Shown piece after piece: positions 1 to 64,000 of a stretch of DNA of 64,000 bases. The DNA comes from Mycolicibacterium sp. P9-64 (GTDB lineage Bacteria > Actinomycetota > Actinomycetes > Mycobacteriales > Mycobacteriaceae): assembly GCF_008329605.1 (NCBI RefSeq), contig NZ_NPKO01000001.1:434001-498000 (forward strand), given 5' to 3'. The notes below the pieces were generated by a model that had not been told where the DNA came from, did not search any database, and saw nothing but the letters and a program-made list of their open reading frames with translations. Every line of letters starts with the position of its first letter. Position 1 is the first letter of the stretch. The translations under genes were made by a program, and so were the position numbers.

Positions 1-2
1 GG

Positions 3-41
3 AATGCGGCGGTGGCGGATGTAGACCGCCACCGCCGCATT
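3..41. terminator. Perfect 16-bp hairpin downstream of the element operon
   Basis: Positions 3-18 and 26-41 are perfect inverted complements (arm AATGCGGCGGTGGCGG) around a 7-nt loop. The hairpin lies about 85 bp beyond the stop codon of the leftward gene ending at 125, where a terminator would sit. It has no clear U-tract, so it could equally be a regulatory or replication-associated hairpin of the mobile element. Confidence 0.5.
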
Positions 42-45
42 AGCG

Positions 46-119
46 CGTGGAACTTCCACGCTTGATCCACTCGACGTATTCCCTCGTCATACGGGTCCAG
101 AGACAGTGGAAACTTCCAC
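46..119. repeat. Pair of short palindromes sharing GTGGAA/TTCCAC arms
   Basis: CGTGGAACTTCCACG (46-60) and GTGGAAACTTCCAC (106-119) share the same arms with 1-nt and 2-nt centres, and their starts are 60 bp apart. Two copies of one operator-sized palindrome in a short non-coding stretch suggest binding sites for a dimeric DNA-binding protein of the element. The protein is unknown. Confidence 0.45.
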
Positions 120-124
120 GGTCC

Positions 125-1402
125 TCACCGTGCAAGCCGGAACTGCTCGACCTGGCCATCGCGGCTATCCTCGCTGATCACGATGAATTGCTTGTCGATG
201 AACATTTCAAACACAGGGTCGAAGTCGCTGCGAATGTTCGAAGCGCAGTTCTGGAACAGTTCATGGCGCGTGGCTGAGTCAACCCGCTCCAACTTGCGAA
301 CGATCGCCTCCGCGACCCGTCGCTGCGTCTTCTCGGATAGACGTGCTGCCACGATTGCGTCGCGATCGGCGGAGTCGACCGCCTTCGATTCGTTGTCACG
401 ACGGTGTCGCTGATCCACGGCCGATTGCACCTCGCCCCGCACATGAGTGCTCAAGTCGATTATCTCGCCGCCTAATTTCCAGTCGTCGACATCGATGTCC
501 TTCCTGCCAGCCAGAACTGCGAGGGCGAAAGCGACTTTGAGTCGAGTCAACATGAGGTGCCCGTCCAGTGGGTCGACCTCGGACGCTCCGCGGAGGACTT
601 GGAGGCGGTGATAGTCGATCTCCTTGGCGACACGGTCGGGGATCGAGACGGCGGCGAACGGTTCAGCCCCGAAGCTGGGCACCTTGACATCGATCGGCTC
701 TACCGAACGAGGGGGCACGTCGGGAGCGTGCGGGTCGTCGGTAGGCACCCATACGAAGCGTTGAGGGAAGCCGTCTTTCGTGCGCGACAGGAAGAAGTCG
801 GCGTTCTCCGGCTGCACCCCAACCCCAAGACAGAGCCGATATGAATGCGCGGGTACAGCTGTTGTTGTGTCCTTGTGCGCATTGGTAAAGCCCAGTGGCT
901 CACCCGAAAACGCCTTAAGCAACTCGGAGGTAAGCGTCGCGCCCTGGCGGCCAGCCAAGGCGGCCAGGGTACTTACCTCGGGCACAATCAAATGCGCGCG
1001 CGTGACCGGCCGCTCCTCGTCGCCGCGGCCTTTGAATAGTCGGGCGAGTCCCTCACCGGATCCTGGGTTTGGACGAGAAGTATCGATTTCCGTCCTTTCG
1101 CTATTGATGAAGCGAACCGCGTCGAAGCCTGCCGCTTCGCTCGCGCCTTTGCCCTGGCCGGATCGACCAACCGAGGCCGTAAAGAGATTCATGCTCGCGA
1201 AACTCCCTACGGTGGGGGGCAACACAACGTTTGGTTCAATGCATGCGACTGTGCGACGGAGGACGCTTATAAGAACCGCCCATGGCGCAGCACGGCGATA
1301 CCTTGCGAACCGCAAGATGTGGTCAAGTTCTTCACGCTGCGACCAGAATTCGGCGTTCGGGTCGATGTCGCGCATCGGTTCCACAGAGGTGGCATCGATC
1401 AT
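125..1402 (-). CDS. DUF3987-like ATPase/helicase-type protein of an integrative element
   Basis: This 425-aa protein is the downstream partner of a prim-pol gene. I chose the ATG at 1402 because a strong AAGGAGG ribosome-binding site precedes it by about 10 nt and it lies 5 bp after the upstream stop codon. The open frame continues about 91 codons further, but that extension is an out-of-frame reading of the prim-pol gene. Near residues 70-80 there is a Walker-A-like GRSGQGKG, as in DUF3987-type ATPases that accompany primases on actinobacterial mobile elements. The C-terminal third is charged and possibly coiled. A role in replication of the excised element is inferred from context. Identification as DUF3987 is by resemblance only. 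Confidence 0.6.
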   Translation of the reverse strand: MIDATSVEPMRDIDPNAEFWSQREELDHILRFARYRRAAPWAVLISVLRRTVACIEPNVVLPPTVGSFASMNLFTASVGRSGQGKGASEAAGFDAVRFINSERTEIDTSRPNPGSGEGLARLFKGRGDEERPVTRAHLIVPEVSTLAALAGRQGATLTSELLKAFSGEPLGFTNAHKDTTTAVPAHSYRLCLGVGVQPENADFFLSRTKDGFPQRFVWVPTDDPHAPDVPPRSVEPIDVKVPSFGAEPFAAVSIPDRVAKEIDYHRLQVLRGASEVDPLDGHLMLTRLKVAFALAVLAGRKDIDVDDWKLGGEIIDLSTHVRGEVQSAVDQRHRRDNESKAVDSADRDAIVAARLSEKTQRRVAEAIVRKLERVDSATRHELFQNCASNIRSDFDPVFEMFIDKQFIVISEDSRDGQVEQFRLAR

Positions 1403-1407
1403 CTCTG

Positions 1408-2346
1408 CTAGTCCTCCTTCCGGAGAGCGCGCGACGCAACGCTCATGTCTCCGTTGTGATTTAGGAGTGCGTAGGCGCGAAATTTGGTGTAGCCGTTGGG
1501 TCCTCCCGCTTCTGTTGTTTCGAACGAAGTGTTGGGCGAGTAGACGAACAGCTTGCCGTGCATCACAGATGCGGAAGACGGCGAAGTCGCATTGGGATGA
1601 CGCCAACGCGCCCCGTCGGTCTCTGGATCGCCTGTTACGCAACGCCAACCGTGCGGCTCCAAGACTTCCGACCAACTTGTGCCGTCGCTGAAGCGATCAG
1701 CGATTCCAGGACCATTCGATGACAGCGCGATTCGCAATCGGGGTTGAGATGCTGCCCGCGCTTCGGCGCGAAGTAGATCTGCGAGCCAGCCAGGGGTCGC
1801 CGCAACCTCACGTTCAATCCTGGTGTACCGACGCCCGGTATCTGGATGGACCGATGTGGGGAGCACGACATAGCCGCTGGATGTCTTGACATCGATACCC
1901 TCGCCCAGTCGACGACTAGACAACTTGCCCTTCGGTCGGCGATAAAATAGGTGCACGCCGCCGTCACCCCGCCCTGAAAGGGTCGTGAGCGTATCGGGCA
2001 GGGGGCCGTACTTCTTCTCCAAATTGTCGAGCGACTCTTGGCCGCCGTTCCGAGGGTCGACATCGAGAACGAACATCGCTTCGGGAACGCGCCCGCCGAT
2101 GTTGGCGCCGGCGTGGTGACCTGCCCACCAACGGACGACGGTGAGGATGTCACAAGTTGCGTCGAGCACCCCCCGACCGCCAGCCCGCGATGAAATCGCC
2201 GGGACTTTGCCGCGAAGAGGGAAGACGGGCCAGCCGTGCAGCGCGTACTCAACTGCGTTTGTCCCGATGTCTGTTGCCTCGCGCACGGCTCCTCGCAGCA
2301 TCCGAATGGCGAGGGCTTCTGCTATCAGATCGTTGGCAGTGGTCAT
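1408..2346 (-). CDS. Bifunctional DNA primase/polymerase (prim-pol) of the integrative element
   Basis: This 312-aa protein carries an N-terminal prim-pol (archaeo-eukaryotic primase-like) domain at about residues 25-200. Visible signatures are the start HGWPVFPL, the acidic metal-binding FVLDVDP, the histidine-containing GGVHLFY and the GIDVKTSSGYVVLP segment. The family synthesises primers and extends DNA, and is typical of plasmids and phage-satellite-like elements. The start ATG overlaps the stop of the upstream HTH gene (ATGA), so the two are translationally coupled. The DUF3987-like gene follows after 5 bp, giving a three-gene replication operon. Codon use is less GC-biased than in the chromosomal genes to the right. 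Confidence 0.8.
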   Translation of the reverse strand: MTTANDLIAEALAIRMLRGAVREATDIGTNAVEYALHGWPVFPLRGKVPAISSRAGGRGVLDATCDILTVVRWWAGHHAGANIGGRVPEAMFVLDVDPRNGGQESLDNLEKKYGPLPDTLTTLSGRGDGGVHLFYRRPKGKLSSRRLGEGIDVKTSSGYVVLPTSVHPDTGRRYTRIEREVAATPGWLADLLRAEARAASQPRLRIALSSNGPGIADRFSDGTSWSEVLEPHGWRCVTGDPETDGARWRHPNATSPSSASVMHGKLFVYSPNTSFETTEAGGPNGYTKFRAYALLNHNGDMSVASRALRKED

Positions 2347-2546
2347 GCGACGTCACCGGCTTCGAGCGCCGAGATGAACTGGACGATCGCGGATTCCGGG
2401 ATCAGCCGTCGGCGGCCAATCTTTACGCTGCGGAGCATCCCGCTAGAAATCAACTCATAGCCCTTGGCCCTGCTCACGCACAGCCGTTCAAGGGCCGTAT
2501 CGACTGAGTGCAGGCGGGCTGCCACGGTGTCTGCCGAATCAGGCAT
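2343..2546 (-). CDS. Small excisionase-like helix-turn-helix protein
   Basis: This 67-aa protein starts at the ATG at 2546, which follows a GGAG motif. It contains a MerR/excisionase-type helix-turn-helix: a short N-terminal region, then SRAKGYELISSG and VKIGRRRLIPESAI, the usual Xis-like pattern ending with a Val/Leu-rich helix. Such proteins serve as recombination directionality factors or as activators of the replication operon. It is the first gene of the leftward operon and overlaps prim-pol by 4 nt. It is divergent from the XRE repressor, which probably controls it. The open frame extends upstream to 2738, but that part overlaps the repressor gene and looks non-coding. Confidence 0.72.
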   Translation of the reverse strand: MPDSADTVAARLHSVDTALERLCVSRAKGYELISSGMLRSVKIGRRRLIPESAIVQFISALEAGDVA

Positions 2547-2666
2547 TGCATCTCCGATATTCAGTTGTGTCTTCAGTTGTGGGAAGTGCGAGCTTCCGAA
2601 GTCGCTCACTGACGACACTAGCACGAATGTTCCTGAACGATCACGAACACGCGCTAGTATGTCGTC
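2547..2666. promoter_or_regulatory. Divergent promoter/operator region between excisionase-like gene and repressor
   Basis: This 120-bp gap holds the control region of the element. Visible signals are a direct repeat TTCAGTTGTG at 2560-2569 and 2572-2581 (12-bp period) and a palindrome GTTCCTGAAC at 2629-2638. A -10-like TAGTAT sits at 2655-2660, 7 bp before the repressor ATG at 2667, so that transcript is probably leaderless. The palindrome is a candidate operator for the XRE repressor, and the tandem repeats lie in the excisionase leader. Function is inferred from layout. Confidence 0.5.
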
Positions 2667-3326
2667 ATGCCGAACATTAATCAGGCGGCCAAAGACTTCG
2701 AGAGGGCCCTTGCGTCCCGAGTAGGCACCGCAGTGCAAGCCCGGCGGAAAGCTTTGGGCATGACAGCGGTGCAGCTGGCTGAGCGCACCAGGGACCTCGG
2801 CTATCCGATCACCCGCGTGACGATTACCAAGATCGAGACGAACAACCGGGCCGGCAAGTTTGGCATCGCCGAATGGTTGGTGCTTGCCGCGGCACTGAAG
2901 GTGCCTCCGAGCCTTCTCTTGTTTTCGGACTTTCCAGACGGCGGCGCAACTATCGTGTTGCCCGCCTTTGACGTCGATAGTCGGCGGGCTTACCTATGGC
3001 TCGCGGGAGTCGAGACCCTGCCCGCGGAATCGAGCGGAGCGTCGGCGGAGACAATGGAACCCAATGCGGGCACCCGACTGGTACAGGCAGTTGCGGATCG
3101 AACCATGCTGGACCGCAATGTTTCTGAACTTCGTGCGATGGCCTGCGAGCAAGGCCAGCCTGCGCACGTGGTAGAGCAGACACAGCGTTTACTGCATGAG
3201 AAGCAAGAGGCAGCGTTGCGTGTAATGGGTGATCTTGCCCGCGCGAAAGCAGATCTGTGGCGTAACCCCAAAGATGAAGCAAACGCCGTCCTCTGGGATC
3301 AGCGGGAGGATGAGATCGATGGCTAG
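2667..3326 (+). CDS. XRE-family transcriptional repressor of the element
   Basis: This 219-aa protein has an N-terminal Cro/C1-type helix-turn-helix (about residues 10-75): RVGTAVQARRKALGM, then VQLAERT and VTITKIETNNR. The rest is a variable, Ala-rich, partly coiled region with no recognised domain. It is divergent from the excisionase-like/prim-pol operon and directly upstream of the integrase, which starts inside its last codons. This is the usual layout of a lysogeny-type switch in actinobacterial integrative elements. It probably represses the leftward replication operon. No ribosome-binding site is visible, consistent with leaderless translation. Confidence 0.75.
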   Translation: MPNINQAAKDFERALASRVGTAVQARRKALGMTAVQLAERTRDLGYPITRVTITKIETNNRAGKFGIAEWLVLAAALKVPPSLLLFSDFPDGGATIVLPAFDVDSRRAYLWLAGVETLPAESSGASAETMEPNAGTRLVQAVADRTMLDRNVSELRAMACEQGQPAHVVEQTQRLLHEKQEAALRVMGDLARAKADLWRNPKDEANAVLWDQREDEIDG

Positions 3327-4503
3327 GCAGCAGCTTCCGCCGCAGATCAAGAAGATCGAGGTCGTCGACCGCAAGCTCGGAAAAACCTTGGTGCGATACC
3401 AACTTACGGTTGATGCAGGCGTTAACGCCGAGACGGGTAAGCGTCAACAGATCCGTCGGCGCTACGCAACGGAACGCGAAGCCCGCGACGCACTGGCAGA
3501 CGTCACCGATGCCGCGGTGCAGGGCACGTTCGTGCCGCGACGCGCTAACACAGTCAGCGAAGTGTGCGAGAGCTATGTGAGGGGTCGCCACAAGCTGCGC
3601 GCCACATCCAAGGCAAAGCTGGAATACGACTTGCAGCCGTTGATCGAACGGCACGGCAACGAGCCGGTGCAGCGGCTCACCAAGGCACATATCGACGAGC
3701 TGGTTGCCGATCTGCTGGCGGGCGGCACGAAGACCGGCAAGGGGCGTATACGGCGGCCCTGGGGCGCCATCGCGGTCAACAAGTTCACCCAGACCGTTGC
3801 GATGGTGCTCACCGACGCCCAGCGCCAGGGCCTCGTTGCGCGCAATGCTGCCGCGCACGTCGACCCTGTGGCGGTCAGTCACCGCAGCGTCGCCACCTAC
3901 ACGGAGGCCGAAGTGCAGGCTTTGCTCAAGTCAAGTGCGAACGACAGGCTGGCCCATGCATGGGAACTCGCGCTGTGCGGCCTGCGGCGGGGCGAGATAG
4001 CCGGCCTGCGGTGGCTAGACGTCGACCTCGACGGACGAACAGTCTCGATCGCGAACAACCGGGTGGACGCGGGCGGCCGAGCGGTGGAGAACGATCCGAA
4101 GTCGGCGATGTCGCGGCGGACCTTGCCCCTGCCTGATCGCTTGGTGTCGGTGCTGAAGGCAGCCAAGGCTCGCCAAGCGGCGGAGCGGCTTTCGGTGGGG
4201 CCTTCATATCGCTCGGGTGAATACGTCGTGAGCAACGAGGTCGGCGACCCGTACCACCCGCAGGTGTTGTCGCGGTACTGGCAAGACGCCGTGAAGGCCG
4301 CCAGGCTGCGGCCGATCAAGCTGCACGCCGCGCGGCACACCGCAGCGACCGCCATGCACCTCGCTGGAGTGCCGATCGCTGTCGTCGCAGCGTGGATCGG
4401 GCATAAGGATGCGTCGCTGACGATGCGCCTCTACGCGCACTCGCAAAACGATGCTTTGAAGGCCGCTGGTGACACTTTCAACCGGGTTGTGACATCGTCG
4501 TGA
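3319..4503 (+). CDS. int: Tyrosine recombinase (integrase)
   Basis: This 394-aa site-specific integrase has an arm-binding/SAM-like N-terminal domain (about residues 75-150, starting TVSEVCESYV). The C-terminal catalytic domain shows the Arg in LCGLRRGE (about residue 223), a Lys in ENDPKSAMSRRTLPL, HAARHTAA (about 335), IGHKD and the nucleophile Tyr in RLYAH (about 372). I chose the ATG at 3319, about 10 nt after GGGAGG; an in-frame ATG at 3310 lies too close to that site. It overlaps the repressor gene by 8 nt. It ends 53 bp before the 3' end of tRNA-Gly, so it most likely recombines the element into that tRNA. Confidence 0.9.
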   Translation: MARQQLPPQIKKIEVVDRKLGKTLVRYQLTVDAGVNAETGKRQQIRRRYATEREARDALADVTDAAVQGTFVPRRANTVSEVCESYVRGRHKLRATSKAKLEYDLQPLIERHGNEPVQRLTKAHIDELVADLLAGGTKTGKGRIRRPWGAIAVNKFTQTVAMVLTDAQRQGLVARNAAAHVDPVAVSHRSVATYTEAEVQALLKSSANDRLAHAWELALCGLRRGEIAGLRWLDVDLDGRTVSIANNRVDAGGRAVENDPKSAMSRRTLPLPDRLVSVLKAAKARQAAERLSVGPSYRSGEYVVSNEVGDPYHPQVLSRYWQDAVKAARLRPIKLHAARHTAATAMHLAGVPIAVVAAWIGHKDASLTMRLYAHSQNDALKAAGDTFNRVVTSS

Positions 4504-4556
4504 CAGCGAGGCTCGGAATCGAACGGTTCGAATAGTGTTTGACCTGGTCATCGCGG
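4504..4556. other. Candidate attachment-site flank between integrase and tRNA-Gly
   Basis: This 53-bp spacer contains the palindrome TCGAACGGTTCGA at 4519-4531. It also contains GGAATCGAAC (4515-4524), which is repeated exactly in the T-arm of the adjacent tRNA (4568-4577). Tyrosine integrases of this type usually recombine at the 3' end of a tRNA, so the tRNA end and this spacer together are the likely attR/attL. The matching copy would be outside the window to the left. No second copy of the tRNA end is visible in positions 1-124. Confidence 0.4.
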
Positions 4557-4627
4557 AGCCGATGACGGGAATCGAACCCGCGTATTCAGCTTGGGAAGCT
4601 GATGTTCTGCCATTGAACTACATCGGC
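4557..4627 (-). tRNA. tRNA-Gly (anticodon CCC)
   Basis: Read on the minus strand, the 71-nt sequence folds as a cloverleaf. The acceptor is GCCGATG/CATCGGC, the D-arm GTTC/GAAC, the anticodon stem TCAGC/GCTGA with loop TTCCCAA (anticodon CCC at 4593-4595), and the T-arm GCGGG-TTCGATT-CCCGT. The discriminator base is U, usual for tRNA-Gly, and CCA is not encoded. Its 3' end faces the integrase gene, which makes it the presumed integration target. Confidence 0.93.
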
Positions 4628-4831
4628 CTGACCAGCAGGGCTGGCGAGTACAAAGGCTAACATTCCCACCCGCCCCGGCGGTGGGACCCGGGTACTGGCT
4701 GGCCACCTGCTGGTCCTGCCGGCTTCTTCTTCCCGCTCGAGTTGAGCGGCGCCGTCATCGGGGTCGGTGGTATCGGTAGCGGGCGCATCATCATCCTCAT
4801 CGACCAACTGCACGTCGTCCGACGCGGTCAT
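4586..4831 (-). pseudogene. Possible N-terminal remnant of a membrane-protein gene
   Basis: A minus-strand frame from the ATG at 4831 begins with an acidic stretch (MTASDDVQLVDEDDD, then Glu/Asp-rich), then a basic linker and a short hydrophobic segment VGMLAFVLA. It then runs into the tRNA-Gly sequence. Acidic head plus start of a transmembrane helix resembles the N-terminus of mycobacterial Mce-associated membrane proteins. If so, it has lost everything after residue 60, perhaps during rearrangement at the tRNA. Third-position GC is fairly high but not decisive. It may be chance. Confidence 0.25.
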
Positions 4832-4939
4832 CCCGATCCGTACGTCCTGCATGCCCCGAGTGTGGCCGCGTCCGCTCTGCGGGGACCAGCGCCGGGTGAG
4901 CCCCCGCTGTGAGGCCGGGGCACCCGATACGCTCGTCGC
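4628..4939. other. 312-bp gap between tRNA-Gly and dcd
   Basis: Apart from a weak minus-strand open frame described separately (4586-4831), I see no gene. The region is mixed GC and has no ribosome-binding site upstream of the dcd GTG start, so dcd may have a short or absent leader. Confidence 0.5.
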
Positions 4940-5512
4940 GTGCTGCTCTCCGATCGCGACATTCGGGCCGAGATCGCCGCCGGACGCCTTGGCATCGATC
5001 CGTTCGACGACGGCCTGGTCCAGCCGTCCAGCGTCGACGTCCGACTCGACAACCTGTTCCGGGTCTTCAACAACACCCGCTACACCCACATCGACCCGTC
5101 CATCCGCCAGGACGACCTCACCACCCTGGTCGAGCCGAAGGAGGGGGAGCCGTTCGTGCTGCACCCCGGCGAGTTCGTCCTGGGGTCGACGCTGGAACGC
5201 TGCACTCTGCCCGACGACCTCGCGGGCCGGCTGGAGGGCAAGTCATCACTGGGCCGCCTCGGCCTGCTGACGCACTCCACGGCAGGCTTCATCGACCCGG
5301 GCTTCAGCGGGCACATCACCCTGGAGTTGTCGAACGTCGCCAACCTGCCGATCACGCTGTGGACCGGCATGAAGATCGGCCAGCTCTGCCTGCTGCGGCT
5401 CACCAGCCCCGCCGAGCACCCGTACGGCAGCTCGGCGGCCGGATCGAAGTATCAGGGGCAGCGCGGGCCCACCCCGTCGCGCTCGTATCTGAACTTCATC
5501 AAGTCCAGCTGA
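4940..5512 (+). CDS. dcd: dCTP deaminase (probably bifunctional dCTP deaminase/dUTPase)
   Basis: This 190-aa cytosolic enzyme of pyrimidine deoxynucleotide synthesis deaminates dCTP; the actinobacterial form also hydrolyses the dUTP product to dUMP. The family signature is complete: MLLSDRDI at the N-terminus, [10 protein letters not shown], the catalytic and nucleotide-binding [10 protein letters not shown] (about residues 96-106), then [20 protein letters not shown], and the flexible C-terminal [14 protein letters not shown] that closes over the triphosphate. Length matches the family (about 190 aa). It starts at GTG 4940. In M. tuberculosis dcd (Rv0321) also precedes udgA; here amt and one further gene lie between them. 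Confidence 0.96.
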
Positions 5513-5607
5513 CGCCCGCGCGTTCAGTGAGCGCTGGGGGTGCGGCCCATTCGCAACTCTTGGCCGTCAGCGCTGCCTGAACGCAGCAGGTGGCGTGTGA
5601 GGACTCA

Positions 5608-5663
5608 GAAACACGCACGAAACGCGAAACATGCCTGAAACACGTTCGCCGCATCGCTGAAAC
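5608..5663 (+). promoter_or_regulatory. GlnR-like boxes upstream of amt
   Basis: Five GAAAC motifs occur at 5608, 5619, 5626, 5637 and 5659. Two pairs have the spacing GAAAC-N6-GAAAC (5608-5623 and 5626-5641), which matches the second half of the actinobacterial GlnR box (consensus gTnAC-N6-GaAAC). They end 23-45 bp before the amt ATG. GlnR activates ammonium transporters under nitrogen limitation, so nitrogen control of amt is a reasonable inference. Confidence 0.6.
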
Positions 5664-5685
5664 CGTCGGCCGACATCCTCGCCGA

Positions 5686-6957
5686 ATGCATGAACTCGAT
5701 CCTGCCGCCACCGCCTGGCTGCTGGCCAGCACGGCGCTCGTCCTGCTGATGACGCCGGGGCTGGCCATCTTCTACGGCGGGATGGTCAGGACCACCGGCG
5801 TGCTCAACATGATCATGATGAGCTTCATCTCCATTCCGCTCGTCACGGTGGCGTGGCTGCTCTTCGGTTACACCCTGGCGTTCTCCGGGGACGGCTTCGC
5901 CGGGCTGATCGGCGACCTCACGCACGTCGGTCTGGCCGGCATCAGCCCGTCTACCCTGCACGGTTCGGTGCCCGAGTTGCTGTTCGCCACCTTCCAGCTC
6001 ACCTTCGCTATCATCACCGCCGCCTTGGTCAGTGGCGCCATCGCCGACCGCGCCAAGTTCGCGGCGTGGATGGTCTTCGTTCCGGTCTGGGCCATCGCCG
6101 TGTATTCCGTTGTGGCGCACTGGGTATGGTCGCCCAGCGGCTGGCTGTTCAAGCTCGGCGTCCTCGACTATGCGGGCGGCCTCGTCGTCGAGATCGTCTC
6201 CGGCGCCTCCGCGCTGGCGCTGGCCCTGGTGCTCGGACCGCGCATCGGCTTCAAACAGGACGCGATGCGCCCGCACAATCTGCCCTTCGTGCTGCTCGGC
6301 GTCGGCCTGCTGTGGTTCGGCTGGTTCGGCTTCAACGCGGGCTCGGCGCTGGCCGCCAACGGGACGGCCGCCGCGATCTTCCTCAACACGCTGGTCGCAG
6401 GCTGCCTCGGCATGCTGGGCTGGCTCACCGTCGAGCAGATCCGCGACGGAAGGCCCACGACCTTCGGCGCCGCATCGGGTGTGGTCGCCGGCCTCGTCGC
6501 GATCACCCCGTCCTGCGGCACCGTCAACACCCTCGGCGCCGTCATCGTCGGCCTGCTCGCCGGAATCGTCTGCTCGTTCGCGATCGGCCTGAAGTTCCGC
6601 TTCGGGTTCGACGACTCGCTCGACGTGGTCGGCGTGCACTTCGTCGGCGGCGTGGTCGGGGTGCTGCTGATCGGGCTGCTGGCCACCGAGGTCATGACGG
6701 CAGGCCCGCAAGGCCTCTTCTACGGCGGCGGTCTGGCTCAACTTGGCAAGCAGTGCCTCGGGGCGGTCGTCGTCGCGCTGTACGCGTTCACCGTGTCCTA
6801 CGTATTGGCCAAGCTGATCGACCGCACCATGGGCTTTCGGCTCAGCGCCGAGGACGAGACGACCGGCGTCGACTTCACCCAACACGCCGAGACTGCGTAC
6901 GCCGAGGGCGTCCACGGACACATGCCGATGCGCCGTCCGCGCCCCGAACAAGGCTGA
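5686..6957 (+). CDS. amt: Ammonium transporter, Amt family, with Glu in place of the first twin His
   Basis: This 423-aa polytopic membrane protein imports ammonium. About eleven hydrophobic segments are visible, starting with LLASTALVLLMTPGLAIFYG. Conserved features are GGMVRTTGVLNM, the Trp/Phe-rich pore segment WFGWFGFNAGSAL and the TM10 motif DDSLDVVGVH with the second pore histidine. At the first twin-His position, where bacterial Amt proteins usually read VVH, this one reads LVVEIVSG (about residue 168), so Glu replaces His as in some fungal Mep transporters. I chose the ATG at 5686; the open frame begins at 5590, but that extension covers the GlnR-like boxes. No glnK/glnD follows, so it is a stand-alone amt. 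Confidence 0.93.
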   Translation: MHELDPAATAWLLASTALVLLMTPGLAIFYGGMVRTTGVLNMIMMSFISIPLVTVAWLLFGYTLAFSGDGFAGLIGDLTHVGLAGISPSTLHGSVPELLFATFQLTFAIITAALVSGAIADRAKFAAWMVFVPVWAIAVYSVVAHWVWSPSGWLFKLGVLDYAGGLVVEIVSGASALALALVLGPRIGFKQDAMRPHNLPFVLLGVGLLWFGWFGFNAGSALAANGTAAAIFLNTLVAGCLGMLGWLTVEQIRDGRPTTFGAASGVVAGLVAITPSCGTVNTLGAVIVGLLAGIVCSFAIGLKFRFGFDDSLDVVGVHFVGGVVGVLLIGLLATEVMTAGPQGLFYGGGLAQLGKQCLGAVVVALYAFTVSYVLAKLIDRTMGFRLSAEDETTGVDFTQHAETAYAEGVHGHMPMRRPRPEQG

Positions 6958-7160
6958 TAAGCAGGGCTAACGGAATCGCGGAAGACGTTCGCCGCCAAGC
7001 CGAGTAGGGTCGAAACGCGGGTCGTCGGCCGGATCGTCAGCTAACGGCGCCGGACGTAACGACTGCCCTGGTAGCGACGATGAAACACATGTCGTCGACT
7101 CGCGGTTGAAGGGTCGGATTGTCGACATAGGTAGCGTAGCAAATACTTTGGAGGGGTCCA

Positions 7161-8765
7161 GTGGACATCGTGCTTGGTGTGTCGTTGACACCTAAGACGG
7201 TGCGGATGGTGCTGGTCGAGGGTGAAAAGGGCGACGGCGCGATCGTCGACCACGACGACTTCGACGTATCGTCCACCGACGGGTCAGCAACGTCTGCGGC
7301 GGCCGATCAGGTCGTCGCGGCCGTACTCGGCACCCAGGAGAGCGCGGCCGAGGGCGGACACGTCCTTCGGGCGATCGGCGTGACGTGGAGTGACCGCGTC
7401 GAGGCCGCAGCCTTGCGCGACACCCTGGCCGCTCGCGGCATCAAGGACGTCATGTTGGTGTCCGAGCTGCACGCAGCTGGCGCGCTCGCGCAGGCCGCGG
7501 GTCGCGCGGTCGGATACGAGAGCACCGGGCTGCTGTTCATCGATCGCGACACCGCGACGCTGTCGGTAGTCCGCAGTGACGACGGCTCGATCGTGAAGGT
7601 GCTCAGCCGCAGCCTGCACAGCACCGACGCCATGGCAGTCCTCGCCGACATGGTCGCGGCCGTGGAGGCGCAGGGCACTCCGCCGCAGGGCATGTTCGTC
7701 GTCGGCTCTGGCGTCGACATCGCGTCGGTCAAGACCCATCTCGCCGATCTCGTCGGGCTGCCCGTCAATGCCCCCGAGGAATCGGGTCTGGCGCTGGCGC
7801 GCGGCGCCGCACTCGCAGCGGCCAACGCCCCCGTCTACGACGCGACCACGGCGGGCCTTGCCTACTCGCTGGACCCCGACGGCGCAACGGCCGGGAATCC
7901 GAACGTCGGCCTCGCCAACGCCGAGACTGAGATGGCGGCCGTCGGCGCGCCCGCACCGTTGGCCTGGTCCGACGACCTCGACGACGCCGACTTCGACCTG
8001 CCCGAGCCCGCCGAGGAGGGCCGCAAGCCATTCCTGCTCGTCGGCAGTGCGCTGACGTCGATCTTCGTGCTCGGCGTCGTCGGTCTGGTCATCTCGCTGG
8101 CCGTCAACATCCGGCCCACGGTCGATTCGCGACCCGACGCAGGGCAGGCCGCGATCGTGCCCAGCGCCGTCCCGCCGCCTCCCGCCGCCGTCGAGCAGGC
8201 GCAACCCGCAGCGCCGCCGCCGCCGCCCGCCGAGACCATCAAGGCCCCGATCCCCGTGGTGCAGGAGGCGCCCGCCGCTCCGCCGCGCACGGTGTACGTC
8301 GCACCGCCCGAGGCCGCACCGGCACCCGCTCCCGAGGCGCCGCCGCCGGCACCTGCTCCCGCTGCGCCGCCGCCGGATCCGCCTGCCGCGCCGCCGCCAG
8401 CGGTCGTGCCGGTACCAGTGTTCATCCCGCCGTGGCAGCAGCCGCAGCAGCAGTATCCGCAGTACCCCCAGTATCCGCAGTACCCGCAGCAGCGGCCGCC
8501 GCAGTGGACGCCGCCCTGGCAGCAGCCGTGGCCGCAGCGACCGCCACACGACGATGGCAACGACTGGCCCCAGTCGCCGCAGTACCCGCACTACCCGCAG
8601 CAGCCCCAACAACCAGAGCAGCCGCAGTGGCCGGGCTCCGGTGGTTCCGGCGGGTCGCACGGCTCGGACGGTTCACCCGGCAACAGCGGTGGAGGCGGCG
8701 GTAGTAACTGTTTCCTGATCTTCTGCGCTCCAGCAGGCGGCGGTGGAGGCGGCGGCCGCCACTAG
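7161..8765 (+). CDS. Membrane-anchored actin-fold-like protein with Pro-rich tail (DUF7159/Rv0312-like)
   Basis: This 534-aa protein starts at GTG 7161 after GGAGGGG. Residues 1-265 look like a degenerate actin/Hsp70-type ATPase fold: the start VLGVSLTPKTVRMVLVEG resembles a phosphate-1 loop, followed by GLLFIDRDTATLSVV and the late GMFVVGSGVDI. One transmembrane helix follows (about 289-315, PFLLVGSALTSIFVLGVVGLVISL). The long external tail is rich in Pro/Ala, then Gln-Tyr-Pro repeats (QYPQ, about 430-445), then a Gly/Ser-rich end with two cysteines (NCFLIFC). It resembles M. tuberculosis Rv0312 in layout. The function is unknown. It shares its architecture with the two Hsp70-like proteins of the ini locus. 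Confidence 0.78.
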   Translation: MDIVLGVSLTPKTVRMVLVEGEKGDGAIVDHDDFDVSSTDGSATSAAADQVVAAVLGTQESAAEGGHVLRAIGVTWSDRVEAAALRDTLAARGIKDVMLVSELHAAGALAQAAGRAVGYESTGLLFIDRDTATLSVVRSDDGSIVKVLSRSLHSTDAMAVLADMVAAVEAQGTPPQGMFVVGSGVDIASVKTHLADLVGLPVNAPEESGLALARGAALAAANAPVYDATTAGLAYSLDPDGATAGNPNVGLANAETEMAAVGAPAPLAWSDDLDDADFDLPEPAEEGRKPFLLVGSALTSIFVLGVVGLVISLAVNIRPTVDSRPDAGQAAIVPSAVPPPPAAVEQAQPAAPPPPPAETIKAPIPVVQEAPAAPPRTVYVAPPEAAPAPAPEAPPPAPAPAAPPPDPPAAPPPAVVPVPVFIPPWQQPQQQYPQYPQYPQYPQQRPPQWTPPWQQPWPQRPPHDDGNDWPQSPQYPHYPQQPQQPEQPQWPGSGGSGGSHGSDGSPGNSGGGGGSNCFLIFCAPAGGGGGGGRH

Positions 8766-8838
8766 CGGACACCTGCCGTTGGTCTGGCGCTAAGTGTCCC
8801 GTAGCAGTTAGAACATCGGGGCGGCCTATCAAGGCAGT

Positions 8839-10191
8839 ATGCGATGCACAGTGTTCGGCACGGGCTACCTCGGAGCGACACACGCCGCCGGGATGGCTGA
8901 ACTGGGCCACGAGGTCGTCGGCGTCGACATCGACCCCGGCAAGATCGCCAAGTTGGCGTCGGGCGACATCCCGTTCTACGAGCCAGGGCTGCGAAAAGTC
9001 CTGCGCGACAACCTGGATGCCGGACGACTGCGTTTCACCACGGATTACGACGAGGCCGCCGAGTTCGCCGACGTGCACTTCCTCGGCGTCGGAACCCCGC
9101 AGAAGAAGGGCGAGTACGGCGCCGACCTGCGCCACGTCAACGCCGTGATCGACACCTTGGTGCCCCGGTTGCGCCGCTCGGCGGTGATCGTTGGCAAGTC
9201 CACCGTGCCGGTCGGCACCGCCGCCGAGCTGGCCGAGCGGGCCCGTGGCCTCGCGTCTGCGGGCGTCGACGTCGAGGTGGCCTGGAACCCGGAGTTCCTC
9301 CGCGAGGGCTTCGCCGTGCACGACACCCTGCACCCCGACCGCATCGTGCTTGGCGTGCAACGGGATTCGGTGCGTGCCGAGCCTGCCGTGCGCGAGCTGT
9401 ACGCACCGCTGCTCGGTGAGGACGTGCCGTTCCTGGTCACCGACCTGCAGACCGCGGAGTTGGTGAAGGTCTCGGCGAACGCCTTCCTGGCCACCAAGAT
9501 CTCCTTCATCAACGCGATCTCGGAGGTATGCGAGGCCGTCGACGCCGACGTCACCCTGCTGGCCGATGCGCTCGGTTACGACCCGCGCATCGGGAGGCGA
9601 TTTCTCAACGCCGGACTGGGATTCGGCGGCGGCTGCCTACCGAAGGACATCCGCGCGTTCATGGCCCGCGCCGGTGAACTGGGAGCCAACCACGCACTGA
9701 CGTTCCTGCGCGAGGTGGACAGCATCAACATGCGCAGGCGCACCCGCATGGTCGAGTTGGCCACGAAGGCCTGCGGCGGGTCGCTGCTCGGCGCCAACAT
9801 CGCGGTTCTCGGCGCGGCGTTCAAGCCAGAATCCGACGACGTCCGCGACTCGCCCGCGCTCAACGTGGCAGGCCTGCTGCAACTCAACGGCGCGACCGTC
9901 AACGTGTTCGACCCCAAGGCCATGGAGAACTCGCAGCGCGTCTTCCCCACGCTGAACTACTCGACGTCGGCGATCGATGCCTGCGAGCGCGCCGACGCCG
10001 TGCTGGTGCTCACCGAATGGCAGGAGTTCGTCGACCTCGACCCCGACCAGCTCGCCGGCACCGTGCGCGCGAAAGTCGTTGTCGACGGCCGCAATTGCTT
10101 GGACGTGGACCGCTGGCAGAGGGCCGGCTGGCGCGTCCACGCGCTGGGCCGCAACATCCCCGTGCTTTCCGGGGAGCCCGTCGCGTCGTAA
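8839..10191 (+). CDS. udgA: UDP-glucose 6-dehydrogenase
   Basis: This 450-aa NAD-dependent cytosolic enzyme oxidises UDP-glucose to UDP-glucuronate, a precursor for envelope glycans. The N-terminal Rossmann motif is GTGYLG (residues 7-12). The central domain has ELVKVSANAFLATKISF, and the catalytic Cys lies in GFGGGCLPKDI (about residue 266). The C-terminal UDP-binding domain includes AFKPESDDVRDSPAL. Length and motifs fit the UDP-glucose/GDP-mannose dehydrogenase family. The start ATG at 8839 gives a standard N-terminus. In M. tuberculosis the ortholog is Rv0322, next to dcd. Confidence 0.94.
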   Translation: MRCTVFGTGYLGATHAAGMAELGHEVVGVDIDPGKIAKLASGDIPFYEPGLRKVLRDNLDAGRLRFTTDYDEAAEFADVHFLGVGTPQKKGEYGADLRHVNAVIDTLVPRLRRSAVIVGKSTVPVGTAAELAERARGLASAGVDVEVAWNPEFLREGFAVHDTLHPDRIVLGVQRDSVRAEPAVRELYAPLLGEDVPFLVTDLQTAELVKVSANAFLATKISFINAISEVCEAVDADVTLLADALGYDPRIGRRFLNAGLGFGGGCLPKDIRAFMARAGELGANHALTFLREVDSINMRRRTRMVELATKACGGSLLGANIAVLGAAFKPESDDVRDSPALNVAGLLQLNGATVNVFDPKAMENSQRVFPTLNYSTSAIDACERADAVLVLTEWQEFVDLDPDQLAGTVRAKVVVDGRNCLDVDRWQRAGWRVHALGRNIPVLSGEPVAS

Positions 10192-10301
10192 ATTGGTGGT
10201 GGTCCCCACCCGAGCGCGGACCGCACCGGGCCGAATGACCGTGCGCCCACCCTTTACCAAACCTTGACCGTGCATTGAATCGCCGCACGGACCATGGCTA
10301 G

Positions 10302-13300
10302 GTGATTACGCTTCAACAGGTGGAACTGGGGGTTCTGGGGCCGCTCCAGGTCCGGCAGTTTGGGCTGCCGGTCGCGATCCCCGGCGCCAAACCTCGTTCC
10401 ATCCTCACGATGCTGGGGCTGCACGGCGGTTCCGTCGTGTCGGCCGACGTGCTCCTGGAACTCCTCTGGGGCGACGATCCGCCGCGCACCGCGGCCAAGG
10501 CCTTGCAGACCCACATCTCCTCTCTGCGTCGCACGCTTGGCGACGGTTTCGTGTTGACGCAGGGAACGGGCTGGACCCTGACGACGACCGAGATCGATGC
10601 CTCGCGGTACAAGGCGGCGGCCAAGATGGGTCGCGAGGCCATCGCCTCGGGGGACACCAGCCAAGCGGTGGCGCGTTTCGACGAGGCCCTGGCGCTGTGG
10701 CGTGGGATCCCCGAACTTCCCGACGGCTCGCGGGGCACATCCGAGAAGACGCGCTGGATCGAAGGCCATGCCGCCCTGGTGGAGGACCGGGCCGACGCTC
10801 TTCTCGCAACGGGTCGCGCCGCCGAGATCATCGGCGAGTTGGAAGCCGCGGTGAGCGACGCACCGTTGCGTGAGCGGCGTTGGGGGCAGTTGATGCTCGC
10901 CCTCTATCGCGCGGGCAGACAAGGTGAAGCCCTTGGCGCGTTCCAGCGTGCCCGGTTACTGCTGGCCGACGAGCTGGGCGTCGACCCCGGGCCGGATCTT
11001 CGCCGACTCGAGGCCGCAATCGTTGCGCAAGACGATGCATTGGAAATGCCTGTGTCGCAGCAACTTCAATCCGCCACGCGGGCAGTGACCTTCCTGCTCA
11101 CCGACATCGAGGGTTCGACTGCAGCTTGGGAAGCCGACGCCGACGCCATGGCGGCGGCGCTGGCCAGACACGACGAAGTCGTCAAACAGGTCGTCACGTC
11201 TCGGGGCGGGCGGCTCATCAAGACGCGCGGCGAGGGGGACGCGACGTTCTCTGTCTTCGACCGGCCGTCGGCAGCAGCCGCGGCAGCGATCGATCTGCAA
11301 GAAGCCGTCCGTCACGAGCCGTGGGCACTGGCGGAGCCCATGCGCATCCGTGTGGCGCTGCACACCGGTGAGGTCGAGCTTCGCGACGGCGACTACTTCG
11401 GTCGGGCGGTCAACCGCGCCGCCCGGCTGCGATCACTGGCGGCCGGTGGCCAGACCCTCTGCTCGGGCGCGACAGCCGAACTCGTCATCGACTCACTTTC
11501 CGATGACGTCGTGCTGGCCGACCTCGGGATGCACCAGCTTCGCAACCTGGCACGCCCGGAGCACGTCTTCGAGCTCCGATTGGAGACCGCCGACGAATCC
11601 CACGCCATCACAGCTGACACACCCATCGAGCGGCCCGCGCTGCCGCCGCTGTTGACCGTGCCGGGGCCGTTCGTCGGGCGCGGCCTCGAGATCGAGCGAC
11701 TTCTGTCCACGTGGCACACCGCGGTTGACGGCGGCGCGCACGCGGTGCTGATCGCGGGGGAACCCGGCGTCGGCAAGACGCGTCTGGCCGGTGAATGGTC
11801 CCAACACGCCTACGAGCAAGGCGCGGTTGTCCTCTACGGCCGATGCGACGAGGACCTCGGTGCCCCCTACCAGCCGTTCGCCGAAGCCCTGCGCTTGCTG
11901 ATTCCGAGCCTCGGTGCGAATCGGCTGCGAGGACTGCGCGGTGTCGAAGCGCTCCTCTCACTGGTTCCCGGTCTCACCGACGTCCTGCCCGACCTCGCCG
12001 CGCCGACTCGCGCCGACCCGGACACCGAGCGCTACGCACTGTTCGATGCCGTCGTCGCGGCGCTTGGAGTCGCCTCCGCCAGCGCACCGGTTGTCCTGAT
12101 TCTCGACGACCTGCACTGGGCGGCGAAGCCCACGTTGCTTCTCCTGCGTCACCTTCTGCGCTTCGGCGAGCACGCTCGCGTGCAAATCGTCGGCACCTAC
12201 CGCAGCACCGACCTCGACCGGTCGCACCCTCTGGCGGCGATGCTCGCCGACCTTCACCGCGACGGCTCAGCCACTCGCCTTCAGCTCAGCGGTCTCGACC
12301 AGGGCGACGTGCGTGAATATCTCGCCGAAGCCGGCTACGACGACGAGGAACTCGCCCGCGCGCTGGCAACGGTCACCGGTGGCAATCCGTTCTTCCTCAT
12401 CGAGACGCTGCGCCACGTGGACGAGAGCGGTGGACGCTGGGATCCGAGCACCCTGCCGCAAGGGGTTCGGGAGGCCGTGAGCCGCAGGCTTTCTTGCCTT
12501 TCGGCGGAGACGAACAAGGCACTTGCTGCGGCCGCGGTCGTCGGTAGCCATTTTGCGCTGGCGCTGGTCGAAAGGGTGGTCGGCGACGACCTCATCGATG
12601 CCTTCGACGAAGCCTCGAAGGCGGGCATCGTCATCGAAGAGCCTGGCGGTCGTTACCGGTTCAACCACGCCATCGTCCGGCAGTCGCTGCTCGCCGAGCT
12701 GGCGTCCGTGCGGCGTATGCGGCTGCATCAGAAGATCGCCGGAACACTCGAGACGGAACCGGGCGCAGATGACGAGCTACTGGCCGAATTGGCCTACCAC
12801 TACTTCGAATGTGCGTGGGCGGGCAACGCGGCCAAGGCTGTCGAGTACTGCAGACGCGCCGCGGACCAGGCAATGGCACGCCTGGCGTACGAAGGCGCCG
12901 CGGACCTCTACGGCAAGGCGTGGCATGCACTGGAGGAGATTGACGACGAGCTGCCCGACCGCGACGACCAGCAAGCCGAGCTGTTGGTCGCTCGCTGTGA
13001 GGCACTGCTGGCCGCGGGTGACGTGGCTTCGGCGGCGGGCGCAGTCTCTCAGTTGCAAGAGGCCGCAGGCGATTCCGACCGACTCGCAGCCTGGGGCGCC
13101 TGTTTCGACGGCCAACTCTCGATGCTCACCGATCCCGAGCGCTTGGACGAGATCGAATCCGCGGTGAGCGCGGCCGCCGAGACGCTGGCCGGACTGGACG
13201 ATGCGGCGGGGGAGGCGAAGGCGCATACGGTCCGGGCCGGATGCCTGGCCCGCCTCGGGCGCATCGGCGATTGCGAAACCGCCTTGGACCACGCTCTGAC

Positions 13301-16300
13301 CGCGGCGCGACGTGCGCATGACCACCGCCGCGTGAACGCCGTGCTCGCGCAGGCGCCACTGGCGGCGCTGTGGGGACCCAATCCGGTTCCGCGAGCGGGC
13401 GGGCGGTGCCTCGATGTCGTGCGGCTGCTGCGCATCACCACGGGATCTCCTGTGGTGGAGGCGACGTCGACTCGGTGTCAGGGTGTGCTGGACGCGTTTC
13501 GCGGCCGTGCCGCCGCCGGCCGTAGCCTGCTCGACTCCGCCAGACGGACGCTCACTGAACTCGGCATGCGGCACGCACTGCTCGAGGTCGACCAGTTTGC
13601 CGGCATCCTCGAGTTGGTCGCCGACGATCCTGCTGCTGCAGAGCCCCATTTGAGGCGGGCCTACAACGGCTTTCGTCGCATGGGCCTCGAGGCCGACACC
13701 GCCGAAACCGCCGCGCTGCTGGCTCGGGCCTGTCTGGCACTCGACATGGACGCCGAAGCCGACGAATTATGCACGGAGAGCGAGTGTCTCGCAGGCCATG
13801 CATTGAAGGCGTCGATCGCATGGCGGACGGTTCGGGCACAGTTGCTGGCACGCAGCGGCGCACACGAGGACGCTCGCCGGATCGCCGAAGAGGCCGTGGC
13901 ACTGGCCCGAAGCACCGATGCCTTGGTCGATCATGGCGATGCCTGCCTGGCGCTGGCGACGGTGTTGGGCGCCGCCGGCGACACCGACGGAGCGCAGGCC
14001 GCGGCCGAACAGGCCATGCGGCTCTACGAACTGAAAGGGGCTGCGGCACTTGCTGAGAAGGCCCGCAATATTAGCGGTGCACGTGACGTTCCGTCTGGGT
14101 CGATTCCACCCGAAGAGCCGAGTGTCGAGCTGGAAAATGCATGTGTCCGGGCACTCGTCCAGCTGCACTCTGCTGTCGATTGTGAGGCCTGGGACGAGCT
14201 CGAGCACGTGCTCGCGTCCGATATCTCCATGCGGAGCCACCGAAAGGTCGTTGGCTTCCCTCAGCTCACCCTTGGGCCGGAGGAATGGACACGCGAAGCG
14301 AAGCGTCTCCGCGAGTCGGGTTTCGTCCGGCACCGCCACGTGGTTGTCGCCGTCCGGGGCGCGCGCCTCGCCCTTACCCGAACGCAGGTGAACACTGCAG
14401 ACGCGAGTGCAGGCGCACCACAGGACGAGCTGCTCCAGCTCATTGGCCTCGACAACGACGGTCGGATCGCTATGGACGTGTACTTCGATCTCGACGACGT
14501 CGACGCCGCGATCGCCGAGCTCGACGCCGCGCACGCCCGGCTCGATGAGGGACAACAGCGGCCGCGGCTCGAGAACGCCGCGAGTCGGGGCGATGCCCGA
14601 TTCAATGTGCTGTTTTCGGACAGGCGCGTCGATGAGATTGGCGCGCTGTTCATCGACGACCTCCTGATCGATGACCGGCGCCGAGGACTTCACCGGGTGG
14701 GAATCGGCCGCGCCAATGAGCTAGCGGAGGTACGGGTGCTCGTCGATCTCGGTATCGAGACCACGGCGTTGAATGTGGTTGCAGTCCGCGGAGACCGCCT
14801 CGCACTCGTGCATACCCGGGCCGAGACCAGCGGTCCTCAAGCGTTCAACGGCGAATTTCTCCGGCTCGCTGAGGTGGACTCCGACGAGCGGCTCGCGGCG
14901 TGCGTCGTGTTCGATCTCGACGACCTTGACGCCGCGATGGCGGAGCTCGATGCCCGATACCGTGCCGGAGAAGCGGCGCCGCACCGCGACACGTGGTCGG
15001 TCATCGCCGAGGCCTACGCCGCCGTCAGGCGAGGTGAGCTGCCACCGACGACGCAGGACTGGGTGAACGTCGACCACCGGCGCACGGCGGTGGCAATCGC
15101 GCCCGGTGACCTGAGCGGATACCTCCAGGCCACGTGGGAACTCGACCAAGACGTCCGACCGTCCATCGAGGTCGTGCATCGGCTGACCAGCCGCGGAGCG
15201 GTCGTCACCTACACGGCGCGCGGAACGACGGCAGCGGGCTTCGACGGCGAGTGGCGCGAGATCAGCCTGTCGATGGTCGACGGTGGCCTGATCAGCCGCT
15301 GCGAGCTGTTCGACGAGGCAGACCTCGACGCCGCGATCGCGAAATTCGAACAGCTCAGCCGGCCGGCACCACGGCTGGAAAACGCGGCAAGCCAAGTGGC
15401 AGAGCGCTTTTACGCGTGCTTCGCGGCCCGCGACTGGGCCGCCTTGGCGGAGCTCCTCTCCGACGGGAGTCTCATCGATGACCGGCGACGGGTCGTGAAT
15501 GCCGGGGTCAGACATGGTCGAGATGCTGGAATCGCGGACATGCGAGCCGCCGCGGAACTCGGAACCAGGAGCATGGCGTCAACGGTGCTCGCCACCCGCG
15601 GTGAGCACCTAGCTCTCATTCGAAACCGTGCCACGAACCGCGGCGACCGGCCCGAGGAATTCGCTACCGAGGTCGTGTGCATTGTCGACGCCGACGCCAA
15701 CAACCGGATCTCAGCGAGTGTCCTGTTCGACCCCGACGACATCGACGCCGCGTTCGACGAGCTCGATGCCCGGTACCTCGCAGGCGAAGCGGCCGACGAT
15801 GCCCACACGTGGTCGGTCGTCGCGGGGGCCTATGCCGCACTCAGTCGACAGGAGATGCCGCCGACGGCACCGAATTGGGTGGACATCGACCGGCGACGGG
15901 TCGTAAATATCGAGGCGGGGGGCGTGAAGGCATATCTCCGTGCCATGTGGGACGCCACCTCGAACGTGAGCATGCGCGTCAAGACTGTGCATCGTCTGAG
16001 CGATCTCGGAGCGGTCGTGACCCATGAGTCGCACGCGACATCGCAAGAGGGCCTCGATGTCGAGTGGCAGGACATCAACCTTCTGACTGTCGACGACGAC
16101 CTGATCAGCCGCTGCGAGCTGTATGACGAGGCTGACCTCGACGCCGCGCTCGCGAGGTTCGAACAACTCAATCGACCAGAGCCGCACCTGGAAAACGCGG
16201 CAAGCCGAGTCAGCGACCGCTTGTTCGTATCGTTCGCAACTCGCGACTGGACAACCATGTCGGCGCTGCTCGCCGACGACTTTTACGGCGACGACCGCCG

Positions 16301-18617
16301 TCAGGTAACGGATGTGGGCCTGCACGGCCGGGATGCCGTGATCGAAAGTTACCGGACAGCCGCCGAATTCGGGATCCCGGGTGCAACGACAACCGTCCTT
16401 GCGACCCGTGCGGAACGCCTCGTTCTCGCTGGCGTTCAATACTCTCTCAGCAACGAGGACCCCGACGCCTTCCACATCGATCTTCTCCAGGTCGTCGAGA
16501 TCGACGCCGACGAGCGGATCGCGGGCATAGTCACATTCGACATCGACGACGTTGACGCCGCGTTTGCGGAACTCGACGCGCGCTACCTCGCCGGTGAAGC
16601 CGCACCGCATGCTCACCCGTGGTCGGTGATCGCCAAGGGCTACGCCGGGTTCAACCGGCGCGAGCTCCTCGCGACGACGCCGGACTGGGTAAACGTCGAC
16701 CATCGTCGCGGAGCAGCGTTCGCGCCCGGCGACATGATCGCGTATCTCCACGCTGCCTGGGACGACTCGCCTGACACCACGATCTACATCGCGGCGGTGC
16801 ATCGACTGACCAACCTCGGAGGGGTCGTCACACATGTCGCGCGTGGCATCTCGCAAGAGGGCTTCGACGCGGAGTGGCGGGACATTTCCATTCTGACGGT
16901 GGAAGGCGATGCGATCAGCCGCTCCGAGCTGTTCGACGAGGCAGACCTCGACGCCGCGCTTGCCAGATTTGAGGAACTGCGCCCGGCGCCGCGGTTGGAA
17001 AACGCGGCGAGCCGAGTAGACGACCGCTGCGAGATCTATTTTGCCGCCCGCGATTGGGACGCGATGGCGGGGATGATGGCCGAAGGCATCTTGGTTGACG
17101 ATCGTCGCAGCGTGGTGAATGCCGGTCTTCGGCGCGGTCGCGATGCCGAGATCGCAAGCATGCGGGCGACCGCCGACCTCGGTGTAAGAAAAGTGACGTC
17201 AGATGTCATTGCCACCCGTGGCCAGCGACTCACCTTGAGTCGCAACCGCTTTGCAGGTCGAGACCAGCGGCCTGAGGCGTTCCATTCCGCGATTCTCTGC
17301 ATTATCGAGATCGATGCCGACGGGCGTATCGTCGCACGCGTCACGTTCGACATTGACGACATCGACGCCGCATTCGAGGAGCTCGATGCCAGGTACGTCG
17401 TCGGCGAAGCGGCGGCCGACGCGCACACGTGGTCCGTCGTCGCACGGGGCCTTGCCGCATTCAACAGGCGCGAACTGCCAGGGTTCACGCCCGATTCGGT
17501 AAACATCGATCACCGTCGAGCGAGAGGGTTCGCACCCGGCGACGTGACCGCATACATAGGTGCCACCTGGGCTCTCGCACCGGACGTCAACGCCTACGCC
17601 GAGGCCGTGCATCGGCTGAGCAACCTTGGAGCGGTCTGGACCCACGCAGTCAGCGGGACTTCGCTAGACGGTTTCGACGCCGAATGGCGGGAAATCTGCC
17701 TTGTGATCGTCGAAGGCGACCTGATCAACCGCATCGAGATGTTCGAAGGGGAGGACATCGACGCCGCACTCGCGAGGTTCGACGAGCTCACTCGACCGGC
17801 GCGGCCGCTGGAGAACGTGGCAAGCCGAATGTACTACCGCTTCAACGGGTACCTCATGGCTCGCGACTGGGACGCCATGGCGGCGATGGTCGCCGACGAC
17901 ATTTGCAATGACGATCGTCGTCGGGTGGTAAGCAGCGGAGTGCTACGCGGGCGTGATGCCCAGACCGCGAATTTGCGGGCCGTGGTCGACGTCGGGGTCA
18001 AGAACTTCGAATCTGTCGTCATCGCGACCCGAGGAGAGCGCGTCGCGCTCATGCGTACCTGCGTATCGGGCGGGCAACTGCCCGAGGCGTTCGGTCTCGA
18101 GTTGTTGACCATCATCGAAATCGACAGCGACAACCGGATTTCGTCGGGCATCCAGTTCGATCTCGACGACATCGACGAAGCGTTCGCCGAGCTCGACGCC
18201 CGGTACCTCGCCGGTGAAGCGGCCGACCACTCCCACACGTGGTCGCTCATTGCGCGCGCCTCCGCCGCTTTCAACCGACACGTGATGCCCCCGACGACGC
18301 AGGACTGGGTCAACATCGATCACCGCAAAGTGACAGCGTTCGCGCCCGGCGACATGACTTCGTACATGCGTGCCACGTTTGCCGTTGCGCCGGACATCAC
18401 GTTCTACGTCGAGGCAGTGCACCGACTAACGCGCCTCGGCGCGGTCTTCACCCAACCGGGGCGTGGGGTCTCGGACGAGGGTTTCGAGGCCGAGTGGCGC
18501 GACATCATCCTGATGTCGATCGAAGGCGACCAGTTCAACCGCTGCGAAGTGTTCGACGAGGCAGACCTCGACGCCGCACTGGCGCGGTTCGACGAGCTCG
18601 ATCGGCAGGCACCGTAG
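10302..18617 (+). CDS. Giant SARP regulator: DNA-binding head, nucleotide cyclase, ATPase and eleven NTF2-like domains
   Basis: This is a single 2771-aa frame without interruption, starting at GTG 10302. Domains in order: OmpR-type winged helix (about 1-95), bacterial transcriptional activator domain (95-240), class III adenylate/guanylate cyclase (255-425), AAA/STAND ATPase with Walker A GEPGVGKTRL (about 487) and Walker B LILDDLHW, TPR-like helices (about 830-1260), then SnoaL/NTF2-like repeats (1277-2771). The cyclase keeps all six catalytic positions: Asp in TDIEGST, Lys and Asp in IKTRGEGD, and D, N and R in DYFGRAVNRAAR. Cyclase-ATPase regulators such as Rv0386, Rv1358 and Rv2488c are known in mycobacteria, but normally carry a LuxR tail. 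Here the DNA-binding domain is N-terminal and the tail is a repeat array. The ligand is unknown; NTF2-like cups often bind small hydrophobic molecules. Confidence 0.85.
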   Translation: MITLQQVELGVLGPLQVRQFGLPVAIPGAKPRSILTMLGLHGGSVVSADVLLELLWGDDPPRTAAKALQTHISSLRRTLGDGFVLTQGTGWTLTTTEIDASRYKAAAKMGREAIASGDTSQAVARFDEALALWRGIPELPDGSRGTSEKTRWIEGHAALVEDRADALLATGRAAEIIGELEAAVSDAPLRERRWGQLMLALYRAGRQGEALGAFQRARLLLADELGVDPGPDLRRLEAAIVAQDDALEMPVSQQLQSATRAVTFLLTDIEGSTAAWEADADAMAAALARHDEVVKQVVTSRGGRLIKTRGEGDATFSVFDRPSAAAAAAIDLQEAVRHEPWALAEPMRIRVALHTGEVELRDGDYFGRAVNRAARLRSLAAGGQTLCSGATAELVIDSLSDDVVLADLGMHQLRNLARPEHVFELRLETADESHAITADTPIERPALPPLLTVPGPFVGRGLEIERLLSTWHTAVDGGAHAVLIAGEPGVGKTRLAGEWSQHAYEQGAVVLYGRCDEDLGAPYQPFAEALRLLIPSLGANRLRGLRGVEALLSLVPGLTDVLPDLAAPTRADPDTERYALFDAVVAALGVASASAPVVLILDDLHWAAKPTLLLLRHLLRFGEHARVQIVGTYRSTDLDRSHPLAAMLADLHRDGSATRLQLSGLDQGDVREYLAEAGYDDEELARALATVTGGNPFFLIETLRHVDESGGRWDPSTLPQGVREAVSRRLSCLSAETNKALAAAAVVGSHFALALVERVVGDDLIDAFDEASKAGIVIEEPGGRYRFNHAIVRQSLLAELASVRRMRLHQKIAGTLETEPGADDELLAELAYHYFECAWAGNAAKAVEYCRRAADQAMARLAYEGAADLYGKAWHALEEIDDELPDRDDQQAELLVARCEALLAAGDVASAAGAVSQLQEAAGDSDRLAAWGACFDGQLSMLTDPERLDEIESAVSAAAETLAGLDDAAGEAKAHTVRAGCLARLGRIGDCETALDHALTAARRAHDHRRVNAVLAQAPLAALWGPNPVPRAGGRCLDVVRLLRITTGSPVVEATSTRCQGVLDAFRGRAAAGRSLLDSARRTLTELGMRHALLEVDQFAGILELVADDPAAAEPHLRRAYNGFRRMGLEADTAETAALLARACLALDMDAEADELCTESECLAGHALKASIAWRTVRAQLLARSGAHEDARRIAEEAVALARSTDALVDHGDACLALATVLGAAGDTDGAQAAAEQAMRLYELKGAAALAEKARNISGARDVPSGSIPPEEPSVELENACVRALVQLHSAVDCEAWDELEHVLASDISMRSHRKVVGFPQLTLGPEEWTREAKRLRESGFVRHRHVVVAVRGARLALTRTQVNTADASAGAPQDELLQLIGLDNDGRIAMDVYFDLDDVDAAIAELDAAHARLDEGQQRPRLENAASRGDARFNVLFSDRRVDEIGALFIDDLLIDDRRRGLHRVGIGRANELAEVRVLVDLGIETTALNVVAVRGDRLALVHTRAETSGPQAFNGEFLRLAEVDSDERLAACVVFDLDDLDAAMAELDARYRAGEAAPHRDTWSVIAEAYAAVRRGELPPTTQDWVNVDHRRTAVAIAPGDLSGYLQATWELDQDVRPSIEVVHRLTSRGAVVTYTARGTTAAGFDGEWREISLSMVDGGLISRCELFDEADLDAAIAKFEQLSRPAPRLENAASQVAERFYACFAARDWAALAELLSDGSLIDDRRRVVNAGVRHGRDAGIADMRAAAELGTRSMASTVLATRGEHLALIRNRATNRGDRPEEFATEVVCIVDADANNRISASVLFDPDDIDAAFDELDARYLAGEAADDAHTWSVVAGAYAALSRQEMPPTAPNWVDIDRRRVVNIEAGGVKAYLRAMWDATSNVSMRVKTVHRLSDLGAVVTHESHATSQEGLDVEWQDINLLTVDDDLISRCELYDEADLDAALARFEQLNRPEPHLENAASRVSDRLFVSFATRDWTTMSALLADDFYGDDRRQVTDVGLHGRDAVIESYRTAAEFGIPGATTTVLATRAERLVLAGVQYSLSNEDPDAFHIDLLQVVEIDADERIAGIVTFDIDDVDAAFAELDARYLAGEAAPHAHPWSVIAKGYAGFNRRELLATTPDWVNVDHRRGAAFAPGDMIAYLHAAWDDSPDTTIYIAAVHRLTNLGGVVTHVARGISQEGFDAEWRDISILTVEGDAISRSELFDEADLDAALARFEELRPAPRLENAASRVDDRCEIYFAARDWDAMAGMMAEGILVDDRRSVVNAGLRRGRDAEIASMRATADLGVRKVTSDVIATRGQRLTLSRNRFAGRDQRPEAFHSAILCIIEIDADGRIVARVTFDIDDIDAAFEELDARYVVGEAAADAHTWSVVARGLAAFNRRELPGFTPDSVNIDHRRARGFAPGDVTAYIGATWALAPDVNAYAEAVHRLSNLGAVWTHAVSGTSLDGFDAEWREICLVIVEGDLINRIEMFEGEDIDAALARFDELTRPARPLENVASRMYYRFNGYLMARDWDAMAAMVADDICNDDRRRVVSSGVLRGRDAQTANLRAVVDVGVKNFESVVIATRGERVALMRTCVSGGQLPEAFGLELLTIIEIDSDNRISSGIQFDLDDIDEAFAELDARYLAGEAADHSHTWSLIARASAAFNRHVMPPTTQDWVNIDHRKVTAFAPGDMTSYMRATFAVAPDITFYVEAVHRLTRLGAVFTQPGRGVSDEGFEAEWRDIILMSIEGDQFNRCEVFDEADLDAALARFDELDRQAP
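14130..18617 (+). repeat. Protein-coding tandem repeat: one half unit plus five ~269/271-residue units
   Basis: Within the giant gene, the motif LENA(A/C) or LENVAS recurs at 14130, 14568, 15375, 16188, 16995 and 17808 (residues 1277, 1423, 1692, 1963, 2232, 2503). From the second copy onward the spacings are 269, 271, 269, 271 and 269 residues to the last codon. Each unit has an A half (LENAAS...DDRRRV...VLATRGERLAL...DDIDAAF.ELDARYLAGEAA) and a B half (HTWSVIA...NRRE...DHRR...EAVHRL..LGAVVTH...EWRDI...DEADLDAALARF). The first copy has only the A half, giving eleven domains. The units differ at many positions, so the duplications are not recent. Confidence 0.9.
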
Positions 18618-18641
18618 GGCTGGCGTCGTAACGTCGACGTC

Positions 18642-18968
18642 ATGACGGTCTACGCCCTGAACCTGTTCGACGTCGCCAACCGCGACGAATACCTGGCCTA
18701 CTCCAAGCGGTCGGTCGCCGAGGTCGCCAGGTACGGCGGCCGGGTGGTAGCACTCGGCAAGTTCCGCGAAGCCATCCTCGGCGACGTCGAACCCCGTCAG
18801 GTGCTGATCTTGGTCGAGTGGCCCGACAAGGAAGCGTTCAACGGGTACTGCAACGACCCGACGCTGGCTGACCTGCACGCCCACCGGGAGAACGGCACGG
18901 GTGCCTACGTGTGGCAGCTCTTCGATCGGTTGGACGATCTTCGTCCGGTGCTTAAGCTCGACAGATGA
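18642..18968 (+). CDS. DUF1330 family protein
   Basis: This 108-aa cytosolic protein is a ferredoxin-like alpha/beta fold of the DUF1330 / dimeric alpha-beta barrel group. It starts YALNLFDVANRDEYLAYSK, followed by YGGRVVALGKF, VLILVEWPDKEAFNGYCNDP and an unusual C-terminal extension with an LRPVLKLDR end. The biochemical role of DUF1330 is not established. Its stop overlaps the start of the following P450 gene by 4 nt (ATGA), so the two are co-translated, and a link to P450 substrate metabolism is possible. Confidence 0.85.
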   Translation: MTVYALNLFDVANRDEYLAYSKRSVAEVARYGGRVVALGKFREAILGDVEPRQVLILVEWPDKEAFNGYCNDPTLADLHAHRENGTGAYVWQLFDRLDDLRPVLKLDR

Positions 18969-20293
18969 GGGCAACGGTTCGACAGCGTCTGCACTGGCTG
19001 GCCCTGCACGGGGTCATCCGCGGGCTGGCGTCCTACGGCGCCAAGCGCGGTGAGATGCAGGGCAGGCTGATCGCCGATCTGACGGTGCGCGCCGACCCCG
19101 GTGGTTTCGCCGACGAACTGCGGGCGCATGGCGAACTCGTCCGAGGCCGGGCCGCATGGCTCACCACCGACCACGCGCTCGCGCATCAGCTGCTGCGCTC
19201 CGACGACTTCGCCGTGACGGCAATCGGCAAGACCCTGCCGGGCCCGCTTGGCTGGCTGGAGACCAAGACCGCGGTCAAGGGTCGGCTGCATCCGCTGCTT
19301 CCGCCGTCGCTGCTCTCCGTCGAACCGCCAGAACACACCCGCTACCGCAAGACGGTGTCGTCGGTGTTCACCACCAGAGCCGTTGCCGCACTGCGGGAAC
19401 GGGTGAGGCAGGCCGCGGCCGCACTGATCGACGACCTGGAAAGCGGAACCGACGGCTCCGTCGTCGACATCGTCGATCGGTACTGCTCGCAGCTGCCTGT
19501 CACCGTCATCGGCGACATCATCGGCGTGCCGGACGACGAACGGCCCCGCATCCTCGAGTTCGGCGAGCTGGCTGCGCCCAGCCTCGACATCGGCTTGCCG
19601 TTCGATCAGTACTTGCGCGTCGAGCGCGGCCTCGACGGGTTCAACGAATGGCTGGCCAACCACATCGACCGCCTGCGGCGCGCCCCCGGTGACGACTTGA
19701 TGAGCGAGCTCATCGAAGCCAGTGAGGGGGGTACGCGGCTCAACGACGAGGAACTGCGTGCCACGGCCGGTCTGGTGCTTGCCGCGGGGTTCGAGACCAC
19801 GGTGAACCTGCTCGGCAGTGGTATCCGGATCCTGCTCGAGCATCCCGACCAACTCGCGATGCTGCTGGACGATCCCGAGCTGTGGCCGGGTGCGGTGGAG
19901 GAGATCCTTCGGCTCGAGTCGCCGGTTCAGCTGAGCGCCAGGATCGCGCGCCACGACGTCGAGGTCGCGGGCCGGACCGTCGCGGGCGGTGAGCTCGTCA
20001 TCCTCTACCTCGCAGGAGCCAACCGCGACCCCAAGGTGTTCGTTGACCCGCACCGCTTCGACATCACCCGCGACAACGCGGGCAAGCACCTGTCGTTCTC
20101 CGGGGGTAGGCACTTCTGCCTCGGTGCCGCACTGGCCCGTGCGGAAGGGGAAGTCGGCCTTCGTACGTTCTTCGAGCGCTACCCCGACGCTGCACTCGCC
20201 GGAGCGGGCAGCCGTCGCGATACCAGGGTGTTGCGGGGCTGGGCGTCCCTACCGATCGCGCTTGGCAAGGCGCGCAGCGCGGTACGTTCGTAG
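18965..20293 (+). CDS. Cytochrome P450
   Basis: This 442-aa soluble bacterial P450 monooxygenase shows the I-helix oxygen-activation motif AAGFETT, the K-helix EEILRLESP and the heme loop FSGGRHFCLG with the cysteine ligand at about residue 385. The N-terminus lacks a membrane anchor but has a short hydrophobic stretch. It is co-translated with the DUF1330 gene (4-nt overlap) and followed 1 nt after its stop codon by the GTG start of a mycothiol-dependent DinB-like gene. No ferredoxin or ferredoxin reductase is adjacent, so electrons must come from elsewhere. The substrate is unknown and I do not assign a CYP number. Confidence 0.93.
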   Translation: MRATVRQRLHWLALHGVIRGLASYGAKRGEMQGRLIADLTVRADPGGFADELRAHGELVRGRAAWLTTDHALAHQLLRSDDFAVTAIGKTLPGPLGWLETKTAVKGRLHPLLPPSLLSVEPPEHTRYRKTVSSVFTTRAVAALRERVRQAAAALIDDLESGTDGSVVDIVDRYCSQLPVTVIGDIIGVPDDERPRILEFGELAAPSLDIGLPFDQYLRVERGLDGFNEWLANHIDRLRRAPGDDLMSELIEASEGGTRLNDEELRATAGLVLAAGFETTVNLLGSGIRILLEHPDQLAMLLDDPELWPGAVEEILRLESPVQLSARIARHDVEVAGRTVAGGELVILYLAGANRDPKVFVDPHRFDITRDNAGKHLSFSGGRHFCLGAALARAEGEVGLRTFFERYPDAALAGAGSRRDTRVLRGWASLPIALGKARSAVRS

Positions 20294-20294
20294 G

Positions 20295-21044
20295 GTGGAC
20301 TTCAGGACAGCCCTGATCGAAGAGACCAAGGCGTTCGGCGCCCAGGTGCGTGCCGGTGATCCATCGACCCCGGTGCCTGCCTGTCCCGGCTGGACGCTCA
20401 ACCAGCTGTTCAAGCACGTCGGCCGAGGCAACCGGTGGAGCGCCCAGATCGTCGCAGAACATCGCCAGGAGGAGCTCGACCCGCGCACGGTCACCGACGG
20501 CAAGCCGCCGGACGACCCCGACGCCGCACTCGAATGGCTCGACGGCGGCGTGCAACTGCTGCTGTCGGCGGTCGACCAGGTCGGCTCGGAAGCCAGGGTG
20601 TGGACGTTCCTCGGCTCCCGTCCCGCGGGGTGGTGGGTCCGGCGCCGCTTGCACGAGGCGACCGTGCACCGCGCCGATGCCGCGCTGGCCCTCGGTGCCG
20701 ACTTCGAGCTGGCCCCCGAGCTGGCCGCCGATGGCGTGACCGAGTGGATCGACCGGTGCACCATCCAGGCCGACCCCCACGCACCGCCGCTGCCGCGCGG
20801 TGCGACGCTGCACCTGCACGCCACCGATGACGGCCTCGGCCCGACGGGCGAGTGGACGATCACCAACGACGAGGACGGCGTGAACTGGTCGCACAACCAC
20901 GTCAAGGGTGAGACGGCGGTGCGCGGCAGGGCGGTAGATCTGCTCCTGGCCCTGACGCGGCGCCGCACGTCGGCCGAGGCCGGCATCGAGGTGTTCGGCG
21001 ACGCCAGCGTCTGGGACGGCTGGCTCAGCCACACTCCCTTCTAG
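20295..21044 (+). CDS. Maleylpyruvate isomerase / mycothiol-dependent DinB-like enzyme
   Basis: This 249-aa protein starts at GTG 20295, 1 nt after the P450 stop codon; the longer upstream frame overlaps the P450 and is not coding. The N-terminal four-helix DinB/MDMPI domain has the typical PVPACPGWTLNQLFKHVGR, EWLDGGVQLLL and the metal-ligand region RRRLHEATVHRADAAL. The C-terminal part (about 170-249) is the MDMPI C-terminal domain. The family uses mycothiol as cofactor or thiol donor in isomerisation or transfer reactions. Co-transcription with DUF1330 and the P450 suggests a small detoxification or catabolic operon. The exact reaction is unknown. Confidence 0.82.
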   Translation: MDFRTALIEETKAFGAQVRAGDPSTPVPACPGWTLNQLFKHVGRGNRWSAQIVAEHRQEELDPRTVTDGKPPDDPDAALEWLDGGVQLLLSAVDQVGSEARVWTFLGSRPAGWWVRRRLHEATVHRADAALALGADFELAPELAADGVTEWIDRCTIQADPHAPPLPRGATLHLHATDDGLGPTGEWTITNDEDGVNWSHNHVKGETAVRGRAVDLLLALTRRRTSAEAGIEVFGDASVWDGWLSHTPF

Positions 21045-21054
21045 CGCCTCTGCG

Positions 21055-21486
21055 TCAGCGGACGACGCATTGGCTCGCCTTGATCGTGCCGAAGCCACCG
21101 AGCCCCGACCGGGCGTCGTTGTTGGCCGCTGCGTAGCTGGGCCCGGCGCCGCCGAAGAAGCGGGTCCCGTCGACGGCCAGCGCCGCGCAGCCGTTCTTCC
21201 AATTGACCACGACCTGGCAGTCGCGGGCCTTCGTGCTGCAGCGGTACAGCGCCTCGTTGGTCGCGCCCTGCTTCGACGCGTTGATTGACACTCCCGTGAA
21301 CTGGATGCTCGGCGAGTACGCGATCGCGACGTACCGATCCGACGCGGGCGGCGGCGCGGGCACCGTTGTCGGTGTGGCATTGGCGGTGGCCATCGGGCCT
21401 ACCAGTCCGGCAACGCCTGCGCCGGCTGTGACGAGCAGCGCGGCGGCAACGAGGCGGCGGCGGGAGGTGGATTGCTTGGTGGTCAT
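21055..21486 (-). CDS. Secreted DUF4189 domain protein
   Basis: This 143-aa exported protein starts at the ATG at 21486, after an AAGGAGA-type site. It has an Arg-rich N-terminus (STSRRRLV) followed by a hydrophobic core and an AxA cleavage site (ATANA), a Sec or weak Tat-like signal peptide. The mature part is a DUF4189 domain: YVAIAYSPS, a Cys pair in YRCSTKARDCQVVVNW and a second pair in NGCAAL and ASQCVV, probably two disulphides, plus AAANNDARSGLG. The function of DUF4189 is unknown. It converges on the DinB-like gene with only 10 bp between stop codons. Confidence 0.85.
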   Translation of the reverse strand: MTTKQSTSRRRLVAAALLVTAGAGVAGLVGPMATANATPTTVPAPPPASDRYVAIAYSPSIQFTGVSINASKQGATNEALYRCSTKARDCQVVVNWKNGCAALAVDGTRFFGGAGPSYAAANNDARSGLGGFGTIKASQCVVR

Positions 21487-21590
21487 GTCGATCTCCTTGG
21501 GTGTTCGCCGCCCTCGCTGGGCCGCGTTCACCTGCTAAGAGGCGCGAGCCGACCGGTTTCGCACACTTTTTCCAAACGGAATTTCCCGTC

Positions 21591-22826
21591 CTAACGGGCT
21601 TCCCCGGGAACGTTGGCCGGCGTCGCGAGCACGGCGGCGATGGCCGTCGTCAACGGCACCGACAACGCCAACGCGATACCGCCGACCGCGGACCTGGCGA
21701 TCTCGATGGCGACGCTCTCGCTGGTCAACACGTCGCCAAGCGACCGGTTGGCCACGCTGAACAACAGCAGCAGCGGCAGCGCGCTACCCGCGTAGGCCAG
21801 TACCAGCGTGTAGACCGTGCTCGCGATGTGGTCGCGGCCCACCCGCATCGCGCCGAGGAAGATCGCCGTGCGCGACGCCCCGTGCTCGGCCAGTTCGAAG
21901 GCCGTCGACGCCTGCGTGACCGTGACGTCGTTCAGCACGCCCAGCGAGCCGACGATGAAACCGGCGAGCAGCAGCCCGGTGATCGACACGTTGCCCAGAT
22001 AGGCTGCAACCTCGTTGTTCTGATCCTCCGACAACCCCGTCAGATGCGCCAGTTCGATTGCACCCCAAGACAACACGCCTGCCAACAGTAGCGAGGCCAG
22101 CGTGCCGAGCAGTGCCGCGCTGGTCCGCAGGCTCACCCCGTGCGCCAGATAGATCACGGCGTAGAGGATCGCCGCCGACGCCACCAACGCGACCGGAATG
22201 GCAGGCGCACCGTCGCGAAGGGCGGGCAGCAGGAACACCGTCAGCACGCCGAACGCGACGACGATGCCGATCATCGCCCGAAGCCCGCGCCACCGCGCGA
22301 CGGCCACGATCACGATCGCGAACACCGCAGCCAACCCGACCAGCGCCCAGGTTCGCTCGAAGTCGAAGAACGCGTAGCTCGTGACGCCGTTCTGATCCAC
22401 CTGCCTGCTGACCCGGATGTCGTCGCTGACCGCGAGACTGGGCTGCCCGGGGCCTGGGCTGAACTCCAGCAGGGTGTTGGCGCCCTTGTTGGGGCCGGAG
22501 TCGATGGTGACGAGGGACTGTATGCATTGGCCGCCGCCGGGTGGTGCTGCGACGGGAGCAGCCGTGAGGACGGTGCCGACCGAGGTGCTTCCGCAGTCCG
22601 CGAACCCGCTGGAGATGACGTGGGCGGATTCGGTGGTGACGGCGCCGCCCGCCGCGTTCTGGAAGGGCAGCGGGATGTCGACGGTCTGCTGGCGTGGCCA
22701 CAGCAGCGCGGCGCCCGCGATGACCGCGACACCGATGGCGATCAACAGGCCGACGACGATCTTGGCGGCCAGCGGGCCTAGCGGCGCGGGACCGGTCGGC
22801 TGCGAGTGCGAGTGTGAATGCGCCAC
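21591..22826 (-). CDS. YibE/F family multipass membrane protein
   Basis: This 411-aa protein starts at GTG 22826. It has a His/Ser-rich N-terminus (HSHSHSQP), a first membrane helix (about 20-45) and an extracytoplasmic segment of about 100 residues with cysteines. Seven or so transmembrane helices follow from about residue 160, with the conserved NVSITGLLLAGFIVGSLGVLNDVTVTQAS typical of YibE/F proteins. The His-rich start might bind metal, but this is only an impression. The biochemical role of YibE/F is not established. It is monocistronic in appearance. Confidence 0.85.
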   Translation of the reverse strand: MAHSHSHSQPTGPAPLGPLAAKIVVGLLIAIGVAVIAGAALLWPRQQTVDIPLPFQNAAGGAVTTESAHVISSGFADCGSTSVGTVLTAAPVAAPPGGGQCIQSLVTIDSGPNKGANTLLEFSPGPGQPSLAVSDDIRVSRQVDQNGVTSYAFFDFERTWALVGLAAVFAIVIVAVARWRGLRAMIGIVVAFGVLTVFLLPALRDGAPAIPVALVASAAILYAVIYLAHGVSLRTSAALLGTLASLLLAGVLSWGAIELAHLTGLSEDQNNEVAAYLGNVSITGLLLAGFIVGSLGVLNDVTVTQASTAFELAEHGASRTAIFLGAMRVGRDHIASTVYTLVLAYAGSALPLLLLFSVANRSLGDVLTSESVAIEIARSAVGGIALALSVPLTTAIAAVLATPANVPGEAR

Positions 22827-22911
22827 GTGGACAGGTTAGAGGTGCAGAACTCGTGAAAATCCTGCGGAGGACTCGTGTTGATCCGTCCTGAGCCGTAGCG
22901 GAGCCGACGGT

Positions 22912-22932
22912 CCGTGGTCATGATGACCACGG
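22912..22932. promoter_or_regulatory. Perfect 21-bp palindrome in the yibE/F-aspC gap
   Basis: Arms CCGTGGTCAT (22912-22921) and ATGACCACGG (22923-22932) are exact inverted complements around a single G. It lies between the 5' end of the YibE/F gene and the 3' end of aspC, both leftward. It could be an operator upstream of yibE/F or part of an aspC terminator. The 1-nt centre favours a protein-binding site over an RNA hairpin. Confidence 0.45.
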
Positions 22933-23060
22933 TTGGCGGAAGCGGCAGAACGCATTTCGGGGGCGTGGACGGATACCGACGGCGGCAGATGTTCTGGAAC
23001 GGCCTTGCGTGACTGGCTCGTCGGGCTCCAATGGCCTTGGTGGATGTGCGGGATGCCCGA

Positions 23061-24332
23061 CTACTGGCGGTAGGACGCCAAGAAGTTGCCGAGCCGATCG
23101 ACGGCGTTGGCCAGGTCGCGCGCCCACGGCAGCGTCACGATGCGAAGGTGATCCGGTGCGGGCCAATTGAATCCGGTGCCCTGGGTGACCAGGATCTTCT
23201 CCTGCAGCAGCAGGTCGAGCACCAACTGCTCGTCGTCGTGGATGTCGTGCACCTCGGGATCGAGGCGCGGGAACGCGTAGAGCGCGCCGTCGGGTTTGAC
23301 GCACGACACCCCTGGGATTTCGTTCAGCTTGCTCCACGCGACGTCGCGCTGCTCGAGCAGCCTGCCGCCGGGCAGCACCAGATCCTCGATGCTCTGATGT
23401 CCGCCGAGCGCCACCTGGATGGCGTGCTGCGCGGGCACGTTTGGGCACAGCCGCATGTTCGACAGCAGGCTGATGCCCTCGATGAAGCTGCTGGCGTGCT
23501 CCTTCGGACCGGTGATCACCAGCCATCCCGCTCGGTAACCGGCGACGCGGTAGGCCTTCGACAGCCCGTTGAACGTCAGGCACAGCTGGTCGGGCGCGAC
23601 CGACGCCATGGCGATGTGCTTGGCCTCGCCGTACAGGATCTTGTCGTAGATCTCGTCGGCGAGGATCAGCAGCTGGTGCTTGCGGGCCAGGTCGGCCATC
23701 TGCTGGAGCACCTCGCGGCTGTAGACCGCTCCGGTCGGGTTGTTCGGGTTGATCACGACGAGCGCCTTGGTGCGGTCGGTGATCTTCGACTCGAGGTCGG
23801 CGATGTCGGGCATCCAGCCCTGCGTCTCGTCGCACAGGTAGTGCACGGGCGTGCCGCCCGCCAGCGCCGTCGACGCCGTCCACAGCGGATAGTCGGGGGC
23901 GGGGATCAGAACTTGGTCGCCGTTGTCCAGCAGCGCCTGCAGCGTCATGGTGATGAGCTCGGAGACCCCGTTGCCGAGGTACACGTCTTCGATGTCGAAA
24001 CGTGGGAAACCGTCGACCAATTCGTAGCGGGTGAACACTGCGCGGCGAGCGCTCGGGATGCCCTTGGAGTCGGAGTAGCCCTGGGCGTATGGCAGCGCCT
24101 GGATCATGTCGCGCATGATGACGTCGGGTGCCTCGAACCCGAACGGCGCGGGATTGCCGATGTTGAGCTTGAGGATCCGATGCCCCTCGGCCTCCAGCCG
24201 GGCGGCGTGTTCGTGCACCGGGCCGCGGATCTCGTACAGGACGTCCTGCAACTTGGTCGACTGCGCAAACGTGCGCTGTCGCGGCTGGTGGCCGGTGTGC
24301 CACGGAACCTGTTGGGTGCTCACGTCCTTCAT
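23061..24332 (-). CDS. aspC: Alanine/aspartate aminotransferase (AlaA-type)
   Basis: This 423-aa PLP-dependent class I aminotransferase is cytosolic. The sequence follows E. coli AlaA closely in its hallmark segments: KLNIGNPAPFGFEAP, QGYSDSKGIPSARRA, YLGNGVSELI, PAPDYPLWTA, NPNNPTGAVYS, ADEIYDKILY and the PLP lysine in FNGLSKAYRVAGYRAGW (about residue 257). It probably transfers amino groups between alanine or aspartate and 2-oxoglutarate. The name aspC follows M. tuberculosis Rv0337c, although the AlaA-like sequence points to alanine. It lies 38 bp downstream of etfD on the same strand, as in M. tuberculosis, and is probably co-transcribed. Confidence 0.93.
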   Translation of the reverse strand: MKDVSTQQVPWHTGHQPRQRTFAQSTKLQDVLYEIRGPVHEHAARLEAEGHRILKLNIGNPAPFGFEAPDVIMRDMIQALPYAQGYSDSKGIPSARRAVFTRYELVDGFPRFDIEDVYLGNGVSELITMTLQALLDNGDQVLIPAPDYPLWTASTALAGGTPVHYLCDETQGWMPDIADLESKITDRTKALVVINPNNPTGAVYSREVLQQMADLARKHQLLILADEIYDKILYGEAKHIAMASVAPDQLCLTFNGLSKAYRVAGYRAGWLVITGPKEHASSFIEGISLLSNMRLCPNVPAQHAIQVALGGHQSIEDLVLPGGRLLEQRDVAWSKLNEIPGVSCVKPDGALYAFPRLDPEVHDIHDDEQLVLDLLLQEKILVTQGTGFNWPAPDHLRIVTLPWARDLANAVDRLGNFLASYRQ

Positions 24333-24370
24333 CGTCCCATCAACGTCCAGCGAATTAGGAATTCCGCCGT

Positions 24371-27367
24371 TTACCGCTTACCGGGGCGCCTGGCACCCGG
24401 CTTGATGCCGAGGCCGACCACCGGTGGCTCCGGCTTGGCAGGTTCAGCGGATTCGCCGTTGGCAGAAGCGGTTTCGGTCGGTGCCGGCTCCGCTTCCGGC
24501 TCGGCCGATGGTGCGGCAGGTGTCGCAGCGGGTGCCGCGGCCGGCGCCTTCTTGGCACCCGGACGACGCGCGCCAGCAGCGATGCCGAGGCCCTTGACCG
24601 CCGGCTCGGGCTTGGCGGGTGCAGGCGGAGCCGCCTCTGCGGGTGCCGCGGGAGCCGATTGTGCAGCGGGTGCGGCGGCAGGAGCGGCCTTCTTGGCGCC
24701 GGGGCGGCGTGCACCGGAGGCGATGCCGAGGCCCTTGACCTCGGGTTCTGGCTTGGCAGCGGCCGCGGGCGCAGCCTCGGCAGATGCGGCCGACGCGGTC
24801 TCGGCCGCAGGAGCAGCAGCCTTCTTGGCGCCGGGACGCTTCGCGCCACCTGCGATGCCAAGACCCTTGACCGGCGCCGCGGGTGCGGCCGGGGCGCTCT
24901 CGGCTGCCGGGGCAGCACTCTCCGCCGCGGGTGCGGCAGCCTTCTTGGCGCCGGGACGCTTGGCGCCGCCCGCGATGCCGAGGCCGGTGACCGGCTTCGC
25001 GTCGGCCGCCGCATCGTCGGCCGTGGCTGCGGGCTTGGCCTCGTCCTCTTCGTCGTCGGTGGAGGGTTTCGCCTCGGCGGGCGCGGATTCGGCCTTGGCG
25101 GCGACTTCCTTCACCCTGGCTGCCGCAGCCTCAGCGGCGGCGCCCTTGGCGGGCAGCGTGATGGCGTCCTTGTCCAGCGAGGCGAGCAGCAGCTGCGCGA
25201 CGTCGAGAACTTCCTTCTTCTCGACGTTCCTTTCGGCCGCGACGTCGTCGACGCCGTCGGTCATCATCACGCGGCAGAACGGGCAGCCGGTGGCGATCTT
25301 CGACGCGCCGGTGTCCATCGCCTCTTCGACGCGCTCGTGGTTGACGCGCTTGCCGATGTGCTCTTCCATCCACATCCGCGCACCACCGGCGCCGCAGCAC
25401 AGGCCACGGTCGGCGTGCCGCGGCATCTCCTTGAGCGTGGCGCCCGAGGCCTCGACCAGTTCGCGCGGCGGCTCGTAGACCTTGTTGTGCCTGCCGAGGA
25501 AGCACGGGTCGTGGTAGGTGACGTCTTGAGAAACCGGAGTGACCGGGACCAATTTCTTGTCGCGGATCAGGCGGTTGAGCAGCTGGGTGTGGTGCAGCAC
25601 CGTGTAGTTGGTGCCGAGTTGTGGGTACTCGCGACCGATCGTGTTGAAGCAGTGCGGGCAGGTCGCGATGATCTTGCGGTCGGCGGTCTCGACGCCCTCG
25701 AACAGCTCGTTGATGGTCTCCATGTTCTGGGCGGCGAGCTGCTGGAACAGGAACTCGTTGCCGGCACGACGGGCAGAATCGCCGGTGCACGTCTCGCCGG
25801 TGCCCAGCACCAGGAACTTCACCCCTGCGGTGGCCAGCAGCTCGGCGACGGCCTTGGTGGTCTTCTTGGCGCGGTCCTCATAGGCGCCTGCGCAGCCGAC
25901 CCAGAACAGGTACTCGAAACCGTCGAAGGACTCGACGTCCTGGCCGTAGACCGGAACGTCGAAGTCGACCTCGTCGATCCAATTGGTGCGGTCCTTGGCG
26001 TTCTGCCCCCACGGGTTGCCCTTGTTCTCGAGGTTCTTGAACAGGACGCCGAGTTCACCGGGGAACTCGGACTCCACCATGACCTGGTAGCGGCGCATGT
26101 CCACGATGTGGTCGATGTGCTCGATGTCGACGGGGCACTGCTCGACACACGCGCCGCAGTTCGTGCAGGACCACAGCACGTCGGGGTCGATGACGCCGCC
26201 CTGCTCCAGGGTGCCGACCAGCGGACGCAGATCCTGTTCAGGACCCGAACCGGGGACACGACCGAAGCCGGATTCCGGGACGTGGTGCCCCTCTTCGTGC
26301 GTGGTCTCCAGGTCCAGGCCTTCGAGCGCGCGTGGCTTCTCGCCGAGGATGTAGGGCGCCTTGGCCATCAGGTGATCGCGAAGGTCCATGATGACGAGCT
26401 TGGGAGACAACGGTTTTCCGGTGTTCCACGCCGGGCACTGTGACTGGCAGCGGCCGCACTCCGTGCAGGTGGTGAGGTCGAGGTAGGCCTTCCACGTGAA
26501 GTCCTCGATCTTGCCGCGGCCGAAGACGGCGTCTTCTGCGGGATCCTCGAAGTCGATGGGCACGCCCTCGTGTTCCATCGGCAGCAGCGGGCCGAGGCCG
26601 TCGGGCAGGCGTTTGAAGGTGACGTTGATGGGTGCGAGGCCGATGTGCAGGTGCTTGGAGTGCAGCACGATCAGCAGGAACACCAGCATGACGCCGATGT
26701 GGCCCATCAGGGCGATGGTCTCGATCCACATGTTGGCCGTCGGGCCGAGTGGGTGCAGCAGGGCAGCCATTCCGTCGGAGAAGAAGGCGCCGCTCTGGTA
26801 CGGGAAGTTCTCGCCGAGCGTGTTGACCGCGGCGCCGCGGAAGATCGCGTAGGTCAGGATGACCAGGAAGATCATGAAGAGGATCTCCCACGCGCCGCCG
26901 GTGTGGGAGCCGTAGAAGCGGGACTCGCGGCCGATCTTCTTGGGCTGGCGAGTCATGCGAATGATCGCGAAGGTGATGATGCCGAGCAGCACGGCGAGGG
27001 CGAAGAAGTCCTGCAGGAAGCCCAGCACGGCCCAGCGGCCGACGAACGGGATGTGGAATTCGGGGTCGAACAGCACGCCGTAGGCCTCGAGGTACACCGA
27101 TGCCAGGACGAAGAAGCCCCACATGGTGAAGAAGTGCGCGATACCGGGGATCGACCACTTCAGGAGCTTCGACTGGGCGAAGACTTCCTTGTTCTGGTTC
27201 AGGAATCGCTTGACGATGTCGTCCTTGCGGCCGCGTTCGTCGCCGAGTTTCTGGCCGGAGCTGATCAGTTTCGTTAGCCACTGAACGCGTTTCGCGGCAA
27301 ACACCAAGACGACGGCGGTCATCAGCAATCCGATGACCAACCTGCTGACTTCGAGAGTGTGCTGCAC
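24371..27367 (-). CDS. etfD: Membrane iron-sulfur ETF oxidoreductase (heterodisulfide reductase-like)
   Basis: This 998-aa protein is the ortholog of Rv0338c, reported to move electrons from ETF (fatty-acid beta-oxidation) to the membrane quinone pool. It starts at GTG 27367 after GGGGAGG. The N-terminal part (about 1-250) has five or so membrane helices of NarI type. Two 4Fe-4S clusters follow: CTECGRCQSQCP (about 297-308) and CTNCGACVEQCP (about 397-408). Then come two CCG (heterodisulfide reductase) domains with GCAGAY, CPHCFNTIGREYP, HDPCFLGRHN and CCGAGGARMW. The last 200 residues are an Ala/Pro/Lys-rich tail with five GLGI-type repeats. aspC lies downstream. Confidence 0.95.
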   Translation of the reverse strand: MQHTLEVSRLVIGLLMTAVVLVFAAKRVQWLTKLISSGQKLGDERGRKDDIVKRFLNQNKEVFAQSKLLKWSIPGIAHFFTMWGFFVLASVYLEAYGVLFDPEFHIPFVGRWAVLGFLQDFFALAVLLGIITFAIIRMTRQPKKIGRESRFYGSHTGGAWEILFMIFLVILTYAIFRGAAVNTLGENFPYQSGAFFSDGMAALLHPLGPTANMWIETIALMGHIGVMLVFLLIVLHSKHLHIGLAPINVTFKRLPDGLGPLLPMEHEGVPIDFEDPAEDAVFGRGKIEDFTWKAYLDLTTCTECGRCQSQCPAWNTGKPLSPKLVIMDLRDHLMAKAPYILGEKPRALEGLDLETTHEEGHHVPESGFGRVPGSGPEQDLRPLVGTLEQGGVIDPDVLWSCTNCGACVEQCPVDIEHIDHIVDMRRYQVMVESEFPGELGVLFKNLENKGNPWGQNAKDRTNWIDEVDFDVPVYGQDVESFDGFEYLFWVGCAGAYEDRAKKTTKAVAELLATAGVKFLVLGTGETCTGDSARRAGNEFLFQQLAAQNMETINELFEGVETADRKIIATCPHCFNTIGREYPQLGTNYTVLHHTQLLNRLIRDKKLVPVTPVSQDVTYHDPCFLGRHNKVYEPPRELVEASGATLKEMPRHADRGLCCGAGGARMWMEEHIGKRVNHERVEEAMDTGASKIATGCPFCRVMMTDGVDDVAAERNVEKKEVLDVAQLLLASLDKDAITLPAKGAAAEAAAARVKEVAAKAESAPAEAKPSTDDEEDEAKPAATADDAAADAKPVTGLGIAGGAKRPGAKKAAAPAAESAAPAAESAPAAPAAPVKGLGIAGGAKRPGAKKAAAPAAETASAASAEAAPAAAAKPEPEVKGLGIASGARRPGAKKAAPAAAPAAQSAPAAPAEAAPPAPAKPEPAVKGLGIAAGARRPGAKKAPAAAPAATPAAPSAEPEAEPAPTETASANGESAEPAKPEPPVVGLGIKPGARRPGKR
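24378..24999 (-). repeat. Five GLGIxxGAxRPG repeats at the EtfD C-terminus
   Basis: In the C-terminal tail of EtfD the motif (V)(T/K/V)GLGI-xx-GA(K/R)RPG(AKK) occurs five times, separated by Ala/Pro/Glu-rich linkers of about 25-45 residues. The last copy ends the protein (PGARRPGKR). The repeats are basic, short and evenly conserved while the linkers vary, which suggests short binding modules on a flexible cytoplasmic tail. Confidence 0.85.
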
Positions 27368-27388
27368 GGCGTGGCCTCCCCTTATGAA

Positions 27389-27462
27389 GTTACCGAACAG
27401 TAACTTGAAGGTGGTTACTGGCGGGTAACTTATGCTAGATGCCTGCTCATAGTTGCATCTAG
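27389..27462 (-). promoter_or_regulatory. Twin GTTAC-N6-GTAAC operators and an adjacent inverted repeat in the etfD leader
   Basis: GTTAC-N6-GTAAC occurs at 27389-27404 and again at 27414-27429 (25-bp spacing), ending 21 bp upstream of the etfD start codon. Immediately upstream is a 9-bp inverted repeat (GCTAGATGC at 27434-27442, GCATCTAGC at 27455-27463). A minus-strand -10-like TAGCAT overlaps its inner edge. Two 16-bp palindromes of this form look like sites for a dimeric repressor (TetR or GntR type) that controls fatty-acid oxidation electron flow. The regulator is not in the window as far as I can tell. Confidence 0.6.
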
Positions 27463-27847
27463 CGGCTGAGCGACGCTACGAAGGCTGACCTAAGTCACTT
27501 GTTTCCGTTCCCCGGACCCGGATCGATCGGGCGATCTGGATCGCCATCCTCGGGGTCGACGTCGGCGTCGAAGTGCTCGACGAGGTCGTTGGCGGTGTCG
27601 TCTTGGATGGCGTCGTAACTGGCGTGACGATCACGGTCAGCGGCGGCCGTTGCTGGGGGCGGGGCCGCGGCATCACGACAACGGTCGATGTCTCGGCGAT
27701 GGGCGCCACCGCCGCCTTCCCGCCGTTCAGATTGCACTGACGGCTGTGAACGTCCGCCAGTTCACGACCATGGCCGCAGTACCAACACTCCCGTCAGGGC
27801 TGACATAGAGTCCTTGCACTGACTAACGATCCGGAAAGGGGACCCCG
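27463..27847. other. Gap between etfD leader and P450 gene
   Basis: This 385-bp stretch has one low-confidence minus-strand Thr-rich frame (27476-27709). On the plus strand I see no gene. A purine-rich GGAAAGGGG lies just before the P450 GTG start at 27848 and can serve as its ribosome-binding site. Confidence 0.5.
27476..27709 (-). pseudogene. Possible remnant encoding a Cys/Pro/Thr-rich protein tail
   Basis: From a GTG at 27709 the minus strand encodes 77 aa rich in Pro and Thr (TVIVTPVTTPSKTTPPTT), like the external tails of other proteins in this window. The frame stays open upstream to about 27800, reading ECWYCGHGRELADVHSRQC, but meets a stop with no start codon or ribosome-binding site. 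That upstream part looks like real protein sequence with a Cys-rich motif, so this could be a decayed gene that lost its 5' end. Alternatively it is chance. Codon bias is only moderate. Confidence 0.3.
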
Positions 27848-29254
27848 GTGACCGACACGGCATCCGCCGACCTGGCGTCGCTGCCGTTGCCACCGAAGAA
27901 CCCCTTGCCCTACCGGCGGCGGGCGCGCGCACTCCGGTCGTTCCACACCGGTATGGACGAACTCCGCGACGCGGGCGGGCCGGTGACCCGGTTCCGATTG
28001 GGCCCGAATTGGGTGATGCCACCGATCGTCGTTGCCACGTCCCCGCAGGCGATCCGCGACATCCTCTCCGTGAAGGACGGTGCCGTCGACAAGACGTCGC
28101 TGATCCTCTCGGAACTGCGCCGGGTGCTCGGCGGAAACCTGTTCAACCTGCCCTACGAACAGTGGCTGCCCCGCAAGCGAACCCTGCAGCCGGTCTTCAC
28201 CAAACAACACGTGCGGCAGTTCGGCGGTCACATGGCCGAAGCCGCGGAGAAGGTGTCGGCGGGCTGGAAGGACGGCGACGTCGTCGACCTCGACGCCGAA
28301 TGCCGAACGCTGACGTTGCGGGCGCTCGGCCGCTCGGTCCTCGGGCTGGACCTCACCGATCACGTCGAGGACATCGCCGAGCCGCTGCGCACTGCGCTGA
28401 CCTACGTCGCCGATCGATCGCTGCGCCCCGTGCGAGCGCCACGCTGGCTGCCGACCCGAGCTCGCCGTCGCGCCTTCGCGGGCAGCGACGCGTTGCATCG
28501 CCTCGCGGGCGACATCCTGGCCCGCTGCCGCGCCGACCCGGCCACCGACGCGCCCTTGGTTCAGGCGCTGATTGCAGCCAGGGACCCGGAGTCGGGAAAG
28601 GGATTGTCCGACAGTGAGATTGCCGACGAGCTGATCGTGTTCCTGTTCGCGGGGCATGACACCACGGCGACCACGCTGACCTACGCGATGTGGGAGCTCG
28701 GCCGTCACCCCGAGATCCAGGATCGGGTGGCCGCCGAGGTGGCCGCACTGCCCGATCGCGAACTGGAACCCGATGACGTCGCGCACCTCGGCTACACGGT
28801 GCAGGTGCTGCGGGAGGCGTTGCGGCTGTGTCCCCCTGGGCCGACCGGGACCCGGTTGGCCACCCGCGACGTCGAGGTCGGCGGATACCGGGTGCCCGCC
28901 GGCACGTTGCTGATCTTCGGACGGCTCGCCGTGCAGCGGGATCCGACGCTGTGGGACCGGCCGCTGACCTTCGACCCCGAGCGGTTCAGCGCGGAGAACA
29001 TGAAGGGCCGGGATCGCTGGCAGTACATCCCGTTCGGTGGCGGGCCGCGCGCATGCATCGGCGATCACTTCGCCATGCTCGAGGCGACCCTCGGCCTCGC
29101 CACGTTCATCCGTCGAGTCGAGATACGTTCGCTCGAAGACGAATTCCCTCTCGCCGTTCCGTTCACGATGGTGGCCGACGGCCCGATTCCGGCCCGTGTC
29201 CGCAGCCGGAACCCGATGGTGCGCAACGAAGACGACCTGGAGACACCGACGTGA
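27848..29254 (+). CDS. Cytochrome P450
   Basis: This 468-aa protein starts at GTG 27848 after GGAAAGGGG. It belongs to the CYP4/CYP102-like bacterial branch: the I-helix FLFAGHDTTATT (about 267), the K-helix VLREALRLCPP, the PERF region FDPERFSAEN and the heme loop IPFGGGPRACIG with the ligand Cys at about 403. Members of this branch in mycobacteria (for example Cyp132-like enzymes) often act on long-chain or lipid substrates, but the substrate here is unknown. The stop overlaps the start of the MoeY-like gene by 4 nt (GTGA), indicating co-translation. Confidence 0.93.
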   Translation: MTDTASADLASLPLPPKNPLPYRRRARALRSFHTGMDELRDAGGPVTRFRLGPNWVMPPIVVATSPQAIRDILSVKDGAVDKTSLILSELRRVLGGNLFNLPYEQWLPRKRTLQPVFTKQHVRQFGGHMAEAAEKVSAGWKDGDVVDLDAECRTLTLRALGRSVLGLDLTDHVEDIAEPLRTALTYVADRSLRPVRAPRWLPTRARRRAFAGSDALHRLAGDILARCRADPATDAPLVQALIAARDPESGKGLSDSEIADELIVFLFAGHDTTATTLTYAMWELGRHPEIQDRVAAEVAALPDRELEPDDVAHLGYTVQVLREALRLCPPGPTGTRLATRDVEVGGYRVPAGTLLIFGRLAVQRDPTLWDRPLTFDPERFSAENMKGRDRWQYIPFGGGPRACIGDHFAMLEATLGLATFIRRVEIRSLEDEFPLAVPFTMVADGPIPARVRSRNPMVRNEDDLETPT

Positions 29255-31389
29255 GCATCGATCATCAAGGGACCGGCGCGAACGCCCACGCGGCGGTGTT
29301 GCTGGACTCGGGCGAGCCCGCCGACCTGGCCGTGCTCGACGAGCTGCGAGCCGACCAACGGGTGGCGTTCCTCGACCGACACGAAGACCAGGAAAGCGCG
29401 CTGCGCAAGCTGCGGCCAGCGCCCGATGACACAGTGCTGGCAGAGGGCATCCGGTGGGCCCACTACCCGTGGCGGCGGGCCGTCGTCGCCGTGCTCGGGC
29501 CCAGAGGGTTCCGCGCGCTGCGACTCGACCGCAACCGCAACATGATCACCGCGGCAGAACAGGAGCGCCTCGGCACCTTGCGGATTGGCGTCGCCGGCTT
29601 GAGCGTCGGTCACGTCATCGCGCACACGCTCGCCGCGCAGGGGCTGTGCGGCGAGCTCCGGCTCGCGGACTTCGACGAACTGGAACTGTCGAATCTGAAC
29701 CGTGTGCCCGCCACCGTGTTCGACCTCGGCGTGAACAAGGCGACCGTCACCGCGAGGCGCATCGCCGAACTCGACCCCTATCTGCCGGTCCGGGTGATCG
29801 AGGCCGGGCTGACCTACGACACCGTCGACGAATTCCTCGACGGGCTCGACGTCGTCGTCGAGGAGTGCGACTCGTTGGAGATGAAAGCCGTAGTACGCCA
29901 AGGTGCCAAGGCCCGAGGGATTCCGGTGCTGATGGCGACGAGCGACCGCGGCTTGGTGGACGTGGAACGCTTCGATCTCGACCCGCAGCGGCCCATCCTG
30001 CATGGCCTGCTCGGCGAGCTCGACCTCGCGCTGCTGCCAGGGATGAGCAATCGCGACAAGATCCCGCACATGCTGCGCCATCTCGACGCCGAACGCCTGT
30101 CCCCGCGGACCGCGGCATCGCTGGTCGAGGTCGACCATTCCCTGTCGACCTGGCCGCAGCTGGCGGGTGACGTCACGCTCGGCGCCACCGCGCTGGCCGA
30201 GGCCGTCCGACGCATCGGGCTCGGCGAGCCGCTCGGTTCGGGTAGGACCCGCATCGACGTGGGCTGGTCGTTGGACAACCTGGGCGAGCCGGAGATGGCG
30301 CGCGAGGACACCCCATCCGCGGCGGAGTCACAGGCCGAGCAGGTGTCCAGCGAGTTCCCGGATGTCGTTGCGGCGGCCGCGATCCGGGCCCCGTCCGGGG
30401 GCAACGTGCAGCCCTGGTACGTCGAGTTCGACGAGGACGCCGTGACGATCCGCGTTGCGCCCGAGTTCACCTCGGCCATGGACGTCGAGTCCAGGGGCAG
30501 CGCCGTCGCGATCGGCGCCGCACTGTTCAACGCCAGGGTCGCCGCGGCCGCACACGGGCGCCTCGGACCGGCGAGTGTCAGCGATGATGGCGCAGGGCTG
30601 GCCGCGACGCTGCGCTTCGGCGACGACGCCGACTCCGAACTCGCCGCGCTGTACCGGCCCATGCTGGAGCGCGAAACCAACCGCCACCATGGCGAACCGA
30701 CGGCCGTGGGCGCCGAGACCGCCGCGGCGCTGCACCGCGCCGCCGAGGAGAATGGCGCCCGGCTCAGCATCGTGACCGACAGGGCCGACATCGACGCCGC
30801 CGCCGCCACCCTCGCCGCCGCGGACCGCACCCGGTACCTCACCGCCCGCCTGCACGCGGAGATGTTCTCCGAGCTGCGCTGGCCGGGCGACCCGGATCCG
30901 GACGCCGGCATCGACGTGCGCAGCCTCGAGCTCGATCCGGGCGACTATGCCGTCATGGGCATCCTTCGGCGCCCGGAAGTAATGGCGCACCTCGCCGCAT
31001 GGAATGCCGGCTCGGCGCTCGGCGACGACACCAGGGACCGGGTGCGGGCCAGCTCCGCGCTCGCCGTCGTGTCGGTGACCGGCCACGAACTGGCGGACTT
31101 CGTCCGCGGCGGATCGGCCATGGAGGCGGTGTGGATCACCGCACAACAATGCGGCTGGGCCGTCCAACCCGTCTCGCCGGTGTTCCTCTTCGCCCGCACG
31201 CCCGAGGAGTTCAAGGAGCTGTCCAGCACCTTTTCGGACGAGTTGGCGACGCTGCAGTCGCAGTTCCGCGCGCTCGTCGGCACCGAGCCCGACGCTAGCC
31301 AAATCCTGGTGTTGCGCCTGGCGAACGGCGGGCCGGCGTCAGTCAAGAGCCGCAGAGACCCGAATCGTTTGCGTTTGCGTAAAAATTGA
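29251..31389 (+). CDS. moeY: MoeY-like ThiF/E1 adenylyltransferase-nitroreductase fusion (Rv1355c family)
   Basis: This 712-aa protein starts at GTG 29251, overlapping the P450 stop. A longer upstream frame is a shadow of the P450. Residues about 105-330 are a ThiF/E1-type nucleotide-binding domain: RIGVAGLSVGHVIAHTLA, RLADFDELELSNLNRV and VVEECDSLEMK. Residues about 360-700 resemble a nitroreductase/FMN fold: AAIRAPSGGNVQPWYVEF, later RGGSAMEAVWITAQQCGWAVQPVSP. Length and layout match M. tuberculosis Rv1355c (MoeY, 715 aa), named as a molybdopterin protein; the real substrate is not settled. Such fusions activate a carboxylate and may oxidise or modify it. Its partner downstream is also the Rv1354c-type neighbour. 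Confidence 0.85.
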   Translation: MSIDHQGTGANAHAAVLLDSGEPADLAVLDELRADQRVAFLDRHEDQESALRKLRPAPDDTVLAEGIRWAHYPWRRAVVAVLGPRGFRALRLDRNRNMITAAEQERLGTLRIGVAGLSVGHVIAHTLAAQGLCGELRLADFDELELSNLNRVPATVFDLGVNKATVTARRIAELDPYLPVRVIEAGLTYDTVDEFLDGLDVVVEECDSLEMKAVVRQGAKARGIPVLMATSDRGLVDVERFDLDPQRPILHGLLGELDLALLPGMSNRDKIPHMLRHLDAERLSPRTAASLVEVDHSLSTWPQLAGDVTLGATALAEAVRRIGLGEPLGSGRTRIDVGWSLDNLGEPEMAREDTPSAAESQAEQVSSEFPDVVAAAAIRAPSGGNVQPWYVEFDEDAVTIRVAPEFTSAMDVESRGSAVAIGAALFNARVAAAAHGRLGPASVSDDGAGLAATLRFGDDADSELAALYRPMLERETNRHHGEPTAVGAETAAALHRAAEENGARLSIVTDRADIDAAAATLAAADRTRYLTARLHAEMFSELRWPGDPDPDAGIDVRSLELDPGDYAVMGILRRPEVMAHLAAWNAGSALGDDTRDRVRASSALAVVSVTGHELADFVRGGSAMEAVWITAQQCGWAVQPVSPVFLFARTPEEFKELSSTFSDELATLQSQFRALVGTEPDASQILVLRLANGGPASVKSRRDPNRLRLRKN

Positions 31390-31408
31390 CCTTGGCTACC
31401 GTAGGGGG

Positions 31409-33283
31409 ATGCCGCGCAGCCTCGAAGAGGTCGTCACCTTGGTCGCCTCGGAGCTCATGGCGGCCAACGCCGAGAACGCCACCGCGATCAGTGAGCGCGT
31501 GCTCGCCGACCTCGCCGCGTACCTCGGCCTCGACGTCAGCTTCCTGCGGCACAACGACCACGAGCTGCACGCCAGCAAGCTGATCGCCCAATGGCCCATC
31601 CGGGACTACATCCCCGACCCCGATCCGATCGGAGTGGTCTACTTCGAGGGCGCAGATCCCGTCTTCGCGATGGCCGAACACCTCAAGGAACCTCTGGTGA
31701 TCCGGCCGGAGCCGGCGACCGACGAATACCAGCGCACCATCGAGGAGGGAACCACCGTTCCTGCGACGTCCCTAGCGTGCGTGCCGCTGCTCTCCGGTGA
31801 CATCACTACGGGCGTGCTGGGTTTCGTCAAGTACGGCGACCGTGAATGGACCGTCGCCGAGCTGAACGCACTGCAGGCGATCGCCACCCTGTTCGCCCAG
31901 CTGCAGGCGCGCATCGTCGCCGAGAGTCGCCTGAAGTACCTCGCCGAGCACGACGACCTGACCAACCTGTGCAATCGGCGGGCTTTGGTCAGCCACCTCG
32001 AGCACCGCCTCGCCGCGGGCCAACCGGGACCCGTCGCGGCGCTGTTCCTCGATCTGGACCGGCTCAAGGCCATCAACGACTTCCTCGGCCACCACGCGGG
32101 GGATCGGTTCATCGCGTTCTTCGCAGGCCGACTGCGTGGGCCCGTCGGCCAGCCCGACCTCATCGCCCGACTCGGCGGCGACGAGTTCATGATCATCCCC
32201 GCAGAACCGATGGGGCTGGCCGAGGCCGAGTCCTACGCGCACAGGGTGCAGGCGGGTCTGCGTGGCAGGGTCACGATCAACGACGAGATCCTGAACCGCA
32301 CCGTCAGCATCGGTGTCGCCGTTGGCGTCCCCGGTCGCGACGCGGCGTCGGATCTGATGCGCCAAGTCGACCAGGCGCTGATGTCGGCCAAGAGCGCAGG
32401 CGGTGACGCCGTCGCCGTCTTCACCGAAGATCTCGCACTCAAGAGCGAATTCCGCAACGACATCGAATTGCACTTGCGTGGCGGAATCGAAAGCGGCGGT
32501 TTGGTTCTGCACTACCTCCCCGAGATCGATCTGCGGACCGGTGCGGTGGTGGCCACCGAGGCGCTGGTTCGCTGGAATCATCCGACGCGCGGGCTGCTCC
32601 TGCCCGACTCGTTCATCGCGGTCGCCGAATCCACCAACCTCGCAGGCGAACTGGGACGCCTGGTGTTGCGGATGGCGTGTGCGCAGCTGAGTAGGTGGCG
32701 GTCGACCGGCCTGGCCAAGGAGATCGTGTTGCGGGTCAACGTGTCCCCCGTGCAGCTGGTCGCCGAGGGGTTCGTCGACAGCGTCGCCCGCACCATCGAC
32801 GAGTTCGGCCTCGATCCCGGTTCGGTGTGCCTGGAGATCACCGAGAGTGTCGTCGTGAAGGACATCGAGGCGGCCCGCGTCACGCTTGCCGGTTTGAAGG
32901 CCGTTGGGGTGAAGGTCGCCGTCGACGACTTCGGCACCGGGTACAGCGTGTTGACCCACTTGAAGTCATTGCCGGTCGACACCATCAAGATCGACAGGAG
33001 CTTCGTCAGCGAACTCGGCACCAACGCGGGGGACCTGGCAATCGCGCGCGCAATCGTCGCCCTCGCCGAAGCCTTCGAGCTGGAGGTGGTGGCCGAGGGC
33101 GTCGAGACCGAGGATGCGGCAAGGACGCTTCTGAGCCTGGGATGTGTACGCGCACAGGGCTTCTTGCTGTCGCGTCCGCTGGACGGCGCGGCGATGGGGC
33201 AGCTACTCGGACAGGGGTTCGTCCCGTTCGCGCTGGACGAGCCGGCGGTGAACGGCATGCGCCCCGTGGCGGATCGCGCCTAG
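31409..33283 (+). CDS. dcpA: GAF-GGDEF-EAL c-di-GMP synthase/phosphodiesterase
   Basis: This 624-aa protein resembles M. tuberculosis Rv1354c and the M. smegmatis DcpA/MSDGC-1 bifunctional enzyme, which makes and degrades c-di-GMP. An N-terminal GAF sensor (about 1-165) is followed by a GGDEF domain with an intact RLGGDEF (about 256) and FLDLDRLKAIND. The EAL domain keeps TEALVRWNHP (about 384), CLEITES, VDDFGTGYS and VAEGVETE. Both active sites look complete. The ATG at 31409 is preceded by TTGCGT (31375-31380) and TACCGT (31397-31402), a -35/-10 arrangement that would start transcription at or near the ATG (leaderless). It follows moeY by 19 bp. Confidence 0.95.
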   Translation: MPRSLEEVVTLVASELMAANAENATAISERVLADLAAYLGLDVSFLRHNDHELHASKLIAQWPIRDYIPDPDPIGVVYFEGADPVFAMAEHLKEPLVIRPEPATDEYQRTIEEGTTVPATSLACVPLLSGDITTGVLGFVKYGDREWTVAELNALQAIATLFAQLQARIVAESRLKYLAEHDDLTNLCNRRALVSHLEHRLAAGQPGPVAALFLDLDRLKAINDFLGHHAGDRFIAFFAGRLRGPVGQPDLIARLGGDEFMIIPAEPMGLAEAESYAHRVQAGLRGRVTINDEILNRTVSIGVAVGVPGRDAASDLMRQVDQALMSAKSAGGDAVAVFTEDLALKSEFRNDIELHLRGGIESGGLVLHYLPEIDLRTGAVVATEALVRWNHPTRGLLLPDSFIAVAESTNLAGELGRLVLRMACAQLSRWRSTGLAKEIVLRVNVSPVQLVAEGFVDSVARTIDEFGLDPGSVCLEITESVVVKDIEAARVTLAGLKAVGVKVAVDDFGTGYSVLTHLKSLPVDTIKIDRSFVSELGTNAGDLAIARAIVALAEAFELEVVAEGVETEDAARTLLSLGCVRAQGFLLSRPLDGAAMGQLLGQGFVPFALDEPAVNGMRPVADRA

Positions 33284-33284
33284 A

Positions 33285-33947
33285 TCAGCTGCCCTTGTGG
33301 GCAGTCAACAGGAATGCCGGTAGCTTCGCCCGGCGACGCTCGTCGACCTCCAAACTGTGGGGCGGAAGCGGCACGTCGGGCAGCTGGACGTAGACGAACG
33401 CCGGGTCGACGGCATCGATGTCCCAATGGGCCGAAACCGCTTGCTGCAGCTCGTCGTTGGTCACCAGGTTCGGCACCGGGAACGGCGAGTCGGCGGGCAG
33501 GGCGTCGCTCGTCAAGACCAGAACGTACAGCGCGGCGCCCGGCGCGGCGCTGCGGCGAATCGCCCGAAGGTACTCATCGCGCGCCTCGAAGGGCAGTGAG
33601 TGAAACAGCGTGCAGTCCAGCACCGTGTTGAACGTCGAATCGTAGGCCAGCTTCGTGACGTCGCCCTCGATGAACTCCACCGAGCCGAGGCCGCGCTCCG
33701 TGGCGGCCTTCGTCGCTTCCGCGATGGCCGTCTTGGACAGGTCGACGCCCACGACGTCGAGCCCGCGGGCGGCCAGCTCCAGCGCGTTGTCGCCGACGCC
33801 GCAGCCGACGTCGAGCACCGGCCCCTGCAGCTTGCCGCCGTCGATCAGCGCAACGATCTCGGGCTGGGGCTCGCCGATGTTCCACGGGGGTGGCCCCGCG
33901 AAGATCTCGTTGCGGTAAGCGGCATCCCAATCCATCACGTCAGGCAT
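33285..33947 (-). CDS. Class I SAM-dependent methyltransferase
   Basis: This 220-aa cytosolic methyltransferase has a Rossmann-like fold. The SAM-binding motif I is VLDVGCGVGDNALELAARG (about residues 44-62), motif II is VVGVDLSKTAI, and motif III region is FIEGDV with LDCTLFHSLP. It resembles thiopurine/tellurite-resistance-like small methyltransferases (start MDWDAAYRNEIFAGPPPWNIG). The substrate is unknown. I take the ATG at 33947 as start; a GTG at 33959 in the same frame is also possible, with GGCAGG very close to it. It converges on dcpA with 1 bp between stop codons and lies back-to-back beyond iniR's 3' end. Confidence 0.85.
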   Translation of the reverse strand: MPDVMDWDAAYRNEIFAGPPPWNIGEPQPEIVALIDGGKLQGPVLDVGCGVGDNALELAARGLDVVGVDLSKTAIAEATKAATERGLGSVEFIEGDVTKLAYDSTFNTVLDCTLFHSLPFEARDEYLRAIRRSAAPGAALYVLVLTSDALPADSPFPVPNLVTNDELQQAVSAHWDIDAVDPAFVYVQLPDVPLPPHSLEVDERRRAKLPAFLLTAHKGS

Positions 33948-33997
33948 GTGAAGCGACACTACCTGCCCGCGACGCGGTGTGTAGAGCCCCTAAGGAC

Positions 33998-36493
33998 TTA
34001 GGCCGGCGAGCCGAGGATGGCCCGCAGCATCGACAGCAGATCCGAGCGCGATTCGGCGCCGAGCCGGCGGCGGATGCGCGCGACGTGGTGCTCCACGGTC
34101 TTCGCCGAGATGAAGAGCTGACTGCCGATGTCGCGGTACGGCAGGCCCTGCAGCAGCAGCTCGGCGACCTCGCGCTCACGGTCCGACAGTCGTGACGACG
34201 ACGGCATCGACGACCCCGGCTGGCGCGTCGAGGCCGCCGCGGCCGGTACGTCGACGTCGTCCTGGCCTGTCGCCGCGAGCTTGAGATCGCGGGCCAACTG
34301 CAGCATCGCGCCCGAGATCCGCCCGTCGGGGGTGTGCAGGGCGGCCTGGCTGGCCAGCCGTGTGGCATCCCAGCCGAGCCCGTACTGCGCCAACGCCCGT
34401 GCGGCCACCGTCACCTCGTCGACGTCGACGTGGTTGGCGAGCACCCGCAGCCACGTGCGGCCCGCGATGGCCAGCGCCTTGGCGAACGCACTGTGACCTG
34501 CGGCCGCCGTCAACGCCTGGCCGTGCGGTGCCACGGCCTCCGGTGAGTTCGCCAGGATGCCCGCGTGCACGCCCGACCAGCGCAGCGGCAACGACCACAG
34601 CATCGGATTGCCGAGGCCTGCCAACAGATTGAACGCCTCGCCGATGGTGTGCTGCAGCTGATCGACTTGCCTGAGCCGGGCCGCGGACACCCACAGCTCG
34701 CCGAGCGGCAGCAGCGAGTACAGGTCCAGTGAGTACTCGGTCAACACCTCCATCGCGGCGTACCAATGCTTCTGCACGGCCCCGCTGTCACCGTTGCGCC
34801 GGGCGATCGCGGTCTGCAGGGCGGCGGCCCACAGCGCGTCTCTTCGGTGCAGCTCCGCCCCGGCGGTCGCCGCGGCCACGTCGGCGGCGGCTGCAGAAAG
34901 TTGGCCCTCCTGCATCCGCACCCAGCCGAGCAGCAGCCGATGCCTTGGCGCGACGAAGCCCTCGTCGTCACCCGTGGCGCGAACCGCGCGGCCGATGACG
35001 CTGCGCGCCCGGACGGGGTCGCCGCCGTGCAGCGCGGCCAGTGTCACTAGCGCGGCGGGTGTGTCGGGGGAGACGCCGGTGGCGGTCTGATCGGTTGTAA
35101 TCGACTGGGCAAGAATGGAAATCGCGGTCGGGTACGGTGCGTCGAGCGTCTGGATCAGGCCATCCGCGAGACTGCGGGCGGCGCGGGCGGTCGAGGTCGG
35201 TGGTCCCGCGTTCTCGGCGTCGACCGCCTTGCGCGCCGTCGCGCCGTCACCGACACCGACCGCGACGATCGTGCCCGCCGCACCGACGACGGCGTCGGGA
35301 TAGGAGCCCAGCCACCGGAATAGCTCGGCGGCCTGCGCCGCACCGCCGTCATGCGCGGCAACGCTTGCCGCGATCCGCACCGCGGCGGCCCGCTCCGCAG
35401 GCACCTCGGAGGTGAGGAGTTCGTCGGCCAGCCGTCCGGCTGTGCCGCAATCACCGGTCAGGGCCAGCGCATCGGCGAGCCGTGCAGTGAGGGCGGTTGC
35501 GCCGACCTCGGTGGCGGCGCGGTAGAGCCGCGCAGCGCGCCCGGGGTGACCCTGATTGCGTGCGGCGAGGTCGGTGAGCGCATCCGCGAGCTGGGGGTGA
35601 CGCATCCCGTGATCGGCCAGCTTGAGTGCGAGATCCATTGACAGTGTGGACTTCTCGACCTGCGTGCGGAGCAGCGCGACCTCGATGTCGTAGTGCCTGG
35701 TGGCGCCGACGATCTGCGAAAGGCAGTCGTGCAGTGCACCGAGGAAGGTCTGGCTGTGCGACGGAGCGATGAGGCCACTGGCGCGCGCCCGGTCCACCAG
35801 CGTGTGGGCGGTCTCGACATCGGTGCGCAAGGCAGCGGCGACGTCGTCTGGCCCGAGCTCGGGGTTGAGCGATGACACCAGCAGGGTGTCGAGGACGGCT
35901 TCGTCGACGCGGCGCAGCCTTTCGATGAGGGCGACGCGCGCTGCCCGAGCGGCGGCACCCGCTTGCGATTCACCATCCGGTGAGCCGAGCGCTGCGACGG
36001 CGGGGCGCACCAGGAAGGGCAGGCCCGCCGTCGTCGTCATGACCGCCCGAACGAGCTCGACGGGCGCTGGCGCACCGAGGATCTCGGCAATCGCGCGGTT
36101 CACCTCCGCGGGCGTCAGCGCGCCGAGTGTCACGATCGGGTTCTGCCGGGCCAGCGCGGTGGTCAGCGCCGCCAGCGCCTGATGATGCGCAAGGGGTTCG
36201 GCCGCAATCACCACGGTGGTGACGGGATCGCTTACCAGGTCTGCCAATTCGTCGAGATCAGTAGCACCGAGGAGGTGCGCGTCGTCGATCACGACCGCGG
36301 CGTCGGCAGGATCGCCATCACGCGGTGGCCGGGCGATCACGGTGATGCCTGCATTGCGCAGGGCCGAGCGGACGTCGCCGAGCGCCGTGGTCTTCCCCGT
36401 GCCGATCCCTCCGGACACCAGCACCTTGGTGGGTTCGCCCGGCTTGGTCGGATCTCGAGCCGTCAACGCCGCGACGACGTCGTGCACGGTCAC
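33998..36493 (-). CDS. iniR: IniR: STAND/AAA ATPase with C-terminal LuxR DNA-binding domain
   Basis: This 831-aa protein matches M. tuberculosis Rv0339c (832 aa), reported as the regulator of the iniBAC operon. Residues about 25-35 carry the Walker A GGIGTGKTT and later VVIDDAHLLG is the Walker B. The middle is an all-helical TPR-like sensor region. The last 65 residues are a LuxR helix-turn-helix (LSDREREVAELLLQGLPYRDIG and KTVEHHVARIRRRLG). I chose GTG 36493 because it overlaps the stop of the upstream Hsp70-like gene (GTGA). The frame extends to 37261, but that is a shadow of the Hsp70-like tail. The 4-nt overlap means the ATPase regulator and the Hsp70-like protein are made together, an arrangement not found in M. 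tuberculosis. Confidence 0.93.
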   Translation of the reverse strand: MTVHDVVAALTARDPTKPGEPTKVLVSGGIGTGKTTALGDVRSALRNAGITVIARPPRDGDPADAAVVIDDAHLLGATDLDELADLVSDPVTTVVIAAEPLAHHQALAALTTALARQNPIVTLGALTPAEVNRAIAEILGAPAPVELVRAVMTTTAGLPFLVRPAVAALGSPDGESQAGAAARAARVALIERLRRVDEAVLDTLLVSSLNPELGPDDVAAALRTDVETAHTLVDRARASGLIAPSHSQTFLGALHDCLSQIVGATRHYDIEVALLRTQVEKSTLSMDLALKLADHGMRHPQLADALTDLAARNQGHPGRAARLYRAATEVGATALTARLADALALTGDCGTAGRLADELLTSEVPAERAAAVRIAASVAAHDGGAAQAAELFRWLGSYPDAVVGAAGTIVAVGVGDGATARKAVDAENAGPPTSTARAARSLADGLIQTLDAPYPTAISILAQSITTDQTATGVSPDTPAALVTLAALHGGDPVRARSVIGRAVRATGDDEGFVAPRHRLLLGWVRMQEGQLSAAAADVAAATAGAELHRRDALWAAALQTAIARRNGDSGAVQKHWYAAMEVLTEYSLDLYSLLPLGELWVSAARLRQVDQLQHTIGEAFNLLAGLGNPMLWSLPLRWSGVHAGILANSPEAVAPHGQALTAAAGHSAFAKALAIAGRTWLRVLANHVDVDEVTVAARALAQYGLGWDATRLASQAALHTPDGRISGAMLQLARDLKLAATGQDDVDVPAAAASTRQPGSSMPSSSRLSDREREVAELLLQGLPYRDIGSQLFISAKTVEHHVARIRRRLGAESRSDLLSMLRAILGSPA

Positions 36494-38349
36494 GGAGTGA
36501 CGGTCACCACTTCGGCCACCGGTACCGACGGAACCGATGCCGCCGACGACGGAACCGACGCCGGCGCCGTCTGCCCGGTGATGATCGCCTGGGATGTGGG
36601 TGGCGGCGCGACCGTCGTGGTGGTGGTGACGGGCACCGTCGTGGTGGTCGTCGTCGTCGGGGGCGTGGTGGTCGTGGTGGTGGTGGTGGTCGTCGTCGTG
36701 GTGGTCGTCGTGGTGGTCGTTGTCGTCGTCGTGGTGGTCGTCGTCGACGACGTGGTGGTAGGCGAGGTGGTCGTCGTCGTGCTGGTCGGTGACTGCGAAG
36801 CCGTGGCCGTCGTGGTGGTGGCCGATCCGCTGTTCTGCTGGGTCGTCGACGACGCCGGGACCACCGTCGTGGTGATCAAGCCGTCGGACCCGGTCTTGGT
36901 GAGCGTGACGTTCTCGGTGACCGGAGTCGACGGGCCATCGTTGCTGGTCAGGGTGACGGCGGCGTATCCGCCGATGGACAGCAGGACCGCCGCCGCTGCG
37001 GCGCCGAACAGGATGGGCGGTCGCTTGTACCAAGCCAGTGGCTCGTGGTCGGGGAGGTCGTCCTCTTCCTCGTGGGCGAACGCGACCTCGGGGCGGGCAT
37101 CCGTGGGACCGACGTAGTCGGTTTGGTACTCGGAGCCTTCGTAGGGCACCGGTTCGCCACCGCCCGGCTGATCTTGCGACCAGGCCAGCTGGTTGGCCAT
37201 CTGGGTGGCGTCCTGCGGCGGCGCGGCAGGCGGCGGTGGCGGTTGCACGCCCGCGGCCCAACCCATCGTCGGGGCAAGGCCCGTCGGTGCGTCGGCCACC
37301 GGCCCCATGCCGGTGGGAGCCTCGGCGGCAAAACCGGTCGCGGCGGCAGCCGTAGCGCCCGCGGCGATGACGAGCTGCGGCGCAGGTGTGGTCACCACTG
37401 GCGCGCGCAACCGCTCCGAAAGGCTCTGTGTGACAAGCGGTACCGCTGCGCCGCCACCGACGGTCGCCACCGCGGTGACGCTCGCCAGAGGAATGCGGTA
37501 ACGCTGCAAGGTGTCGTCGACCGTGGCGACGAGACCGGCGAGCGGTTGCTCGATGAGCCGTTCCAGCTCAGCCCTGGTGACCCTGAAATCCGAAGCGAAG
37601 CCCGGCATTTCGACGGGGATGACCGTCGCAGTGTCGGCAGACAGCCGTTCCTTGGCGAGTCTGGCTTGGTCGCGAAGGCGGGTCAGTGACCCGACCGCCG
37701 CGGTGCTCGCGGGATCGGAGTTGCGGGAGTCGGCGATGCCCGTGATGACGTGGTTGAGCAGTGCTTGGTCGATGAGGTCACCGGAGAAGTCGGCCGAGCG
37801 AACCGTCTCGCCGATGATCGCCAGACCCGCCGCGGCGTCGGCAAGGGTGATGCTCGTGCCACTTGCGCCGAAGTCGCACAACACCACAACGCCCTCGCTC
37901 GGCAACCCGGGCGCCGCCCGCAGGCCAGCCAGAGCGGCCCCGGAGTCGGGAATCAGGATCGGCGGCACACCGCCAGGCGACAGACCGGGCTTGGCGCGCA
38001 GAGCGCTGCGCAGTGCTCCGACCGCGGCGGGGCCCCAGTGCGCGGGCACGGCGATCGTGACGGGTGAACCGCCGCCGACCAAGCGGGCCAAACCGTCGAG
38101 CGCTTCGACGAGGACGATTTCACCGCGGTGCGGCGAACCGTCCGATGCGATGAGGGGCACGGGGTCGCCGACGCGCTCGACGAACCCGGTCAACACCAGA
38201 CGCGGCTGGTTCGGGCCTGCGTAGTCGCCGACCTCGGGGCCGCGGTCGTTGAACAGGGTCAGCACCGACCGTCGCACTAGCGGAGGGTGGGCGCCAAGAG
38301 CCGCCACTAGATTGGTGGTCCCGACGGACAGCCCCAGTGCGTCGCTCAT
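36490..38349 (-). CDS. Hsp70-like, single-pass membrane protein with poly-Thr external tail (upstream of iniR)
   Basis: This 619-aa protein has an Hsp70/actin-type ATPase-like domain at residues 1-350: LGLSVGTTNLVAALG (phosphate 1), VVVLCDFGASGTSITLADA (phosphate 2) and VTAVATVGGGAAVPLVTQ (adenosine motif). A Pro-rich linker, one transmembrane helix (about 443-467, ILFGAAAAAVLLSIGGYAAVTL) and a Ser/Thr tail with a run of 28 Thr residues follow. There is no substrate-binding domain like that of DnaK. It overlaps iniR by 4 nt and is divergent from the IniB-like gene. It is a paralog of the protein at 44009-45715. A role in sensing or transmitting envelope stress to IniR is inferred from coupling only. 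Confidence 0.85.
   Translation of the reverse strand: MSDALGLSVGTTNLVAALGAHPPLVRRSVLTLFNDRGPEVGDYAGPNQPRLVLTGFVERVGDPVPLIASDGSPHRGEIVLVEALDGLARLVGGGSPVTIAVPAHWGPAAVGALRSALRAKPGLSPGGVPPILIPDSGAALAGLRAAPGLPSEGVVVLCDFGASGTSITLADAAAGLAIIGETVRSADFSGDLIDQALLNHVITGIADSRNSDPASTAAVGSLTRLRDQARLAKERLSADTATVIPVEMPGFASDFRVTRAELERLIEQPLAGLVATVDDTLQRYRIPLASVTAVATVGGGAAVPLVTQSLSERLRAPVVTTPAPQLVIAAGATAAAATGFAAEAPTGMGPVADAPTGLAPTMGWAAGVQPPPPPAAPPQDATQMANQLAWSQDQPGGGEPVPYEGSEYQTDYVGPTDARPEVAFAHEEEDDLPDHEPLAWYKRPPILFGAAAAAVLLSIGGYAAVTLTSNDGPSTPVTENVTLTKTGSDGLITTTVVPASSTTQQNSGSATTTTATASQSPTSTTTTTSPTTTSSTTTTTTTTTTTTTTTTTTTTTTTTTTTPPTTTTTTTVPVTTTTTVAPPPTSQAIITGQTAPASVPSSAASVPSVPVAEVVTVTP
36665..36748. repeat. Trinucleotide microsatellite encoding 28 consecutive Thr
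   Basis: About 84 bp of GTG/GTC triplets on the plus strand read as ACC/ACG/AAC-free Thr codons on the minus strand. The run is nearly uninterrupted in the third reading position (C or G only). Such triplet arrays are prone to length change by slippage, always in multiples of three bases, so the tail length can vary between strains without frameshift. Confidence 0.85.
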
Positions 38350-38426
38350 CTACACCCACATCCCATTCTCGAATCGGACCTCGTGAATCGCTGCCAACCT
38401 TAACCGTCGGGCGAGGGTGACACCGG

Positions 38427-38470
38427 TATTCCCCCTAACGGCGTGTATCCCCTAATGGGGTATCCCCTAA
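38427..38470. promoter_or_regulatory. Three TATCCCCTAA-type boxes between the Hsp70-like/iniR operon and the IniB-like gene
   Basis: Copies are TATTCCCCCTAACGGCG (from 38427), TATCCCCTAATGGGG (38446-38460) and TATCCCCTAACGGCG (from 38461). The same core recurs upstream of iniB at 39238-39256. The boxes sit in a 240-bp divergent promoter region. A -10-like TAGCAT lies at 38525-38530 for the rightward gene. They are candidates for IniR binding sites. Confidence 0.6.
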
Positions 38471-38588
38471 CGGCGTCGTCGCAGGGGTGGGCTCGACACC
38501 GATCTCGTCGACGCCCTGCGTCGATAGCATTTGAGTCGAACCAAACCGGCTTCATCCACGTATCGCCGATTCGAAAGGGAGGTGTGTC

Positions 38589-39140
38589 ATGGCAAACTCG
38601 CTCCTCGACTTCGTCATGTCGGTCGTTCGTGATCCAGACGCCGCCGCTCACTATGCGGCGAACCCCGCTCAGGCCATTGCCGACGCCAATCTCACCGACG
38701 TCACCAGTGCTGACGTCAACCATCTGATCCCCGTCGTCGCCGAGTCGCTGTCCGCGGCCGTGCCGTCGACGGGCTTCGACACGTTCGACACCGACGCGGG
38801 AAGCAACGTGTGGGCCAGTGGCGCGGCGACGGCGGCGTTCGACGCCTTCGGCGACCATCTGCCCGTGCAGGGCATCGACGACGCGCACCCCGTCGTGACG
38901 GACGTCGTGGACACCCATGACGACCTGTTGACCGCCGGTATCGACGGCGGTGACGACCCGTCGGGGGACGGTGGCATGCCCGCGGTCGCGCTCGCCGACG
39001 ATCCGTCGCTGCACTTCGATGCCCCCGTCGTCGACGACGCACCGGTGGTGGACGACGGCTCGCAGGACGACTGGGGTCATGCCGTGGTCGACGATCACCT
39101 TCCGCAGCACGACGACCCGGGATTCGACATCTTCAGTTAG
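38589..39140 (+). CDS. IniB-like protein (Rv0340-type)
   Basis: This 183-aa protein starts at ATG 38589 after a strong AAAGGGAGGTG site. The N-terminal 55 residues are an IniB-type domain (MANSLLDFVMSVVRDPDAAAHYAANPAQAIADANLTDVTSADVNHLIP; only key parts quoted are SLLDFV, DPDAAAHYA and VTSADVN). The rest is acidic and low-complexity, rich in Asp, Val and His (for example VDDAPVVDDG). No signal peptide is visible. M. tuberculosis has the related Rv0340 immediately before iniB. The shared N-terminal domain with IniB suggests a common partner or localisation signal. Function is unknown. Confidence 0.85.
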   Translation: MANSLLDFVMSVVRDPDAAAHYAANPAQAIADANLTDVTSADVNHLIPVVAESLSAAVPSTGFDTFDTDAGSNVWASGAATAAFDAFGDHLPVQGIDDAHPVVTDVVDTHDDLLTAGIDGGDDPSGDGGMPAVALADDPSLHFDAPVVDDAPVVDDGSQDDWGHAVVDDHLPQHDDPGFDIFS

Positions 39141-39237
39141 CTCGCAGCTCTGCATCGATTGACAGCGCGGCCCGACATGGGCCGCGCTGTTGTCGTATTT
39201 GGGCAGCTAGAAGCCGAATTCAGCGAACGCCCCCGAC

Positions 39238-39340
39238 TATCCCCTAATCCCCTAATCGGGCACCCCCCTATGCCCCTGCATCGAGGGGCAGAGTGAGGGG
39301 CGCCTGCCCCGTTTCACAGGGGTTCGCGGGTCCATAACGT
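39238..39340 (+). promoter_or_regulatory. iniB promoter region with tandem TATCCCCTAAT boxes and GC-rich palindromes
   Basis: Two overlapping ATCCCCTAAT boxes lie at 39239-39256 (8-bp spacing). They are followed by TGCCCCT-N6-AGGGGCA (39271-39290) and GGGGC-GCCT-GCCCC (39297-39310). A -35-like TTTCAC (39312-39317) and -10-like TAACGT (39335-39340) separated by 17 bp would start transcription near 39347. The GC-rich palindromes could also act as a terminator of the preceding IniB-like gene. Confidence 0.55.
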
Positions 39341-39405
39341 AGTCATCAGTTCGCCGGACACCCCCAGCGACAGACCTAAGAACCAGACAACCGAAAGGCA
39401 CTCCG

Positions 39406-40410
39406 ATGACCAATCTGCTCGACTACATCCTCGACCTGTTCCGCAGCCCCGACGTCGCAGCGTCCTTCGTTCAGGACCCGGAAGGCGCCATGCGTGACGC
39501 CGGCCTCCCGAACGTCAGCGCGGCACAGTTCGCCTCCGTGGCCGCCACCGCCGCTCCTGCGGGCCTCGCCCTCGGTGGCGGGGATCCGGTCCACGGCCTG
39601 CAGCGCGCAGTGGCCGACTACCACAGCATCGCTTCGCCGTTCTCTCCGCAGACGACGTTCGCGCCGCAGACCCAGACCGACTTCGCCAGCCACAACGCCA
39701 ATCAGGTCGCCAGCAACAACGACTTCATGAGCCCGGATCAGCACGCAGGGGCGAACGCGCAGAACGGCGCCTTCAACCTCGGCTTCGGCGACATCACGTT
39801 CGGTGACAAGACCTCCAACACCGCCACCGACGGCGGCGTGGTGAACACCGGCAACGCGGGTGACATCGACACCACCAACGTGAAGGGTGACGGCAACGTG
39901 GTCGGCGACGACAACAACGCCAACACCGGCGTCATCGAGGCGGGCAACCACTCGCCGGTCATCATCGGCGAGGACAACGACACCGAGGTCTCCGACAGCT
40001 CGCAGCACGCCGGCGGCGACATCATCACCGGCAACGAGGGCAACATCATCAAGGACAACGACATGTCCGGCGGACACGGCGGCAGCGCCAGCTCCAGTGG
40101 TGGTGGCGGCCTGCTCGGCGGCATCGGCAACGACAACTCGGCCAACGCCGGTGGTGGCGGTGGCGGTGGGTCGATCATCTTGACCGACGCCTCGTCGCAC
40201 GACAGCAGCACCACGGTCGGTGGCGATCAGACCACGGTCAACGCGGGTCACGACGTCTCCGGTGGGGTCGATGCCAGCCACGACGACAACTCGGTCGACA
40301 ACTCCGACAACAGCACGCACGACAGCCACGACGACAACTCGACGCACGACAGCCACGACGCCACCGTCGAGACTCACGTCGACGTCAGCAACGACGTGGG
40401 CCTGTTCTGA
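39406..40410 (+). CDS. iniB: IniB, isoniazid-inducible protein
   Basis: This 334-aa protein starts at ATG 39406 after GAAAGG. The N-terminal IniB domain (about residues 1-60) begins TNLLDYILDLFRSPDVAASFVQDP, with DAGLPNVSAAQF. The remainder is low-complexity, rich in Gly, Asn, Asp and Ser. It includes GGG-rich segments (about 225-250) and a C-terminal run of DNSTHDSHD-type repeats. The family is the first gene of the iniBAC operon, induced by cell-wall-acting drugs such as isoniazid and ethambutol. The product is glycine-rich and of unknown structure. iniA follows after 147 bp. Confidence 0.93.
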   Translation: MTNLLDYILDLFRSPDVAASFVQDPEGAMRDAGLPNVSAAQFASVAATAAPAGLALGGGDPVHGLQRAVADYHSIASPFSPQTTFAPQTQTDFASHNANQVASNNDFMSPDQHAGANAQNGAFNLGFGDITFGDKTSNTATDGGVVNTGNAGDIDTTNVKGDGNVVGDDNNANTGVIEAGNHSPVIIGEDNDTEVSDSSQHAGGDIITGNEGNIIKDNDMSGGHGGSASSSGGGGLLGGIGNDNSANAGGGGGGGSIILTDASSHDSSTTVGGDQTTVNAGHDVSGGVDASHDDNSVDNSDNSTHDSHDDNSTHDSHDATVETHVDVSNDVGLF

Positions 40411-40557
40411 TCCGATTGACCAACGCCAACTGGCGGGGACTCCCTCTGATCGGGGTGGTCCCCGCCAGTTCGCACGCCTAACGCAAGACTGCGGGACCAC
40501 CGGCGGCCGTACGCCTACCGTTGGACTCACACCCGGCGGGAAGAAGAAAGACAAAAG

Positions 40558-42441
40558 ATGACGCAACCGAACGCCGCACCCCGCAAGGTCGCGCCCGGCG
40601 AGCCGGGCAGACCAGTCAAGGTCATCGTCGAGTTGATCGACCACAGCACCAAGATCGCGGCCACCTACGATCGCGGTGACTTGGTGGAGCGACTCGGCAA
40701 GGCGAAGGAACGGATCTCCGATCCGCAGATCCGGGTCGTCATCGCAGGGCAGCTCAAGCAGGGCAAGAGCCAACTGCTGAACTCACTTCTGAACGTGCCC
40801 GTCGCCCGCGTCGGCGACGACGAGACCACGGCACTGGCCACGGTGGTGACCTACGGTGAGCAGCCGTCCGCGCGGCTGATCGTCTCGCGAGGCGACGGCG
40901 CCGAACCCGAGGTCATCGAGATCCCGCCGAGCGAGGTGCAGACCGATCTGCGGCGCGCCCCCCAGGCCGGTGGCCGCGAGGTGTTGCGCGTCGAGATCAC
41001 CGCGCCGAGTCCGTTGTTGAAGAACGGCCTCGCGTTCGTCGACACGCCAGGCGTCGGCGGCCACGGCCAACCGCACCTCTCGGCGACATTGGGCCTACTG
41101 CCCGACGCCGACGCGATGCTGATGATCAGCGACACCAGTCAGGAGTTCACCGAGCCGGAGATGACCTTCATCCGGCAGGCGCTCGAAATCTGTCCGTTGG
41201 CAACCATTCTGGCAACCAAGACGGATCTGTACCCGCATTGGCGCGAGATCGTCTCAGTCAACGAAGCACACCTGCGGCGGGCAGGCCTGAATGTTCCCGT
41301 CACTCCCGTTTCGTCGGTCCTGCGCAGTCACGCGATCCAGATGAACGACAAGGAGCTCAACGAGGAGTCGAATTTCCCTGCCGTCGTCAAGTTCCTCAGC
41401 GAGAAGGTGCTTTCGAGAGAGAACGATCGGGTACGCGACCAGGTACTCGCCGAAGTACGCTCCGCCGCTGAACATTTGACCCTCGCTGTCACCACCGAGC
41501 TGTCGGCGATCAACGATCCCGATGCCCGTGACCGGATGACGGCCGACCTGGAGCGGCGCAAGCAGGAAGCCATGGATGCGCTGGCGCAGACCGCGTTGTG
41601 GCAGCAGGTGCTCAACGACGGCATCACCGACTTGACCGCCGACGTGGACCACGACCTGAGGGGCCGGTTCCGGGCGATCACCCAGCACACCGAGAAGGTC
41701 ATCGACGGCTGCGATCCGACGCAACATTGGGCCGAGATCGGTGCCGAACTCGAGAATGCGATCGCCACTGCCGTCGGCGACAACTTCGTGTGGGCCTATC
41801 AGCGAGCCGAGGCGCTCGCCGAGGAGGTCGCACACAACTTCTCCGAAGCCGGCATCGACGCCGTCGACATGCCCCAGATCGATGCGCGGGAGATGGGTGC
41901 GGGCTTTGGGCAGATGAAGGCCGTTGCCAAACTCGAGGCCAAGCCGATCGGCAAGGGCCACAAGGTGGTTACCGGCATGCGCGGGTCCTACGGCGGCGTC
42001 CTGATGTTCGGCATGATCACCTCCTTCGCGGGGCTCGGCATGTTCAACCCGCTGTCGCTCGGCGCCGGACTGGTGTTGGGCCGCAAGGCCTACAAGGAGG
42101 ACATGGAGAACCGGATGGCCCGGGTGCGCAACGAGGCAAAGGCCAACATGCGCCGCTTCGTCGACGACGTCTCCTTCATCGTCAGCAAGGAATCACGGGA
42201 CCGGCTCAAGGGGATTCAGCGCCAGCTGCGCGACCACTACCGCGGCATCGCCAACCAGACCACCCGCTCGCTGAACGAGTCGCTGCAGGCCTCGCTCGCC
42301 GCGGCGAAACTGGAGGAGAACGAACGCGCAACGCGGGTCAAGGAACTCGAGCGCCAACTCAACATCCTGCGCCAGGTCACCGAGCACGCCGTGAATCTGT
42401 CGCCTCAGCCCGATGCGCAGCCCGCCCCCGTCACGAGGTGA
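40558..42441 (+). CDS. iniA: IniA, dynamin-like GTPase
   Basis: This 627-aa bacterial dynamin-like protein has the P-loop GQLKQGKSQLLNSLL (about 62-75), the Switch II-type VDTPGVGG (about 160-168), and G4-like TKTDLYP. A helical stalk follows. The hydrophobic hairpin GGVLMFGMITSFAGLGM (about 478-495) probably inserts into the membrane, and the C-terminal part is long and coiled. The family shapes or fissions membranes and is induced by cell-wall stress. It lies between iniB and iniC and acts with IniC, another dynamin-like GTPase. It starts at ATG 40558 after GAAGAAAGA. Confidence 0.94.
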   Translation: MTQPNAAPRKVAPGEPGRPVKVIVELIDHSTKIAATYDRGDLVERLGKAKERISDPQIRVVIAGQLKQGKSQLLNSLLNVPVARVGDDETTALATVVTYGEQPSARLIVSRGDGAEPEVIEIPPSEVQTDLRRAPQAGGREVLRVEITAPSPLLKNGLAFVDTPGVGGHGQPHLSATLGLLPDADAMLMISDTSQEFTEPEMTFIRQALEICPLATILATKTDLYPHWREIVSVNEAHLRRAGLNVPVTPVSSVLRSHAIQMNDKELNEESNFPAVVKFLSEKVLSRENDRVRDQVLAEVRSAAEHLTLAVTTELSAINDPDARDRMTADLERRKQEAMDALAQTALWQQVLNDGITDLTADVDHDLRGRFRAITQHTEKVIDGCDPTQHWAEIGAELENAIATAVGDNFVWAYQRAEALAEEVAHNFSEAGIDAVDMPQIDAREMGAGFGQMKAVAKLEAKPIGKGHKVVTGMRGSYGGVLMFGMITSFAGLGMFNPLSLGAGLVLGRKAYKEDMENRMARVRNEAKANMRRFVDDVSFIVSKESRDRLKGIQRQLRDHYRGIANQTTRSLNESLQASLAAAKLEENERATRVKELERQLNILRQVTEHAVNLSPQPDAQPAPVTR

Positions 42442-42473
42442 CCCGCAGCCGCAGTGCTTAAGCTGGTGACCCG

Positions 42474-43967
42474 ATGAGCACCAGCGATCGAGTGCGCGGG
42501 ATCCTCGGGGGGACCATCCAGGCCTACCGTGGCGATCCGGCGTACCGCGAGCGCCCCGACGTGCACAACGAGCTGGAGTGGATCGGCAGGCGGCTCAACG
42601 AGCCGATCCGGATCGCCCTGGCCGGCACGCTCAAGGCGGGCAAGTCGACGCTGGTCAACGCACTCGTCGGCGAGGACATCGCCCCGACGGACGCCACCGA
42701 GGCCACCCGCATCGTGACGTGGTTCCGCAACGGACCCACCCCCAAGGTGACGGCCAATCACCGCGGTGGACGCCGATCGAACGTGCCCATCGCCAGGGAT
42801 CCCGGCGACCGGGCGTTGACGTTCGACATGGCCAGCCTCGATCCGGAGGACGTCGTCGACCTCGACGTGGAGTGGCCCGCCGCCGAGCTGATCGACACCA
42901 CGATCATCGACACCCCCGGCACCTCGTCGCTGTCCCGCGACGTCTCCGAGCGCACGCTGCGGCTGCTCGTCCCCGACGACGGCGTACCGCGCGTCGACGC
43001 CGTGGTGTTCCTGCTGCGCACGCTCAACGCAGCGGACATCGCGCTGCTCAAGCAGATCGGCACCCTCGTCGGCGGCTCGGCCGGTGCGCTCGGCGTCATC
43101 GGGGTGGCGTCGCGGGCCGACGAGATCGGCGCGGGCCGGATCGACGCAATGCTGTCGGCCAAGGACGTCGCCACGAGGTTCACCGCCGAGATGGACAAGA
43201 CCGGCATCTGCCAGGCCGTCGTCCCAGTGTCGGGCCTGCTTGCGTTGACCGCGCGCACGTTGCGGCAGAGCGAGTTCGTCGCGCTCGAGAAGCTGGCGGG
43301 CGTGGACGCCGCCGAGCTCACCAAGGCGATGCTCTCGGTCGACCGCTTCGTCCGCGAGGACAGCGCACTGCCCGTTGACGCAGCCACCCGCACTGCGCTG
43401 TTGGACCGGTTCGGCATGTTCGGCATCAGGATCTCGATCGCGGTGCTGCGGGCGGGCATCAGCGACTCGGTGGGGCTCGCCGACGAACTGCTGGAGCGCA
43501 GCGGCCTGATCGCCCTGCGCGACGTCATCGACCAGCAGTTCGCGCAGCGCTCCGACCTGCTCAAGGCCCACACCGCGCTGCTGTCGCTGCGGCGCTTCGT
43601 CGAGGCCAATCCGATCTACGCCACGCCCTACATCCTCGCCGACATCGATCCGCTGCTTGCCGACACGCATGCGTTCGAGGAGCTGCGGCTGCTGAGCCAG
43701 TTGCGGTCGCGGGCAACGACGTTGAGCGAGGAAGAGATCGCCTCGCTGCGGCGCATCATCGGCGGGTCGGGCACCGACGCGGCCAGCAGGCTCGGCCTGC
43801 AGCCCGACCTGCCCTACGACGGACCGCGGGCGGCATTCTCGGCGGCGCAGCGCTGGCGGCGCAGGGCCGACCACCCGCTCAACGATCCGTTCACGACACG
43901 CGCCTGCCGGGCCGCAGTGCGCAGTGCGGAGGCGATGGTCGCCGATTACGCTGCCCGCGGCCGCTGA
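42474..43967 (+). CDS. iniC: IniC, dynamin-like GTPase
   Basis: This 497-aa protein carries the P-loop AGTLKAGKSTLVNALVG (about 50-66), IDTPGTSSLSRDVS (Switch II region, about 146) and GVASRADE (G4-like). Hydrophobic segments are weaker than in IniA. It is the partner of IniA in the iniBAC operon. The gene starts at ATG 42474, 32 bp after the iniA stop. The second Hsp70-like gene begins 41 bp downstream on the same strand, so it may be a fourth gene of the operon. Confidence 0.93.
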   Translation: MSTSDRVRGILGGTIQAYRGDPAYRERPDVHNELEWIGRRLNEPIRIALAGTLKAGKSTLVNALVGEDIAPTDATEATRIVTWFRNGPTPKVTANHRGGRRSNVPIARDPGDRALTFDMASLDPEDVVDLDVEWPAAELIDTTIIDTPGTSSLSRDVSERTLRLLVPDDGVPRVDAVVFLLRTLNAADIALLKQIGTLVGGSAGALGVIGVASRADEIGAGRIDAMLSAKDVATRFTAEMDKTGICQAVVPVSGLLALTARTLRQSEFVALEKLAGVDAAELTKAMLSVDRFVREDSALPVDAATRTALLDRFGMFGIRISIAVLRAGISDSVGLADELLERSGLIALRDVIDQQFAQRSDLLKAHTALLSLRRFVEANPIYATPYILADIDPLLADTHAFEELRLLSQLRSRATTLSEEEIASLRRIIGGSGTDAASRLGLQPDLPYDGPRAAFSAAQRWRRRADHPLNDPFTTRACRAAVRSAEAMVADYAARGR

Positions 43968-44008
43968 AATCAGCTAACGATTCGAGGCCGTCCGACGACA
44001 TACCGGAC

Positions 44009-45715
44009 ATGCGTGAATGCGTGGGGTTGTCGGTCGGCGCGACGAATCTGGTCGCCGCGCGCGCCGACGGTGGCGCGACCGTCCGACCGGCCGCGGTGAC
44101 CTGGCGCGACAGCGTCCTGACCGGCTTCGTCGAGCGTTTCGGTGACCCGGTGCCGATCGTCGCCGCGGACGGTTCGGCGCACCCCGCGGACCGCCTGGTG
44201 GTCGAGGCGCTGACCGACCTGGCTCGCGCGCACGGCTCCGCGGGTGTGATGAGTGTCGCGGTGCCAGCACACTGGGGGCCGGCTCTGATCGATCGGATGC
44301 GCACGCTGCTGCCCGGCGCGATGGTGACCTCCGATGCCGTCACCGCACTGACGGCGCTGCGCACCCACCCCGGGTTGCCTGCCCGCGGTGTCGTCGCCCT
44401 GTGTGACTTCGGGGCAACCGGAACGACGATCAGCCTCGCCGACGCCGGTGGGGACTTTCGTGCCATCGGCGAGGCCGTCCGCTACGACGACTTCTCCGGC
44501 GACCTGGTCGACCGTGCGCTGCTGACCCATCTGCTCGCCGGCCTGGATGTCGACCCGTCGAGCACGTCGGCCGTCGCGTCGCTAGTGTCATTCCGCGGCG
44601 CCGTTCGAAATGCCAAGGAGCGGTTGTCGTTTCAGGCGGCAGTAGGATTGCGAGGGGCGCGGCCGGGGACGACGCTGCGGCTGACCCGCGCCGAGCTGGA
44701 AGCGGTGATCCGCGAACCGCTCGACGGGGTGCTCGTTGCACTCGACGAGACGCTGCAGCGCAACGGCATCTGGCACGCGGACCTCGCCGCGGTGGCGACC
44801 GTCGGCGGTGGGGCTCGCATACCCCTTGTGACCCAACGCCTTTCCGAAATGCTGCGAATGCAGGTGACCACCACGGCCCACGCGCAGACCGCCGCGGCCA
44901 TCGGTGCCGCCCTGCTCGGTGGTCGCGAACCCGAGACCGCGACCCGACTCGCCGTGGCACCGAGGATCAGGCCCCGTCCCGTCCGACCCGTGCACCAGGT
45001 CGAGCCACCCGCCGTCGCGTCGTTGGCGTGGTCGCAGGCACCCGTCGACGTGAATTCCGAAGAGGATTCGTTCGACGACACCGGGTACGCGCGGCCCGAC
45101 GTCGTGTTCGATCACGCCGCCCAGGAGCCGGAGTCGCAGGCAGCCCTGCGCTGGTACCAGCGGCCTGCGCTGCTCTTCGCGGCGGCCGCCTGCGCTGCGG
45201 TGGTCGCCGCCGTCGGTCTGGTGGTCACCACCGACACCAAGCCCGCGAACGCCGCCTCGCCGATGCCGACCGTCAGCGCGACGCCGACGATGTCCAACGC
45301 ACAGGTTCCTGCGGCTGCAGCCGGCGCCGACACCGACGTGGCGCCGGTCGTCACGCAGACGGTGATCGAGGATGGCAGGCCGAACGCCCGTTACACGCAG
45401 ATGCAGGCACCGCGACAGGCCCCCGCGCCTGCACCGCAGGATCCGCCTGCGCCGGCGACGACGGCGCCCACCACGACCACGCAGACCACCACGACGCCCA
45501 CCACCACCACCACGACGGAGCCCACCACCACGACGACCACGGAGACGACTCCAACCTCGACGACCACCTCGACGACGACGTCCACGCCGACCTCGACGAC
45601 CGCCGCCACCTCGACGTCAATGTCGACGTCGACCAGCCCGCCCGTGGAGTTCCCAACCCTGCCGCCACTGGAGCTGCCGACCTTGCTGCCAGTGCAACCA
45701 CCGGCCAGCCACTAG
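44009..45715 (+). CDS. Hsp70-like, single-pass membrane protein with Thr-rich external tail (downstream of iniC)
   Basis: This 568-aa protein is a paralog of the protein at 36490-38349. Shared segments are GLSVG(T/A)TNLVA, TGFVER(V/F)GDPVP, AVPAHWGPA, CDFGA(S/T)GT, DDFSGDL-type, AKERLS and VATVGGGA.IPLVTQ.LSE. Residues 1-310 form the ATPase-like domain, about 385-407 one transmembrane helix, and about 450-535 a Thr/Pro-rich external tail. It is 41 bp downstream of iniC and so probably part of the iniBAC transcript. Its tail lacks the long uninterrupted Thr run of the paralog. The function is unknown. Confidence 0.85.
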   Translation: MRECVGLSVGATNLVAARADGGATVRPAAVTWRDSVLTGFVERFGDPVPIVAADGSAHPADRLVVEALTDLARAHGSAGVMSVAVPAHWGPALIDRMRTLLPGAMVTSDAVTALTALRTHPGLPARGVVALCDFGATGTTISLADAGGDFRAIGEAVRYDDFSGDLVDRALLTHLLAGLDVDPSSTSAVASLVSFRGAVRNAKERLSFQAAVGLRGARPGTTLRLTRAELEAVIREPLDGVLVALDETLQRNGIWHADLAAVATVGGGARIPLVTQRLSEMLRMQVTTTAHAQTAAAIGAALLGGREPETATRLAVAPRIRPRPVRPVHQVEPPAVASLAWSQAPVDVNSEEDSFDDTGYARPDVVFDHAAQEPESQAALRWYQRPALLFAAAACAAVVAAVGLVVTTDTKPANAASPMPTVSATPTMSNAQVPAAAAGADTDVAPVVTQTVIEDGRPNARYTQMQAPRQAPAPAPQDPPAPATTAPTTTTQTTTTPTTTTTTEPTTTTTTETTPTSTTTSTTTSTPTSTTAATSTSMSTSTSPPVEFPTLPPLELPTLLPVQPPASH

Positions 45716-45929
45716 GGAGCGACGGGCAACACCCGCCTCAGAGGTCACGCCGGAGAAATTGTGTGGCGTTTTGCCCGCCTTCGAGCGAATTGGCGGCAGT
45801 TCCGAAATACACCTTCGGTGTGGCCCACTGGGCGGGGCGGTTCCGCGTTCCGCATATTCGCGCAGAGGTGGGCAGGCGAAGTGCCGTCCGCGCTAGAGGC
45901 TGCTGGTGCTGTCGTGATTTCGGCGCTGC

Positions 45930-46364
45930 CTACGGCGGCGGATACAGCGTGCGCGTCTCGTTCAACCGCGGCCGGCTCCGACTCGTCGAATCCCCGTCGT
46001 CGGTCGAGTGCGTCCGACGCGTGGTCGGTGGGTACCTCGGCCCGGACGTGGTGTCGGACGTCTCCGTGCTCGACGAGGTCGTCGTCTCGTCGCCGTTGAT
46101 GTCGGTGGTCACCGGCGGGCTGGTGCTGGTGACGGTCTCCGTCGTGGTGGTCGCCGACGTCGAGTGAGTGCTGCTCGTCGAGCCCGGCACGTCGAGGTAG
46201 TACTGCGGCGCCTGATCGGGTTCGTTGAACGAACGCGCGATGTAGGAACCCAGCAGGAACAGGATGCCGATCACGATCAGACCGATGACGCTGGCTCCGA
46301 CCACGGTCGACGTGCGCTCGTGCCACGGCGGGCCCGCAGGGTCGTCGTCGCGGTCACCGGTCAC
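45930..46364 (-). CDS. Small single-pass membrane protein with Ser/Thr-rich tail
   Basis: This 144-aa protein starts at GTG 46364. A short cytosolic N-terminus (TGDRDDDPAGPPWHERTST) is followed by a transmembrane helix (about 22-45, VVGASVIGLIVIGILFLLGSYIA). An extracytoplasmic tail rich in Ser and Thr follows (for example STSATTTTETVTSTSPP), ending Pro-rich. It is convergent with the Hsp70-like gene, with a 214-bp gap. Its membrane-plus-Thr-tail layout mirrors the Hsp70-like proteins next door, which suggests a shared envelope location. I recognise no family. Confidence 0.7.
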   Translation of the reverse strand: MTGDRDDDPAGPPWHERTSTVVGASVIGLIVIGILFLLGSYIARSFNEPDQAPQYYLDVPGSTSSTHSTSATTTTETVTSTSPPVTTDINGDETTTSSSTETSDTTSGPRYPPTTRRTHSTDDGDSTSRSRPRLNETRTLYPPP

Positions 46365-46404
46365 GGGGACTGATAGTAGCCGCGGCCCCGGGTCCTGGGA
46401 CGGA

Positions 46405-47334
46405 TCAGCGGAACTGGCCAGCTACCTCGGCGAACAGCTCGAGGTGGTCCAGATCGGACATGTCGAGCACCTGCAGGTACACCCGCTGCACGCCTGCCTC
46501 CGCAAATGGGGCCAACCGCTCGACGATCTCGTCGGGCGTGCCGACCAACGGCGAGTTGCTGCGAAGTTCGTCCACCTCGCGCCCGATGGCGTTCGCGCGG
46601 CGGGCGATCTCGGCCTCGTCGCGCCCTGCGCACACCACGAACGCCGCCGAATACGTCAGCGACTCCGGTGTGCGGCCCGCGGTGGCAAGCGCGGCCGCGA
46701 CCCGGCCGTACTGCGTCGTCAGATCGTCGAGCGACGCGAACGGCATGTTGAACTCCGAGGCGAACTTCGCGGTGAGAGCGGGGGTCCGCTTGGCGCCGCC
46801 GCCACCGATGACGATCGGCGGAAGTGGGGTCTGCACGGGCTTGGGCAGCGCAGGTGAATCGACGATGGAGTAGTGCTTGCCCGAGTAGTCGAAGGTCTCG
46901 CCGACGGGCGTGGTCCACAGACCCGTGATGATGTCGAGCTGCTCGGACAGCCGGTCGAAGCGTTCGCCAAGCGGGGGGAACGGAATCGCGTACGCCTTGT
47001 GCTCGCTCTCGAACCAGCCGGCGCCAAGGCCCAATTCGACACGGCCGCCGCTCATTTCGTCGACCTGGGCGACCGAGATCGCCAGCGGTCCCGGGTAGCG
47101 GAAGGTGGCCGACGTGACCATCGTGCCGAGCCGGATCGTCGACGTCTCGCGCGCAATGCCACCGAGCGTCACCCACGAGTCGGTCGGTCCCGGCAGCCCA
47201 TCGCCGCTCATCGCCACGAAGTGGTCGGAGCGGAAGAACGCCGAATAGCCCAGCGCTTCTGCCGCTCTTGCGACGGCGAGCTGATCGCCGTAGGTGGCGC
47301 CTTGTTGAGGTTCGACGAATACGCGGAAGTCCAT
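46405..47334 (-). CDS. LLM-class F420-dependent oxidoreductase
   Basis: This 309-aa protein is a luciferase-like TIM barrel that uses F420 or FMN (TIGR03560-type). It starts DFRVFVEPQQGATYGDQLAVARAAEALGYSAFFRSDH, followed by RLGTMVTSATFRYPGPLAISVAQVDEMSGGRVELGLGAGWFE and PPIVIGGGGAKRTPALTAKFA. Mycobacteria carry many such enzymes for redox reactions on diverse substrates; this one's substrate is unknown. It is transcribed leftward, upstream of the small Thr-rich membrane protein (40-bp gap), and follows the DinB-like gene. Confidence 0.88.
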   Translation of the reverse strand: MDFRVFVEPQQGATYGDQLAVARAAEALGYSAFFRSDHFVAMSGDGLPGPTDSWVTLGGIARETSTIRLGTMVTSATFRYPGPLAISVAQVDEMSGGRVELGLGAGWFESEHKAYAIPFPPLGERFDRLSEQLDIITGLWTTPVGETFDYSGKHYSIVDSPALPKPVQTPLPPIVIGGGGAKRTPALTAKFASEFNMPFASLDDLTTQYGRVAAALATAGRTPESLTYSAAFVVCAGRDEAEIARRANAIGREVDELRSNSPLVGTPDEIVERLAPFAEAGVQRVYLQVLDMSDLDHLELFAEVAGQFR

Positions 47335-47358
47335 GCCCGACAGCCTAGATGCGAAGCC

Positions 47359-47982
47359 TTAAAGTCCGCTGCGCCCGTCGCGCACCGCACGGACGGCAGC
47401 GTCGTCGCCGGTGAACGTCACCCGCGCCTCGTCGCGCCCGGACACGAACATCAGGAGTTCCCCAGGATCCCCGGTCACGACCACGCTCGCACCGCGACCG
47501 ACCGTGGCAAGCGTCTTGCCATCCGGAGTGCGCAACGACAGCTGGCCAGGCACCTTCGACAGCGCCATCCGCGCCATCAACGGGACCTGTCGTGCCAGCG
47601 CCGCTGTGGTGCCCGAGTCGAGTTCACGCGGCTCCCACCCGCTGACGGCGCGGCGCACGTCCTCGTGGTGGATGAACATCTCGGCGACGTTGACCACCGC
47701 GTCGAGCAGTTTGAAGGGCGACAGGATCGGCGGCCCCGACGCCACCTTGTCCAACAGCGCGTCCCAGTCCGTCTCGGAGGCCACCTGCTTCTGCACCTTT
47801 GCGGTGTAGTCGGCGAGCGCCGGGATCAGGATGCCCGGCGCGGTGTCGAGCCGGCCCTCCCGCACCACCAGGTGGGCGGCCAGGTCGCGGGTGGTCCAGT
47901 CGCCGCACAGCGTGGGCTGTTCGGGCCCGACCTCGCGCATGGTGGTGACGAGTAGGGCGCGTTCCTGTTGGGCGACACTCAT
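47359..47982 (-). CDS. TIGR03085-type mycothiol-dependent (DinB-like) protein
   Basis: This 207-aa protein has the MDMPI/DinB-like N-terminal four-helix domain: the start QQERALLVTTMREVGPEQPTLCGDWTTRDLAAHLVVRE is characteristic of the TIGR03085 group. The metal-ligand histidines would be in RDLAAHLV and EMFIHHEDVRRA. The C-terminal part has strands (LSLRTPDGKT, VVVTGDPGELLMF). It is a probable mycothiol- or metal-dependent enzyme of unknown reaction. It lies 24 bp upstream of the F420 oxidoreductase gene on the same strand and is probably in one operon with it. Confidence 0.82.
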   Translation of the reverse strand: MSVAQQERALLVTTMREVGPEQPTLCGDWTTRDLAAHLVVREGRLDTAPGILIPALADYTAKVQKQVASETDWDALLDKVASGPPILSPFKLLDAVVNVAEMFIHHEDVRRAVSGWEPRELDSGTTAALARQVPLMARMALSKVPGQLSLRTPDGKTLATVGRGASVVVTGDPGELLMFVSGRDEARVTFTGDDAAVRAVRDGRSGL

Positions 47983-48009
47983 GGAGTCATTCCTGTCTTC
48001 GTGTGACGC

Positions 48010-48552
48010 TCAAAAGACTTCGACGCCACTGGTACTGAGGAACATGCCATGCCCGGTGCCGTCGTTGGTGAAACGTGTGCCGTCCTCGCCTGCGACGATC
48101 GTCCAGCCCTCCGCCGAATAGGTGCGGTAGTCCAGGGTCTGGACGGGGATGTCGCCGAGGTTGCCGACGATCCACTCGACCTTGCCGTTTGCCGTTAGCC
48201 GGATTCCGTTGGCAGGCGTGCCACCGACGACCGGTGCATTGGCGAACTGCGATTCGCAGCCGACTTCCTCGGTGTTGATCTGGCAGCGGGTCTTGCCCGA
48301 CTTCGTCTCGATGAACACGTAGCCGTTCTGCGGAGCCAGCGCCTCGGCGGGACCGGGCGCGGCCGTCGGAGTCGATGATGGAGGGCTGCTGGTCGTCGGC
48401 GGGGTGGACGACCGGCTGGGCCGCGACGTCGGGAAGTTCGGCTCGGTCGGAGATCCGGTGCTGGCCTTCGGGTTGCCCTCGACCGTGGACTGGCAGCCCA
48501 CCAGGAGTGCGCCGGCTGCCAGCACGCACGCGGCGATCTGTCGTGCCTTCAT
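48010..48552 (-). CDS. lpqJ: LpqJ-like lipoprotein
   Basis: This 180-aa lipoprotein starts at ATG 48552; the longer upstream frame has no ribosome-binding site. The signal peptide MKARQIAACVLAAGALLVGC ends at a lipobox (LLVGC) with the acylated Cys at residue 20. A Ser/Thr/Pro-rich linker follows (about 30-70). The folded C-terminal domain has YVFIETKSGKTRCQI, VGCESQF, GVQ-free WIVGNLGDIP and GHGMFLSTSGVEVF, and contains two Cys likely to pair. It resembles M. tuberculosis LpqJ (Rv0344c), which also lies just past iniC. Function is unknown. Confidence 0.8.
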   Translation of the reverse strand: MKARQIAACVLAAGALLVGCQSTVEGNPKASTGSPTEPNFPTSRPSRSSTPPTTSSPPSSTPTAAPGPAEALAPQNGYVFIETKSGKTRCQINTEEVGCESQFANAPVVGGTPANGIRLTANGKVEWIVGNLGDIPVQTLDYRTYSAEGWTIVAGEDGTRFTNDGTGHGMFLSTSGVEVF

Positions 48553-48583
48553 CGTGTCCAAGGCTACGCAGCCGAGCACGCAG

Positions 48584-49327
48584 TTACGGCAATGACGCAC
48601 CCGCCATGGCGGAGTAACCGTCCGACAGCGCGCGCAGTTGCGCAGCACCGTCGCCCGAGTAGGAGGCGCCGTGCATGATCGCCAGCGTCGTCGGGTTCAA
48701 CGCCGCCAACTGTTCCAGCGTTGGCGCCAGGCTCGCGGTCAGCCCGGTGGCGTGAAAGAAACCCTCAGCCGCAAGCGCGGGTTCGACGACGTCGGTATCG
48801 GTGATCGCCGGGCATCGGCCGACGTGGGTGAACAGGTCGCCGGCCAGAAGGGTCGACGTCGTCTCGTCGAACCACAGGCCGGCCTCCCAGTTGTGCGGCA
48901 CGTGCGGGGTGGCGATGAAGCGAAGCCGGTGCCCACCGACGTCCAACGTGTCATCCCCTGCGGCGACGGGCGGCCGGTCGCACATGTCGTTGAGCGACAG
49001 CATGCAGGCCAGCGCGCCGTGCACGACCTGGGCGTCGGGCGCGGCGTCGAGCAGCAGATTCATTGCGCCGCACTCGTCGGCCTCGACGTGCCCGAACGAA
49101 ATCCAGCGCAGAGATTCCATGGGAACGACGCGCGCGATGGCCCCGGCGACCTGTGGGAACAGGAAGCGCTGGCCACAGTGGAACAGGAACGGTTCCTCGC
49201 CGGTGAGCAGGAACTGGTTGAACGTGAACCCGTTCTCGGTGATGCCGGCGATCCAGGTGGAGAACCGGTAGACGCCGTCGGCGATCTCGTCGACTTTTGT
49301 ATCGAGTCCAGCGTCCGACCCCGTCAT
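48584..49327 (-). CDS. Metallo-beta-lactamase-fold hydrolase, flavodiiron/ODP-like
   Basis: This 247-aa protein has a metallo-beta-lactamase fold of the ODP/flavodiiron branch. Metal ligands appear in SFGHVEADECGAMN (the HxExDE variant of HxExDH), ATPHVPHNW and LLAGDLFTHVG. There is no C-terminal flavodoxin domain. It starts at ATG 49327, 3 bp after the stop of the aldolase-like gene. The presence of diiron ligands of ODP type suggests an oxygen, NO or peroxide-related reaction, but this is inference. It forms a leftward two-gene operon with the class II aldolase. Confidence 0.82.
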   Translation of the reverse strand: MTGSDAGLDTKVDEIADGVYRFSTWIAGITENGFTFNQFLLTGEEPFLFHCGQRFLFPQVAGAIARVVPMESLRWISFGHVEADECGAMNLLLDAAPDAQVVHGALACMLSLNDMCDRPPVAAGDDTLDVGGHRLRFIATPHVPHNWEAGLWFDETTSTLLAGDLFTHVGRCPAITDTDVVEPALAAEGFFHATGLTASLAPTLEQLAALNPTTLAIMHGASYSGDGAAQLRALSDGYSAMAGASLP

Positions 49328-49330
49328 GGC

Positions 49331-50131
49331 TTACTCGAAGAGGTCTGGCTGCTCGCGGGTGATGCGGTCGTACAGCGGCTGGAAGCTGAACCAGCCGGCG
49401 AAGTGCGAGCCCACCTGGCCGCGAGTGAGTTCAGCCATGTCGGGGTCGATCAGGACGGGCGTGCCCGCGGCTTCGGCCATCAGCTGCGCCTGGCAGGACC
49501 GCTCCATCGTGATGAACCACCACGCGGCTTCCTCGACGGAATGGCCGACGGTGAGCAGCCCGTGGTTGCGCAGGATCGCGGCCTTGCGGCCCTCGAGGGT
49601 GTGCGCGATCCGCTTGCCCTCCTCGAGGTCGAGGACGACGCCGGAGTACTGGTCGAAGAGCGCGTGATCGTCGTAGAAGGCGCACGCGTCCTGGGTGATC
49701 GGGTCGAGGAGCCGACCGAGCGTCGACCACGTCTTGCCGTACACGGAGTGGGAGTGCGCGGCGCCGACGACGTCGGGGCGCGCCGCGTGAACCTGTGAGT
49801 GGATTGCGAAGGCGGCCTGGTTGAGGGGCCGGTCGCCCTGCACGATCGTGCCGTCGTGGCGCACCAGCAGCAGGTCGCTGACCCTGATGTGCCCGAAGTG
49901 CATGCCGAACGGGTTGACCCAGAAGTGATCCAGCAGTTCGGGGTCGCGCGCGGTGATGTGCCCGGCGACGCCCTCGTCGAAGCCGAACCGACTGAATAGG
50001 CGGAATGCGGCCGCCAGATTCTGTTTGCGATGCAGGCGTTCCTCTTCGATGGTGCGGTCCTCGCGCGGCAGCAGTGCCGCGGTGTTTCCGCCTGCGAGCC
50101 GTTGAGCCTGTTCAGCGTGGTCGTCCACCAT
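49331..50131 (-). CDS. Class II aldolase/adducin family protein
   Basis: This 266-aa protein starts at ATG 50131; the open frame extends to 50257 over the divergent promoter without coding features. The zinc-dependent class II aldolase/adducin fold shows GVAGHITARDP, FWVNPFGMHFG, AAHSHSVYGKTWSTLG (metal His pair), and ILRNHGLLTVGHSVEEAAWWF (third His). These are the standard zinc ligands. The family includes sugar-phosphate aldolases and decarboxylases; the substrate is unknown. It is divergent from the FMN monooxygenase gene at 50223. Confidence 0.88.
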   Translation of the reverse strand: MVDDHAEQAQRLAGGNTAALLPREDRTIEEERLHRKQNLAAAFRLFSRFGFDEGVAGHITARDPELLDHFWVNPFGMHFGHIRVSDLLLVRHDGTIVQGDRPLNQAAFAIHSQVHAARPDVVGAAHSHSVYGKTWSTLGRLLDPITQDACAFYDDHALFDQYSGVVLDLEEGKRIAHTLEGRKAAILRNHGLLTVGHSVEEAAWWFITMERSCQAQLMAEAAGTPVLIDPDMAELTRGQVGSHFAGWFSFQPLYDRITREQPDLFE

Positions 50132-50222
50132 CGTTCGAGCATACGTCCGCCCGTGTCCTGACGATTCAATCCGGCTGAACGCAACCGGTGACTGTTCGGT
50201 GCACATACGGCAGCTTGGCCGG

Positions 50223-51674
50223 GTGACCCGTGTGATTCGCTTCAACGCCTTCGACATGAACTGTGTCGCCCATCAATCCCCAGGACTCTGGAAGCACCCA
50301 GAGGACCAGTCGTGGCGCTACAAGGACCTGACGTACTGGACCGAGTTGGCGAAGCTGTTGGAGCGGGGACGGTTCGATGGGCTGTTCATCGCCGACGTGC
50401 TGGGCACCTACGACGTGTACGGCGCGAGTGACGAAGCGGCGATCCGGCAGGCCGCGCAGACGCCGGTCAACGATCCGATGCTGCTCGTCTCGGCGATGGC
50501 GCTGGTCACCGAACACCTCGGGTTCGGGCTGACGACCGGCACTGGCTTCGAGCATCCTTACCCGTTCGCGCGCCGCATGTCGACGCTGGACCACCTCACG
50601 GGAGGCCGCATCGGCTGGAACATCGTCACCGGCTACCTCCCGTCGGCGGCGCGCAACATGGGCCAAACCGATCAGCCGGCTCACGACGCCCGCTACGACC
50701 ACGCCGACGAGTACCTCGAGGTGCTCTACAAGCTGTGGGAGGGATCCTGGGAGGACGACGCCGTCGTCCGCGACAAGGTGCGCGGGGTGTTCACCGACCC
50801 GGACAAGGTGCACCACATCGGCCACGAGGGAACGCATTTCAGCGTGCCAGGCATTCATCTCTCCGAGCCGTCGACGCAGCGCACCCCGGTGATCTACCAG
50901 GCCGGGTCGTCACCGCGTGGGGTGCGCTTCGCGGCCGAGAACGCCGAAGCCATCTTCACCGCCGCGCCGACGAAGGCCATCCTGCGGGACACGGTCACCA
51001 CGATTCGTCGTGAGCTCGAAATCGCGGGCCGCGATCCGTACTCGGTGAAGATCTTCAACCTGTCGACGATCGTCACCGCCGCCACCGACGAGGAGGCACA
51101 CGCCAAGCACGCCGAGTACCTGTCGTACGGGGATCCGGAAGGCGCGCTGGTGTTCATGTCGGGCTGGATGGGCGTCGACCTGTCGCGCTATGGCCTCGAC
51201 GAGCCCGTCGGCAACGTCGACTCGAACGCAATCCTGTCTGCCGTCGCTGCGTTCCAGTCCGCAGATCCCGACGGCCGCGAGTGGGCCGTACGCGACATCG
51301 CGGAGTGGGGCAAGATCGGCGGCTTGGGCCCACGGTTCGTGGGTTCGGGTGCGACCGTGGCAGATTCGTTGCAGGAGTGGGTCGAGGAGACCGACGTCGA
51401 CGGGTTCAACCTTGCGTATGCGATCACGCCAGGTTCGTTCGAGGACTTCGTCGACCACGTGGTGCCGGTGCTTGCCGAGCGCGGGGCCCATCAGCAGGAG
51501 TACGCACCGGGTTCGTTGCGCAACAAGCTGCTTGGCAAGGGAGACCGGCTGCCCGACGAACACCGCGGCTCCAGGTACCGAGTTGGCGGGCCATTGTCGA
51601 CCATCATCGATCGGCCCTCCACGTTGCCGTCGTCGTCGGCGTCGGTGGCATCGCAGCCGACCCGAGGGCGATAG
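50223..51674 (+). CDS. NtaA/SnaA/DszA-family FMN-dependent monooxygenase
   Basis: This 483-aa flavin-dependent monooxygenase is of the nitrilotriacetate/dibenzothiophene-sulfone type. It has IRFNAFDMNCVAHQSPGLW, FDGLFIADVLGTYDVYG, LTTGTGFEHPYPFARRMSTLDHLTGGRIGWNIVTG and VIYQAGSSPRGVRFAAENAEAIF, all characteristic. It uses reduced FMN supplied by a separate reductase, not seen nearby. I take GTG 50223 (VTRVIRF) as start; GTG 50199 is an alternative 8 codons upstream. A GAGGGC-GATA-GCCCTC hairpin (51664-51679) overlaps its stop codon. Confidence 0.9.
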   Translation: MTRVIRFNAFDMNCVAHQSPGLWKHPEDQSWRYKDLTYWTELAKLLERGRFDGLFIADVLGTYDVYGASDEAAIRQAAQTPVNDPMLLVSAMALVTEHLGFGLTTGTGFEHPYPFARRMSTLDHLTGGRIGWNIVTGYLPSAARNMGQTDQPAHDARYDHADEYLEVLYKLWEGSWEDDAVVRDKVRGVFTDPDKVHHIGHEGTHFSVPGIHLSEPSTQRTPVIYQAGSSPRGVRFAAENAEAIFTAAPTKAILRDTVTTIRRELEIAGRDPYSVKIFNLSTIVTAATDEEAHAKHAEYLSYGDPEGALVFMSGWMGVDLSRYGLDEPVGNVDSNAILSAVAAFQSADPDGREWAVRDIAEWGKIGGLGPRFVGSGATVADSLQEWVEETDVDGFNLAYAITPGSFEDFVDHVVPVLAERGAHQQEYAPGSLRNKLLGKGDRLPDEHRGSRYRVGGPLSTIIDRPSTLPSSSASVASQPTRGR

Positions 51675-51685
51675 CCCTCAGGACT

Positions 51686-51752
51686 GGCGTCGAGATTGCA
51701 TCCAGGGTCGTGAATCTCGTGGAATCACAACCCTCGCAGCAATCTCAACGCC
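51686..51752. repeat. 67-bp palindromic intergenic element, divergent copy
   Basis: Terminal arms GGCGTCGAGATTGC (51686-51699) and GCAATCTCAACGCC (51739-51752) pair with a single G-T difference, and inner CAGGGT/ACCCT segments extend the hairpin. Read on the minus strand it resembles the two 63-bp elements at 52858 and 53374 (common pattern ATT-CTGCG-AGGGT ... ACGACCC-GG ... ATCTCG-CG). It lies just downstream of the FMN monooxygenase stop and may also act as a terminator. Confidence 0.55.
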
Positions 51753-51868
51753 GCGGTCGCCTGTCGATGGCCGTATCGGGACCGCGGCGTGCCTGCGGGA
51801 ACCCACTCGAACGGCACGGCCTGCGGCGCCGAAGCCCTGGTCTGGGGCTAGCCAGCCCGCCGCTTATT

Positions 51869-51887
51869 GCAAACGATAGTCATTATC
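51869..51887 (+). promoter_or_regulatory. Fur/Zur-like box
   Basis: GCAAACGATAGTCATTATC matches the 19-bp Fur-family box (GATAATGAT-A-ATCATTATC) at 15 of 19 positions, with the right half nearly perfect. In mycobacteria boxes of this type are mostly bound by the zinc regulator Zur (FurB). It ends 15 bp before the ATG at 51903, which places it over the promoter of that gene. Confidence 0.5.
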
Positions 51888-51902
51888 AGTACGGTGAAGC
51901 GG

Positions 51903-52325
51903 ATGTTCGCCTCTGACGGCCTCGACCGGATGTGCCGCGGGACGATCGAACTCAGCGTGCCGCTGCGCGACGACGTCATTCAGGTCGCCGCCCGCAGCGA
52001 CGACGACACCGCGATCGGCAGGATCCGGGTGGTCAAGGGGTGGGAGACGGTTGCCGTGGTCCTGGTCGACGGCAAGCCGATCCAGGTCGACATCACCGTC
52101 GACTCCTCGACGTGCACGACCAGGGCGAGGGTGTTCCACGAGCCCGTCGGCGAGTTGCGCTTCCGTCGAACCTTCGACTCTGCCGGACAACCGCGTTGGT
52201 GCGCGGAAGGGCCAGACGTCCTGTTCGTTGACGAGCAGCGCGTGAAGCAGTTCGCCGACACCATTGCGACGTTCGCCGTGCGCAAGCAGGATGCGGCCCA
52301 GCTCGCCGTCCCGATCGCCGTGTAA
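51903..52325 (+). CDS. Hypothetical protein downstream of a Fur/Zur-like box
   Basis: This 140-aa protein starts at ATG 51903 after GTGAAGCGG; a TTG-initiated extension to 51867 would run through the box and is unlikely. It has no signal peptide, transmembrane helix or metal-binding motif that I can see. The sequence is beta-strand rich (GTIELSVPLRDDVIQVAAR, ETVAVVLVDGKPIQVDITV) with Cys residues in DRMCRGT, SSTCTT and RWCAEG. I do not recognise a family. Its position under a Fur/Zur-like site suggests a role in zinc or iron homeostasis. The lipoprotein gene follows after 55 bp. Confidence 0.65.
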   Translation: MFASDGLDRMCRGTIELSVPLRDDVIQVAARSDDDTAIGRIRVVKGWETVAVVLVDGKPIQVDITVDSSTCTTRARVFHEPVGELRFRRTFDSAGQPRWCAEGPDVLFVDEQRVKQFADTIATFAVRKQDAAQLAVPIAV

Positions 52326-52380
52326 CCCGTCCGCCTACCTAGTGGCCGAGACCTGGCCATCGGAAGGGACGGACCACGCA

Positions 52381-52851
52381 ATGAAGACTGCCGCGATCAA
52401 GACGATCGTGGGCATGCTCGCCGTCACCGGACTCGCCGTTTCTGGCTGTTCGATCATCGGAATCGGCGGACCCAAACCCGTGGCGCCCACGATGTCGACC
52501 GCGCCGTCGGACTGGATGGTGCAGTTCGATACCAACACCGATGCCTACGCGAAGGTCGACACCGTCGCCTGCATCGAGGTGAAGGACGAGCAGCCGTCGA
52601 AGGAATGCACGGGCTACCAGGATGACGGCCGCGACACCAGCAACAAGGTCGACATGCGTTCTGCCGACTACACCGTGTCGGTCCGCGAGGCTGCCACCGG
52701 CAAGGAGCTCGGCTCGACCGAACTCCCCGGGGTCGATGACTCTTGCCCGATGTTCATGTCCTTCGACGACGACACCCAGACCAAGATCTACTACGCGACG
52801 CCATCCACGGACGATCTCGTCGCCTTCATCAAGCAGTTCGTCCAGCCGTGA
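52381..52851 (+). CDS. Putative lipoprotein
   Basis: This 156-aa protein starts at ATG 52381; the upstream frame (from 52264) overlaps the preceding gene. Its signal peptide MKTAAIKTIVGMLAVTGLAVSGC has a lipobox (AVSGC) with the acylated Cys at residue 23. The mature part has VACIEVKDEQPSKECTGYQ, a possible disulphide, and a C-terminal VAFIKQFVQP. I recognise no family, and there is no ribosome-binding site stronger than GGAAGGGACG. It is followed by a palindromic element and then a strong bidirectional terminator. Confidence 0.78.
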   Translation: MKTAAIKTIVGMLAVTGLAVSGCSIIGIGGPKPVAPTMSTAPSDWMVQFDTNTDAYAKVDTVACIEVKDEQPSKECTGYQDDGRDTSNKVDMRSADYTVSVREAATGKELGSTELPGVDDSCPMFMSFDDDTQTKIYYATPSTDDLVAFIKQFVQP

Positions 52852-52857
52852 AGGGGC

Positions 52858-52920
52858 CGCCGATTTCTGCGCGAGGGTCGCGCGCCGCGCATCTGAACGA
52901 CCCAGGCGCAGATCTCGACG
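52858..52920. repeat. 63-bp palindromic intergenic element, copy 1
   Basis: The left arm CGCCGATTTCTGCGC and right arm GCGCAGATCTCGACG are imperfect inverted complements, and an inner GGGTCG / CGACCC pair extends the stem. The element recurs at 53374-53436 in the same orientation with few differences, and a divergent relative lies at 51686-51752. It starts 7 bp after the lipoprotein stop. It resembles a REP/MITE-like hairpin element. Confidence 0.7.
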
Positions 52921-52954
52921 ACGACAGATGATCCGCGAGCAGCGCCACAACGAA

Positions 52955-52993
52955 CACCAGGCCCTCCCCGGGGATATTCGGGAGGGCCTGGTG
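52955..52993. terminator. Strong bidirectional terminator hairpin
   Basis: CACCAGGCCCTCCC (52955-52968) and GGGAGGGCCTGGTG (52980-52993) form a perfect 14-bp stem with an 11-nt loop. It lies between the rightward lipoprotein gene and the leftward small secreted protein, and so can end both transcripts. There is no long U-tract, as is common for mycobacterial terminators. Confidence 0.75.
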
Positions 52994-53004
52994 GGTTCGG
53001 GGGT

Positions 53005-53217
53005 CTAGCTGCCGAGCAGGTGGGCGATGCGGGCGGGGCCGTGGTTGTTGTGCCAGCCGGGGGCTGCGGTGGGGGCGGGCTTGGCGTAGGTGTCGGGGCT
53101 GTAGGAGTAGCCGGGGCCGACGGGGGCCTGGGTGCTGGCGTTGGCCATGCCTGCCAGGCCGAGGGCTGCGCCGCCGATCATGACGGGGACTGCGATATAG
53201 CGGGCGAAGGTGATCAT
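53005..53217 (-). CDS. Small secreted protein (70 aa)
   Basis: The 70-aa product starts at ATG 53217 with AAGGA about 10 nt upstream; a longer frame to 53505 covers a repeat element and is not coding. The signal peptide ITFARYIAVPVMIGGAALGLAGMANA ends at an AxA site. The mature part is about 44 residues, rich in Pro, Tyr, Gly and His (APVGPGYSYSPDTYAKPAP, WHNNHGPARIAHLLGS). It has no Cys and no recognised family. It resembles the small proline-rich exported peptides that mycobacteria make in numbers. It is monocistronic and ends at the bidirectional terminator. Confidence 0.68.
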   Translation of the reverse strand: MITFARYIAVPVMIGGAALGLAGMANASTQAPVGPGYSYSPDTYAKPAPTAAPGWHNNHGPARIAHLLGS

Positions 53218-53373
53218 TTCTTGAATCCTTTGTCTTGGTGTGGTTTTCGTTTCTCTGCCGGTGCGTTCCGGCGATGAGACAACTATGTCGCGGATCCGGG
53301 GCGGTGTATGTCGGGTGACCGGTGGAGCGACCGGGTGAAAGTCGTGTCCACCGATCGGGGGACAACGGCCCAA

Positions 53374-53436
53374 CGCCGATTTCTGCGCGAGGGTCGCGCG
53401 CCGCGTATCTGAACGACCCAGGCGCAGATCTCGGCG
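53374..53436. repeat. 63-bp palindromic intergenic element, copy 2
   Basis: The left arm CGCCGATTTCTGCGC (53374-53388) and right arm GCGCAGATCTCGGCG (53422-53436) are complementary except for two positions, with an inner GGGTCG / CGACCC pair. Same orientation and length as the copy at 52858-52920, 516 bp away. It sits in the intergenic region upstream of dnaK, outside the HAIR sites. Confidence 0.7.
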
Positions 53437-53513
53437 ACGAAAGGTGTGCCGGGGGTGGGCAAGGAACGCCCAAGGAACAAATCCGGAACCCATCCCGTTG
53501 TCCAAGTCGACAA

Positions 53514-53588
53514 CTTGAGTGGATTAGGCTCAACTCTGGTTGACACGCTAGTGTCAGGAAGAGCAAGCTTGAGCGTGGTCCACTCAGA
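53514..53588 (+). promoter_or_regulatory. dnaK control region with two HAIR sites
   Basis: HAIR 1 is CTTGAGT-N7-GCTCAAC (53514-53534). HAIR 2 is CTTGAGC-N7-ACTCAGA (53568-53588). The consensus is CTTGAGT-N7-ACTCAAG, bound by the repressor HspR, encoded at the end of this operon. Between them lies a -35-like TTGACA (53540-53545) and a perfect palindrome TGACAC-GCTA-GTGTCA (53541-53556). I do not see a clear -10 element. Confidence 0.75.
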
Positions 53589-53620
53589 CCCGCAATTACG
53601 TCTATCAGGAGGCAGTAACT

Positions 53621-55470
<1,850 letters not shown>

Positions 55471-55474
<4 letters not shown>

Positions 55475-56097
55475 CACAGGAAGATTCGCACGAGCCGGTG
55501 ACCTTCACCGACAAACGGCGCATCGACCCGGTCACCGGTGAGGTACGTGAGGCAGCAGCCGGGCCGGCCCCAAGTGGGTCGGCGCCGGAGGCTTCCGAAC
55601 CGGCCACCGAGTCCGACGAAGCCGTCGAGCTGAAGGCCACCCTGCAACGCGTCAAGGCTGAGTACGACAACTATCGCAAGCGGTCCGTTCGTCAGGAACA
55701 GGCCGCCGCCGAACGGGCCAAGGCAGGCGTGGCCGCCCAACTGGTGCCCGTGCTCGACGATCTCGAAAGGGCCCGCAACCACGGTGACCTCGAGTCGGGG
55801 CCGTTGAAGTCGGTGGCCGACAAGCTGAACACCGCGCTCGAGAACATCGGGTTGGTGGCGTTCGGCGCCGAGGGCGATCCGTTCGATCCCTCCCTGCACG
55901 AGGCCGTGCAGCACGAGGGCGACGGCTCGAATCCGGTGATCGGCACAGTCATGCGCCAGGGCTACAAGATCGGCGATCACATCCTGCGGCACGCCATGGT
56001 CGGCGTGATCGACACCGTGCCGGAATCCGACACGGTCGACGAAACCGGCCGTAGTGACGGCGAGAACGTCCAACCGAACGCAGAATCAAACGAATAG
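55471..56097 (+). CDS. grpE: Nucleotide exchange factor GrpE
   Basis: This 208-aa protein accelerates ADP release from DnaK. It starts at GTG 55471, overlapping the dnaK stop (GTGA). The disordered acidic N-terminus is followed by the long helix [20 protein letters not shown] and the beta domain [15 protein letters not shown], ending [23 protein letters not shown]. All these are GrpE hallmarks. It is the second gene of dnaK-grpE-dnaJ-hspR. Confidence 0.97.
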
Positions 56098-56132
56098 GCA
56101 AGCGATGAGCACAGGTGAGGAGGTGACGCGAC

Positions 56133-57311
56133 ATGGCCCAACGAGAATGGGTCGAGAAGGACTTCTACAAGGAGCTCGGCGTCTCCTCTGACGCCACCGA
56201 GGCGGAGATCAAGAAGGCCTACCGCAAGTTGGCCTCGCAGCTGCACCCCGACCGGAACCCGGGCGACGCCGAATCCGAGAAGCGGTTCAAGGCCGTTTCC
56301 GAGGCCAACAGCGTGCTGTCCGATCCGGCGAAGAAGAAGGAGTACGACGAAACCCGAAGGCTCTTCGCCAACGGTGGATTCGGTCGTCGCTTCAACGGAG
56401 GCGAAGGAAACTTCGGCGGCTTCGGTGGTGACGGGGGCGAGGTCAACCTCGGTGACCTGTTCGGTGCGGCAGGCCAAACCGGTGGCGCCAACATCGGTGA
56501 CCTGTTCGGCGGATTGTTCGGGCGCGGTGCTCAACAGCCGCGGCCAAGCCGTCCGCGTCGCGGCAACGACCTCGAGACCGAGACCGCGCTGTCGTTCCTC
56601 GAGGCCACCAAGGGCGTGGCGATGCCGTTGCGGCTCACCAGCCCGGCGCCGTGCACCAACTGCCACGGCAGCGGTGCGCGCCCGGGTACCAGCCCGAAGG
56701 TGTGCCCGAACTGCAACGGCTCCGGCGTCATCAGCCGCAACCAGGGCGCGTTCGGTTTCTCCGAACCTTGCACCGAATGCCGGGGCACGGGCTCGATCAT
56801 CGAGGAACCGTGCGACGAGTGCGGTGGCAAGGGCGCGACGACCAGGACCCGCACCATCAACGTGCGGATCCCACCGGGCGTCGAGGACGGTCAGCGGATC
56901 AGGCTGGCAGGCCAGGGCGAGGCCGGACTGCGGGGCGCTCCGTCTGGCGACCTGTACGTCACCGTGCACGTGCGGCCGGACAAGGTGTTCGGTCGTGACG
57001 GCGACGATCTCACCGTCACCGTTCCGGTGAGCTTCCACGAACTCGCCTTGGGGGCAACGCTTTCCGTTCCTACCCTGGAGGGCAAGGTCGGGGTGCGGGT
57101 GCCCAAGGGCACGTCGGACGGGCGCATCCTTCGGGTGCGCGGCCGCGGTGTGCCGAAGCGTTCGGGAGGCCACGGTGACCTGCTGGTCACCGTCAAGGTC
57201 GCGGTCCCGCCGAACCTCGAAGGTGAAGCGGCGGAGGCGCTGGAGGCTTACGCAAAGGCCGAACGTGCAAGCGGATTCGATCCGCGGGCCGGATGGTCAG
57301 GTAACAGCTGA
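56133..57311 (+). CDS. dnaJ: Co-chaperone DnaJ (DnaJ1)
   Basis: This 392-aa protein stimulates DnaK ATPase. The J domain (about 8-75) has HPD in LHPDRNPGD (about residues 37-39). A Gly/Phe-rich region follows (about 80-140). The zinc domain has four CxxCxGxG-type motifs: [24 protein letters not shown] and CDECGGKG (about 174-240). The C-terminal peptide-binding domain ends [15 protein letters not shown]. It starts at ATG 56133; AGGTGAGGAGGTG precedes it by about 10 nt. The hspR start overlaps its stop by 1 nt. This is the HspR-controlled DnaJ1 type. Confidence 0.97.
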
Positions 57312-57706
57312 TGTCTCGCAAGGACGATGCCCGTACGTTCCTGATCTCGGTGGCGGCCGAGCTGGCCGGTATGCATGCGCAGACACTGCGTACGTACGAC
57401 CGGCTCGGCTTGGTCAGCCCCGAGCGCAGCTCGGGTGGCGGCCGCCGGTACTCCCAGCACGACGTCGATCTGCTGCGCGAGGTGCAGCGGCTGTCCCAGG
57501 ACGAGGGCGTGAATCTCGCTGGGATCAAGCGCATCATCGAGCTGACCAATCAGGTCGACGCGCTTCAGTCGCGGCTGGTGGAGATGGCCGCCGAGCTGGA
57601 TCGGCTGCGGGCCAACCAGCGCCGCGACGTCGCGGTGGTGCCGAAGAGCACTGCGCTGGTGGTCTGGCAGCCCGGCGCCGGCAGGCGCCGGCGCGACGCC
57701 GACTGA
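57311..57706 (+). CDS. hspR: Heat-shock repressor HspR (MerR family)
   Basis: This 131-aa DNA-binding protein represses the dnaK operon by binding HAIR sites and is fed back through DnaK. The MerR helix-turn-helix is in FLISVAAELAGMHAQTLRTYDRLGLVSPERSSGG with RRYSQHDVDLLREVQRL (about residues 10-60). A short coiled segment follows. The C-terminus ends in a basic stretch (GRRRRDAD). It starts at ATG 57311, overlapping the dnaJ stop by 1 nt. Two HAIR sites at 53514-53588 upstream of dnaK are its expected targets. Confidence 0.96.
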   Translation: MSRKDDARTFLISVAAELAGMHAQTLRTYDRLGLVSPERSSGGGRRYSQHDVDLLREVQRLSQDEGVNLAGIKRIIELTNQVDALQSRLVEMAAELDRLRANQRRDVAVVPKSTALVVWQPGAGRRRRDAD

Positions 57707-57709
57707 CGC

Positions 57710-58612
57710 CTAGGCCACCTTGATCGAGAAGCGGGCCGTCTCCGGCTTGCCCGCGATCGCGAAGCGGTAGTTCCCCCTGCGCAGCGCGTCGGTGGGTGCC
57801 GCCATCGGCTCGACGCACACGACGTCGTCACTGCTCGGCGCAAAGATCTGCGCTGCCGGATAACCCTTCTCGAACGTGACGTCGAGGCGCCGGTCGCCGC
57901 CGGCAAGGGTGAACGTCGAACCGGCAGCCACCTTGTCGAAACCGTCGTCGTACACGGAAGTCCCAAGCGGCTCGGTGCGTCCCGTCCAGTCGTCTTGCGC
58001 GCCGGTGGGGATGCCCCAGTTGTCCACTGGAAGATGCCGCATGTCCGGGGTGGTGAGCTGCCACTCCTCGCGCGGCATGCCGGGGATCGTGAAGTACGGG
58101 TGGTAGCCGAAGCACAGCGGCACGGACGCCGCGGTGGTCGGCATCACCGTCGTCTCGATGGTGAGCGTCCGGTCGGCGAGCGTGATGTCCTGGGTGAGGA
58201 CGTGCGGGAACGGAAACGACGCCAGCAGGCGTGGTTTGCCGCCGTAGTCGAGGACCGCCGTCAACTTGTTCTCCGACCGATGGGTGACCAGCCAGCCGGG
58301 ATAGGCGCTCAACACGCCGTGGATCGGCACGCCATGCTCGTCGGTGCGCACCCCGCCGGTGCCAGGCGTCAGGGTGACGACCGCTCCGTTGATCCCATAC
58401 TTGCTGGCGCTCAACCTGTTTGCCCACGGGTAGAGAATCGGGATGCCCATGGTCTTGCCCTTGGTCACGTAGGCGTCGATTCCGCGGCGCTGGCCGAGGT
58501 ACTCGTCGTCGCCGTCGCGCAGGGACGTGCCGATCATGCCCGCCACGGGTACGAAGGTGGCGGTCAACGACGACGAGGGGTCGGTGAGCGTGATGGCTTC
58601 GAACTCAGGCAT
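57710..58612 (-). CDS. Aldose 1-epimerase-like protein
   Basis: This 300-aa protein belongs to the aldose 1-epimerase / galactose mutarotase-like superfamily. Typical features are VPVAGMIGTSLRDG, GIPILYPWANRLSASKY, GVPIHGVLSAYPGW (active-site His) and CFGYHPYFTIPGMPREEW (second His). A late Glu (VCVEPMAAPTDAL) fits the catalytic base. It probably interconverts anomers or acts on sugar derivatives; the substrate is unknown. It converges on hspR with 3 bp between stop codons, so the transcripts overlap. The flavohemoglobin gene lies upstream, 18 bp away on the same strand. Confidence 0.9.
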   Translation of the reverse strand: MPEFEAITLTDPSSSLTATFVPVAGMIGTSLRDGDDEYLGQRRGIDAYVTKGKTMGIPILYPWANRLSASKYGINGAVVTLTPGTGGVRTDEHGVPIHGVLSAYPGWLVTHRSENKLTAVLDYGGKPRLLASFPFPHVLTQDITLADRTLTIETTVMPTTAASVPLCFGYHPYFTIPGMPREEWQLTTPDMRHLPVDNWGIPTGAQDDWTGRTEPLGTSVYDDGFDKVAAGSTFTLAGGDRRLDVTFEKGYPAAQIFAPSSDDVVCVEPMAAPTDALRRGNYRFAIAGKPETARFSIKVA

Positions 58613-58630
58613 CGTTGGATTCTCCCACGG

Positions 58631-59797
58631 TCAGTTGGCGAGTGGATCGTGTTGTATGCGTTGGGCTTGCGCACCCTTGGCGATCAACGCGGCCTTGGTT
58701 GCCTCGACCATGGCCGGGCCGCCGCAGACCAGGATCTGGCGGTCGCCCCAGCTGCCGTACCTGGTCACCACGTCCGGCAAACGCCCCGTCTGGCGAACGT
58801 GCAGACCGCGGGGCGGCTCGGCGTCGGGATAGTCCGTGGCCCACGGTGGGTTGGTCGAGTACTCCGAGACCGGCGTAACCGATAGCCAAGGATTGGTTGA
58901 TGCGATCTGCCACAGCGTAGGTAGGTCGTAGAGATCGCAGGGGTACATACCGCCGAAGAACAGGTGAACTCGCGGGTTCTCCCCGAACCGGGTGAGATCC
59001 ATGATCAGCGTCCGAAGCGGCGCGAGGCCGGAACTGCCCGCGACCATCAGCACGTCGCCGCCCTCGCGGTCGACCTGCAGGGCGCCGTGGGGGTTGGACA
59101 CTCGCCACTGATCGCCCAGTTTGGTCTCGCCGATGATCGCGGTACTGACCATCCCGCCCCTGACCGATCGGACGTGAAACTCGATGGCTCCGTCGCGGTC
59201 GGCGGGGATCGACGGGGTGAGGTGGCGCCACCGTCGGGGCCACTGGGGAGTCTCGACGGAGACGTACTGGCCGGGGTGGTAGTACATCGGGCGATCCAGC
59301 TGAAGCCGGATTATCGATACGTCGCGGGTGGCGCGGATGTGGTCGACGACCGTCGCGTTGCGGTAGGGCGGGCCCTTCTCCGCATCGGCGGAACCACGCA
59401 TGACCCCGACCAGTAGTGCCACTGCGTCCTCGGCCGTCCCTGCCAGCCGGTCATCCCACCGGTCGATCAAATCGTCATGCAGGGTGCGTAGCAACGCGTC
59501 CTGCATGGTGTCGTAATGACGTTGGGTGACACCGTATTTGCGGTGATCGCGGCCCAACTGGGCGAGGAAGGCGACGGGCTCCTCGGCCCGCTGCTCGATG
59601 AGCTCACCGAACAGCCATGTCATCGCGTGTCCGAACGCGGCACGCTGATGCGTCATGTCGGGCGGGAAGAGGTCGCGGGCGGAGATGTCGGTGGCGAACC
59701 AGCGGGTGTAGAAGCGGTGGATCAGCTCGTCCGAGCCGCGGTCGGGGTCGACGGCGGCGCGCAGAATCGTCAGCGCGTCGCGATCGTCGAGTCCCAC
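58631..59797 (-). CDS. Type II flavohemoglobin-like globin-oxidoreductase (Rv0385-type)
   Basis: This 388-aa protein has an N-terminal globin domain (about 1-135; proximal His in LGRDHRKYGV, about residue 89). A ferredoxin-reductase-type FAD/NAD(P) module follows: YYHPGQYVSVETP and the FAD-binding variant RRWRHLTPSIP, then MVAGSSGLAPLRTLIMDL and the C-terminal NAD motif LVCGGPAMVEATKAAL. The C-terminal Phe of classical NO-detoxifying flavohemoglobins is absent; the end is LAN. It is close to M. tuberculosis Rv0385, a type II flavohemoglobin with altered heme pocket and membrane or lactate-linked chemistry. It is upstream of the epimerase-like gene. Confidence 0.88.
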   Translation of the reverse strand: MGLDDRDALTILRAAVDPDRGSDELIHRFYTRWFATDISARDLFPPDMTHQRAAFGHAMTWLFGELIEQRAEEPVAFLAQLGRDHRKYGVTQRHYDTMQDALLRTLHDDLIDRWDDRLAGTAEDAVALLVGVMRGSADAEKGPPYRNATVVDHIRATRDVSIIRLQLDRPMYYHPGQYVSVETPQWPRRWRHLTPSIPADRDGAIEFHVRSVRGGMVSTAIIGETKLGDQWRVSNPHGALQVDREGGDVLMVAGSSGLAPLRTLIMDLTRFGENPRVHLFFGGMYPCDLYDLPTLWQIASTNPWLSVTPVSEYSTNPPWATDYPDAEPPRGLHVRQTGRLPDVVTRYGSWGDRQILVCGGPAMVEATKAALIAKGAQAQRIQHDPLAN

Positions 59798-59812
59798 GCC
59801 GCCCGAGTGTAG

Positions 59813-60841
59813 TTACGCGGGCTTCCTCGAGCCCCGGCGGAACCCGGCGACCATGACGAGCACCGCACCGGCCACCGCCCAGCAGGTCAGCACCACGATG
59901 GCCGTCGTCGCCCCAGCGCCGGAGAAGTACGCCGTCGACCGCAGCAGAGTGCCGTTGGCACCCTGTGGCAACGACTGGCCGAGAATGCTCCAAGTCCGCG
60001 GCAGCATCTCGGGTGCACTGGCCAGCCCGGAGAGCGGATTGCCGAGCAACATCGCGACCGCGGCGCCGGCACCGAGCCCTGCCCTGCCGAGCAATGAGCC
60101 GAGGCCAAGCACCGTCAGGCCGGTGGCCAGGGCGCCGAGCGTCAAACCGGCCGTGACTTCCCAGAAGTTGGCCTCGATCGATCCGAACACGTACCGCAGT
60201 ACTGCGGCGATGGTCAGCGCGGCCACCCCAGCGAACACCACGGTGGCAGTGAATCCCAGCCAAACCCGCTGCGGGAACATCAGGACGAACACGATGGCAG
60301 GGAGCAGTCCGGCAAGGGTCAGCGGCAGCGCGGATGCCGCCAACCCGGCGCCGCGGGGATCATCGCGTGGCAGCGGGGCGAGGTCGACGGTCTGCAGCGG
60401 CGCCCCGGTCCGCATGGCGATGCCGTTGCCCATCTGCGTGAGCATCTGAGCCACCATCGGGCTGCTGCCCGACGCGACGAGCAGTGTGGGTTGGGGTGGC
60501 TGGCCTCTGCCGGGAGGCGGCTTGATGACGACGCCGCCGTAGGCCTCGCGATTGGCGATCGCGTCGCGAAGTGCGGTTTCGTCGCGGTAGGTCGTGACTG
60601 CGAAGCCGCCGGGTGCCTTCTGCTCGATCTCGCCGTAGATCAGGTTCGCCACCAACGATGGTCCGGCGACGCCGATCGGCAGGTCGTGCGGTGCCGAACG
60701 TGCTGCGGGCAGGCCGAACGCAATGAACAGAACGGCGAGGCCGAGCGTCATGGCGACGATGACCCCTACTGCGCGGATGGCGGCCGGAGGTTCGTGGCGG
60801 ACCTGCGCGTGGTGGGTGTGGGGGAGTGCGTCGGTCGTCAT
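59813..60841 (-). CDS. YhgE/Pip-like ABC-2-type membrane protein
   Basis: This 342-aa integral membrane protein has one N-terminal helix (about 25-50, VIVAMTLGLAVLFIAFGLPAA), an extracytoplasmic domain (about 55-165), then five to six helices (about 170-330) of the ABC-2 permease type, with GNPLSGLASAPEMLPRTWSILGQSLP. It resembles YhgE/Pip exporter-like proteins. There is no ATPase gene next to it. It is divergent from the TetR gene at 60938, with operator-like sequences between them, so it is probably repressed by that TetR. The ligand is unknown. Confidence 0.82.
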   Translation of the reverse strand: MTTDALPHTHHAQVRHEPPAAIRAVGVIVAMTLGLAVLFIAFGLPAARSAPHDLPIGVAGPSLVANLIYGEIEQKAPGGFAVTTYRDETALRDAIANREAYGGVVIKPPPGRGQPPQPTLLVASGSSPMVAQMLTQMGNGIAMRTGAPLQTVDLAPLPRDDPRGAGLAASALPLTLAGLLPAIVFVLMFPQRVWLGFTATVVFAGVAALTIAAVLRYVFGSIEANFWEVTAGLTLGALATGLTVLGLGSLLGRAGLGAGAAVAMLLGNPLSGLASAPEMLPRTWSILGQSLPQGANGTLLRSTAYFSGAGATTAIVVLTCWAVAGAVLVMVAGFRRGSRKPA

Positions 60842-60863
60842 CGAGAGCCCTTTTTCATCGACG

Positions 60864-60931
60864 GTTGAATTTTCTTCGGCGAGCGTAGCGCGGTCGTCCG
60901 ATTAATTCAACGGCAATTGAAATGCTAGCGT
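60864..60931. promoter_or_regulatory. Operator and promoter between YhgE-like gene and TetR
   Basis: TTCAACGGCAATTGAA (60906-60921; TTCAA-N6-TTGAA) is a 16-bp palindrome of TetR-operator size. A half-site GTTGAATT at 60864-60871 faces an AATTCAAC at 60904-60911. A -10-like TAGCGT at 60926-60931 lies 7 bp before the TetR ATG, so that transcript is probably leaderless and the operator overlaps its promoter. Confidence 0.55.
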
Positions 60932-60937
60932 GATGAC

Positions 60938-61567
60938 ATGGCCTCACCAGCGAAGACGACCAAGCGGCGGGGTCGGCGCCAGGGTGAACCGGTATCGCGG
61001 GAAGCGGTGCTTGCGTCGGCCAAGAAGCGATTCGCCGAGGACGGCTACGAGAAGACGACGCTGCGGGCCATCGCCGAGGACGCCCACGTCGACCCGTCGA
61101 TGGTGCTGTACCTGTTCGGTTCGAAGGCCGACCTGTTCCGCGCTGCGCTGCGGCTGATCATCGACCCCGACGTCCTGGTGGCGGCGATGAACGGGGACGA
61201 GGGTGACATCGGCCGCCGCCTGGTGGTGCAGTATCTGCAGATCTGGGAGTCGCCCGAGACCGCCAACACCATGGCTGCCATGTTGCAGTCGGCGACGTCC
61301 AACGGCGACGCCCAGGAGGCCTTCCGCAGTTTCATGCGGGAGTACGTGCTCACCGCGGTCTCCGGAGTAATCGGCGGTGGCGAACAGGCGCGACTGCGGG
61401 CCATGCTCGCGGCCACCAACCTGGTGGGCACCGCCCTACTGCGCTACATCATGAAGGTGCCGCCGCTGGCGACGTTGCCTACCGACGACGTGGTCCGCAT
61501 GGTCTCGCCGGCCGTGACGAGGTATCTGACCGCTGACGCCGACGAGCTGGGGCTACCCGACCTCTAG
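60938..61567 (+). CDS. TetR-family transcriptional regulator
   Basis: This 209-aa repressor has an N-terminal basic tail (MASPAKTTKRRGRRQGEPVSR) and a helix-turn-helix at about residues 20-70: AVLASAKKRFAEDGYEKTTLRAIAEDAHVDPSMVLYLFGSKADLF. The C-terminal ligand domain is helical. It is divergent from the YhgE-like membrane protein, the usual arrangement for a TetR and the exporter it represses. The effector is unknown. No ribosome-binding site precedes the ATG, consistent with leaderless translation. Confidence 0.9.
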   Translation: MASPAKTTKRRGRRQGEPVSREAVLASAKKRFAEDGYEKTTLRAIAEDAHVDPSMVLYLFGSKADLFRAALRLIIDPDVLVAAMNGDEGDIGRRLVVQYLQIWESPETANTMAAMLQSATSNGDAQEAFRSFMREYVLTAVSGVIGGGEQARLRAMLAATNLVGTALLRYIMKVPPLATLPTDDVVRMVSPAVTRYLTADADELGLPDL

Positions 61568-62220
61568 CCGCCGAGGCCGTGAATTCCCTTGTATAGCACC
61601 ATGAAACCGATCACGACCAGAATCGCTGCGATGAGCACCGCGTGCTGGCGCTCCATCCAGTCCTTCAGCCTGTGCAGCGGCTCGGCCAGTCGATCGCCCG
61701 AGACCGTGTACGCCAGAACTGGCAGCGCGACCGTCGAGCCGGCCACCGCGACGAAGTAGATGACCGCCAGCCACGCCTCGGGCCGCCGGACGCCCTCGCT
61801 GCCGATCGCCAAACCCGCTGCGGCGCAGATGAACAGCACCTTGGGGTTGACCAGCGCGAGCACCGCGGCGGTGACGCCGGCCTTGGCAGGCGCGATGGTG
61901 GTCAGATTGCTCATCCACTTCGGCGTGTGGGCCGCTCGCTTGCGGGTTAGCCACCGATAGACGCCAAGGGCGATGAGGGCGGCGCCGACGACGATCCGCA
62001 GCCAGGACGCCCAGCCGGGCGGCTTCTCCTTAAGCCCGCCAAGAAGATTGGACACCTCGACGAAGATCCCGGTCAGCGCGGTGAGGGTGAGTAGCCAGCC
62101 GGCCAGAAAGGCCAATCCCGTCGGCTTGGGCCGCGGTGCGTGCAGCACCAGGACCGCCGGGATGATCGACAGCGGCGACAGCGCGATCACGAGGGCGAGC
62201 GGGACGAGTTCGGTCAGCAT
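61564..62220 (-). CDS. GAP-family membrane protein (Sap/GPL-addressing type)
   Basis: This 218-aa protein has six transmembrane helices, beginning MLTELVPLALVIALSPLSIIPAVLVLHAPRP and ending VLIAAILVVIGFMVLYKG. It matches the GAP (glycopeptidolipid addressing protein) family of mycobacteria, whose members help place envelope lipids; the cargo of this one is unknown. Start uncertain: ATG 62220 fits the family N-terminus, and ATG 62247 is a longer option. Its stop overlaps the tetR stop by 4 nt (convergent, 61564-61567). Confidence 0.83.
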   Translation of the reverse strand: MLTELVPLALVIALSPLSIIPAVLVLHAPRPKPTGLAFLAGWLLTLTALTGIFVEVSNLLGGLKEKPPGWASWLRIVVGAALIALGVYRWLTRKRAAHTPKWMSNLTTIAPAKAGVTAAVLALVNPKVLFICAAAGLAIGSEGVRRPEAWLAVIYFVAVAGSTVALPVLAYTVSGDRLAEPLHRLKDWMERQHAVLIAAILVVIGFMVLYKGIHGLGG

Positions 62221-62332
62221 CGAACGCAAACCTAGCAAGCCCAGCATCGTTTCTCGCCAAACCCGCCGTGAAACTCAGATGGCCGTGCATCGTTCCATGC
62301 CTTACCGACGGAGGAGTACCGCAGGGCACCGC

Positions 62333-62374
62333 GCCGCAACCGCGCGCGTTATTGCCGCAACCGCGCGCGTTATT
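62333..62374. repeat. Perfect 21-bp tandem duplication
   Basis: The unit GCCGCAACCGCGCGCGTTATT occurs at 62333-62353 and exactly again at 62354-62374. It lies upstream of the multicopper oxidase gene. Each copy contains an alternating CGCGCG core. A recent duplication is likely because the copies are identical. Confidence 0.85.
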
Positions 62375-62377
62375 ATC

Positions 62378-62417
62378 GGAAACGCAAATTCCGCGGAGTT
62401 TGCTGTGTAGCGTTTCC
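62378..62417. promoter_or_regulatory. Nested inverted repeats upstream of the multicopper oxidase gene
   Basis: GGAAACGC (62378-62385) pairs with GCGTTTCC (62410-62417). Inside it lies the palindrome CAAA-T-TCCGCGGA-G-TTTG (62386-62403). This is 44 bp before the oxidase ATG. The layout suggests an operator or a structured leader. The regulator is unknown. Confidence 0.5.
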
Positions 62418-62460
62418 GCTGGCCCAGCGCTGGTGCTGGCCGTGGGTACGAGGGAACGTC

Positions 62461-64000
62461 ATGCCGCTGCGTTCGAGGAAATCGATTCTGGCCTTCCTGG
62501 TCACCGTGGTGATGGTCGGGATGCTGACCAGTTGCACGACGCACACCAAGGAGGCGACCGTTGCGCCGCCCGGCGTGAATGCCGGACCGGACGGTAAACC
62601 GGCGCCGTTCCGCGAGCCGGTGCGCCTCTCGAGCAAGGACGGCGTGCTCGAGGTGCGGCTGTCAGCGCACCAGGGCACCGTGAACCTGGACACCGTCAAG
62701 GAACCGGTCACCAACTTCCTGGTCTTCGGCTACGACCTGATCAAGGGAACGGCGTCGGACGGATCGACCAAGGGGGACAACGTCTACCCGGGACCGACCC
62801 TGCACGTCGACCCGGGCGAAAAGCTGATCGTGCACTACGACAACGACCTTCAGGGCCTCACCATCAAGGACTTCTACGACCCGGCAATGACACCGAAGGG
62901 CGGCGAGGTCCCCATCTACCCGCCGACGCTGACCGAGGCGCCGCTCAACCTGCACACCCACGGCCTGCACGTCAGCCCGTCGGGCAACGCCGACAACGTG
63001 CTGCTGTCCATCCCCGCCGGGATGGGCAACACCTACACCTACGACGTGCCGAACAACATGCCCAACGGGCTGTACTGGTATCACAGCCACCGCCACACGA
63101 TGACCACCCAGCAGACCTACCTCGGGCTGGCGGGGCTGCTCGAGATCGGCCGACCAGACGGCAACCTGCCACTCGTCACGCAGAACCAGATTCCGGTGCG
63201 CGACATGGCGATTCAGTACAATTTCGTATTCGACCGGAATGGCAAGGGGCACCAGCTGAACAACTACAGCTGGCCGCAGTTCGTCAGCACGCTCAAGCCG
63301 CCCGAGGGTTCCCAGCTGGCCGACGGCACGTACCAGCCGAGCCTCGCGCCGGTGAACATCGCCGACACCGCCGTCGGCGCCAAGTACGTCACGCCTTGGT
63401 GGGCAGGTCCGCTGTCGCCGAAGAACAACCGCGGCCAAACCCAGTTCATGCCGTCGAACCTGATCGCGTTCGACAGCCCGGACCAGAAGATCGCCGAGAA
63501 CCCGGCGCTGCCGGAGAACCAGCGCGACGTGCAGTACACCGTGAACGGTCAGTTCCAGCCGGAGCTCAAGCTCAAGCCGGGCCAGACGGAGATCTGGGCC
63601 TTGGCCAACATCAGTGACATTTCCTATATGACGCTCCGGTTGACCGAGACCGCGACGGGTAACCACCCGAAGTTCGCCATCGTCGGACAGGACGGCAACC
63701 CCTACACCCAGGTCGGACGGCCCGTCTACGGGGACGGCACCACACTCGCCATCCCGCCCGGCTCGCGCTACGCGATCGCGGTCACCATGCCCGCCCAGGG
63801 CGACCTGGTCCTGGAGTTCCCTCCGGACCCCAAGGCCACCGAGATCACCGATCCCGCTGTGCTGTATACGAACAACGGCACCAAGAACACGCCGGGGATG
63901 CTCGGCAACCTGAGCGTGGATCCCAAGTACATCAGCTACGCCGACGGCTTCTTCGTGTTCCCGACCCAGACGCTGATTCGCGCCACGCCGGATGCCAGCG
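62461..64000 (+). CDS. Multicopper oxidase lipoprotein (3' end cut by window)
   Basis: The gene starts at ATG 62461 after GAGGGA and runs off the window at 64000 (513 codons seen). The signal peptide MPLRSRKSILAFLVTVVMVGML ends at a lipobox LTSC with the acylated Cys at about residue 25. The cupredoxin domains show the first copper ligands NLHTHGLHVSP (type 2/3 His-X-His, about 170) and YWYHSHRHTMTTQQ (about 205). The remaining C-terminal ligands are beyond the window. It is likely an extracytoplasmic copper or phenol oxidase. It differs from the M. tuberculosis MmcO N-terminus. It is the last gene of the window. Confidence 0.88.
   Translation, partial: MPLRSRKSILAFLVTVVMVGMLTSCTTHTKEATVAPPGVNAGPDGKPAPFREPVRLSSKDGVLEVRLSAHQGTVNLDTVKEPVTNFLVFGYDLIKGTASDGSTKGDNVYPGPTLHVDPGEKLIVHYDNDLQGLTIKDFYDPAMTPKGGEVPIYPPTLTEAPLNLHTHGLHVSPSGNADNVLLSIPAGMGNTYTYDVPNNMPNGLYWYHSHRHTMTTQQTYLGLAGLLEIGRPDGNLPLVTQNQIPVRDMAIQYNFVFDRNGKGHQLNNYSWPQFVSTLKPPEGSQLADGTYQPSLAPVNIADTAVGAKYVTPWWAGPLSPKNNRGQTQFMPSNLIAFDSPDQKIAENPALPENQRDVQYTVNGQFQPELKLKPGQTEIWALANISDISYMTLRLTETATGNHPKFAIVGQDGNPYTQVGRPVYGDGTTLAIPPGSRYAIAVTMPAQGDLVLEFPPDPKATEITDPAVLYTNNGTKNTPGMLGNLSVDPKYISYADGFFVFPTQTLIRATPDAS

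Follow-up and report, generated by a model that had tools for sequence, protein, structure and literature searches.

The question raised by this locus is what a single mycobacterial protein would do with a DNA-binding head, a nucleotide cyclase, an ATPase and a long array of small repeated domains, and whether this combination is genuine in the first place. The window, by which we mean the whole stretch of 64,000 nucleotides analysed here, had been predicted from its letters to contain one frame of 2771 residues that joins a SARP head, a class III cyclase, a STAND ATPase and eleven NTF2-like units, a frameshift in the assembly being named as a threat to that reading. The gene is located as follows:

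10302..18617, + strand: whole regulator gene, 2771 codons, an open frame with a GTG start and a TAG stop

The frame was borne out as a single reading of 2771 codons ending in TAG, with relatives that have the same closed frame, and a whole-genome search placed the array units of the 7.27-Mb genome in one place and one frame with no internal stops. Among the array-bearing ORFs of related contigs (L015-L081), 44 of 74 are closed frames that start with a whole head, which argues against a chance frameshift fusion in the window, and the longest exact direct DNA repeat within the array, located near the end of B units (see below), is just 34 bp long, which makes misassembly unlikely. An assembly artefact or frameshift was rejected for the window gene on the basis of the single open frame, the closed frames of the relatives and the shortness of the repeats. 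The database copy of the gene (P0046) has 2765 amino acids, implying a start at GTG 10320. Elsewhere the gene was seen split into two frames in L017, L028, L029, L030, L063, L067, L070 and L080, so that either copies are frequently broken or a gene of this length is prone to sequencing errors.

The domains preceding the array are the following:

10302..11036, + strand: SARP head, winged helix plus BTAD, residues 1-245 (Pfam; EmbR and AfsR structures)
11064..11591, + strand: class III nucleotide cyclase domain, residues 255-430 (Pfam, invariant residues, hairpin alignment)
11649..12701, + strand: STAND-type ATPase, residues 450-800, with Walker A GEPGVGKT and Walker B LILDDLHW (Pfam, invariant motifs)
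12789..14087, + strand: helical/TPR-like part, residues 830-1262 (weak TPR_12 match)

Pfam identified Trans_reg_C at residues 30-81 (32.4 bits; cut-off 26.2) and BTAD at residues 98-240 (129.2 bits; cut-off 22.1), and the protein thus has the N-terminal OmpR-type winged helix plus BTAD by which a SARP is recognised. Guanylate_cyc (PF00211) matched at residues 259-394 (33.1 bits; cut-off 21.9) and AAA_16 at residues 456-628 (102 bits), and, as judged by its sequence, the P-loop ATPase with Walker A and B motifs and adjoining helical repeats would be of the STAND type. Conservation was assessed in 90 heads, namely those of the window and of 89 relatives, the row of the window's own copy (P0046) having been dropped from 91. 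The Walker A and Walker B/DDLHW motifs were invariant in all 90 heads, and so were D268, K307, D313, D364, N371 and R375 of the cyclase, the six catalytic residues that had been claimed for this domain. The accompanying claim of an intact metal site is upheld with a reservation: the cyclase hairpin KTRGEGD is two residues longer than that of the solved cyclases Ma1120 and 3mr7, the HMMER alignment puts E311, not D313, opposite the metal Asp of solved cyclases, and E311 and D313 are both invariant. Owing to the longer hairpin, the second metal acid could be E311 or D313 and its assignment is uncertain, and intact residues are in themselves no proof of cyclase activity. Across the whole genome of the window (G000) there were 15 class III cyclase domain matches, several of them in frames of 885-1078 residues, and the motif check at eight other cyclase loci of this genome gave two that were readable.

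Comparison with known regulators places this protein with the large SARP/STAND regulators without making it one of those already named. With AfsR of Streptomyces, a large SARP with the order SARP-NOD-arm-TPR in the portion of PMC10936776 available to us, it has in common the order of SARP head, STAND ATPase and TPR part. It differs from AfsR, which is without a cyclase and without an NTF2 tail, in carrying both, and identity with AfsR was rejected at an NCBIfam equivalog score of 146.8 against a cut-off of 1430. With Mclx of Mycobacterium (cyclase-AAA-LuxR) it shares a cyclase joined to an ATPase within a mycobacterial regulator. Mclx, however, binds DNA through a C-terminal LuxR domain whereas the window protein would do so through its N-terminal SARP head, and an NTF2 tail is not described for Mclx in the available part of the source (PMC4452763). 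Identity with Mclx was likewise rejected, as no LuxR family matched the window protein at E <= 1 and its C-terminus is array unit B5, and the predicted contrast with the cyclase-ATPase-LuxR proteins of mycobacteria, as these appear in that part of the source, was thereby sustained. A literature search for this domain order or for the array returned no description among the matches listed; a cyclase survey from 2004 (PMC2447327) contains the term BTAD twice according to the literature index, and a SARP-cyclase fusion may therefore already have been mentioned there.

The part of the protein after residue 1276 consists of eleven units of two types, A (six units) and B (five units), arranged as A0-A1-B1-A2-B2-A3-B3-A4-B4-A5-B5, that is A(AB)5, as delimited by unit profiles:

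14130..14561, + strand: unit A0, the leading A
14562..15371, + strand: pair A1-B1
15372..16181, + strand: pair A2-B2
16182..16988, + strand: pair A3-B3, also modelled
16989..17798, + strand: pair A4-B4, the folds of A4 and B4 also modelled
17799..18614, + strand: pair A5-B5

Identity is 26-60% among the A units of the window and 46-61% among its B units. Pfam SnoaL_2 matches five stretches of the tail, while for the B units Pfam gave no family clearly of their own. The prediction that SnoaL/NTF2 profiles would recognise the tail was hence correct for A by SnoaL_2 and not clearly so for B by Pfam, though a B unit modelled alone came out as NTF2/SnoaL. Structure prediction followed by structure comparison gave both A and B units the ketosteroid-isomerase/SnoaL (NTF2) fold, with models that resemble a mycobacterial protein with bound steroid as well as designed steroid-binding proteins. 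Membership of the NTF2/SnoaL group thus follows from SnoaL_2 matches and models for A, and from the model for B, and together with the SARP head and the STAND ATPase the eleven NTF2-like units were recovered as originally predicted. A sequence search of the PDB with the A-B profile gave no match at E <= 1, so the unit fold, predicted to be a steroid/polyketide-type NTF2 fold in both unit types, rests on the models. The two-domain structure matches superpose poorly (rmsd 12-13 A), and the model of an A-B pair has a pTM of 0.58.

The predicted fold is common to each unit and to ketosteroid isomerases, Rv0760c, SnoaL-type cyclases and the Lsd19/MonBI epoxide hydrolases. These named proteins are free-standing, with one or two domains, and not regulator tails, and their identity to the units is 7-22% among the matches listed. 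Two genes that may belong to the same operon lie downstream:

18642..18968, + strand: DUF1330 protein, 24 nt past the regulator gene, predicted operon partner
18965..20293, + strand: cytochrome P450, its start overlapping the DUF1330 stop, predicted operon partner

Both are found downstream of the gene in the window and in four relatives (L034, L036, L051 and L075). An MDMPI gene was observed downstream of the P450, and the upstream neighbour, at 7161-8765 of the window, encodes a DUF7159 protein that is 94% identical over 379 residues in L075. The tail could in principle be a set of tethered isomerases, epoxide hydrolases or cyclases, that is a catalytic assembly instead of a sensor, as the folds nearest to its units belong to enzymes, tandem NTF2 epoxide hydrolases among them, and a P450 and a DUF1330 protein follow the gene. 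A fold match by itself shows no function, however, and the fusion with SARP, cyclase and STAND parts suggests signalling, for which reasons we consider tethered enzymes improbable.

Beyond the first reading of the sequence, a rule for the order of units that runs through the family, the exchange of units, and a predicted operator directed at the gene itself are new, as is the modelling of both unit types as the ketosteroid-isomerase/SnoaL fold. The proposed search for proteins with the same domain order turned up not a singleton but a large Mycobacterium family (the genus being taken, by inference, in its broad sense): 7981 candidates were scored and gave 1001 relatives, of which the best 120, the window's copy among them, were studied. 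One or more leading A units followed by (AB)n describe the tails of 120 of 121 sequences (the best 120 relatives plus the window), cut ends aside, the exception being P0079. When more than 1000 residues precede the first unit (91 sequences), there is one leading extra A in 69, two in 21 and four in 1. All 74 array-bearing ORFs of contigs L015-L081 follow the same rule, whereas the same profiles show departures in four (L107, L115, L118 and L119) of 20 arrays from further stretches, a set in which L100, L108 and L110 duplicate genes counted before. The number of pairs per frame varies from 2 to 15 in 137 distinct proteins, the smallest being a frameshift-split copy, and the longest frame, in one strain, has 7523 residues with 22 pair matches. 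The family is present in 124 and absent from 173 of the 297 Mycobacterium genomes in the genus sample; a smaller sample gave 15 of 37 for the same genus and 0 of 24 for other genera of the order, and a phylum sample gave 6 of 396 genomes and 1 of 236 genera. Members also occur in metagenome bins labelled differently (P0030, P0079 and BP_149). One of these bins (BP_149, 3.2 Mb, labelled Actinomycetota) has in L021 a frame of 6817 residues of units cut by the contig start, with 37 unit matches in total, and L056 carries at 1678-18908 two complete family regulator genes, head to tail. A search with one A-B pair against 72,556 plasmid records gave no match.

Behind a conserved head, the units are replaced piecewise between relatives. 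Across 137 distinct proteins, head identity never falls below 75.7% and has a median of 83.8%. In the syntenic locus L075, the SARP, cyclase, ATPase and TPR parts are respectively 91, 89, 93 and 91% identical to those of the window, and the neighbouring upstream dehydrogenase, DUF1330 protein and P450 are 96, 88 and 94% identical. Units B3, B4, A5 and B5 are 84-92% identical between these loci, while the other seven are only 48-58% identical. Synonymous differences per site (pS) amount to 0.32 in the head, to a mean of 0.17 in the four similar units and to a mean of 0.53 in the other seven, so that the dissimilar units appear replaced instead of fast-evolving, and the common ancestor of the similar ones would be more recent than that of the head. 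Gradual fast evolution of the tail was for this reason rejected in the L075 and the L055/L081 comparisons. The retained units look to be under purifying selection (pN 0.04-0.09 and pS 0.11-0.23 against L075). Compared with L036, the sole unit above 75% has a pS of 0.44 against 0.41 in the head, and the signal of recent exchange is hence missing in some pairs.

Units behind near-identical heads were compared as well. In ten pairs with heads 97-99% identical, 198 aligned units divided into 121 at >= 80%, 12 at 70-80% and 65 below 70%, and in 31 pairs with heads 95-97% identical, 526 aligned units divided into 218, 72 and 236, respectively; these pairs are not independent, one gene is counted twice, and three of the sequences are named M. 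colombiense. The unit comparisons come mostly from draft assemblies or database proteins, and some involve large contigs. L114 (a 6.09-Mb contig) and P0095 have identical heads over 1250 residues, with a partner at >= 83% for 12 of the 26 L114 units; L115 (6.2-Mb contig) and L146, with heads 96.8% identical, have 21 units each, 18 at 82-99% and three at 55, 52 and 74%; and L114 and L132, both single large contigs, have heads 92.8% identical, and their tails, with 26 and 19 units, form a mosaic. Running counter to exchange, L038/P0106 (heads 99.1%) and L060/P0068 (heads 99.4%, one pair missing) show near-identical units only.

The position of the breakpoints and the origin of the replacing units were also considered. 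Inferred breakpoints fell within the last 24 positions of A in 123 of 269 cases (46%, against 29% simulated with uniform breakpoints) and within the last 31 positions of B in 107 of 169 (63% against 31%), with no excess at unit starts (A, 45/269 or 17% against 16%; B, 17/169 or 10% against 16%). A preference for unit ends is suggestive only, because conserved ends draw breakpoint calls towards them and the real data are more complex than the simulation. Where replaced units were traced, in four pairs, relatives at 51-92% identity were present in other arrays. Recent copying from one array to another within a genome was not seen: among 1252 units, pairs matching over 200 bp with a DNA identity of 90% or more numbered 0 between different arrays of one genome, 2 inside one array and 71 between genomes, with genomes grouped by contig title, a grouping that joins 16 of 67 loci. 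Given the relatives in other arrays and the lack of recent copies within a genome, recombination with incoming DNA is, we infer, likelier than copying within the genome. Internal units found their best match in another protein in 673 of 692 cases for A and 661 of 681 for B, a count biased by the far larger number of units outside any one protein; with this bias in mind, the array does not appear to be built from recent local copies, and homogenisation within arrays is not supported.

Variation of this kind would also be expected if the tail were a weakly constrained scaffold or spacer turning over neutrally through recombination between similar unit ends, where DNA sequence is shared and most breakpoints lie, and the lack of the gene in those 173 genomes of the genus, with relics in some, agrees with such a view. 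The alternation and the open frames nevertheless survive the changes, the retained units bear the marks of purifying selection, and the best matches in other proteins, larger pool notwithstanding, speak against recent local copies; neutral turnover is in our view quite improbable, and we rank it below the tethered enzymes. The third alternative, an immune-type receptor, would have the units recognise phage or competitor molecules, the STAND part switch, and cAMP or the SARP output act as an alarm, with unit exchange as an arms race. It draws on the resemblance to fungal NLRs, which likewise join a fixed effector and a STAND part to a polymorphic tail of repeats (WD, ANK or TPR) and whose repeats show length polymorphism and positive selection in the portion of PMC4986451 available, just as the present family shows a variable tail, polymorphism of unit number and unit exchange. 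According to that same portion, however, the fungal repeats are highly alike within each gene and evolve in concert, whereas the window units are 26-61% identical and whole units differ between relatives; repeat evolution of the fungal type, with near-identical repeats in one gene, was accordingly rejected. Moreover, no PADLOC family matched at E <= 0.001, in a library that covers described systems only, in the structures matched, the NTF2 fold serves as a pocket for small molecules, and the retained units look purified. An immune role thus seems unlikely, even if we place it first among these three alternatives. The reading we prefer, in which the tail is an exchangeable sensor, draws further on the promoter of the gene:

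10252..10281, + strand: triple direct repeat with an 11-bp period, hexamers at 10253, 10264 and 10275; predicted SARP operator
10290..10295, + strand: -10-like hexamer GACCAT, 8 bp past the 3' repeat

The first NTG (GTG 10302) comes 6 nt past GACCAT, for which a leaderless start is predicted. The repeat stands upstream of 67 of the 68 SARP-starting ORFs with readable upstream DNA and of all 67 family head ORFs, which are 64 distinct genes after removing three second copies; the remaining ORF (L058, 15148-16527) has a SARP match only and no array. In a slightly different pool, with the window counted from GTG 10320, the distance from the repeat to the head match downstream is 67 or 68 bp in all 68 scored. 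Repeat scores were 18/18 in 51, 17 in 14, 16 in one and 15 in one, compared with a maximum of 15, reached in 0.4%, among 1360 shuffled sequences. A GAYNAT hexamer follows exactly 8 bp past the repeat in 57 of 68; the distance from the hexamer position to the first NTG is 5-7 nt, likewise in 57 of 68. The rule given for SARP promoters in the available part of PMC10936776 is a spacing of 11 or 22 bp between direct repeats, with 8 bp separating the 3' repeat from the -10, and the likeness to AfsR extends to the promoter, with its 11-bp direct repeats placed 8 bp ahead of the -10; the family promoters have this layout in their sequence, and the triple repeat is predicted to be a SARP-type operator on the gene's own promoter.

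The element occurs once in the window genome at <= 3 mismatches. Over the 297 genus genomes, array and element occur together in 122, array only in 2, element only in 8 and neither in 165 (Fisher p 1e-70, uncorrected for shared ancestry), and the reversed repeat pattern gave none among the matches listed. The eight element-only genomes comprise two heads cut by a contig end (L123, L125), three relics (L126, L127, L128) and three loci where a gene piece was searched for and not found (L121, L122, L124), and a second element site in G316 precedes a further relic (L129). Survival of the operator beside gene relics was thus observed in L126, L127, L128 and L129, and several relic loci, as well as L121 and L122, have a related downstream gene (LYLLADSQLLFW motif) that might now be driven by the operator. 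Since the element tracks the gene across genomes, self-regulation is the simplest reading, and the conserved, putatively self-directed operator seen ahead of all readable head ORFs is new.

Taking these results together, we propose, with a probability of about 0.55, that the protein is a self-regulating one-component sensor in which a conserved SARP/cyclase/ATPase head is controlled by an exchangeable ligand-binding tail of eleven predicted NTF2 units. Sequence shows the A(AB)n rule, the open frame with its domains, the replacement of units and the promoter repeat, models predict the fold, and the remaining steps would be as follows. Small hydrophobic molecules would be sensed by the pockets of the tail, and filled pockets would change the state of the ATPase and lift autoinhibition, as ATP does in AfsR. 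According to the available part of PMC10936776, the ATPase and TPR parts of AfsR keep it inactive until ATP frees it, with oligomerisation and DNA binding unchanged; a switch in oligomerisation is thus unsupported by the nearest model, and by analogy the NTF2 tail might set an AfsR-like inhibited or released state according to its ligands. The SARP head would then bind the triple repeat and turn on the leaderless transcript, here including DUF1330 and P450. As the operator is unique in the genome, the SARP output would be local, confined to the regulator itself and DUF1330/P450, and the cyclase would make cAMP as the global output, relaying the signal beyond this locus throughout the cell. The original interpretation is thus supported in part: its reading of the domains holds, while binding of many ligands, cAMP synthesis and activation of transcription by this regulator are each plausible. 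Exchange of units would re-tune ligand recognition. More tentatively, as a possibility that we favour less, the protein may be a counterpart of diversifying receptors, in which single NTF2 modules are exchanged at conserved ends between lineages while the head drives its own operon and broadcasts cAMP.

If this proposal is true, Mycobacterium would possess a bacterial transcription regulator whose output is constant but whose many swappable ligand pockets vary from one close relative to another. Such a protein would be a candidate input class for the many mycobacterial cyclases, and, with a single operator and promoter and with A-B modules that can be taken apart, it makes ligand screening and tests of the proposal concrete.
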